Source: Lachnospiraceae bacterium
GTDB taxonomy: Bacteria; Bacillota; Clostridia; Lachnospirales; Lachnospiraceae
DNA: 32,041 nucleotides
Assembly: GCA_017622795.1 (NCBI GenBank)
Contig: JAGAQI010000147.1
Span: 1-32,041 of the forward strand
Direction: 5' to 3'
Shown: positions 1-32,041 of the stretch, one piece after another
Layout of the letters: each line of letters starts with the position of its first letter
How positions within the stretch are numbered: the first letter of the stretch is position 1
Position numbers and translations under genes: made by a program
Notes under the pieces: generated by a model
What the model saw: only the letters and a program-made list of their open reading frames with translations
What the model was told of the DNA's origin: nothing
The model's database searches: none

Positions 1-140
1 GTCAGACCAGAGATTTGCCTCCACCTTCCTTCAGATTTCACCTCACGATGAACACCCTTGGTCTTGGCTGTATCCTTCCCACTACTAGGGCGGATTAGGG
101 ACTTTCACCCGTTAGAAACGTGCGCCGCTAGGCGCACACA
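1..140 (+). other. possible tail of a mobile element entering from the left
   Basis: No reading frame of credible length covers this stretch. It contains a phrase around 50-115 (aacacccttggtcttggc, then gggactttcacccgttag) that I associate with sequence found beside insertion sequences in Firmicutes, followed by a perfect hairpin at 120-137 (GTGCGCC-GCTA-GGCGCAC). Palindromic ends like this are common on transposable elements, but no transposase is visible and the element class cannot be named. The association is from memory and was not searched. It could equally be the 3' untranslated end of an ordinary gene outside the window. Confidence 0.25.
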
Positions 141-144
141 GCAC

Positions 145-181
145 AGGTGCCGCACACTTCTCTGATGCGGCACCTCTTTTT
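145..181 (+). terminator. intrinsic terminator of a rightward transcript from outside the window
   Basis: A perfect 10-bp stem (AGGTGCCGCA / TGCGGCACCT) with an 11-base loop is followed on the + strand by CTTTTT. The T-run lies on the + side only, so it would stop transcription coming from the left. thrS, converging from the right, has the same hairpin downstream but no T-run in its own direction. Confidence 0.75.
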
Positions 182-197
182 CATATAAAACTTACTA

Positions 198-1955
198 CTA
201 CTTCTTAACCAGCTCCACCAACTGCTTAAGGCTCATCTCCCCCAGCTCCTGTTTCTCAATTTCCGCATCTCTTTGTCTCACGGAAACAGAACCGTTCTTC
301 TCCTCGTTCTCGCCCACGATTACCATGTACGGCACCTTATCCATGCGAGCTTCCCGGATTTTGTAACCCAGTTTTTCATTGCGCAAATCCAATTCTGCCC
401 GAACATCTGCATCTTCCAACTGTTCTGCCACTTTCTTTGCATAGTCCATGTACTTGTCGGAAACCGGAAGAATTTTCACCTGCACCGGAGCCAGCCATGC
501 CGGGAATTTGCCTGCATAATGCTCAATCAGAATGCCGATAAAACGCTCGATAGAACCGAATACCACACGGTGCAGCATAATCGGGCGGTGCTTCTCGCCA
601 TCGGCACCAATGTACTCAATACCGAAGCGCTGCGGAAGCTGAAAGTCCAACTGAATCGTGCCGCACTGCCACATTCTTCCGAGGGAATCCTTTAAATGGA
701 AATCAAGCTTCGGACCGTAGAAGGCGCCATCTCCCTCATTTACCACATAAGACTTGCCAAGACCCACAACCGCCTGCTCCAGAGCCTTCGTTGCCAATTC
801 CCAGTCCTCATCGCTGCCGATGGAATTTTCCGGTCTCGTGGACAGTTCAATTTGGTAGGAAAAGCCAAACTTGGCATACACTTTATCAATCAGCCGCATC
901 ACACCCTGAATCTCGTCCATTACCTGATCTTCCCGCATGAAGATATGGGCATCATCCTGCGTGAAAGAGCGGACACGCATCAAACCATGCAACGTTCCTG
1001 ATTTTTCGTTACGGTGCACCAGACCAAGCTCTGCCATACGGATTGGCAGCTCCTTGTAGGATTTTGGCTGCAGCTTATACACCAGCATGCCGCCCGGACA
1101 GCTCATAGGCTTAATGGCATAATCCTCATCTTCCACCTGCAGGGAGTACATAGACTCTCTGTAATGTTCCCAATGACCGGACGTTTCCCAAAGACTTCGC
1201 TCCAGCATAATCGGTGTGGACACCTCCACATAACACTCTTTGCGGTGAATTTTTCTCCAATAATCAATGAGGAGATTTTTTAACATCATGCCCTTTGGCA
1301 AAAATACCGGGAGCCCTGGGCCTTCGTCAAAAATCGTAAAGATACCAAGCTCCTTGCCCAGCTTTCTGTGGTCTCTTGCCTTTGCTTCCTCCAGCATGTG
1401 GAGATAATCTTCCAACTGGGATGCCTTTGGAAAAGAAATACCGTAAATTCTCGTTAACATCGGATTTTTTTCGTCGCCCCGCCAGTAGGCACCTGCCACA
1501 GATAACAGCTTGATTGCCTTAATCTGACACACATTGGAAATGTGGGGACCTGCACAGAACTCCTCATACTCGCCCTGCTTGTAAAAGCTAATGCGTACGT
1601 CGTCAGCCAGTTCTCTGATGAGTTCCAGCTTGTATGGCTCATTTGCCTGCTCCATGTAGGCAATGGCTTCTTCTTTCGACTTTTCGCTCACCTGCAGGGA
1701 GAGGGATTCCTTCACTATCTTTTTCATTTCCTCTTCGATTGCGCTTAAATGCTCATCAGAGAATGGGAATGCAAAGTCAAAATCGTAATAAAAACCGTTT
1801 TCAATGGCCGGACCGATGGCACATTTCGTTTCCGGATACAACCTCTTTACCGCCTGGGCAAGCACATGGGCACTCGTATGCCAAAATGCTTTCTTTCCTT
1901 CCAATTCCTCAAATTTTACTTCCATTACTTCGTTGTTGCTTTGTAGAACCTTCAT
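198..1955 (-). CDS. thrS: threonyl-tRNA synthetase lacking the N-terminal TGS domain
   Basis: Class II aminoacyl-tRNA synthetase that charges tRNA-Thr in the cytoplasm. The 585-residue protein opens almost directly with the editing domain: HxxxH at 26-30 (HTSAH) and CxxxH at 134-138 (CAGPH). The catalytic core follows, with the zinc ligands Cys286 (PMSCPGG), His337 (QDDAHIF) and the His of LHRVVFGSIERF, and then a C-terminal anticodon-binding domain ending in LVELVKK. Usual family members are about 635-645 residues because of a TGS domain of about 60 residues in front; that domain is missing here. The start is supported by AAAGGAG eight bases upstream, and the T-box leader lies directly behind it, so there is no room for a hidden TGS exon. 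Expression should respond to uncharged tRNA-Thr through that leader. Confidence 0.97.
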   Translation of the reverse strand: MKVLQSNNEVMEVKFEELEGKKAFWHTSAHVLAQAVKRLYPETKCAIGPAIENGFYYDFDFAFPFSDEHLSAIEEEMKKIVKESLSLQVSEKSKEEAIAYMEQANEPYKLELIRELADDVRISFYKQGEYEEFCAGPHISNVCQIKAIKLLSVAGAYWRGDEKNPMLTRIYGISFPKASQLEDYLHMLEEAKARDHRKLGKELGIFTIFDEGPGLPVFLPKGMMLKNLLIDYWRKIHRKECYVEVSTPIMLERSLWETSGHWEHYRESMYSLQVEDEDYAIKPMSCPGGMLVYKLQPKSYKELPIRMAELGLVHRNEKSGTLHGLMRVRSFTQDDAHIFMREDQVMDEIQGVMRLIDKVYAKFGFSYQIELSTRPENSIGSDEDWELATKALEQAVVGLGKSYVVNEGDGAFYGPKLDFHLKDSLGRMWQCGTIQLDFQLPQRFGIEYIGADGEKHRPIMLHRVVFGSIERFIGILIEHYAGKFPAWLAPVQVKILPVSDKYMDYAKKVAEQLEDADVRAELDLRNEKLGYKIREARMDKVPYMVIVGENEEKNGSVSVRQRDAEIEKQELGEMSLKQLVELVKK

Positions 1956-1989
1956 AGTTGCTACTCCTTTCTTTTTTGTTCTTGAATAG

Positions 1990-2290
1990 ATATGTAACTA
2001 TTCAGCCCACGCTATAGTTACTTTTTCAACAACATAAGAAAAGCACCCATAAGAGTATTAAACCTCTTAAGGGTGCTTTTAGCACGGTTCCACCTTAACT
2101 TTTCACTTCAGATTCCATCAAATCCTATCCTTTAACGCAGGCATACGGTAACACTTACTGACTTTGGGCGTTACAGCTCTGGAATGGTTTTCGTCTACGT
2201 TCCGCATAAGCAGCTTCCACCAAATGCTGCTCTCTCTGGATGCTTTCCGGTAAACTACTTGTTTCCGTCAACGCTTTTCTTATGTTATTG
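1990..2290 (-). promoter_or_regulatory. T-box riboswitch leader of thrS (threonine specifier ACC)
   Basis: Read on the minus strand, the leader has the T-box sequence AAGGTGGAACCGTGCT (2083-2098), the signature that pairs with the free 3' end of uncharged tRNA. It is followed at once by a terminator. Toward the 5' end lies stem I, closed by GCGTT near 2272 and AACGC near 2168, with an AGTA-type segment (caagtagt, near 2255). An ACC triplet at 2186-2188 in the expected specifier position before the closing strand is a threonine codon and fits the gene served. The fold was reasoned by eye, so the ends are approximate. It should allow read-through into thrS when tRNA-Thr is uncharged. Confidence 0.93.
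2037..2080 (-). terminator. regulated terminator of the thrS T-box
   Basis: On the minus strand AAAAGCACCCTTAAGAG pairs with CTCTTATGGGTGCTTTT (one mismatch), followed by CTT. It starts only a few bases after the T-box sequence, so the antiterminator and terminator are mutually exclusive, as in other T-box leaders. Confidence 0.9.
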
Positions 2291-2295
2291 TGGTG

Positions 2296-2324
2296 ATGAT
2301 ACCACCGTTTAATAAAGTTGTCAA
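2296..2324 (-). promoter_or_regulatory. sigma-A promoter of the thrS leader
   Basis: TTGACA (2319-2324) and TATCAT (2296-2301) on the minus strand, separated by exactly 17 bases. Transcription would begin near 2289, at the 5' end of the T-box leader. Confidence 0.85.
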
Positions 2325-2342
2325 GGAATTTGTTTCATTGGA

Positions 2343-2753
2343 TTACATATGCTTTTCAATAAAGCTGTCAATCACAGGAAGCTTAATCGTTTTATTATCA
2401 AATGCAAGAAGTGCAAGCGCTAACATAAGAAGCTTCTCAAATACGGAAAGAACCGTATTGATAAAAGTAACAATTCTGGAAAGGAACAGAATGCTAAAAT
2501 TACCGCCAAAAATACTTACCAAATCATCCACAATGCTGATTGCATTTGGAATAAATCCGATTACTGCACTGATCACAGAAAAAGCAACTGTAATCACAAG
2601 AGCCTTCACCACAGATTTCTTTAACCACTCATCGGATTCACAAAGTAAAACATACCCTGCAATCAACACTAATGCCAGATAACCGGAAAACAGCCCTAAC
2701 AAATATGTACCAGCCGCCATCATTGCAACAGAAATTCCTAACTTTGTTTTCAT
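2343..2753 (-). CDS. small multi-pass membrane protein, function unknown
   Basis: A 136-residue protein that I do not recognise. It has about four hydrophobic segments: near the N-terminus (ISVAMMAAGTYLLGLFSG running into YLALVLIAGYVLL), then VKALVITVAFSVISAVIGFI, and ILFLSRIVTFINTVLSVFEKLLMLALALLAF. It has short charged loops (ESDEWLKK) and ends in EKHM. An upstream ATG at 2757-2759 gives two more residues, but it sits only two bases from the AGGAGG site (2762-2767), whereas the ATG at 2751-2753 has the usual spacing of eight, so I chose the latter. The gene ends about 20 bases before the thrS promoter and appears to be a single-gene unit with its own promoter. Location in the cytoplasmic membrane is inferred from hydrophobicity only. 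Confidence 0.7.
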   Translation of the reverse strand: MKTKLGISVAMMAAGTYLLGLFSGYLALVLIAGYVLLCESDEWLKKSVVKALVITVAFSVISAVIGFIPNAISIVDDLVSIFGGNFSILFLSRIVTFINTVLSVFEKLLMLALALLAFDNKTIKLPVIDSFIEKHM

Positions 2754-2793
2754 TTTCATATCCTCCTAAAGGTAAAATAAATTGAACTCCTTT

Positions 2794-2822
2794 ATTTTAT
2801 ACAACTTTGTTCTGTTTTTCAA
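2794..2822 (-). promoter_or_regulatory. promoter of the small membrane protein gene
   Basis: TTGAAA (2817-2822), a 17-base spacer and TAAAAT (2794-2799) on the minus strand, about 40 bases ahead of the start codon at 2753. Confidence 0.6.
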
Positions 2823-2907
2823 TAGTTTTCTTCTATCATTCTTTTTTCACTCTTTTCCCATCTCACCATATACTAATAATGAAACACAAAAAGGGAGTAT
2901 ACCTTCT

Positions 2908-3762
2908 ATGGCTATTTTTACTAATCAGGCAACCCTGTCTTACAATAATACAACGACAACTTCCAATATCGTTACAGGAGAAATTATCGAAGTACTCTCT
3001 GCTGCAAAGAACGCAGTAGACGATGAGTACCGCTTCGGTGATACCGTAACCTATGTTGTAAGCATTGTTAACACCGGCACAGCCGCTTTCAACAACTTGA
3101 CTATCACCGATGACTTAGGCGCATACACCGCCTCGGGAGTAACAAGAACCCCTCTCACCTATGTGGAGGATTCCCTTGCCTACTACGCAAACGGCGTTTT
3201 ACAGACCGGTGCAACCGCAGTGGCAGGCCCGTCTTTGGTTATCAGTGGCATCAACGTACCGGCCAGCGGAAATGCTATCGTTATTTACAACGCCCGTGTA
3301 AATGAATTCGCACCTTTAGCTTCCGGTTCTACCATCGCAAACGAAGCTACCATTTCCGGTGCAGGTCTCACAACTCCGATTACGGTATCCGATACTATTA
3401 CCATCGCAAATGCAGCCCAGCTTTCCATTACCAAAGGTCTGACACCGGAAACTGTTGCTGAAAACGGTCAGTTAACCTACACCTTCACCATACAAAACAC
3501 CGGCAACACCCCTGCTGTTGCTACCGATAACGTGACTGTAACCGACCTTTTCAATCCAATTTTAGAAAACATCACCGTAGCGTTAAACGGCACAGTTTTA
3601 ACAGAAGGACCGGAGTATGTCTACGATGAAACCACCGGTTTATTCCAAACCGTAGCAAGTGTAATTACCGTTCCTGCTGCCACCTACACCCAGGACCCTG
3701 TCACCGGACAGTGGACAATTGTACCGGGCGTAACCGTGCTTACCGTAACCGGAACTGTATAA
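2908..3762 (+). CDS. DUF11-type repeat protein without signal peptide
   Basis: A 284-residue protein rich in Thr, Val, Asn and Ala, made of two beta-sandwich-like DUF11 (conserved repeat, TIGR01451-type) units. One is near residues 30-140 (GDTVTYVVSIVNTGTAAFNN followed by a TDDLG segment); the second is near 170-280 (NGQLTYTFTIQNTGNTPA, then VTDLF). DUF11 units usually occur in secreted surface proteins, yet with the start at 2908 (AAGGGAG ten bases upstream) there is no signal peptide, transmembrane anchor or LPxTG motif. The frame continues upstream to a TTG at 2782 and would add a hydrophobic stretch, but that codon lacks a ribosome site and most of the extension reads as intergenic sequence. 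Similar stand-alone proteins starting MAxFTNQA are familiar from Lachnospiraceae. Function unknown; a structural or adhesive role would be a guess. Confidence 0.8.
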   Translation: MAIFTNQATLSYNNTTTTSNIVTGEIIEVLSAAKNAVDDEYRFGDTVTYVVSIVNTGTAAFNNLTITDDLGAYTASGVTRTPLTYVEDSLAYYANGVLQTGATAVAGPSLVISGINVPASGNAIVIYNARVNEFAPLASGSTIANEATISGAGLTTPITVSDTITIANAAQLSITKGLTPETVAENGQLTYTFTIQNTGNTPAVATDNVTVTDLFNPILENITVALNGTVLTEGPEYVYDETTGLFQTVASVITVPAATYTQDPVTGQWTIVPGVTVLTVTGTV

Positions 3763-3769
3763 GAATTCA

Positions 3770-3799
3770 AAAAGGGGCTGTTATCCAGCCCCTTTTGTT
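3770..3799. terminator. bidirectional terminator between the DUF11 and Nudix genes
   Basis: A perfect 11-bp stem AAAAGGGGCTG / CAGCCCCTTTT with a five-base loop, A-rich on the left and T-rich on the right. It lies right after both convergent stop codons and can serve both genes. Confidence 0.9.
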
Positions 3800-4287
3800 T
3801 ACATCCTTTTCCCGTTTAAAACAGTTTCCACCAGATTATCTCCTTCATATCTTAACTTTAAGGAAAATACCGGTATCTCCTCTTCCAGTAGCCGGAAGAA
3901 TACCTTATCCCCCTCCCATACGGGCAGTTGATATACCTCTCGTTTTTTCACCCATTCCAGGTTGCCCTCGTTGCACTCCGTTATTTCTCCTTCATATCCG
4001 TCCGCCGTATACAAAAACATATACTCTGTCGGATATACATCCGTGGAAAAAGTAACAATTCCTCGAAGCCGGAAACTGGTCAGTTTCAGTCCTGTTTCTT
4101 CCCATACTTCCCGAAGCAGGCATTCCTCCGGGGATTCTCCGTTTTCAAAATGCCCGCCTACGCCAATCCATTTGTCCTTATTAATGTCTTTTTCCTTTTT
4201 TACCCGGTGCAACATCAAATAAGAATCGTCCTTTTCGATATAACAGAGTGTGGTACAATTATGCTTATTATCATTTATATTGTCCAT
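3799..4287 (-). CDS. Nudix hydrolase (MutT/8-oxo-dGTPase-like)
   Basis: Hydrolyses a nucleoside diphosphate linked to another moiety; the precise substrate cannot be read from sequence. The complete Nudix box is present (GX5EX7REUXEEXGU), reading GHFENGE followed by seven residues and REVWEETGL, around residues 46-68 of the 162-residue protein. The order of motifs (MLHR before the box, LEWV after) resembles the MutT/8-oxo-dGTP diphosphatase branch. The longest frame begins at 4308, but AAGGAG at 4295-4300 lies inside that extension and has ideal spacing for the ATG at 4285-4287, which I take as the start. The gene follows the helicase gene by about 70 bases on the same strand and may be co-transcribed. 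Confidence 0.9.
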   Translation of the reverse strand: MDNINDNKHNCTTLCYIEKDDSYLMLHRVKKEKDINKDKWIGVGGHFENGESPEECLLREVWEETGLKLTSFRLRGIVTFSTDVYPTEYMFLYTADGYEGEITECNEGNLEWVKKREVYQLPVWEGDKVFFRLLEEEIPVFSLKLRYEGDNLVETVLNGKRM

Positions 4288-4355
4288 AAAAAGTCTCCTT
4301 CTCATCAATACTACAACTTATTTCACATAATGCACACACACTTCCATAAAACCTC

Positions 4356-7300
4356 CTATCTGTTAAACAACTTATACAAACGTAAATTCTCCGCATCGTT
4401 TCCGCCAAATAAAACATAATACTCAATCTGCGTTTCCTGCTCGGTACAAATATACTGCCCGTACACGCCCACGCCGCAGAAGTACGCAGCATCTTCCGCA
4501 GAAACCGCAATCCCGTATCCTCTTCCGGAAAGTAACAGCGGCATTCTCTTTTTCTTTCCGCCGATGGAAATATAGCGGGCTTTTCCGTTTACCTCTACCA
4601 AATCCTCATCCAAAATACCCTTTGCAGAGATTTTTTCACTTTTTGCCCAATCAAAATAGTTCCAGGTTTTGGAAACATCCGGTTCAATTTGGTGCGGTTC
4701 TTTTCCTGACTCTTTGAAAAGCAGTGCTCCCTTCGTATCCAGGAAGCTTAAAGCACCTGTCTTTTTCTCCATACGGACAACCAGTTTTTTCGTGATTATT
4801 TCGTATACCGACGGATTTTCCCTGGCAAGAAAAGATACCTTTTTCTCCCCCGTATACTTCCACTTTTCTTCGGCAAAGGTATCTGCCTGTCCTCTGACAA
4901 ACTGTATCCGGACTATCGCATCCGTCACCGGTGTTACCCGAAGTGTTCCGTAGTTGCTTACAAACTCCACAAATTCTTTGGATTTCTTTACCCAGCGGAC
5001 GCCGCAATCAATTCTGCTGTGCCCCTTTGGTGTTAGTTTATCTGTTGCCACAACAGTTGCGAACTGATATGGCGAAGTATTGATTTCCGCATCTGTCTCC
5101 GGTCCGGGCGCTTTTTTCACAGGTGCTGCTTTTATCACCGGTTTTTCCTCTGTCCTTTGTACCGGTGTAACACTCACTTTCCCCTGTTCCTTCTGTCCCT
5201 CAGTCTTTGGCTGATTCAGTCCGTACCGTTTGGTTGTCCGCTCCAGAAACATGGCAAGTTCGTCCTGTTTTTCCTCTTCCGTCACCTTATGGATGACCCG
5301 GGGTGCTGCCACACGTAAAATGTCCTGTTGTTTTTCCAGGGAACGCTGCTTCTTTTCCTCCGATACCGGTGTGGCAATCAAATCCGTCAGGTCATTTAAG
5401 TGTACCACAGCCAGTTCATGTAATGCTCTGGTTGCTGCCACATATAACAGCTTCACATACTGATCTTCCATCGGGTATTTTTCTTTTGACGGATGATACA
5501 GTAAAACCGCATCAAATTCCAGACCCTTGGTGTATTCCACCGGAAGCACCATGACACCTTCATCAAACACCGCCGTTTCCGGATTGCTGTCTGCCAATGT
5601 AATTTTTCCACCAAGCATCCAGGTGACATCTGCCGCTTCTTTCTCATCCGCACAAATTACCGCAATGGTTCCGTGACCTTCTTTTTTCCAGTTTTCAATG
5701 ATGCTTACCACGGCACGGTTCATGTTTTCTTCTGTGTCATATCCCTGAATAGTCACCGGATTTCCGTGACGCAAAATCGGTTCTGCCGGGTAAATCGGGA
5801 AATTACCGTGATGCAATACTTCCGTTGCAAATTCCGATATTTCCACCGTATTACGGTAACTCTTTTTCAAAATGCCAAAGTTATCATAATCTCCGGTCAA
5901 AATCAATCCCCGTAAATCTTCCCAGTCATTCAATCCGTAACCATAGTGTATGTTTTGGGACACATCGCCCATAATGGTATAGGTACAGCCTCTGAGACAA
6001 TATGCCAGGGAACCGTATACCATCATACCGAAATCCTGTGCTTCATCAATGATAACATGGGATGCTTCCCGGATTGGGTCGATTTCCTTAATCCGCTTAT
6101 AAAGATACGCCAGTGCTGCCAGGTCATACACGTCATAAGCTCCGGCTTCCGCGAAAATTTTACTGCCTTTTTTTCTCTGATGTGCCAAAAATTCTTCGTA
6201 TAAATCAAACAGGGAACCCTTCCATTCGTCTCTGCCAAAATGAACTTTGCATGCTCTGTTCAGTTCTTTTTTCTCTTCCGGTGTATAGGAAACCGACTTT
6301 CCGGTCAATTCATTTTCCAGTCTGCCAAGCAGCCATTCATTTAATGCATTGATTTTTGCCTGCACCGACATTCTTGGATTATTTTTTATATAAGTTTCAA
6401 TGGATTTCTTTTCTAAAAGCACCACTCCGGTCTTTTCAATTATCACCGGTTCCGTCTTAATTGTTTTGGCTTCATAGTCCTCGCAAAAAGCTTCCAGGTC
6501 ATGGAACCAGGCATATTCCCCTTTCCGGTATGCTTCTTTATCGTTTGGATCTGTTGCCTTCACTTTATGCTTTTTATCATCCCAGTCTTCATACAGCAGC
6601 CGGATAAATAACTGCTCCATGGTCATTTGGGAAACACCGTAAACATCTAATTCCGGCAGAACACCGGTGATATAGTTTAACAAAATACGGTTACTTCCCA
6701 CGATATAAAAATCCACCGGGCGGAACTGTTCGTAATTGTACAAAATATAAGAAATCCGGTGCATTGCCACGGTGGTTTTTCCGGAACCAGCCACCCCCTG
6801 TACAATCAAATTAGTTTTGGGGGACATGCGGATAATCGCATTCTGTTCCTTCTGAATGGTACCGATAATTTCTCCCAGCACAGCCTTTTTACTTTTTGCC
6901 AGACACTTGGTGAGAAGTTCATCGTTTGCCACAATATCCGAATCAAAAAAGTCTTTCAGCTTATCTTCTTCAATTTCATACGTACGCTTCCGGAACAGTT
7001 CAATCTCGTGGATCTTTGTTTCATCCAGCTTGATGTCTTTCACCGTATAAGTGCAGTTTCCCAAAGCATTTTCGTAGTACACCGATGCCATCGGTGCTCT
7101 CCAGTCAATCACCAGCTGTTCCACCCCGTCCGGTGAAATGCCGACACGTCCTACATAATAGGATTCCGGCTCCGAAAGAGCGGCATCCTGAAAGTCAATT
7201 CTTCCGAAATACGGCTTTTTACGTGCTTTGATACAGCGGAGCAAATCCTGCTTGCTCTCCTGAAACAAAGACTCCGTATTATGCCACAGGGCGAGCACTT

Positions 7301-7457
7301 CTTTGTCCCTGGTGTCATAAGACTCTAACATATCCTGCAACTGTTCCGACAGCCCCTTCTGATGCCCTTCTGCCCGCTCCAGATTGCGCTGCGCCACTGC
7401 CAGGATTTTCTTCAGCTGCTGTTCTTCTGCTTCTCTGCTGGTCCCGAATACCTTCAT
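4356..7457 (-). CDS. HelD-like superfamily 1 helicase with C-terminal GH31 N-domain-like extension
   Basis: An SF1 (UvrD/Rep-like) ATPase of the HelD type, a family that removes stalled RNA polymerase from DNA in Bacillus. Residue numbers are for the 1045-residue longest frame. An antiparallel coiled-coil N-terminus (about 20-90) leads to the HelD signature YFGRIDF (95-101) and VIDWRAP. Walker A is GVAGSGKT (233-240), Walker B IIDEAQD (481-487), then GDVSQN, SYRNT, KGLEF (656-660) and YVAATRA. After a Pro/Lys/Glu-rich linker (about 755-805), residues 826-1045 match the layout of the GH31 alpha-glucosidase N-terminal beta-sandwich: LRVTPVTDAIVRIQF, LVVRMEKKTGALSFLD, LLLSGRGYGI, EYYVLFG. The chain ends where the GH31 barrel would begin. 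The start at 7457 is set by AGAAGGAG with a seven-base gap; the longer frame from 7493 contains that site. The bacterial HelD protein is about 770 residues, so the tail is extra. Confidence 0.88.
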   Translation of the reverse strand: MKVFGTSREAEEQQLKKILAVAQRNLERAEGHQKGLSEQLQDMLESYDTRDKEVLALWHNTESLFQESKQDLLRCIKARKKPYFGRIDFQDAALSEPESYYVGRVGISPDGVEQLVIDWRAPMASVYYENALGNCTYTVKDIKLDETKIHEIELFRKRTYEIEEDKLKDFFDSDIVANDELLTKCLAKSKKAVLGEIIGTIQKEQNAIIRMSPKTNLIVQGVAGSGKTTVAMHRISYILYNYEQFRPVDFYIVGSNRILLNYITGVLPELDVYGVSQMTMEQLFIRLLYEDWDDKKHKVKATDPNDKEAYRKGEYAWFHDLEAFCEDYEAKTIKTEPVIIEKTGVVLLEKKSIETYIKNNPRMSVQAKINALNEWLLGRLENELTGKSVSYTPEEKKELNRACKVHFGRDEWKGSLFDLYEEFLAHQRKKGSKIFAEAGAYDVYDLAALAYLYKRIKEIDPIREASHVIIDEAQDFGMMVYGSLAYCLRGCTYTIMGDVSQNIHYGYGLNDWEDLRGLILTGDYDNFGILKKSYRNTVEISEFATEVLHHGNFPIYPAEPILRHGNPVTIQGYDTEENMNRAVVSIIENWKKEGHGTIAVICADEKEAADVTWMLGGKITLADSNPETAVFDEGVMVLPVEYTKGLEFDAVLLYHPSKEKYPMEDQYVKLLYVAATRALHELAVVHLNDLTDLIATPVSEEKKQRSLEKQQDILRVAAPRVIHKVTEEEKQDELAMFLERTTKRYGLNQPKTEGQKEQGKVSVTPVQRTEEKPVIKAAPVKKAPGPETDAEINTSPYQFATVVATDKLTPKGHSRIDCGVRWVKKSKEFVEFVSNYGTLRVTPVTDAIVRIQFVRGQADTFAEEKWKYTGEKKVSFLARENPSVYEIITKKLVVRMEKKTGALSFLDTKGALLFKESGKEPHQIEPDVSKTWNYFDWAKSEKISAKGILDEDLVEVNGKARYISIGGKKKRMPLLLSGRGYGIAVSAEDAAYFCGVGVYGQYICTEQETQIEYYVLFGGNDAENLRLYKLFNR

Positions 7458-7547
7458 TGGTTTTCTCCTTCTCTTTGCTGCTTTCGTGCTCATCCCATCA
7501 CTGTTTCTTTGCTACAAAACAATTCTAACATTTTTTCAAAAAAAGTA

Positions 7548-7576
7548 TAGACTTGTTTTTCAAAATGTTGTATAAT
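7548..7576 (+). promoter_or_regulatory. promoter-like sequence pointing into a hairpin
   Basis: TAGACT (7548-7553), a 17-base spacer and TATAAT (7571-7576) on the + strand. A transcript would start near 7583, inside the hairpin that follows, so its purpose is unclear; it may be fortuitous. Confidence 0.35.
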
Positions 7577-7578
7577 GC

Positions 7579-7617
7579 AAAATGAGGTGTGCCTAGAAAT
7601 ATGCACACCTCATTTTT
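7579..7617. terminator. strong hairpin with T-run abutting the distal rlmH-end copy
   Basis: A perfect 14-bp stem AAAATGAGGTGTGC / GCACACCTCATTTT with a ten-base loop and T5 on the + side; on the minus side it ends in CATTTTGC. Its right arm overlaps the stop codon of the rlmH-like end at 7610-7640. It may be the original rlmH terminator, displaced when DNA inserted at the rlmH 3' end. Confidence 0.6.
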
Positions 7618-7700
7618 GCTTATGATAAGGTTCACCATAACGATTTTAGGACATAGGAAAAGCTCTGTGAAGTTATTCTACTGAGGGAAATATACACTAG
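7610..7700 (-). repeat. rlmH 3'-end copy 1 (distal att-like site) with conserved flank
   Basis: On the minus strand the sequence codes Tyr-Gly-Glu-Pro-Tyr-His-Lys-Gln-Lys then TGA (stop at 7610-7612), matching the RlmH C-terminus GEPYHK. The core TATGATAAGGTTCACC (+ strand, 7621-7636) differs at one of 16 positions from the true rlmH end. The flank 7661-7700 (ctctgtgaagtta, tctactgagg) is closely similar to 11374-11412. There is no upstream rlmH body, so this is an isolated tail. Confidence 0.7.
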
Positions 7701-8515
7701 TCTGATGTAAAATATCTTTGATCATTATAATCTTCTAGTAATTCATTTAAATAAATCCTTGTTGAATGACCTGTCCAGCTTTCATAGTCCCATAAATTAT
7801 ACTCATAAACACCGGTTTGAAGACAAAATTCGTATGGATAAAATTTGATTTTGTAATCACCACGTCTATCACTCCAGGAAATTAGTATAGAATCATCTAT
7901 AATCTCAACGGATGTAATCGGAATAGTTTCATTTCTGTGAATATAAAGTTCATCACCAACAGTTATCCCATCATAATTATGTGACCCATAAAGGTATACC
8001 TCCTTGGGGCCAATTGCCGGAATCACTTTGCCTATCACTTTTAGTGGAAGAAAAGGAAAAATCAAAAGCAGCAGCCCAAGCACTAAGCAAATTCGAGATG
8101 CAATTTTATTTTTAGATTTTAGATCAAATGACCATCTTGCAACCAATATAAAAATACTGCAAAAAAGAACAACAACTGCAGGAAGATCTTTCCCTCCGGC
8201 CAAAAGAACAATTCCCATAAATATCGCCACAAATAAAAGTATGAGTATTTTCATTCCTGATACAACTTTTTCTTCTCCGAAACGTTGAACAGCAGCGTTA
8301 TAAATCTCACGTTCCAAGATTTCCTTGTTCGTAAGTCCACCGTTAATAATTCGTTCGGTATTTTCTCTCTGCTCTTTTTGATTGAGTTCATTTTGACGTC
8401 TTAGCTCATTTGCAATGCGAAGCTTTTCGTTATGTAAATACTTATACTCATCAGTAGCACGCATGCTTTCAGATGTATAAGATTTTCCGGTTATATTACT
8501 ATAAAATTTCCCCAT
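7697..8515 (-). CDS. coiled-coil membrane protein, function unknown
   Basis: I do not recognise this 272-residue protein. Its N-terminal 85 residues are polar and likely helical or coiled-coil (EYKYLHNEKLRIANELRRQ). Three hydrophobic segments follow: about 88-106 (ILILLFVAIFMGIVLLAG), 111-127 (AVVVLFCSIFILVA) and 138-158 (RICLVLGLLLLIFPFLPL). The C-terminal part of about 100 residues is soluble and rich in Tyr and Asp. The start at 8515 has AAAGGAG six bases upstream; the longer frame from 8593 runs inside the preceding gene. It overlaps that gene by 17 bases, so the two are probably translationally coupled. It is the last gene of the accessory cluster and lies next to the distal rlmH-end copy. 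Bases are visibly more AT-rich than in thrS or helD. Confidence 0.7.
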   Translation of the reverse strand: MGKFYSNITGKSYTSESMRATDEYKYLHNEKLRIANELRRQNELNQKEQRENTERIINGGLTNKEILEREIYNAAVQRFGEEKVVSGMKILILLFVAIFMGIVLLAGGKDLPAVVVLFCSIFILVARWSFDLKSKNKIASRICLVLGLLLLIFPFLPLKVIGKVIPAIGPKEVYLYGSHNYDGITVGDELYIHRNETIPITSVEIIDDSILISWSDRRGDYKIKFYPYEFCLQTGVYEYNLWDYESWTGHSTRIYLNELLEDYNDQRYFTSD

Positions 8516-9098
8516 GATGTTCTCCTTTGAAAATAACATTTGTCTCATCGAAAGCAAATCTGGCTTTGGGATGATAAAATTCATAAACTTCAATTATTTC
8601 ATTATTTGCCTGTATCGTACAGGCACGAAATCTTTTTTCTTTCTTAGTATTCTTATAAGTAAAACCATTCAATTCTTTGACCTCTTCAAAATTCGAAACG
8701 ATTTTATCATAAATATCCATGCAGCAAACTATTTTTCGTGGTTTTAGAGCTTTAAAACAGCTTGTTAAACGTCCGCATATTTCTTGAGGAGTCATATCTT
8801 TATATTTCTTACTTACAGATGATTCTCCGGAAAGTGGATATAGATTTATATAAGCACATTTCCCAAGTTTATCATGAAAAGATTCCTTGCTGTGAAGTAA
8901 TATATCCGCCAGAAGCGATAACAGTTTGTAATACTTATTTTCTATTTTGGGTTGATAAACATCATTTTTAAACCAAAATTTGTTTTCATTATTGTTATCA
9001 TTAGGTTCTCTAAGTATAAAAAGGACTTCTGCTCTACCTAACTCTGATATTCCAAGGTAACCTTCTCTTTCCGGGGTATAGTATAATCTAGGGTCCAT
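8499..9098 (-). CDS. possible uracil-DNA-glycosylase-fold protein
   Basis: A 199-residue protein. Its motif order resembles the UDG superfamily: a hydrophobic strand with a Pro/Asn turn (EVLFILREPN), a central AYINLYPLSGE, a later strand IVCCMDIYDKIV that could match the usual 'ivllG..A' strand, and a C-terminal EFYHPKARFAF where UDGs have their catalytic HPS loop. None of the motifs is canonical, so the fold call is tentative and enzymatic activity is unproven. The start at 9098 has AAAGGAG eight bases upstream; the frame from 9143 reads through that site. It overlaps the membrane-protein gene downstream, which suggests the two act together, and sits behind the phosphatase and WYL genes in the AT-rich insert. 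Confidence 0.55.
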   Translation of the reverse strand: MDPRLYYTPEREGYLGISELGRAEVLFILREPNDNNNENKFWFKNDVYQPKIENKYYKLLSLLADILLHSKESFHDKLGKCAYINLYPLSGESSVSKKYKDMTPQEICGRLTSCFKALKPRKIVCCMDIYDKIVSNFEEVKELNGFTYKNTKKEKRFRACTIQANNEIIEVYEFYHPKARFAFDETNVIFKGEHHGEIL

Positions 9099-9180
9099 TA
9101 GTAATTCTCCTTTGATTTTTTTATAATACAGTTTCCATCTCACACACGATATTTTGTAGTTGAAGAATTTTTATCAATGA

Positions 9181-9867
9181 CTACTCAACATAAAATTCCT
9201 CTCCCGTATCTAAACAGATACATCCCAAATTATTTCCGAATGCTGCACCACAGTCTATTGCAATATGATTATTGCCTCTCCATATTTTCCCCTGAAAATG
9301 CTTATCAATAAGTATGGTAGGCGTATGTCCTGTCACTAACGTTATATCCTTAAAATAAATTTTCTCATAATCCGGTTCTCCAAGTATCAATGCTTTTTTT
9401 CGGCACTGTTCCGGATTCTCCGGCATATACTCTTTTTCCGGCACTGTATGAGACAAAAAATATTTTTTTCCGTCTATTATTAACATTTTGGAAAAAGGCA
9501 TTTTCCTTAAATAATTCAATACCATAAGTTTCTCTTGCTGTTCTAACCTAAGAAAGCTTTCATATGTCGGTAACCCGCCATCCGAAATCCAAAAAGCAAA
9601 CTGTTTGTCAATTTTAATTTTTGCGGTTGCTTCCTCCGATTCCATCAAACGGTTTAACATTAGCTCCGCTTTGTAGTCATGATTTCCCTGAAGCGCAATA
9701 ACATTTTTTCTGGTAATTAAATCCAGTATAATCTTAATTCCATCTGCTCCCCGGTCAACGATATCCCCAAGAATATAGAGGGTATCATTTTCTTTTAAAT
9801 CAATCATTAAAAGCATTTTGCTATATTTCTCAAAGCAGCCGTGTAAGTCTGACATGGCATAAATCAT
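9181..9867 (-). CDS. PPP-family metallophosphatase (serine/threonine phosphatase or Ap4A-hydrolase type)
   Basis: Calcineurin-like phosphoesterase with the full bimetal signature of the bacterial PPP family: SDLHG at 6-10, GDIVDRG at 34-40, GNHD at 61-64, then LSHTVP and VTGHTPT with the metal-binding histidines, and a final IDCG. At 228 residues it is the size of phage-lambda-type protein phosphatases and of PrpE/ApaH-like enzymes, which the sequence alone does not separate. It should act in the cytoplasm on phosphoproteins or dinucleoside polyphosphates with Mn or a similar metal. TAGGAGG lies just ahead of the ATG at 9867. It is the second gene of the island cluster, 76 bases after the WYL regulator. 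Confidence 0.9.
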   Translation of the reverse strand: MIYAMSDLHGCFEKYSKMLLMIDLKENDTLYILGDIVDRGADGIKIILDLITRKNVIALQGNHDYKAELMLNRLMESEEATAKIKIDKQFAFWISDGGLPTYESFLRLEQQEKLMVLNYLRKMPFSKMLIIDGKKYFLSHTVPEKEYMPENPEQCRKKALILGEPDYEKIYFKDITLVTGHTPTILIDKHFQGKIWRGNNHIAIDCGAAFGNNLGCICLDTGEEFYVE

Positions 9868-9943
9868 GGATGCCTCCTATAACTTTCTCTTTACAAAATA
9901 ACTATTTTTTTAAACATCCTTTATAAAAAGCACTAATTATATC

Positions 9944-10936
9944 CTAATACTGATCATATATTTTACTGATATATTCTTTAAACTCACCCACTCTTTTTTC
10001 AGGACTCAACAATTTAAGATTCGTTCCATAACTCGCAAGCCACTGGTAAAATCCCTCATTCACCGCAACGTTCACAGAAACAACAAATTTGTCCTCCCCC
10101 TTTCTGTGAAACATTATGTCATTACCAAATTTATCTGAAATGTTAAGTCTACACCAATTGATTCCTTCCAGCGTCACGTTTTCTTTTATTCCAGTCCATG
10201 AATGGGCACTTATCCTCAGATAATCACTATCTGTCATTGTGTGACCTATTTCCTTGAGTTCATCCACTTGTATCTTAGGTCTGATATCTAAGTTTGTCAT
10301 TTGAATGTTGACCATAAGATCTAACCTATAATTGTGAATAGAAGTGGAATCATCCGTACAACAGGCAACATAATATTTTCCATTCATCGGAATAAGGTAA
10401 TAAGGGGAAGCCTGTATTACTTCTCCATTATTTCTAAGTTTTTTATCATTGCTCATACGGTCAATATACTGAAAAGTAATTTTTTTATTGGCAACAATAG
10501 CTCTCATAACTAAATCAAAATAAACCGATAGGCGACGTTCTTTTTCCTTTACTATAGGATCAACCACTACCGTATTATCTATAAAAATTTCTGCATCCAG
10601 AGTTGCAAAACTTTTTATTCTTTTAATTAGGCTGCGGGTATCCTCAATTGTAAGAATTCTGTTAGACGCAATCGCATCTGCAATCAGTTTTAATTCAAAA
10701 TCCTGAAAAGTGTGTTCAATCATATACCAACCATCATTATGATTGTCACATAAAACAATCTGCAAACCGGTATCCTCAAGAATTTTCAAATCTCTTGATA
10801 TTGATTTTCTTTCAGCATCGATACCATATTTTTTTAGTTTTTTCCGAATTTCATCAATAGTTAATGGGTGATTTTCATCGGTCTTTTGCATTATTTCAAG
10901 TATTTTCAAAAGCTTGATTTTATTTTTTCCTTCCAT
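9944..10936 (-). CDS. WYL-domain transcriptional regulator
   Basis: A 330-residue protein with an N-terminal winged-helix of the HTH_11/DeoR type (KLLKILEIMQKTDENHPLTI, then RKSISRDLKILEDTGLQI), a middle region, and a WYL domain from about residue 135 (KITFQYID, ASPYYLIPMNGKYYVACC, YRLDLMVNI). It ends with the WCX-like part (EGFYQWLASYGTNLKLLSP). WYL domains bind nucleic acid or nucleotide ligands, and such regulators frequently control phage-defence or DNA-damage genes. The longest frame starts with TTG at 10954; AGAAAGG eight bases before the ATG at 10934-10936 favours the latter. It is the first gene of the four-gene cluster and probably controls it, but no operator was identified. Confidence 0.9.
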   Translation of the reverse strand: MEGKNKIKLLKILEIMQKTDENHPLTIDEIRKKLKKYGIDAERKSISRDLKILEDTGLQIVLCDNHNDGWYMIEHTFQDFELKLIADAIASNRILTIEDTRSLIKRIKSFATLDAEIFIDNTVVVDPIVKEKERRLSVYFDLVMRAIVANKKITFQYIDRMSNDKKLRNNGEVIQASPYYLIPMNGKYYVACCTDDSTSIHNYRLDLMVNIQMTNLDIRPKIQVDELKEIGHTMTDSDYLRISAHSWTGIKENVTLEGINWCRLNISDKFGNDIMFHRKGEDKFVVSVNVAVNEGFYQWLASYGTNLKLLSPEKRVGEFKEYISKIYDQY

Positions 10937-11023
10937 CAGATAATCCTTTCTCAACAGTGCATTTTGATATTTTTGTTGCTATCTCACTAAAACAAGGCTT
11001 TATCTACTCATAAACTCATGACC

Positions 11024-11032
11024 AGTATAGCA
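11024..11032 (-). promoter_or_regulatory. extended -10 promoter of the WYL gene cluster
   Basis: Minus-strand TGC-TATACT, an extended -10 element, about 80 bases upstream of the WYL start. No good -35 box stands at 17 bases, which the extended TG motif can compensate. Confidence 0.45.
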
Positions 11033-11138
11033 TATAAGGTTGTCCCAAAACTGTCACATCCAGTAATCCTTAATAAAGCCGAATACAAAAAAGATAAAGG
11101 ATGGTACATTTACCACCCTTTCAACACTTATCTCTACT

Positions 11139-11329
11139 AACAGTTCAGCCCGCGCCTATTCGCAAAGGCACCTTCGGTGCAGCGCATTCTGCGAAACGCA
11201 GAATACGCTTATTATCGCTGCTTCGCAGCTACTTTGCTCATATACGGGCGCTAACCCTGTGCAATGAGGCAACCACAAAAATATGCGAGCATATTTTGTG
11301 GTGGTTGTCATTGCGCAGGCTGAACTGTT
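11139..11329. mobile_element. 191-bp MITE-like element with 17-bp terminal inverted repeats
   Basis: The ends are AACAGTTCAGCCCGCGC (11139-11155) and its inverse (11313-11329), matching at 16 of 17 positions. The interior is a chain of hairpins: GCACC-TTC-GGTGC (11168-11180), ATTCTGCG-AAA-CGCAGAAT (11186-11204), GCTGC-TTC-GCAGC (11217-11229) and a long imperfect one at 11258-11317. No coding capacity is credible. No clear target-site duplication was seen. It could be a non-autonomous transposon, or a structured repeat or RNA. It fills most of the 540-base gap 10937-11475, the remainder of which holds the WYL promoter and the second rlmH-end copy. Confidence 0.6.
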
Positions 11330-11412
11330 TCATTTATGATACGGTTCACCGTATCGCTTTAATGGTGCGCAAAACCTCTGTGAAGTTAGTCTACTGAGGA
11401 AATTATACATTA
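11330..11412 (-). repeat. rlmH 3'-end copy 2 (internal att-like site) with conserved flank
   Basis: The minus strand codes Arg-Tyr-Gly-Glu-Pro-Tyr-His-Lys then TGA (11330-11332). The 19 bases 11332-11350 are identical to 13041-13059 at the true rlmH end. The core is extended into a hairpin (GATACGG-TTCA-CCGTATC, 11338-11355). The right flank, about 60 bases, is shared with copy 1 and contains TAGTCTACTGAGGAAATT (11387-11404), the inverse of 13024-13041 with one mismatch. Confidence 0.75.
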
Positions 11413-11475
11413 TTCCAAGCAAAAAACATCTATATGACAACTTTTAATTCCTTCCTGCTGTCATAAGAAAAAGAT

Positions 11476-12018
11476 TTATTTGCTAGTAAGTTGATAAATA
11501 ATTTGCGCCATTTCTTTTGGTGATTTGTTGATTGGCTCCAAAATCCATTGCCGCAACATGTAAATAATTCCACCGGACACATAATATGTGGCAAGTTTTA
11601 AGCTGGTATCGTCATGCGTATTAGTTATATCGCTATGCTTAATAAGCGAATACTGTTTCTGATAAAGTTCGTTGATTAAATCTACAAATTCATCATCCGT
11701 ACGGCACTTGAAAAGAATAGATAGCATATCTCGGTTTTCATAAAAGTAATTGCAGATATCCTCCAGCCAAGGAAGAGCATTTAAGTGAGTTCGATTTTTA
11801 TCTGCCAGTTTCTTAACTTCCAGAGACATGTTCCTTCGTATATCAGTCAAAATGTCTCCAGGTTGCTCATAATGCCTGTAAAAGGTTGCGCGATTAATTC
11901 CTGATTCGTTGCATAGTTCGGTTACATTAATTTTTGAAATATCTTTTGACTTAAGAAGCCTAAGCAATCCCTCTTGCAAAAGTCTTTTGGTAAGTGCAAT
12001 ACGCTGATCATCTTTCAT
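11476..12018 (-). CDS. TetR/AcrR-family transcriptional regulator
   Basis: A 180-residue repressor-type protein. The N-terminal helix-turn-helix is typical: TKRLLQEGLLRLLKSKDISKI, then VTELCNESGINRATFYRHY, followed by a helical ligand-binding domain with the TetR_C motif YYVSGGIIYMLRQWI. The chosen start (12018) has AAGAGG six bases upstream; the longer frame from 12060 has none. It is divergent from the TauE/SafE gene, and the shared intergenic region carries a palindrome inside the permease promoter, so it most likely represses that permease and possibly itself. The inducer is unknown. Confidence 0.9.
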   Translation of the reverse strand: MKDDQRIALTKRLLQEGLLRLLKSKDISKINVTELCNESGINRATFYRHYEQPGDILTDIRRNMSLEVKKLADKNRTHLNALPWLEDICNYFYENRDMLSILFKCRTDDEFVDLINELYQKQYSLIKHSDITNTHDDTSLKLATYYVSGGIIYMLRQWILEPINKSPKEMAQIIYQLTSK

Positions 12019-12100
12019 AACAATACCTCTTAATATAAATTTCATTTTTCCTTGCAACACATTTAGTTTTTATGTTGTATAACGTCCAATTGCTATAAAA

Positions 12101-12142
12101 CTGTTTATTGATTGTGCGACACGTGTATATTATAATAAACTG
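12101..12142 (+). promoter_or_regulatory. permease promoter with probable TetR operator
   Basis: TTGATT (12108-12113), a 17-base spacer and TATAAT (12131-12136). The spacer contains the perfect palindrome ACACGTGT (12119-12126), and the whole promoter is framed by inverted repeats CTGTTTATT (12101-12109) and AATAAACTG (12134-12142) matching at 8 of 9. A dimeric repressor bound here would block polymerase. Confidence 0.7.
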
Positions 12143-12183
12143 TGCCGAATAGAAAGTCAACAAAATATGGAGGTTACATAACT

Positions 12184-12951
12184 ATGGAAACATTTATTAC
12201 CATACTGGTATGTTTTTTAGCAGGAGCGGGAGCCGGAATAGGAACAGGATTTGCCGGTATGAGCGCAGCAGCAGTAGTTGGCCCAATGCTGGTCGCTTTT
12301 TTAGGAATACCGGCTTACGAGGCAGTTGGAATAGGTCTTATTAGTGATGTGTTGGCAAGCGCAGTTAGTGCATATACCTATAAGAAGAGTAAAAATTTAG
12401 ATATAAAAAATAGCATACCAATGCTTTTGTCGGTTCTGTTGTTTACCGTAGTTGGAAGCTTTGTCGCCAGTATGGTACCGGAAAGCACAATGAGTGGCAC
12501 TATGCAAATAGCTATGATTATTATAGGATTACGATTCTTGCTAAAGCCGGTTACTACCACTAAGGAACAAATGAATGCAGGATCAGCAAAAGAAAAACTA
12601 ATAAAAGCTATTTTAGGAGGAATATTTGTAGGATTCATCTGCGGATTTGTAGGTGCAGGTGGCGGAATGATGATGCTGTTTGTATTGACTTCTTTTTTAG
12701 GATATCAGATGCATATGGCGGTGGGAACCAGTGTATTTATTATGACATTTACAGCTTTGACAGGTGGAATCAGTCATTTCGCAATTGACGGAATGCCTGA
12801 TATGCTTTGTCTGGTGCTCTGTGCATTATTTACCCTCCTTTGGGCACGCATTGCAGCAAGAATTGCAAACAAATCGGACGCAAAACTATTAAACAGAGTA
12901 GTTGGAATTGTAATGATCGTAACAAGTGTGGTTATACTCTTCGTGAGTTAA
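12184..12951 (+). CDS. TauE/SafE-family sulfite/organosulfonate permease
   Basis: A 255-residue membrane protein with about eight hydrophobic segments in two related halves, each starting with a glycine-rich helix: CFLAGAGAGIGTGFAGMSAA and, from about residue 145, GGIFVGFICGFVGAGGGMMM. This duplicated GxGxGxxG pattern is the TauE/SafE (DUF81) hallmark; characterised members export sulfite or sulfoacetate. Substrate here is unknown. GGAGG ten bases before the ATG fixes the start; the frame from 12142 has no ribosome site and overlaps the promoter. It stands alone on the + strand, opposite the TetR gene, within the DNA inserted next to rlmH. Confidence 0.9.
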   Translation: METFITILVCFLAGAGAGIGTGFAGMSAAAVVGPMLVAFLGIPAYEAVGIGLISDVLASAVSAYTYKKSKNLDIKNSIPMLLSVLLFTVVGSFVASMVPESTMSGTMQIAMIIIGLRFLLKPVTTTKEQMNAGSAKEKLIKAILGGIFVGFICGFVGAGGGMMMLFVLTSFLGYQMHMAVGTSVFIMTFTALTGGISHFAIDGMPDMLCLVLCALFTLLWARIAARIANKSDAKLLNRVVGIVMIVTSVVILFVS

Positions 12952-12975
12952 AATTTATTAATAATTCTACAGTTA

Positions 12976-13017
12976 AAAACAATACCCAGTAAGCATATGC
13001 TTGCTGGATATTGTTTT
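12976..13017. terminator. bidirectional terminator between permease and rlmH
   Basis: AAAACAATA..CAG.AAGCA pairs with TGCTT.CTG..TATTGTTTT with few mismatches; A-rich and T-rich arms suit both directions. A second perfect palindrome, CTGAGGAATTTCCTCAG (13018-13034), stands between it and rlmH. Confidence 0.85.
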
Positions 13018-13023
13018 CTGAGG

Positions 13024-13059
13024 AATTTCCTCAGTGGACTATTTATGATACGGTTCACC
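13024..13059 (-). repeat. rlmH 3'-end att-like core with inverted-repeat arm
   Basis: The last codons of rlmH plus its stop form the sequence repeated at 11332-11350 and 7621-7636. Directly beyond the stop, minus-strand TAGTCCACTGAGGAAATT (13024-13041) is an inverted match (17 of 18) to 11387-11404. Direct cores with inverted arms near the ends are how site-specific rlmH insertions look in staphylococcal SCC elements. Confidence 0.65.
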
Positions 13060-13518
13060 CATCATAATTCTATAGCTTCTGTAAATCTGCTCCAGTAACA
13101 CCACTCTCATCAACTGATGTGGAAATGTCATCTTCGAAAAGCTGAGCAAATAATCCGCTCTCTTGTTAATACACTCCGCAAGCCCCAAAGAACCCCCAAT
13201 CACAAACACAATATGACTGGTGCCTCTTACACCAAGTTCATTGATTTTCTCCGAAAGTTCTTCCGAAGTTAATTGCTTACCAAGAATCGCAAGGACACAA
13301 ACATATGCATCCTCCGGAATGTATTTCATCAGACGTTCTGCCTCTTTTTGCTTAATTTGCTCTTCTAAAGCTTCCGAGGCACCGTCCGGCGTCTTTTCAT
13401 CTGCCACTTCGATGATTTCCAGCTTGCAATAACGGGACAATCGCTTGGAATATTCTTCGATGGCTCCCGTAAAGTACTTTTCCTTAATTTTACCTACACA
13501 TAACACAGTAATTTTCAT
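13039..13518 (-). CDS. rlmH: 23S rRNA pseudouridine-1915 N3-methyltransferase
   Basis: SPOUT-class methyltransferase that methylates pseudouridine 1915 of 23S rRNA on 70S ribosomes. The 159 residues match the family's usual length: MKITVLCVGKIKEKYF at the start, the AdoMet knot FVIGGSLG, then LSFSKMTFPHQLMRVVLLEQIYRSYRI and the invariant C-terminus GEPYHK. AGGAG precedes the ATG at 13518. It is last in the rex-to-rlmH operon. Its final codons are the repeated core described above, as expected if foreign DNA integrated here while regenerating the reading frame. In staphylococci this gene is orfX, the SCCmec target. Confidence 0.97.
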   Translation of the reverse strand: MKITVLCVGKIKEKYFTGAIEEYSKRLSRYCKLEIIEVADEKTPDGASEALEEQIKQKEAERLMKYIPEDAYVCVLAILGKQLTSEELSEKINELGVRGTSHIVFVIGGSLGLAECINKRADYLLSFSKMTFPHQLMRVVLLEQIYRSYRIMMGEPYHK

Positions 13519-13534
13519 ATTGTCTCCTACAAAT

Positions 13535-13560
13535 CAGGGCATGAATCTCTTCATGCCCTG
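13535..13560. terminator. hairpin between the CBS-domain gene and rlmH
   Basis: A perfect 11-bp stem CAGGGCATGAA / TTCATGCCCTG with a four-base loop, but only weak T content after it on either strand. It may partially terminate or stabilise the upstream message rather than isolate rlmH. Confidence 0.4.
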
Positions 13561-13577
13561 TCATTTCATCTACACTA

Positions 13578-14927
13578 TTATTCTTCCTCTTCCTCAGAAG
13601 CCTCTTCTTCCGGAAGCACGGTTATCCTTGCCAGAGTAATCATCTTATTTTTTACTTCCACAATATCAATTTGGCATCCCTGATAGGTCATGGTAAACTG
13701 CTCGCCCTCGGTTGGAATATGACCAAGTGCGGAAACGATAAGACCGTTGAGGGTTTCAAAATCTTCGCTGGTAATCTCATGTCCCATATCTTCGGACAAA
13801 TCTGCCAGTGTGGTAATTCCCTTTACCAGATAAACATTTTCTGCTTCGGAAACCATATCCTCTTCTTCCCGGTCGTACTCGTCCTGAATGTCACCAACGA
13901 TTTCTTCCAGGATATCTTCCAAGGTAACAAGGCCCGCTGTCTGACCGTATTCATCAATGGCAAGTGCCATATGGAACTTCTTTTTCTGCATGTTTTCAAG
14001 CAGTACGTCAATTCCCTGGGTATCCGGTACAAAGAAAGGTTTTCTGGTAATACTGCGAACCTTGCGCTGCTTCATTTTTGCAGCATTACCGGACATATAT
14101 ACTTTTAACGCATCCTTTAAATGCACAATGCCGATGATGTTTTCCACCGATTCTTCATAAACCGGAAATCTGGAATAAATCTCATTTAACATAAACTTCA
14201 TGGCTTCTTCCAGGTTCCAGTCGGCATCCACGGCAACCATACCGGTGCGGTGGGTCATAATATCTTTGACTTCTTTGTCATCAAATTCGAAGATATTCTG
14301 AATCATTTCCACTTCGTCAGCTTCCAAAACACCGCTTTCTGCTGCTTCTTCCACGGTGGAAAAGAGTTCTTCTTCCGTTACCACTTCTTCCAGTTCAGAC
14401 GCCTTGATATGGAATAATTTCAAAATTCCTATGGTAATTGTTTCGATAAGCCAAGCCACCGGTCCTAAAACAACTACGAAGAAGCGAAGTAATCCAACCA
14501 AAGCGAAGGAAAAACCTTCGGCATGTTTAAATGCCAGCTTCTTTGGAAGCTTAACAGCAAACAGTTCTATAAGCATCACTGCCAGAAGCGTAATCAACAC
14601 AAGAACCGCTATTGTTAAAACTACAGGGCCTTCAGCACCAAAAGACTTCTGCAAAAGCCCTTTAAAATACGGCAGAAAATGCACATAGTACACTACTGCA
14701 ATACCGGACACGCTAAACAGCCGTAGTAAGTCTGTTACCGTTATGTAACGGCGATGGTGCTCCAAAAGCTTTTGCACCCTTTTTGCCTTTTTGTCACCCT
14801 CCTCCAACCGTTTATCCACGGCAGATTCACTGACACTCTCAAAGGCAGTCACCATTGCCTCAATAATCGCGTTTAAAACAATAAATCCTATTAGCCACAT
14901 CACTCCGCATATGGGAAGACCGTCCAT
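13578..14927 (-). CDS. CNNM/CBS-domain membrane protein (CorC/HlyC family)
   Basis: A 449-residue protein with the usual order for this family: a DUF21/CNNM membrane part with about four helices (GVMWLIGFIVLNAIIEA, SVSGIAVVYYVHF, VVLTIAVLVLITLLAVMLIE, LLRFFVVVLGPVAWLIETI), a pair of CBS domains (IMTHRTGMVAVDAD.., ITRKPFFVPDTQ.. with LVTLEDILEEIVGDI), and a C-terminal CorC_HlyC domain (FETLNGLIVSALGHIP). The last nine residues are nearly all Glu. Family members are linked to Mg or other metal efflux; the older hemolysin label is not supported. The longest frame starts with TTG at 14981 and overlaps the mazF end; the ATG at 14925-14927 has AAAGGAG 12 bases upstream, a long but usable gap. Confidence 0.92.
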   Translation of the reverse strand: MDGLPICGVMWLIGFIVLNAIIEAMVTAFESVSESAVDKRLEEGDKKAKRVQKLLEHHRRYITVTDLLRLFSVSGIAVVYYVHFLPYFKGLLQKSFGAEGPVVLTIAVLVLITLLAVMLIELFAVKLPKKLAFKHAEGFSFALVGLLRFFVVVLGPVAWLIETITIGILKLFHIKASELEEVVTEEELFSTVEEAAESGVLEADEVEMIQNIFEFDDKEVKDIMTHRTGMVAVDADWNLEEAMKFMLNEIYSRFPVYEESVENIIGIVHLKDALKVYMSGNAAKMKQRKVRSITRKPFFVPDTQGIDVLLENMQKKKFHMALAIDEYGQTAGLVTLEDILEEIVGDIQDEYDREEEDMVSEAENVYLVKGITTLADLSEDMGHEITSEDFETLNGLIVSALGHIPTEGEQFTMTYQGCQIDIVEVKNKMITLARITVLPEEEASEEEEE

Positions 14928-14964
14928 AAAAATTTTTTTCTCCTTTCGTAAAAACAACCGGGGA

Positions 14965-15309
14965 TTATGTATCCAGCGCAAAACTGATGAGTAACGCCTG
15001 ATTCACGCTTGACAGAATCTCCTGGTCAAGATGACAAACTTTTTCCCGGAGTCTTGATTTATCAATTGTCCGGACCTGCTCTAATAATATCACGGAATCT
15101 TTTTCGATTCCATATCGTTTCGATAATTCAATATGGGTTGGCAGCTTTGCTTTATTCATTTTGCTTGTAATTGCTGCCACAATTACCGTTGGGGAATGCC
15201 GGTTGCCTACGTCGTTCTGTACGATGAGCACCGGGCGGATGCCGCCCTGTTCCGACCCTACCACCGGTCTTAAGTCTGCATAATAGATATCTCCTCTTCG
15301 AATAACCAC
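14965..15309 (-). CDS. mazF: MazF/PemK-type endoribonuclease without adjacent antitoxin
   Basis: A 114-residue toxin-type mRNA interferase. It starts [20 protein letters not shown]; Arg25 ([12 protein letters not shown]) and Thr48 (VAAITSK) occupy the positions of the catalytic residues of Bacillus MazF/NdoA. The start is a GTG at 15307-15309 with GGAG 11 bases upstream. In Bacillus the order is alr, antitoxin, toxin. Here the 99 bases between alr and this gene contain no reading frame that could be an antitoxin, so it stands alone inside the operon. Either the antitoxin is encoded elsewhere, or this copy has a housekeeping RNA-processing role. Confidence 0.93.
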
Positions 15310-15408
15310 TGAAATTCACACTCCGTTTTTGGTTTTAGCAGCCTGCTGATGTTCCTAGTATTTCCTGCTTTTTCCTCACGTATTCTGTTTCTTTCAGTGT
15401 TTTATCTG

Positions 15409-16581
15409 TTATTCTCTCGGAAGAAAACTAACTATTTCGACAATTTTTCCGTCTCTGTAATAAATTCTCGGTACTCTCTTGCTGATATCACAAACCACCT
15501 CATAGTGGAAGGAGTTTCCTACGGTTGCTCCGATTTCCTCTGCGGAAATAAAGTCGTCTCCGTCTCTGCCGAGCAATGTTACCACATCGCCCTGCTTTGC
15601 TTCCGGAATGTCGGTAACATCCACCATGCACTGGTCCATACAGATTCTTCCGAGAATCGGTGCGGATTTTCCGTGAATCAATACTCTTCCTGCATTAGAC
15701 AGACCTCTTGGATATCCATCACCGTAACCGACGGAAAGCGTTGCCACCCTGGTTTCCTTTTCCGTAACGAAAGTACCGCTGTAGCTGATACCAACCCCTG
15801 CCGGCAGTGTCTTAATATAGGCAATATGGGTTTTTACCTCCATGGCCGGTGTTACCGGCATACGCTCCTTGGTCACCTCATCCGTCGGATACATGCCATA
15901 CATGGTAACGCCAAAGCGCACCATATCAAGATCCCCTTCCGGAATATCAATAATTCCTGCGCTGTTACACACATGTTTGCAAGGAAGCATAATTCCTCTT
16001 GCTTCCAATGCCGCGGCAAACTCCATATACTTTTTTAACTGATTTTTCGCAAAGGTTTTGTCGGTTTCATCCGCCTTAGAAAAGTGGGTAAACATTCCAC
16101 CGATTTCCACATGGGAAAGCTTTGCGATTTTTTCAATATCTGCAAGGCTTTCTTCACTGCAGGAATAACCGATGCGGCTCATGCCCGTATCCAGCTTAAT
16201 GTGTACCTTTGCAGTTTTATTTAGTTTCTTTGCGATTTCATTATACTGTTTGGCAATTTCCGATTGGAACACTGCCATCGTTATGTCATACCGGATAGCA
16301 AGCTCTGCCATTTCCGGTGCAGTATAGCCAAGAATTACAATTGGCCTTGTAAGTCCGGCTCTTCGAAGCTCCACACCTTCCTCCGGCATGGAAACACCAT
16401 ATACCTCCACAAGATCCTCAATGGCCTTTGCCACCGGAACGGCGCCATGTCCATAAGCATCCGCTTTGACTACGCCCATCATTTTGGTACCGGCAGGAAG
16501 CAATGCTCTGCCACTTTTTATGTTATCCCGGATTGCATCCAGGGAAATGTTTGCACAAACACGAAAATACTCTGGTTTCAA
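15409..16581 (-). CDS. alr: alanine racemase
   Basis: PLP enzyme converting L-alanine to D-alanine for peptidoglycan. Lys39 in VVKADAYGHG is the PLP lysine at the start of the N-terminal TIM barrel. The C-terminal domain supplies the catalytic tyrosine region VGYGDGYPRGL and the conserved MDQCMVDVTD. At 390 residues it is of normal length. The start appears to be TTG (16579-16581) with AAAGGAA about nine bases upstream; no better ATG lies near, and the first residues (KPEYFRVCANISLDAI) fit the family. It is 48 bases from nnr and in the same operon, as is common in Firmicutes. Confidence 0.97.
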   Translation of the reverse strand: MKPEYFRVCANISLDAIRDNIKSGRALLPAGTKMMGVVKADAYGHGAVPVAKAIEDLVEVYGVSMPEEGVELRRAGLTRPIVILGYTAPEMAELAIRYDITMAVFQSEIAKQYNEIAKKLNKTAKVHIKLDTGMSRIGYSCSEESLADIEKIAKLSHVEIGGMFTHFSKADETDKTFAKNQLKKYMEFAAALEARGIMLPCKHVCNSAGIIDIPEGDLDMVRFGVTMYGMYPTDEVTKERMPVTPAMEVKTHIAYIKTLPAGVGISYSGTFVTEKETRVATLSVGYGDGYPRGLSNAGRVLIHGKSAPILGRICMDQCMVDVTDIPEAKQGDVVTLLGRDGDDFISAEEIGATVGNSFHYEVVCDISKRVPRIYYRDGKIVEIVSFLPRE

Positions 16582-16629
16582 AATAGATTATTCCTTTCAG
16601 ATAAAATCGGCGATACCGCTTGCTACAGT

Positions 16630-18174
16630 TTAAACCTCCTGCAGAGTTTCCGGAATTGCCTCTAAGATATCACTGGCCAACATAGAGCGGGGACCCTTTT
16701 TCTTAGCCGCAGCATCTCCTGCCAGACCATGCAGGAAACATCCGGCCATGGCTGCCATTTTCTGCGTTTCTCCCTGTGCCAGTAAACCTGCAATCATACC
16801 GGCAAGTACATCCCCGCTGCCGGCAGTTGCCATACCGTCATTTCCGCTTACGTTAATGTAATCGGAGTTGCCAAAGGATACAAGAGTTCTTACATCCTTT
16901 TTTACATAAATCAAATCATTATTATACGTGCAAGAAGCACTGCTGTCAATAAGGCATCCTACCAAATCTGCCAAAGGAATTCCCGTAAGTACCGACAATT
17001 CCTTTTTATGCGGTGTAAGAATGGTTTCCGCAGGAAGGAGTTCTGCTAAGTAGCGGATTCTGCCTTCTACCCCTGCCTCTTCCGGTACCTTTTCAGTAAT
17101 CATACGGGAAATAATGTTTAAACCGTCTGCATCGATTACAAGGGGCACCTTACATTCGCATATCACATAGTTCACGATTCTGGCACTCATGGTGGACATA
17201 CCAAGCCCCGGTCCGAGCACAATAACACTGGCCCATTCCACTGCTTCTTTTATACTTTCTGCGTCTGCTTCGGAAATACCATCCTCCAGGGTTTCATACG
17301 TAGTTAAAATTGCTTCCGGAATCTGCCGCTGTAATATTTCACGGTTTTCCTGTGCTGTTAAAATGCGCACTAACCCGGAGCCCATGCGATATGCAGCAGT
17401 AGCTGCAAAATACGCCGCCCCGGACATATTTTTGGAACCGGCAATCACAAGAACTTTACCGTAGGTTCCTTTATTGGAATTTTTTTGACGTATCGGAAGC
17501 AATGCGCCCGGCTCTTCATCAAAATAGAATCTTGTCGGAGCTTCTGAAAGCCCGCCGTTGGCAAAACCGATATCCTCCACATATACCCGGCCTGCACATT
17601 CAGACCCCGGGAATAACAGACAGCCCACCTTCTGGTAACCAAAGGTGACCGTAACGTCTGCTCTTACAGCAATTCCCAGCACCTTTCCGTCATCTGCACT
17701 GACACCGGACGGAATATCCACCGCAACTACCTTTGCTTCGCTGTTGTTTATGCTTTCCACTATTTTTCTGAACTCACCTGCCACTGCTCTGGTAAGACCA
17801 ATGCCGAAAACAGCATCAATAATAACAGTATATTCTTCCCACTTCACTTTGCGAAGCATTGGGACACCAATTTTTTTAGCAATTTTCATTTGCTGCTTTG
17901 TTTCTTTTGTGGCGCGCTCCTTTTCCCCTACCATATAGATTGCTACATGATAGCCTTCCATAAACAAAATTCTGGCAGCTGCAATACCGTCGCCACCATT
18001 GTTGCCGTACCCGCAGACTGCCAGAATAGTATCCTTTTCGGAACACAATTCCTTTGTATGACGCACCACCGCCATTGCAGCCTTTTCCATAAGAACCATG
18101 GACGGAATGCCTACGGTTTCTATGGTGTACCGGTCTATTGCTTTCATCTGACCCGAACCAAGTGCGTATTTCAT
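16630..18174 (-). CDS. nnr: bifunctional NAD(P)H-hydrate epimerase/dehydratase
   Basis: Repairs NADHX and NADPHX, damaged hydrated forms of the cofactors. The N-terminal half (about 1-210) is the YjeF_N/NAXE epimerase with the loop GNNGGDGIAAARIL (57-70) and DIPSGVSADDG. The C-terminal half (from about 225) is the ribokinase-fold ADP-dependent dehydratase NAXD with GTYGKVLVIAGSKNMSGAA, LGPGLG, LTPHKKEL and GSGDVLAGMIAG. Both active regions look intact, and 514 residues is usual for the fused enzyme. It starts eight bases after acpS, with a GGAGG at a rather long distance of about 13 bases. Confidence 0.96.
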   Translation of the reverse strand: MKYALGSGQMKAIDRYTIETVGIPSMVLMEKAAMAVVRHTKELCSEKDTILAVCGYGNNGGDGIAAARILFMEGYHVAIYMVGEKERATKETKQQMKIAKKIGVPMLRKVKWEEYTVIIDAVFGIGLTRAVAGEFRKIVESINNSEAKVVAVDIPSGVSADDGKVLGIAVRADVTVTFGYQKVGCLLFPGSECAGRVYVEDIGFANGGLSEAPTRFYFDEEPGALLPIRQKNSNKGTYGKVLVIAGSKNMSGAAYFAATAAYRMGSGLVRILTAQENREILQRQIPEAILTTYETLEDGISEADAESIKEAVEWASVIVLGPGLGMSTMSARIVNYVICECKVPLVIDADGLNIISRMITEKVPEEAGVEGRIRYLAELLPAETILTPHKKELSVLTGIPLADLVGCLIDSSASCTYNNDLIYVKKDVRTLVSFGNSDYINVSGNDGMATAGSGDVLAGMIAGLLAQGETQKMAAMAGCFLHGLAGDAAAKKKGPRSMLASDILEAIPETLQEV

Positions 18175-18182
18175 TTTTTTCT

Positions 18183-18542
18183 TTAAACCTCCATTACCAC
18201 GTAACCAACCGCATATTCCTTTGTGTTGGATATGGACACATGAATTTGCAGAATATGCTCTGCCTCCGCCTGCTCCTTTGCTGCTCCGTAAAGCACTACA
18301 TAAGGCTTGCCGGAAGGCTCCCGCAAGACTTCAATATCGATGGCAGAGATTTTGCCAAAGCCGGTACCAAACGCTTTTACTACCGATTCTTTTATGGCAA
18401 AATTACCTGCCGCCCTTTGGGCGTTTTCTGCAATGAGTTGCTGTTCCTGTTCTGTATATATTTTCTTCCGGAAGGATTCTTTCTCATAGGCCTTTTTTAC
18501 GCGCTCTACTTCGATAAAATCGGTTCCGATACCGTAAATCAT
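18183..18542 (-). CDS. acpS: holo-[acyl-carrier-protein] synthase
   Basis: Transfers 4'-phosphopantetheine from CoA to the serine of apo-ACP, which switches on fatty-acid synthesis. The 119-residue protein has the magnesium-binding Asp8 (GIGTDFIEVER) and Glu52 (FAIKESVVKAFGTG), and the C-terminal HVSISNTKEYAVGYV. Its ATG overlaps the rex stop codon (ATGA, 18539-18542), which indicates translational coupling. Normal length, no defect seen. Confidence 0.96.
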   Translation of the reverse strand: MIYGIGTDFIEVERVKKAYEKESFRKKIYTEQEQQLIAENAQRAAGNFAIKESVVKAFGTGFGKISAIDIEVLREPSGKPYVVLYGAAKEQAEAEHILQIHVSISNTKEYAVGYVVMEV

Positions 18543-19180
18543 TTCTTTGCCTCTTCTGCTGCTTTTTTCTTATAAGAAAGACGCATTAAGCTTTCGGTTA
18601 AGTGTACGTTTTCCTGCACCACATCCGGCGGAAGCTGTAAATCTGTAGGAGCAAAATTCCAAATGGCCTTCACTCCCCATTTTACAATATTTGCTGCCAA
18701 GGTTGGCGCTACTGCCTTCGGCACGGTAAGCGCTGCCATATCTACCTGGTTTTCCTGAATGAATTTTTCCAGTTCATCGATGTGGGAAATCGTAATACCG
18801 CGTACTGTTGTTCCTACGATATCAGGATTTACATCGAAAATACCGATAACTTCGAATCCTCTGCGCTGTAAGCCTGTAGAATTGGTTAATGCCATACCTA
18901 AGTTTCCGGCACCAAGAATAATTAAATTATTCTTTTGATCTAAGCCGAGAATTTTACCGATTTCCGTATACAGATACTCTACCTGATAACCGTAGCCCTG
19001 CTGACCGAAACCACCGAAATTATTTAAATCCTGACGGATTTGGGATGCCGTAATACCCATTTTTTCACTTAACTCTTTGGAAGAAATCCGCACTACATCA
19101 TGTGCCAGCAGCTCTCCTAAATACCGATAGTAACGGGGTAATCTTTTAATTACCGCAATGGATATATTTTTCACCTGCAT
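18539..19180 (-). CDS. rex: redox-sensing transcriptional repressor Rex
   Basis: A dimeric repressor that senses the NADH/NAD+ ratio and controls fermentation genes. A winged-helix domain (about 1-75, KELSEKMGITASQIRQDLNNFGG) is followed by a Rossmann fold with GAGNLG at 90-95 and the domain-swapped C-terminal helix (ENVHLTESLMRLSYKKK). The 213 residues match the family. AAGGGG lies eight bases before the ATG. It is first in the operon with acpS, nnr and alr and has its own consensus promoter. I found no convincing Rex operator over that promoter. Confidence 0.97.
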   Translation of the reverse strand: MQVKNISIAVIKRLPRYYRYLGELLAHDVVRISSKELSEKMGITASQIRQDLNNFGGFGQQGYGYQVEYLYTEIGKILGLDQKNNLIILGAGNLGMALTNSTGLQRRGFEVIGIFDVNPDIVGTTVRGITISHIDELEKFIQENQVDMAALTVPKAVAPTLAANIVKWGVKAIWNFAPTDLQLPPDVVQENVHLTESLMRLSYKKKAAEEAKK

Positions 19181-19246
19181 ATCATGTACCCCTTCTTAAA
19201 ACAAATCTGCCAACACCTTACTTATTTTAGAAATTGGCTACTGTTC

Positions 19247-19275
19247 ATTATACGGCATCGTTATATTTTTGTCAA
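19247..19275 (-). promoter_or_regulatory. consensus sigma-A promoter of the rex-acpS-nnr-alr operon
   Basis: TTGACA (19270-19275), a 17-base spacer and TATAAT (19247-19252) on the minus strand: a perfect match to both boxes. The -35 box abuts the stop codon of the upstream gene. Transcription would start near 19240 and leave a leader of about 60 bases. Confidence 0.92.
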
Positions 19276-19276
19276 A

Positions 19277-21010
19277 TTAGAAAAAGCAACCGAATTTCTC
19301 TTTGAGACGATTTTTTACTTCTTCTGTTTCCAACGCATCTTCCGTTACTTCGAATGCCAGTTTCCGGTCAAAATCCTGGCTTGCCTCATAAACTTCTCCA
19401 AAGGAAACTACCATGTAACGGTACATCTCGTATAAGTCTTTTATTTTTTTCTTTTGTCCCCGTGATAATCTTCCGGCCGGACGGTCACTCTTTTCCGGTT
19501 TCATTGCCTTTGCTAATGCATCCTCTATCTTTCTGAATACCGCATCACGGATTACTGCATTTTGAATAATCTGTACTTCCTCCGGAAGATCCATTTCTTT
19601 CAGACAATACATTTTTTCTTTCATGGCGGTAAATGTCAATGCCTTCTTGCCCTGCTTCTTTTTGCCCCGGCCCAAAAGCAGAAGTCCGTTTAACCATAAC
19701 TGGCTTTCATTACCGGCTACAGGAATTGTAGTCAGGGAATAGGCCTGCTTTCCTTTCAACTTTAATTCCAGGGAATCCACTCCGTACTCTCCGTTAAACA
19801 GACAGGAAGCAAACCGATTAATCCGGTTTTGGTCGTACTCACCCGGATAGCAATAGTTTTCCGCTTCCAGACGGATTACCGCATATTTCTTTAAATATCT
19901 CTGAACAGAAACGCTACGCAGCTTTAACATATAATTTTCTTTTCCCGAGCGGATGATATATTTTCCTTTCAGGTCTCCTTCCGCTAAAATCCGGTAACTT
20001 TCCCTGCCGCTTGGTTTCCACATCGTATTCTTTTTAAATTGTTTCTTCCATGCTTTTTCAGAAGAAATCTGAACCGGAAGATAAAACATATGAACACTGT
20101 ATAAATGCTCCGGAACAAACGTACCCAAGCGCATTTCTTCCTGATTTCGGATGTACAAAAGATACATTTTTACAATGTCATCTTCTTCGTATTCCGGCAT
20201 TCTGCCCAGGGCAGAAAACATACTTTCCATGGAGAACAGAATCCGCTTGTTACCCATTCCCATGAATTGGTTTATATTGCTGAATAAACGGTAAATTTCC
20301 GGAGTAACCGCATCTACTATAATGTCTGCTTCCGGATACAGGGCAAGAATCTCCCGGAGTCTTACCGCCAGTGTTTCTTCCTTCATACCACGATTCAACA
20401 TCACCTGCTTCTTGGTCTTGAAATTTTTATCTGTGATATACAAGAGCAAAACCGGCATTTCCTGTGAAATCGTCTGTCGGATAAAAATGTGGGACTCCCG
20501 TTCCGCCTTTACTTCATCCACATATTCATGATAACGTTCTTTCATCTTTCTGCGGATTCCGGCTGAAAGATGCTGTTCTTCATCGAACACAGACATGGAC
20601 ACTACACGGCCCATGCTGACACAGTCATGAATATACTCGCGCCCAAAACTGATTTCCGGTAGAATGGAAAATTCCGGATACTTTTTAGTAAGCGGCTCAA
20701 ATACATATGTCATAACGTCCATGGCGTTGGTTGCATAAATATCCGCAGGAATCTCTTCCGTACAAAGCAGTTCCCACTGTTCCTTAAACAGTTCCAATGG
20801 CTCCGGCGGTAACGGGCGGTTTTCGGCTTCCGCCATATCTTCCTCTTGCTCTGTTTCCGGAAGCTCCTCCTTTTTGAAGCTGTATTCCTTGGTGCGGAAG
20901 GTACGGTCTTTTAAGAAATCAACCTGATATAAATAGATTTCCTGCAACTGTTCCTCTTTTATTTCGACGTCAACATATAACTCTCTTTCCACAAGAATTG
21001 CGCCTGCCAT
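19277..21010 (-). CDS. large cytoplasmic protein of unknown function beside rex
   Basis: I do not recognise this 577-residue protein. It has no signal peptide or membrane segment and is rich in charged residues. An acidic low-complexity stretch lies near residues 45-70 (ETEQEEDMAEAE, then PLPPEPLELF). Later come a segment with alternating strands and helices (MPVLLLYITDKNFKTKKQVM, ALYPEADIIVDAVTPEIYRLF), a basic loop (GRGKKKQGKKAL) and a helical C-terminus (RGQKKKIKDLYEMYRYMVV). No catalytic signature stands out. The ATG at 21008-21010 has AGGGG about seven bases upstream; the longer frame opens with TTG at 21043 inside a palindrome. It has its own promoter and lies 96 bases upstream of rex on the same strand. 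Confidence 0.8.
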   Translation of the reverse strand: MAGAILVERELYVDVEIKEEQLQEIYLYQVDFLKDRTFRTKEYSFKKEELPETEQEEDMAEAENRPLPPEPLELFKEQWELLCTEEIPADIYATNAMDVMTYVFEPLTKKYPEFSILPEISFGREYIHDCVSMGRVVSMSVFDEEQHLSAGIRRKMKERYHEYVDEVKAERESHIFIRQTISQEMPVLLLYITDKNFKTKKQVMLNRGMKEETLAVRLREILALYPEADIIVDAVTPEIYRLFSNINQFMGMGNKRILFSMESMFSALGRMPEYEEDDIVKMYLLYIRNQEEMRLGTFVPEHLYSVHMFYLPVQISSEKAWKKQFKKNTMWKPSGRESYRILAEGDLKGKYIIRSGKENYMLKLRSVSVQRYLKKYAVIRLEAENYCYPGEYDQNRINRFASCLFNGEYGVDSLELKLKGKQAYSLTTIPVAGNESQLWLNGLLLLGRGKKKQGKKALTFTAMKEKMYCLKEMDLPEEVQIIQNAVIRDAVFRKIEDALAKAMKPEKSDRPAGRLSRGQKKKIKDLYEMYRYMVVSFGEVYEASQDFDRKLAFEVTEDALETEEVKNRLKEKFGCFF

Positions 21011-21031
21011 TTTTCTGCCCCTGCCTTTCTC

Positions 21032-21086
21032 TTTTGTTAACAAAAACTTCTAATTCCATAGTACTGTTTTCCTGAATAGTTGTCAA
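21032..21086 (-). promoter_or_regulatory. promoter and operator-like palindrome of the unknown protein gene
   Basis: TTGACA (21081-21086), 17 bases, TACTAT (21058-21063) on the minus strand. The perfect 14-bp palindrome TTTTGTTAACAAAA (21032-21045) lies just downstream of the expected start site near 21051, a typical repressor position. Its core resembles an overlapped pair of Rex half-sites (TTGTTAA) but lacks the usual spacer. Confidence 0.65.
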
Positions 21087-21097
21087 TAAAAACCGCA

Positions 21098-21127
21098 TTG
21101 ACTTCTATGTTTCCTGCGCTATATAAT
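21098..21127 (+). promoter_or_regulatory. sigma-A promoter of udk
   Basis: TTGACT (21098-21103), an 18-base spacer and TATAAT (21122-21127), about 60 bases upstream of the udk start. It is back to back with the promoter for the leftward gene, whose -35 box ends at 21086. Confidence 0.8.
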
Positions 21128-21185
21128 GAATATGCCCGTGCTGTCTTTCCGGGTAAATTAATCAACCAGAAGAAAGGGGAATCCC

Positions 21186-21809
21186 ATGTCTGATATCTTA
21201 ATGATTGGCATCGCCGGCGGCACCGGCAGCGGCAAATCCACACTCACCGAGCGGATTAAAGAACATTTTGGCGAGCATGTCACGGTACTTACCCATGACA
21301 ATTACTATAAAGCCCATGATGATATGACCTACGAAGAACGCACCCACCTCAATTATGATCATCCGAACGCCTTTGATACGGATTTAATGATTGAACACGT
21401 ACGCGCACTTCGCGCCGGAAAAGACATTATTTGTCCGGTATATGATTTTTCCGCCCACAACCGTTCCAAAGAAACCATTACCATTCACCCGAATAAGGTA
21501 ATGATTATCGAAGGTATCCTGATTTTTGAGTGCAAAGAGCTTACCGATTTGATGGACATCAAAATTTATGTAGATACCGATGCGGATGTCCGCATTCTAC
21601 GCCGTATCATGCGGGATGTGGAAGAACGGGGCCGTAGCTTAACCTCCGTTGTAAACCAGTATCTGAACACGGTAAAACCGATGCATGAACAGTTTGTGGA
21701 ACCAAGCAAAAAATATGCAGACATTATTGTCCCGGAAGGCGGAAGAAACCGGGTTGCCCTGGACATGATTATGCAGCGGATAAAAAGTCATCTCGGAGGT
21801 TCTTTATGA
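21186..21809 (+). CDS. udk: uridine kinase
   Basis: Phosphorylates uridine and cytidine in pyrimidine salvage. The P-loop AGGTGSGKST (10-19), the substrate region HDNYYKAHDDMTYEER and NYDHPNAFDTDLM, PVYDFSAHNR, IIEGILIF and RRIMRDVEERGRS are all present and in family order over 207 residues. AAAGGGGA stands about seven bases before the ATG. Its stop codon overlaps the start of the next gene (ATGA), so the two form an operon ending at the terminator near 22635. Confidence 0.95.
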   Translation: MSDILMIGIAGGTGSGKSTLTERIKEHFGEHVTVLTHDNYYKAHDDMTYEERTHLNYDHPNAFDTDLMIEHVRALRAGKDIICPVYDFSAHNRSKETITIHPNKVMIIEGILIFECKELTDLMDIKIYVDTDADVRILRRIMRDVEERGRSLTSVVNQYLNTVKPMHEQFVEPSKKYADIIVPEGGRNRVALDMIMQRIKSHLGGSL

Positions 21810-22594
21810 TAAAATTAATTGCCAGTGATTTAGACGGCACTTTATTGCAAAATGGTGCACAAAGTCTGCCGGAAGGCGTCATCCCTTTTATCGAAAAGCT
21901 TTCCTCTGAACATGGTATTTTGTTTGTAGCAGCCAGCGGAAGACAGTATCCCAACCTGGTACGGCTTTTTGGCTCCGCTTCCAGGCATATGGCATTTATC
22001 TGCGAAAACGGTTCCCTTGTCTTTTATAAAGACAAACTTTTGGTAAGCCACCCGATGGATAAGAATGTTGCCCTCACCATCAGTCATGATATTTTATCAC
22101 TGCCCGGTTGCGAACTACAGATTTCCGGCGAAAAAACCTGCTATCTGATTCCAAAAAGCGAGCGTTTCGTAGACCGCATGGTAAACCATGTAAAAAATGA
22201 CATCAAACTGCTTTCTTCTCCGGAGGAACACCCGGAACCCTATTACAAAATATCCGTATTTGAGGAAAGCGGCATTGCCGAAGGTCACGGTCCGGAATTA
22301 CTGGAACGTCATAAAGACAAGGCCCAATGTACTATTTCCGGCAAAGCCTGGTTAGATTGTGTTGCACCGGATGTAAACAAAGGAAGAGCCCTGGCCGAAC
22401 TGCTGGACAAACTTGGAATCACTCCGGAAGAATGTGCTGCTTTCGGTGATAATTACAACGATTTAGAAATGTTAGATGCCGTTAAATACGGATATGTTAT
22501 GGATAACGCAATAGATATAATTAAATCCAGATATAACTTTCATTGTTCTGATGTTGTGACTGCAATAAAGGAGCTCTTGGACATACAAGAGTAA
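21806..22594 (+). CDS. HAD-superfamily Cof-type phosphatase
   Basis: A 262-residue haloacid-dehalogenase hydrolase of the Cof/subclass IIB type. The nucleophile motif DLDGTLL is at residues 8-14, AASGRQ is motif II, and GDNYNDLEML near 212-221 is motif IV with the Mg-binding aspartates. A cap domain lies between motifs II and III. The lysine of motif III is in VNKGRALAELL. Such enzymes dephosphorylate sugar phosphates, pyridoxal phosphate or flavin nucleotides; which one cannot be told. AGGAGG-like GGAGG lies upstream within the udk end, and the start overlaps the udk stop. Confidence 0.93.
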   Translation: MIKLIASDLDGTLLQNGAQSLPEGVIPFIEKLSSEHGILFVAASGRQYPNLVRLFGSASRHMAFICENGSLVFYKDKLLVSHPMDKNVALTISHDILSLPGCELQISGEKTCYLIPKSERFVDRMVNHVKNDIKLLSSPEEHPEPYYKISVFEESGIAEGHGPELLERHKDKAQCTISGKAWLDCVAPDVNKGRALAELLDKLGITPEECAAFGDNYNDLEMLDAVKYGYVMDNAIDIIKSRYNFHCSDVVTAIKELLDIQE

Positions 22595-22613
22595 CTGTTC
22601 ACAAAAAAACTAA

Positions 22614-22644
22614 CCGCCGTGCAATTGCACGGCGGCTCTTTTTA
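22614..22644. terminator. bidirectional terminator after udk operon and GGDEF genes
   Basis: A perfect palindrome CCGCCGTGCAATTGCACGGCGG (22614-22635), with CTCTTTTT on the + side and TTAGTTTTTTT on the minus side. It separates two convergent operons. Confidence 0.92.
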
Positions 22645-24531
22645 TTGACCGGACAGTTTTTTTCTGTGACGCTCTTTTTCTTCGTACATCAGACGATCCG
22701 AGCGTTCAATGATTTCTTCAAAGCTGAGTTTTTCATTTTCTTCCGTAATGTAAACTCCAATACTTGCATCTACCTCATACGGTTTTTCCGAAGAACGGTT
22801 AAATTCATTAAAATAATTTGTGAATGCAGCCCTAATTTCCTCCGGTCCCAATTTTCCACGGCACACAGCTAACATTTCATCCCCACCGTAGCGATTAAAC
22901 AAGGAGCCCTCCGGACATACTTTCTCCAACGCTTCCGCAACAGCACGAATAGCAAAGTCTCCTTCTTTATGACCAAAGGTGTCATTGATATATTTCAGGC
23001 GGTCTAAATCCGCAAGAATAATAGTAAGCTGCAAAGACTCATTCTCCGACTCCAGCAATTTCTGATATGCAAGTGCAAACCCTCTGCGGTTATACAGCCC
23101 TGTCAGGGTATCAATGCGATACATCTCATCAATTTGCTGCATCAGGTGATTTTTATACCGCATATTCCGATAACCGCCCAGTGCGGAATTTAACGAATTA
23201 GCAATCTGAGTAATTCTCGAACCCTGAATATGATCCAGCCTCATAAAATAAAACGCTACATATCCCATTGGTGTTCCCATGTGCTGCAATGCAGTCAGTA
23301 CAACTACTCTTGCATTATCCAGACAGTACTGGATGCTTGGAATAATCTGCTTTAGCCGGAACGGATACGGGCGAAAGTCCTCATAATGGTTGCTGTCAAA
23401 AAGCAACAGCATTTCCCGATTAACATCTCTCATTTGCTCGTTTTGATATTCTGCAGGATTTAAATTCTCTTCTAAAAAGTTCTTTTCCACCACGCAGGTC
23501 ATATCATAAAACATGGAATGACGCAATTGCTCTATCACCTGTTCTACAGAATCACTACGATGAATCTGCGCCATAATATTGGATAGATTGATTGCTTCAC
23601 TTTGATACAGATAAAATCTGTCATTTAACATATTTAAGTAGCGGGAGGCATCCACCGGAGCCTTTTCCTTGCAACCGCAGGACTCCATAAAGGAAAGTCT
23701 TGCAGGTACGAAAAAGCTTGCTGTCTGGCCTTTGTAGTTCTCAAGTGACACCAAAACTTCCCGCGTTTTTTTCGCAATATCTGCTGCTTCGCAGCTGGCA
23801 GAAGTAATACGCGGTGACGAAAAATTAATTTCCAAAATACCGTCAAAACCGGTGATTGCCACCTGTTCCGGAATTTTTATTCCGTATTTGTTTAACACAC
23901 CGCAAACAGCAATTGCCATTTTATCATTCGCACAGATAATTGCCTGTGGCAGCTTTCCGGATGCCACGATTTTTTCGGTTGCTTCTTCCGCAGGCCCCGA
24001 CCAGAAATCTCCATAGCTTACCATACTGTCGTCAAACGGGAGATTATTATCTTGCAGCACCTGTTTGAAAACATTCAAGCGATGGTCGGAAAAAGCGTTA
24101 TTTTTCAAGCCTGCCATATAATGAAGATTCGTCATTTTATGGTCTTCTACCATATGGCGGACCATTGCTTCAAAGCCTTTTTCCTGGTCAAACTGTATAT
24201 TGACACAGTCTTCTCTCTGCTTGCCGATGACAATGACCGGTACATCAAAATTCTTTGCATTTTGGATAATTGTCTGAATCACCACTTCATTCACAATGGT
24301 TTCTTCAAGCACTATCACCACATCTATAACAGAAAAATCCATCAGACTGTAGATATAAAACCAGGAAGCATTATTACTATCATTTACATCCAACACCGTA
24401 CTGGTATTATAAACCAACACACCATACCCTGCATCGGATACAGCATCGTTCAATGCTGTAATATAATCATTTGTCGCATCATCCTGTATTCTCGCCGCAC
24501 AGACAGCGATTATCTTTTTGTTTCCAATCAT
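22642..24531 (-). CDS. LacI-type sensor/GGDEF protein (paralogue 1)
   Basis: A 629-residue putative diguanylate cyclase. Residues about 5-275 form a LacI/periplasmic-binding-type sugar-sensor domain without DNA-binding helix (YITALNDAVSDAGYGVLVYN, VPVIVIGK, AIICANDKMAIAVCGVLNKYG, VAITGFDG). The motif ESCGC (283-287) follows, then a GAF-like middle part and a GGDEF domain from about 460 (RIDTLTGLYNRRGF, LADLDRLKYINDTFGHKEGD). The signature reads GGDEM instead of GGDEF (549-553), and no RxxD inhibitory site precedes it. There is no membrane segment or signal peptide, so the sensor should detect a cytoplasmic ligand and adjust c-di-GMP. The ATG at 24531 has GAGG at eight bases; a GTG at 24540 is less likely. 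It is 32 bases from its paralogue. Confidence 0.92.
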   Translation of the reverse strand: MIGNKKIIAVCAARIQDDATNDYITALNDAVSDAGYGVLVYNTSTVLDVNDSNNASWFYIYSLMDFSVIDVVIVLEETIVNEVVIQTIIQNAKNFDVPVIVIGKQREDCVNIQFDQEKGFEAMVRHMVEDHKMTNLHYMAGLKNNAFSDHRLNVFKQVLQDNNLPFDDSMVSYGDFWSGPAEEATEKIVASGKLPQAIICANDKMAIAVCGVLNKYGIKIPEQVAITGFDGILEINFSSPRITSASCEAADIAKKTREVLVSLENYKGQTASFFVPARLSFMESCGCKEKAPVDASRYLNMLNDRFYLYQSEAINLSNIMAQIHRSDSVEQVIEQLRHSMFYDMTCVVEKNFLEENLNPAEYQNEQMRDVNREMLLLFDSNHYEDFRPYPFRLKQIIPSIQYCLDNARVVVLTALQHMGTPMGYVAFYFMRLDHIQGSRITQIANSLNSALGGYRNMRYKNHLMQQIDEMYRIDTLTGLYNRRGFALAYQKLLESENESLQLTIILADLDRLKYINDTFGHKEGDFAIRAVAEALEKVCPEGSLFNRYGGDEMLAVCRGKLGPEEIRAAFTNYFNEFNRSSEKPYEVDASIGVYITEENEKLSFEEIIERSDRLMYEEKERHRKKLSGQ

Positions 24532-24563
24532 AATGGACACCTCGAGTTCCTGAATTTATTACA

Positions 24564-26447
24564 TTACTTGTTCTTGTTCTTTCTTTCCTTTTTTTCCTCA
24601 TACATCAGGTGGTCTGACTTCTCTACCAGTTCTTCAAAATCAAGGATTTCTCCTTCTCCGGTAATATAAATTCCCGTACTTGCTTCAATTGGATACTCTT
24701 TTCCGGAAGAACCGTTTAATTCATCAAAATATCTCCGAAATTCTTCCTTCATTTTTGCTATATCCTGAGCTCCCTGACACACCGCCAGCATTTCATCTCC
24801 GCCGAATCTGGTACATATGGATCCTGACGGGCAAATCCGCTGCAAAGCCGTTGCAACAGCACGGATGGCAAAGTCACCTTCTTTATGACCAAAGGTATCG
24901 TTAATAAACTTTAACCGATCCAAATCTGCCATAACAATTGTTAACGGCTTCCTACCTGCTTCTGTTTCCAACAGTTTATTATATTCCTTTTCAAATCCCC
25001 GCCGGTTATATAAACCGGTTAATGTATCAATCCGGTACATTTCATCGATTTGCTGCATCAGGAACTGCTTATAGCGCAAATTTCTATAGCCGCCGAATGC
25101 ATTATTTAATGCAGTTACGTTCTGTGGGATTTTCATATAATTACTGCTGGTCAGCTCGCTGAAGAACACACACGCGTAACCAATCGGCACATCCACATGA
25201 TACAGTGAAGTAAATACCAGAACTCTGCCATGCTCCACCAGATAATCCACGTGAGGAGTAATGTCTTTTGATGAAATGCTGTACGGAATAAATTCTTCTC
25301 CCGTAAAATCACTGTCAAATACGACAACCAATTCTTTTTCTTTACTTTCAGAACGGTTTGCCAGCCGGATTGGATTGCATGTTTCATCCAAATATTCTTT
25401 TTCTATCATGCAGCAGGTATCATAAATCACGTTTCTCTTTAATTCCAGCGCCACCTGTTTCAAAGAGTCACAGCGCTGCACTTGTGCCGTAATCAGGGAC
25501 AGCTCCAACTCCTCATCCTGAAAACGGTAAAGCCGGTTATATAACGTATTCAAATACTCGGAAGCATTTCTGGATTTTTTACCGATACAGCCGCAGGACT
25601 CCGCAATATAAAGCTTTGGAGGAACCAAAACCGTGCTTGTTTTTCCTTTTAACTGCTCTGCTTTGTCCAAAAGTTCCAAAGTTTTTACAGCCAAATCATC
25701 AGGATCACAGATTACCGAGGTAATTCTCGGAGTTGTAACATTAATTTCCGGGATACCGTCAAATCCTGTTACCGCCACATCCTCCGGAACACGGATTCCG
25801 TGTTTGTCTAGCACATCGCAAACAGCCAGTGCCATTCTGTCATTTGCACAAAGAATTGCCTCCGGAATATTGCCGGATGCCACAATTTTTTCTGTTTCCC
25901 GTTCCGCTGCCACGGAATAAAAATCGCCATAGCTTACCATGGAATCATCAAAAGGAAGCCCATGTTCTTCCAGCACCCTGCGAAACGCATTCAACCGGTA
26001 CTCAGAAAACTGATTTCCTTTGAATCCGGCCATAAAATGAAGCTTTGTCAAATGATGCACCTGAATCATATGGCGGACAATTTCAACAAAAGCATTTTCA
26101 TGATCAAACTTAATATTTGTACAGCCTTCGTGAGGCTCACCAATTACAAGAACCGGCACCTGATGCTTTTGGGCTTTGGCAATCAAAGCATCCGTTACTG
26201 CCTGATTACGCAACACTTCTTCATAAACGATAACCACATCGATAATGTCAAAATCCATGTAATCATAAATTGCAGTCTGAGTGCTGCCTTCATAAGAATC
26301 TACACTTACCGTAGAACAGGTATTGTACACAAAAATACTGTATCCGGCCGGTGTAACTACACGGTTTAATGCAGTAATATATTCATTGCTGGCATCGTCC
26401 TGTATTCTGGCCATACAAAGTGCTATGATTTTTTTATTATAAAGCAT
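24564..26447 (-). CDS. LacI-type sensor/GGDEF protein (paralogue 2)
   Basis: A 627-residue protein with the same architecture and clear similarity throughout to its downstream neighbour (for example NKKIIAxCxARIQDDAxNxYI at both N-termini). The LacI-like sensor covers about 3-275 (AGYSIFVYNT, VPVLVIGE, AILCANDRMALAVCDVLDKHG, VAVTGFDG), with ESCGC at 283-287, a middle domain, and GGDEF from about 460 with RFGGDEM at 547-553. Active-site motifs DTLTGLYNRRGF and ADLDRLKFINDTFGHKEGD are intact, and the same F-to-M change is present. GGGGTGA lies about six bases ahead of the ATG. It probably shares a transcript with paralogue 1 and lies 40 bases after the aldo/keto reductase gene. Confidence 0.92.
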   Translation of the reverse strand: MLYNKKIIALCMARIQDDASNEYITALNRVVTPAGYSIFVYNTCSTVSVDSYEGSTQTAIYDYMDFDIIDVVIVYEEVLRNQAVTDALIAKAQKHQVPVLVIGEPHEGCTNIKFDHENAFVEIVRHMIQVHHLTKLHFMAGFKGNQFSEYRLNAFRRVLEEHGLPFDDSMVSYGDFYSVAAERETEKIVASGNIPEAILCANDRMALAVCDVLDKHGIRVPEDVAVTGFDGIPEINVTTPRITSVICDPDDLAVKTLELLDKAEQLKGKTSTVLVPPKLYIAESCGCIGKKSRNASEYLNTLYNRLYRFQDEELELSLITAQVQRCDSLKQVALELKRNVIYDTCCMIEKEYLDETCNPIRLANRSESKEKELVVVFDSDFTGEEFIPYSISSKDITPHVDYLVEHGRVLVFTSLYHVDVPIGYACVFFSELTSSNYMKIPQNVTALNNAFGGYRNLRYKQFLMQQIDEMYRIDTLTGLYNRRGFEKEYNKLLETEAGRKPLTIVMADLDRLKFINDTFGHKEGDFAIRAVATALQRICPSGSICTRFGGDEMLAVCQGAQDIAKMKEEFRRYFDELNGSSGKEYPIEASTGIYITGEGEILDFEELVEKSDHLMYEEKKERKNKNK

Positions 26448-26487
26448 GCTGCATCACCCCGGATTCTAATGGTATAGTTCAAAAAAC

Positions 26488-27615
26488 TTACTGTAAACTC
26501 TGCATCAATTCTGCCACCTGTGCCAACTGCTCACGAATCGGAAGCTTCTGTGGACAGGCATCCTCACATGCACCACAGGACATACATTTGTCTGCTCTCT
26601 CTTCCTCCTTCATCTCGTGGAAGTAGCGCCACTTGGCAGAACCTGCATTGTTGTACATACCGTAATTGTTCCAAACCGCAAAGTTTCTAGGAATATTTAC
26701 CCCAAACGGGCAAGGCATACAATAGCGGCAGGCTGTGCAGCCATTCTTAATTCTTGATTTAACTTCTTTAACAACAGTTCCCACTGTTTCCAGCTCTTTT
26801 TCGGATAATGCTTCAAATTCACCAAAAGTATCTAAATTATCCTTTACCTGTTCCTCTGTGGACATACCGCTGAGAACCACTTTTACCTGCGGCTTACTTG
26901 CCACCCAACGCAGTGCCCAGGACGCAATACTCTTTTCCGGACGCTCTGCCTTAAAGATTGCTTCTACCTCAGGTGCATAGGACGCCAACGCACCGCCTTT
27001 GATCGGTTCCATAATAATAATCGGAACATTGAGTTTTTTGCAAAGGGCATAGCCCTTGTCGCCTGCCTGTTCGTTGGTATCCATATAATTGTACTGAATC
27101 TGGCAGAAATCCCAGTCACGGTAAGTAAGAATTTCTTCAAACGCCTCATAACCGTCATGGAAAGAAAAACCAAGATATTTAATCTTTCCCTGATTCTTTA
27201 ATTCTACCATATCATCAATAACGCCTAAGTCTTTCATTTGATTAAAGCTGCCCCTGTTCAATGCGTGAAGCAGATAAAAATCAACATAGTCAGACTGAAG
27301 ATGCTCTAACTGCTGATGGAAAATACGGGTAGCATCTTCTCTTTCCTTTACGTTCCAGCAAGGAAGTTTGGTTGCAAAATAAAAGCTTTCACGAGGATAC
27401 TTTTTCATCGCCCTTCCTACAAACGGCTCGCTTTCCCCGTTATGATACGGCCATGCGGTATCATAATAATTGATGCCTGCCGCATATGCTTCATCCAGCA
27501 TTTGTTCCGCTCTCACTTCATCAATTTTACCCTCTGCCGTGGTTGGAAAACGCATGCAGCCAAAGCCGAGCAAGGATGTTTTTATCCCCAATTTATCTAA
27601 TGTTCTGAACTCCAT
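26488..27615 (-). CDS. aldo/keto reductase with C-terminal 4Fe-4S ferredoxin domain
   Basis: A 375-residue cytoplasmic oxidoreductase. The TIM-barrel reductase (about 1-275) has the tetrad regions NYYDTAWPYHNGESE, FATKLPCW and YLLHALNRG, and a dinucleotide-binding end (VVLSGMSTEEQVKDN). The tail carries two cysteine clusters, CTACRYCMPC and CMSCGACEDACPQKLPI, of the kind that bind 4Fe-4S centres. This fusion is common in anaerobic clostridia and suggests electron exchange with ferredoxin-like carriers rather than simple NADPH use; the substrate is unknown. CTCCTT on the + strand (27624-27629) marks its AAGGAG. Its own promoter overlaps the end of metH. Confidence 0.95.
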   Translation of the reverse strand: MEFRTLDKLGIKTSLLGFGCMRFPTTAEGKIDEVRAEQMLDEAYAAGINYYDTAWPYHNGESEPFVGRAMKKYPRESFYFATKLPCWNVKEREDATRIFHQQLEHLQSDYVDFYLLHALNRGSFNQMKDLGVIDDMVELKNQGKIKYLGFSFHDGYEAFEEILTYRDWDFCQIQYNYMDTNEQAGDKGYALCKKLNVPIIIMEPIKGGALASYAPEVEAIFKAERPEKSIASWALRWVASKPQVKVVLSGMSTEEQVKDNLDTFGEFEALSEKELETVGTVVKEVKSRIKNGCTACRYCMPCPFGVNIPRNFAVWNNYGMYNNAGSAKWRYFHEMKEEERADKCMSCGACEDACPQKLPIREQLAQVAELMQSLQ

Positions 27616-27652
27616 AAATAACTCTCCTTCGTTACCTGATGTTTATTCTGTT

Positions 27653-27681
27653 AGTGTACCACACTTTTACTGTTCCGTCAA
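27653..27681 (-). promoter_or_regulatory. promoter of the aldo/keto reductase gene
   Basis: TTGACG (27676-27681), 17 bases, TACACT (27653-27658) on the minus strand; the -35 box lies in the last codons of metH. It would allow the reductase and possibly the GGDEF pair to be expressed apart from the methionine genes. Confidence 0.6.
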
Positions 27682-30171
27682 AGATATTGCAACTTTTACT
27701 GCCTCTCCGGCATCCTTTGCATAACCGTCCGCACCGATTTCTTTCGCATAGTCCTCTGTAGTTACCGCACCACCGATAATTATCTTCACGGAAAGCCCTT
27801 CCGCGTTCTTTAAATCCACCACTTCTTTCATTCGTGTCATGGTAGTTGTCATAAGAGCCGACAGTGCAATTAATTCCGCACCGGTTTCCTTTGCCTTTTC
27901 AATAATTGCCTCGGATTCCACATCTTTTCCCATGTCAATTACGTCGAACCCATAATTCTTTAACATCAGGGAAACCAGATTCTTACCGATATCATGGATA
28001 TCTCCCTTTACCGTGGCAATGATCACCTTGCCGCGTTTTTTCCCATCCCCTGCAGCAAGCAACGGTTCCAACACCTCCATTGCCAGTTCCATGGTTTCTG
28101 CCGAAGCAATCAACTGAGGAAGGAAATACTTCTTTTGTTCGAACAGCTCACCCACCTTATTAATTGCAGGAATTAAATCTTTATTTAATATTTTATTTGC
28201 CCGTTCTGCTTTTTCAACGCCGTAATCGGTATTATCCAATGTATTTTTAGTCAATTCCAGGATATTTCTCTTGTTTCCTTTTAACACAGCATGAAATAAA
28301 GGCGCATCTGTTTCATTGTCACTTTCGCCTGTACTTTCTTTCTTTTGGCCGGACATTTCCGGGATTTTCCCTCCTGTAACAGGCGCAGCACCTCCAGCCG
28401 GTACCACCATATCCGCAGAGGCTTCAATAAACGCAAGATCCGCCCCTTCTTTTCCCATAAGCAAATCCGAAGCCAGCATGAACTGCATAGTCATTTTTTG
28501 ACATGGATTAGCAATGGCCATGGTAAGTCCACTACCGATTGCCATGGTAAGAAATGCCGTATTGACAAAGCTTCTTGCCGGCAGTCCGAAAGAAATATTG
28601 GAAAGACCGATACTGGTAGCCAAGCCTAAGTCTTCCCGGCAGTAACGTATGGTCGCAAGAGTTTCTAACGCAGCATTTTTTCCGGCACCAATGGTATTTA
28701 CCAGACCGTCTACAATGATATCTTCTTTTTCCAATCCTTCTTTTAAAGCTTCTGTCATAACCATATGAATAAAACGGCGCTTTTCAAACTGATCCTTTGG
28801 CAATCCTGCTTCGGATAACGGAAGCAGAATAAACATCGCACCGTATTTTTTTACAATCGGAAGCAGTTTTTCCATTTTCTCTTTTTCGCAGGAAACAGAA
28901 TTCACCAAAGCACGGCCAGGATAAATCCTAAGTGCTTCTTCAATCACATCCACATGGCTGGAATCAATGGCCAGGGGAAGGGAAGAATTTTGGGTTACTT
29001 CGTAAATAATCTGAAGCAGACGTTCCTTTTCATCAATTCCCGGCATGCCTGCGTTTACGTCCAAAATATAAGCACCGGCTTCTTCCTGTTCCTTGGCATA
29101 CTGTAATACCAAATCCATTCTGCCCTCCTTCAGTTCTGCCTGAAGTGCTTTCTTACCCGTCGGATTGATTCGTTCACCGATAATTTTAAACTGTCCGTCT
29201 AATTCAATCGGGAAAATATCCCGTTCCGTAGAAAGAATTGCCTTGTGCGGCTGTCCTTCCTGCGGCTTCTTTTTCTTTATCAGCTCTGACACTGCTGCAA
29301 TGTGAGCAGGTTCGGAACCGCAGCAACCGCCGACAATACCGGCACCTGCCTCCACCAGCACTTCCATATGCTTTGCAAACTCCTTCGGAGTCATCTTATA
29401 TACGGTTTTTCCTTTGGAAAGCTCCGGCATCCCGGCATTCGGCTTGGCAATCACAGGAACCTCCGCCACTGCTGCCATACGCTTAATAATCTCTACCATG
29501 GTTTCCGGTCCGGCAGAACAGTTTACACCAACCGCATCAGCTCCTAACGCCTGCAACACTACAACAGCTGCTTCCGGTGTAGTTCCGTACATGGTCTTGT
29601 TATCACCGGCAAAGGTCAATGTTACCATCACCGGAAGATTGCAGGTTTCCTTTACCGCCAACACTGCCGCACGGCATTCCTGCAGACTCATCATGGTTTC
29701 CACCACGAACAAATCCACTCCTGCTTCACAAAGTACCTGTACCTGTTCCTTGTATATATCCACCAGCTCTTCAAACTGTAATTTGCCTATCGGATATACC
29801 AACTCACCGGTCATGGTAAGGTCACCGGCAATAAAATGTCTGCCTACATTGCAGCGCTTCTTTTCTTCAAATTCCGCCACAGCATCTTTGGATAATGCCA
29901 CCAGTTCCCGGTTCATTTCTGCGAGTTTATCCTGCAGACCATACTCCTTAAGTTTTATCCGGTTCGCACTGAAGGTCGGAGCATACAAAATATCCGTTCC
30001 TGCTTCCAAAAACGCAATCTGAAGCTTTTTCGCTTTTTCTTTGTTTTCCAAAATCCACTGCTCCGGACATACACCGGTCGGCATGCCTGCTTTTTGCAGA
30101 TTGGTGCCGGTGGCACCATCCAGTAATATAATTTTTTTCTCACATAAACTTTTAAACTCACGCTTTGTCAT
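27667..30171 (-). CDS. metH: cobalamin-dependent methionine synthase without reactivation domain
   Basis: Transfers a methyl group from methyl-tetrahydrofolate via cobalamin to homocysteine. Residue numbers are for the frame from 30177. The homocysteine domain (1-300) has zinc ligands Cys220 (VNCSAGP) and Cys285/286 (GGCCGS). The pterin-binding domain (about 325-590) has IGERINPTGKK and LDVNAGMPG. A polar linker (about 600-627, rich in Gly, Ser, Glu, Asp) precedes the B12 cap and binding domains, with DIHDIG at 726-731 carrying the cobalt-ligand His728. The protein ends there at 836 residues; Escherichia coli MetH (about 1,227) has a further AdoMet-dependent reactivation domain, so a separate activator must exist. 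The ATG at 30169-30171 is eight bases from AGAAGGG; the ATG at 30177 is only two away. Confidence 0.96.
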   Translation of the reverse strand: MTKREFKSLCEKKIILLDGATGTNLQKAGMPTGVCPEQWILENKEKAKKLQIAFLEAGTDILYAPTFSANRIKLKEYGLQDKLAEMNRELVALSKDAVAEFEEKKRCNVGRHFIAGDLTMTGELVYPIGKLQFEELVDIYKEQVQVLCEAGVDLFVVETMMSLQECRAAVLAVKETCNLPVMVTLTFAGDNKTMYGTTPEAAVVVLQALGADAVGVNCSAGPETMVEIIKRMAAVAEVPVIAKPNAGMPELSKGKTVYKMTPKEFAKHMEVLVEAGAGIVGGCCGSEPAHIAAVSELIKKKKPQEGQPHKAILSTERDIFPIELDGQFKIIGERINPTGKKALQAELKEGRMDLVLQYAKEQEEAGAYILDVNAGMPGIDEKERLLQIIYEVTQNSSLPLAIDSSHVDVIEEALRIYPGRALVNSVSCEKEKMEKLLPIVKKYGAMFILLPLSEAGLPKDQFEKRRFIHMVMTEALKEGLEKEDIIVDGLVNTIGAGKNAALETLATIRYCREDLGLATSIGLSNISFGLPARSFVNTAFLTMAIGSGLTMAIANPCQKMTMQFMLASDLLMGKEGADLAFIEASADMVVPAGGAAPVTGGKIPEMSGQKKESTGESDNETDAPLFHAVLKGNKRNILELTKNTLDNTDYGVEKAERANKILNKDLIPAINKVGELFEQKKYFLPQLIASAETMELAMEVLEPLLAAGDGKKRGKVIIATVKGDIHDIGKNLVSLMLKNYGFDVIDMGKDVESEAIIEKAKETGAELIALSALMTTTMTRMKEVVDLKNAEGLSVKIIIGGAVTTEDYAKEIGADGYAKDAGEAVKVAISLTEQ

Positions 30172-30212
30172 TCTCATTACCCTTCTTATCTATCAATTTT
30201 ACAAGCAAGGAC

Positions 30213-32041
30213 TTATTCGCCCAAAATTCTCTCCATCAGGCCAACCCGGTTAAACGGAAGCATAAAGTAGTAACCATCTGCATATTGTTCCAGCTTCTTC
30301 ATCAGTTCCTTTGCAATCTCTGCTCCGACCGCTTCGCCCTCTTCTCTTGTCATATCTTCACGGTACCGGTTAATCACCTCATCCGGTACATTCATCCCCG
30401 CCATTTCATTGCGGATAAAGCTGGCATTTTTCAGACTTACCGGCGGTAGGATTCCTGCCAGAATCTTTGCCCCCGTACGTTCCTTCAGCCATTGAATGCG
30501 TTCAATATCTGTATCAGAGAACACCGGTTGGGTCAGGAAGAAAGAGCATCCTGCTGCCATCTTCTTTTCCATTCGTTCCGCCACCTTTTCCCCGTTCGGG
30601 AAGTTATAATTTAACGCTCCGCCAAAGAAAAATGCATCCTCCGGGAACAATTCCTGATTCATTTCCGTTACATACTTCATAAACCGGATGGAATTATAGT
30701 CAAACACGCCGGTAACCGTTTTCCTGTCGTCTCCGGGCACCGGGTCACCGGTAACAATAAGCAAATTCCGAAGTCCATTCATATGCGCCCCAAGCAAAAG
30801 AGACCGCATCGCTATTACATTCCGGTCACGACAGCAGATATGAGGAATTACCTGCATGCCGGTCTGACTGCTGATATGAAGTGCTGTCAGCGTAGAATCC
30901 GCACGGCTGCGTCCCATAGGCGAATCCGCAAAGGTCAGTACGTCCACCGGATACTGTGCCAGTGTTTTTGCACAGGAAAGCAGTTTTTCACCATCCGCAT
31001 TGTAGGGAGGGTCCAACTCCACTGCAATTACTTTTTCTCCGCGGAAGAGTTTTTCTTTTAGTTTATTGTTTCCTCCTGTTTCCGGACGGTAATCCTCCTG
31101 CCCGGTACCGGTTGAAACCGCAGATTTCTTTGTTTCTGCAATGAATCTTTCATATTCTTCTTTGGAAACCCGCTCCACCGCCTGCTTTCCGGAAATTTTC
31201 TTGCGCATTTCCCGAATAAAGGATGGCATCGTACCACAGCAGCCGCCAACAATATCGATACCCAGCTTTGCTATCTCGACCATGTTATCACCGAAATATC
31301 CGGCACTGTTTAAAAATGCCGCCCGGCTGGAAAAAGTTTCTGCATAACCTGCATTTGGTGCCGCCAGTACAAACACATCTTTTGGCAACCTGCACTTCGC
31401 CAGCACAGACTTCATATGTACCGAGCCGATGCCGCAATTAAAACCGATGGCATCCGCCAAGGCTAATTTATCAGAAAACAATAAACGCTCTGCTTTCTGA
31501 CCCGCAGTAGTAAATCCGTTTTTATTAATACAAAAGCTGACGGAACAAAAAGCTTCCGGCGCTTTTTTCTTTATGTACGATAAAATTTCCTGCACAAACT
31601 CCGTAGACGAAAAAGTTTCCAGCCAGAAAATGTCCATGCCTTCTTCAAAAAACACATCACACATGCGATAGTATTCCGTAAGAAGTTCTTCCGCTTCCTT
31701 TTCGCCACCACCCGCAATCGGTCCAATGTCCGCCGCCACAAAGCATTCTCTTCCGGTGCGAAGCTTTTCTTCCTCTACGGCCTGTTTGGCAAGATTGCAA
31801 GCCTTGCGCACTAAATCAGTTCTTACCTCATCCCTGACGCCCGGCAACACTACAGAATTCACCGCAAAGGTATTGGTGCGGATGATGTCCGCTCCTGCTT
31901 CCAGATACTCTTTGTGGATGTTCAGAATCACTTCCGGTTGCGAAATTGTGGCCAGTTCCGCAATATCTTCTTTATGCTCCTGTAACTGCTGGTAATAGGT
32001 ACCCATGGCACCATCCATCAGCAGAATATTTTCTTGTAGAA
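30213..32041 (-). CDS. homocysteine S-methyltransferase/methylenetetrahydrofolate reductase fusion, 5' end cut by window edge
   Basis: The N-terminal domain is a homocysteine methyltransferase with the zinc cysteines in FNCGIGS and VGGCCGTMPS. After a linker, the C-terminal part is a MetF-type reductase (VIAVELDPPYNAD, LLIVTGDPVPGDDR, FFFGGALNYNFPNGE, FFLTQPVF). The layout matches Bacillus YitJ. It would make methyl-tetrahydrofolate and may also methylate homocysteine, directly feeding MetH, whose gene starts 41 bases downstream. The first ATG in the window is at 32018, but the frame stays open to the edge and reads LQENILLMDGAMGT, the normal family context, so the true start lies to the right, outside the window. 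About 608 residues are visible. Confidence 0.94.
   Translation of the reverse strand, partial: LQENILLMDGAMGTYYQQLQEHKEDIAELATISQPEVILNIHKEYLEAGADIIRTNTFAVNSVVLPGVRDEVRTDLVRKACNLAKQAVEEEKLRTGRECFVAADIGPIAGGGEKEAEELLTEYYRMCDVFFEEGMDIFWLETFSSTEFVQEILSYIKKKAPEAFCSVSFCINKNGFTTAGQKAERLLFSDKLALADAIGFNCGIGSVHMKSVLAKCRLPKDVFVLAAPNAGYAETFSSRAAFLNSAGYFGDNMVEIAKLGIDIVGGCCGTMPSFIREMRKKISGKQAVERVSKEEYERFIAETKKSAVSTGTGQEDYRPETGGNNKLKEKLFRGEKVIAVELDPPYNADGEKLLSCAKTLAQYPVDVLTFADSPMGRSRADSTLTALHISSQTGMQVIPHICCRDRNVIAMRSLLLGAHMNGLRNLLIVTGDPVPGDDRKTVTGVFDYNSIRFMKYVTEMNQELFPEDAFFFGGALNYNFPNGEKVAERMEKKMAAGCSFFLTQPVFSDTDIERIQWLKERTGAKILAGILPPVSLKNASFIRNEMAGMNVPDEVINRYREDMTREEGEAVGAEIAKELMKKLEQYADGYYFMLPFNRVGLMERILGE

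Follow-up and report, generated by a model that had tools for sequence, protein, structure and literature searches.

Features downstream of rlmH in the window

The window, a 32,041-nt stretch of Lachnospiraceae DNA, contains an intact rlmH gene, and between it and a helD gene we found two AT-rich segments, elements A and B, delimited by copies of the last codons of rlmH. The features are as follows.

13039..13518, minus strand: rlmH (ORF list), intact, 159 aa, C-terminus GEPYHK-stop, its last codons being the insertion site
13042..13059, minus strand: rlmH-proximal core, GA centre 13055-13056
11347..13055, minus strand: element A, 1,709 bp from one core centre to the other, with a TetR regulator and a TauE/SafE permease (Pfam), inserted precisely relative to the genome G001
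13024..13041, minus strand: right-end arm of A, adjoining the core, an inverted match to 11387-11404
12142..12951, plus strand: TauE/SafE permease (PF01925, 130 bits), with similar DNA (64-76%) in other genera
11476..12060, minus strand: TetR-family regulator (Pfam TetR_C_8)
11351..11415, minus strand: left end of A, containing the arm 11387-11404 and resembling the left end of B
11333..11350, minus strand: core that separates A from B, with its GA centre at 11346-11347, a displaced earlier rlmH end, followed by flank as behind rlmH in G001 and (first part) in G002
11139..11332, minus strand: rlmH-proximal flank with a terminator-like hairpin, displaced by A
7633..11346, minus strand: element B, about 3.7 kb, comprising the next four genes, the distal core and a left end
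9944..10954, minus strand: WYL-domain regulator (Pfam), with an 83% identical stretch on another contig of the same genome
9181..9867, minus strand: calcineurin-like phosphoesterase (Pfam)
8499..9143, minus strand: 214-aa protein, no Pfam match
7697..8593, minus strand: 298-aa protein, no Pfam match
7637..7702, minus strand: left end of B, 78% identical to that of A when the core is included
7619..7636, minus strand: distal core, GA centre 7632-7633, continuing as YHKQK-stop
7572..7623, no strand assigned: hairpin before helD

A preliminary description of this DNA had proposed that the rlmH 3' end is present in triplicate, and our analysis bore this out. All three window cores contain TATCATAA with GA at the centre; chance would give 0.02 such cores per window, and three matches occurred in 0 of 100 shuffles. 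The reported identity of 13042-13059 and 11333-11350 extends to 18 bases, or to 19 if the adjoining base is counted, and the distal core shows two mismatches in 18, one of them within the 16 bases originally compared. The flank said to adjoin both isolated cores was recovered as a common left flank of 45 nt at 87% identity, with a best 18-nt identity of 17 that was found in 0 of 300 shuffles. AT-richness, previously judged by eye, is evident in GC contents of 0.343 (B) and 0.368 (A) versus 0.447 and 0.438 on the flanking sides, and 7637-13041 has the lowest GC of any 5,405-bp stretch of the contig (200-bp steps).

The inverted arms 13024-13041 and 11387-11404, as described earlier, agree at 17 of 18 positions, a score matched in 0 of 300 shuffles, and the site distal to A has a dyad centred on GA. 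The left arm of A lies 39 nt and the right arm 13 nt from the core centre, in contrast to the near-symmetric sites of relatives. Compared with the flank of the core at 7619, the arm 13024-13041 agrees at 14 of 18 positions (reached in 4/300 shuffles). Between the two ends of B there is no such match (10/18, equalled in 300/300 shuffles).

The same site in genus mates

The preliminary description had reasoned that an integration boundary would be contradicted if close relatives carried the same genes here. In three genus mates, whose rlmH is 99, 96 and 87% identical to that of the window, other sequence, and not these genes, occupies the site. Directly behind rlmH in G001 lies sequence corresponding to window 11110-11350 (C26:129-367, 85% identity). 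Excising 11333-13041 in silico produced one 724-base BLAST alignment to G001 across the join, at 536 bits; if the flanks of A were not joined, two pieces of 329 and 232 bits were obtained. Because the joined flanks give a single alignment across the junction, element A is, to judge by sequence comparison, a precise insertion for which this sister species supplies the empty site. Against G003, the alignment of the joined flanks reached the junction only, with none across it. The A-type right end was found in one of 397 family genomes, that of the window. Beside 11333 stands the hairpin with arms 11139-11155 and 11313-11329, and since the same hairpin occurs behind rlmH in G001 and G002, it is the terminator displaced by element A.

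The status of B as an insertion is less certain than that of A. From the helD side, homology to the sister species G002 ends at 7617, right beside the distal core, and the hairpin at 7572..7623 is perhaps the oldest rlmH-side terminator. The interior of G002 at this site differs from that of B, and its distal end has no core. The preliminary description had suggested looking for strains in which rlmH directly precedes the hairpin and helD. In G263 some 170 bp separate rlmH from a helD-like gene, which supports the old gene order only; a DNA-level empty site for B was not found. A weak match on contig 22 of G001 was rejected as the helD side of that genome, being an AT-rich stretch before an apparent tRNA gene with no helD-like ORF in 7.5 kb. 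Because B has no DNA-level empty site and unmatched ends, and because the rlmH-proximal flank is common to G001 and G002, B could be an old element with a replaced interior.

Recombinases and core sites

As previously described, no recombinase is encoded in the window elements (7600-13060; ORF list, Pfam on six proteins). By Pfam, neither the ccr gene(s) expected within an SCC element nor a helicase beside them is present, and none of the six proteins is a tyrosine integrase. The arms of the window elements (TCCACTGAGGAAATT) match no recombinase-bearing element that we found. The genome's own large serine recombinases were considered as the acting enzyme and set aside: four were found, three of which were placed outside the Ccr-like clade, while the fourth, a 333-aa contig-edge fragment, was left out of the tree for its length. 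The check suggested earlier, for such genes beside further core copies, gave no hit: none of the four had a core (at most two mismatches) in its fetched surroundings. No Ccr-type recombinase was found in this genome, whose assembly is 86.6% complete.

CcrB-like large serine recombinases do adjoin rlmH-end cores in Lachnospiraceae, Clostridium and Bacillaceae, with NCBIfam CcrB scores of 348-388 bits versus 67-200 for other full-length large serine recombinases. In G278 (29.5 kb) and G164 (9.2 kb), elements bounded by rlmH on one side and a distal core on the other encode such enzymes (348 and 388 bits, respectively); a D5_N/DUF5906 protein (Pfam) precedes the recombinase in G278, and the helicase candidates of both elements matched no solved structure at E 0.01. 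Among 70 loci that encode a CcrB-like recombinase, 61 contained a core copy separate from rlmH itself, a link that depends on these loci having been gathered by searching with that enzyme. Core matches at CcrB-like loci numbered 100 on the same strand (19 of them rlmH ends) versus 4 on the opposite strand.

A dyad pattern modelled on these sites, GATACGG-N-GA-ACCGTAYCAYAA, was detected in 7 of the 397 family genomes, and its reversed control in none. Sites of this type, or a closely similar variant, occur downstream of rlmH in G245, G156, G278, G233, G121 and G164, and the fetched stretches of the G245, G156, G121 and G233 elements contain no large serine recombinase. Arms at the two ends of one interval agreed slightly better than ends shuffled within lineage, at 10.56 versus 9.71 of 19 positions (1/2000). 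This is the control that we prefer, as shuffling across all lineages (10.6 versus 8.8, with one pair of one contig entered twice) overstates the matching. Recombinase-free intervals made up 14 of 34 distinct core-to-core intervals, four of 142 bp and ten of 1.1 to 4.2 kb. Extra cores at 57 rlmH loci of the family (seven same-strand, two opposite-strand) do not establish a wide core excess behind rlmH, because removing the five loci that had been chosen for earlier hits (L135, L137, L138, L148 and L150) leaves 4/52 versus 2/52 within roughly 20 kb.

Mode of insertion and relation to known cassettes

The empty site of A, the G002 boundary, the GA dyad and the CcrB-like enzymes at cores in the same family support the preliminary proposal that this locus would represent tandem SCC-type insertion at the rlmH 3' end. 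We consider it probable (roughly 0.78) that A and B are two small recombinase-less SCC-type passenger cassettes in tandem, each integrated site-specifically and probably moved in trans. Points against this are the unequal arm spacing of A, the absence of similar arms from the recombinase-bearing elements found, the unmatched ends of B, and the failure to find a Ccr-type recombinase in the genome or a large serine recombinase in the fetched stretches of the G245, G156, G121 and G233 elements. Of the features expected of SCC, the position at the rlmH 3' end (precise for A) and a GA-centred core at either end are present. A, and less certainly B, shows SCC-type ends that enclose no ccr and stands in series with a similar element. 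As in SCC, integration would occur by conservative site-specific recombination: the last codons of rlmH would provide one site (GGT-GA-ACC GTATCATAA), and a circular form of the cassette would carry the other, similar one. New cassettes would stack beside rlmH because every insertion would restore the rlmH end and push the previous end outwards, so B (7633-11346) would have arrived first and A (11347-13055) second. As neither cassette encodes a recombinase, a Ccr-type large serine recombinase from another, complete element probably acted in trans.

A variant compatible with this explanation, which we regard as plausible though somewhat short of even odds, is that A and B are defunct relics of larger SCC-type elements, immobile since their recombinase was deleted. 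The differing interiors of B and G002, the coreless distal end of G002 and the degenerate appearance of the arms in G002 and G003 would suit such decay, whereas the arms of A agree and its boundary is exact, and small recombinase-free intervals are frequent elsewhere. It is rather improbable that a tyrosine integrase or another enzyme acting at 3' gene ends made the insertions in place of a Ccr-type serine recombinase. The 18-base identity block would suit a tyrosine integrase too, no integrating enzyme is encoded in the window elements (ORFs, Pfam on six), and G139 has a second, longer rlmH-end copy, of the kind that tyrosine-integrase-type elements often leave; the GA-centred dyad at the distal site of A argues against it, as do the CcrB-like serine recombinases at the core in many relatives, at loci found through that enzyme. 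A dispersed MITE- or REP-like repeat with copies near rlmH by chance is very improbable and appears largely refuted: arm-like motifs (CTGAGGAAATTCCTCAG) are also present behind rlmH in G003 and, in degenerate form, in G002, in both cases with the core absent, but the left-end unit, whose recurrence at many unrelated loci would by the preliminary description have spoken against an integration boundary, has two copies in the assembly, both here, the core comprises the coding end of rlmH, and deleting A restores collinearity with G001.

Pseudo-SCC elements likewise lack ccr. SCC and SCCmec (CcrAB/CcrC) share with the window elements the rlmH 3' end, the TATCATAA core, terminal inverted repeats as far as A is concerned, and a GA core centre, in an account that also counts C. 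difficile among the hosts of SCC-like islands in rlmH (PMC10581047). The stacked arrangement resembles SCC composite and pseudo-SCC elements (PMC10061031). Unlike SCC, the window elements are clostridial, measure 1.7 and 3.7 kb, lack ccr and helicase, have other arms, and show no resistance gene in the Pfam-matched part of their cargo. ECC (ccrAB-Ent) likewise uses the rlmH 3' end, with att sites of about 50 bp that contain TATCATAA, a dyad in attR and attECC, and, in 16 of the 32 elements, attR in several copies (PMC6222049). At 21-78 kb, with two recombinases and with circularisation and transfer shown (PMC6222049), ECC differs from the tiny, enzyme-free window elements with their putative mobility. 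Most Pol-SSB/helicase islands of Bacillota are located behind rlmH together with large serine recombinases, and some form tandems; those described from C. difficile and C. perfringens occupy ssrA, unlike the rlmH site of the window, and Lachnospiraceae are not among the hosts named in the excerpted account (PMC10061031).

We tentatively suggest, as a possibility we hold to be doubtful, that the Lachnospiraceae rlmH end is an entry point with integron-like double-stranded sites, where recombinase-free cassettes might be collected serially by Ccr-type enzymes in trans. In integron arrays, small cassettes follow one another, each has a single recombination site, and the enzyme that mobilises them is encoded elsewhere; the window sites differ in being copies of the rlmH core, not attC. 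The one-contig genome G245 has six further cores in the roughly 16 kb behind its rlmH core, a series uninterrupted by any large serine recombinase, and further serial sites at two distant loci, at one of which apparent riboflavin operon genes lie between two sites. One G245 site is almost perfectly palindromic. Two large serine recombinases were found in G245, and both fall outside the Ccr-like clade. Counting against the array idea, arms in the G245 rlmH series match at a fixed offset in only 2 of 6 consecutive intervals.

The kind of element is already known (SCC, the Enterococcus cassette chromosome). The rlmH site in Lachnospiraceae and the cassette arrays look new after a literature search, no article title on rlmH elements in Lachnospiraceae being among the matches listed from the open-licence PMC literature. 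The cassette type behind the spread of staphylococcal methicillin resistance would have mechanistic relatives among commensal Clostridia that use the same gene and the very same bases, and the reservoir of cassette-chromosome recombinases and cargo would be widened. These loci could serve to test how cassettes without ccr are mobilised and whether rlmH is a general cassette-collecting site.

Copies of the rlmH end and the insertion of element A

The window is one entire contig (G000:C120) of a source genome that comprises 147 contigs and is 86.6% complete. It carries these features around rlmH:

13039-13518, minus strand: rlmH, intact
11333-11350, same strand as rlmH: core copy, 18/18 with the rlmH end
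7619-7636, same strand as rlmH: core copy, two mismatches to the rlmH end
11347-13055: element A, 1,709 bp, with TetR and TauE/SafE genes
7633-11346: candidate element B, about 3.7 kb, with WYL and phosphoesterase genes

The core is the last 18 bases of rlmH. Shuffled windows held 0.02 core matches on average and none of 100 reached three, which bears out the preliminary description of an rlmH end present three times in the same orientation. The isolated cores do have the same adjoining flank, as had been proposed (78% over 83 bases, core included), its best stretch of 17/18 bases recurring in 0/300 shuffles, and the arm adjoining rlmH (13024-13041) has the described inverted copy at 11387-11404 (17/18 bases; 0/300 shuffles). 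The impression that the inserted genes are AT-rich also held: GC in 7637-13041 is 0.351, the lowest among equal-length stretches of the contig (200-bp steps). Elsewhere, two adjacent paralogues at 22642-26447 appear from sequence to fuse LacI-type sensor domains to GGDEF domains, and two adjacent genes at 27667-32018 resemble parts of a split cobalamin-dependent methionine synthase and a methyltransferase/reductase fusion.

The claimed insertion at the rlmH 3' end holds for element A, and it is precise. With its flanks joined at the core, a single 724-base alignment to the rlmH end of a sister species (G001) spans the junction (536 bits), versus two pieces of 329 and 232 bits when A is left in. 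G001 thus presents the empty site, with sequence matching window 11110-11350 (85%) directly behind rlmH, and in a second sister species (G002) the first part of the displaced hairpin region likewise comes right after rlmH. The joined flanks align across the junction to G002 with only 23 bases to spare, and to a third sister species (G003) without crossing it. A was therefore inserted right behind rlmH, ahead of the terminator that had followed it before.

The region of candidate element B

That the distal tail marks a second insertion, element B, is less certain, and comparison with relatives suggests it in part. Homology to G002, followed from the helD side, passes through the hairpin and ends at 7617, beside the distal core, whose left end resembles that of A. 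Against B, its rlmH-proximal flank is common to G001 and partly to G002, its ends do not match as inverted arms (10/18, equalled in 300/300 shuffles) and no empty site for it was found at the DNA level in the relatives compared. In another genus (G263) a helD-like gene lies ~170 bp behind rlmH, which supports rlmH-helD adjacency as the probable old gene order.

The suggested comparison downstream of rlmH in the genus mates found different sequence in all three; from names read from sequence, B's place holds sigma-factor-like and other genes in G002, ABC-transporter-like genes in G003 and, where the G001 contig ends, an IS-like gene. A stretch 83% identical to the WYL regulator of B (9944-10954) lies on a second contig of this genome (G000:C55:28224-29216). 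In G003 the region behind rlmH (L052:1450-1600) repeats motifs resembling the arms (CTGAGGAAATTCCTCAG, CTACTGAGGAA) but lacks a core; these may be degenerate ends of such an element.

Recombinases and sites in relatives

Large serine recombinases, which the preliminary description proposed to seek in the genome beside further core copies, accompany cores in the relatives G278, G164, G147 and G262, the only ones of the 397 family genomes with a match to the G278 enzyme at E 1e-60. The G278 element runs 29.5 kb from rlmH (L135) to a distal core (L136), with a D5_N/DUF5906 protein preceding the recombinase and type I restriction genes (read from sequence). Its 549-aa large serine recombinase scores 347.5 bits on the NCBIfam CcrB model against a cut-off of 900, and so is not called CcrB. 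The 9.2-kb element of G164 encodes a DUF1643 protein and a 560-aa recombinase scoring 387.7 bits. In G147 the distance between the end of the recombinase (555 aa, 353.9 bits) and a core copy is 43 bp, on a different contig from rlmH; in G262 the recombinase, flanked by cores, is interrupted by a stop. Scores for the family's remaining full-length large serine recombinases that were run are 67 to 200 bits; the CcrB runs also took in three cut or partial enzymes, the two lowest at 27 and 45 bits.

A dyad pattern derived from distal sites (GATACGG-N-GA-ACCGTAYCAYAA, at most one mismatch) occurs at 15 places in 7/397 family genomes, and its reversed control at none. Of these places, eight are downstream of rlmH and share its contig:

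G156: two sites, 39 and 55 kb from rlmH
G245: two sites downstream of rlmH; five more at two distant loci
G278: one site, 29.5 kb from rlmH
G121 and the window: one site each downstream of rlmH
G233: one site downstream of rlmH; one on another contig
G363: one site, with rlmH unplaced

Their centre is GA, given as the required central dinucleotide of the SCC (staphylococcal cassette chromosome) integration site in PMC10581047; according to PMC6222049, SCC and ECC (Enterococcus cassette chromosome) sites share the conserved motif TATCATAA. Arms vary by lineage: TAAGTGCGAA in many Lachnospiraceae, AAATGAGGTTTTTAC in Clostridium and Bacillaceae, GGAGAGTTTTAC in G245, G156 and G121, and CGGTAATT in G278. 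Two points count against a straightforward reading: the window's arms matched none of the enzyme-bearing elements found, and the arms of A stand at unequal distances from the centre, 39 nt (left) and 13 nt (right). In G139 a second rlmH-end copy with a longer coding stretch lies 1.8 kb downstream of rlmH (L062:2377-2394), perhaps another type of integrating element.

Across Bacillota, cores accompany such recombinases at loci found through a search with such an enzyme: three intact recombinases gave 79 loci from the best 80 of 169 matches, queries included. Among these, 65/70 loci of at least 41% identity have a same-strand core match and 61/70 one away from rlmH and the locus start, versus 0/9 same-strand cores (one opposite-strand match) at 33% or below. 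Same-strand matches at the 70 loci number 100, of which 19 are rlmH ends, 2 sit close to the locus start and 79 are neither, against 4 on the opposite strand, and named loci with rlmH in view have a further downstream core on the same strand in 15/21 and on the other in 0/21. Insertion at the rlmH end by a tyrosine integrase, or another 3'-end-using enzyme, instead of a Ccr-type one draws on the link having come from a search with that enzyme alone; the GA-centred dyad at A's distal site and the CcrB-like enzymes at this core in many relatives stand on the other side, and we consider it improbable.

Within a single interval, the arms at both ends agree slightly better than in within-lineage shuffles (10.56 vs 9.71 of 19 positions; 34 pairs, 1/2000 shuffles). 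The midpoint-rooted recombinase tree, built from 98 matches with 7 left out (<380 aa), places 63 of 91 sequences in one Ccr-like clade (SH-aLRT 99). The large serine recombinase that adjoins rlmH in opposite orientation in Brevibacillus gelatini (L252:9929-12255) does not belong to that clade.

Cassettes without a recombinase

With cores called by pattern rather than checked one by one, 20/34 distinct core-to-core intervals at named loci contain a recombinase ORF and 14/34 none, the latter comprising four of 142 bp and ten of 1.1 to 4.2 kb. At 1.7 and 3.7 kb, the elements of the window belong with these recombinase-free intervals. In Eubacterium plexicaudatum ASF492 (L251), recombinase-free intervals of 1.1 and 1.4 kb lie between rlmH and a 3.4-kb interval with a recombinase ORF. 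At four loci (L192, L195, L240 and L249, the last also numbered L200), a pair of cores stands exactly 142 bp apart without an ORF of 70 aa between them, which we read as a minimal cassette or double site.

In G245 the rlmH core is followed by six further cores with no large serine recombinase between them, and matching arms at a fixed offset occur in only 2/6 consecutive intervals; its two large serine recombinases both fall outside the Ccr-like clade. More site series lie far from rlmH, near 874-881 kb (L113) and 1,355-1,361 kb (L114); at one of these loci riboflavin-operon-like genes (read from sequence) sit between two sites. The stretches covered of the G156, G121 and G233 elements also contained no large serine recombinase.

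The ends, A's empty site and the pairing of recombinase and core in relatives were observed directly; by analogy with SCC and ECC, we infer a cut at GA, a circular form and help in trans. A Ccr-type dimer would bind the rlmH end and the site on a circular cassette, both would be cut at GA and joined crosswise, and the cassette would supply an equivalent new rlmH end, pushing the old one outwards; repeated insertion would then build a stack with the newest cassette nearest rlmH.

SCC-type elements outside staphylococci are described in earlier reports: ECC in Enterococcus (PMC6222049), islands that follow rlmH in several Bacillota, some of them arranged in tandem (PMC10061031), and a list of host genera of SCC-type islands (PMC10581047). 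The last counts C. difficile among rlmH hosts, at odds with PMC10061031, which assigns its islands of C. difficile and C. perfringens to ssrA. Among the titles in the open-licence PMC literature searched, none concerned such elements at rlmH in Lachnospiraceae.

The best explanation of the window, at a probability of about 0.78, is a tandem of SCC-type, recombinase-less cassettes at the rlmH 3' end, with the enzyme probably acting in trans; the modest arm-matching signal and the enzyme-led search slightly lower our confidence in this and in the integron-like reading below, and slightly raise that in the tyrosine-integrase rival. Since they carry no defining ccr genes, the window elements are not SCC elements proper; most likely they work like SCC-type elements and depend on them. 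More tentatively, the rlmH end in Lachnospiraceae might be an integron-like entry point, collecting recombinase-free cassettes by means of Ccr-type enzymes in trans.
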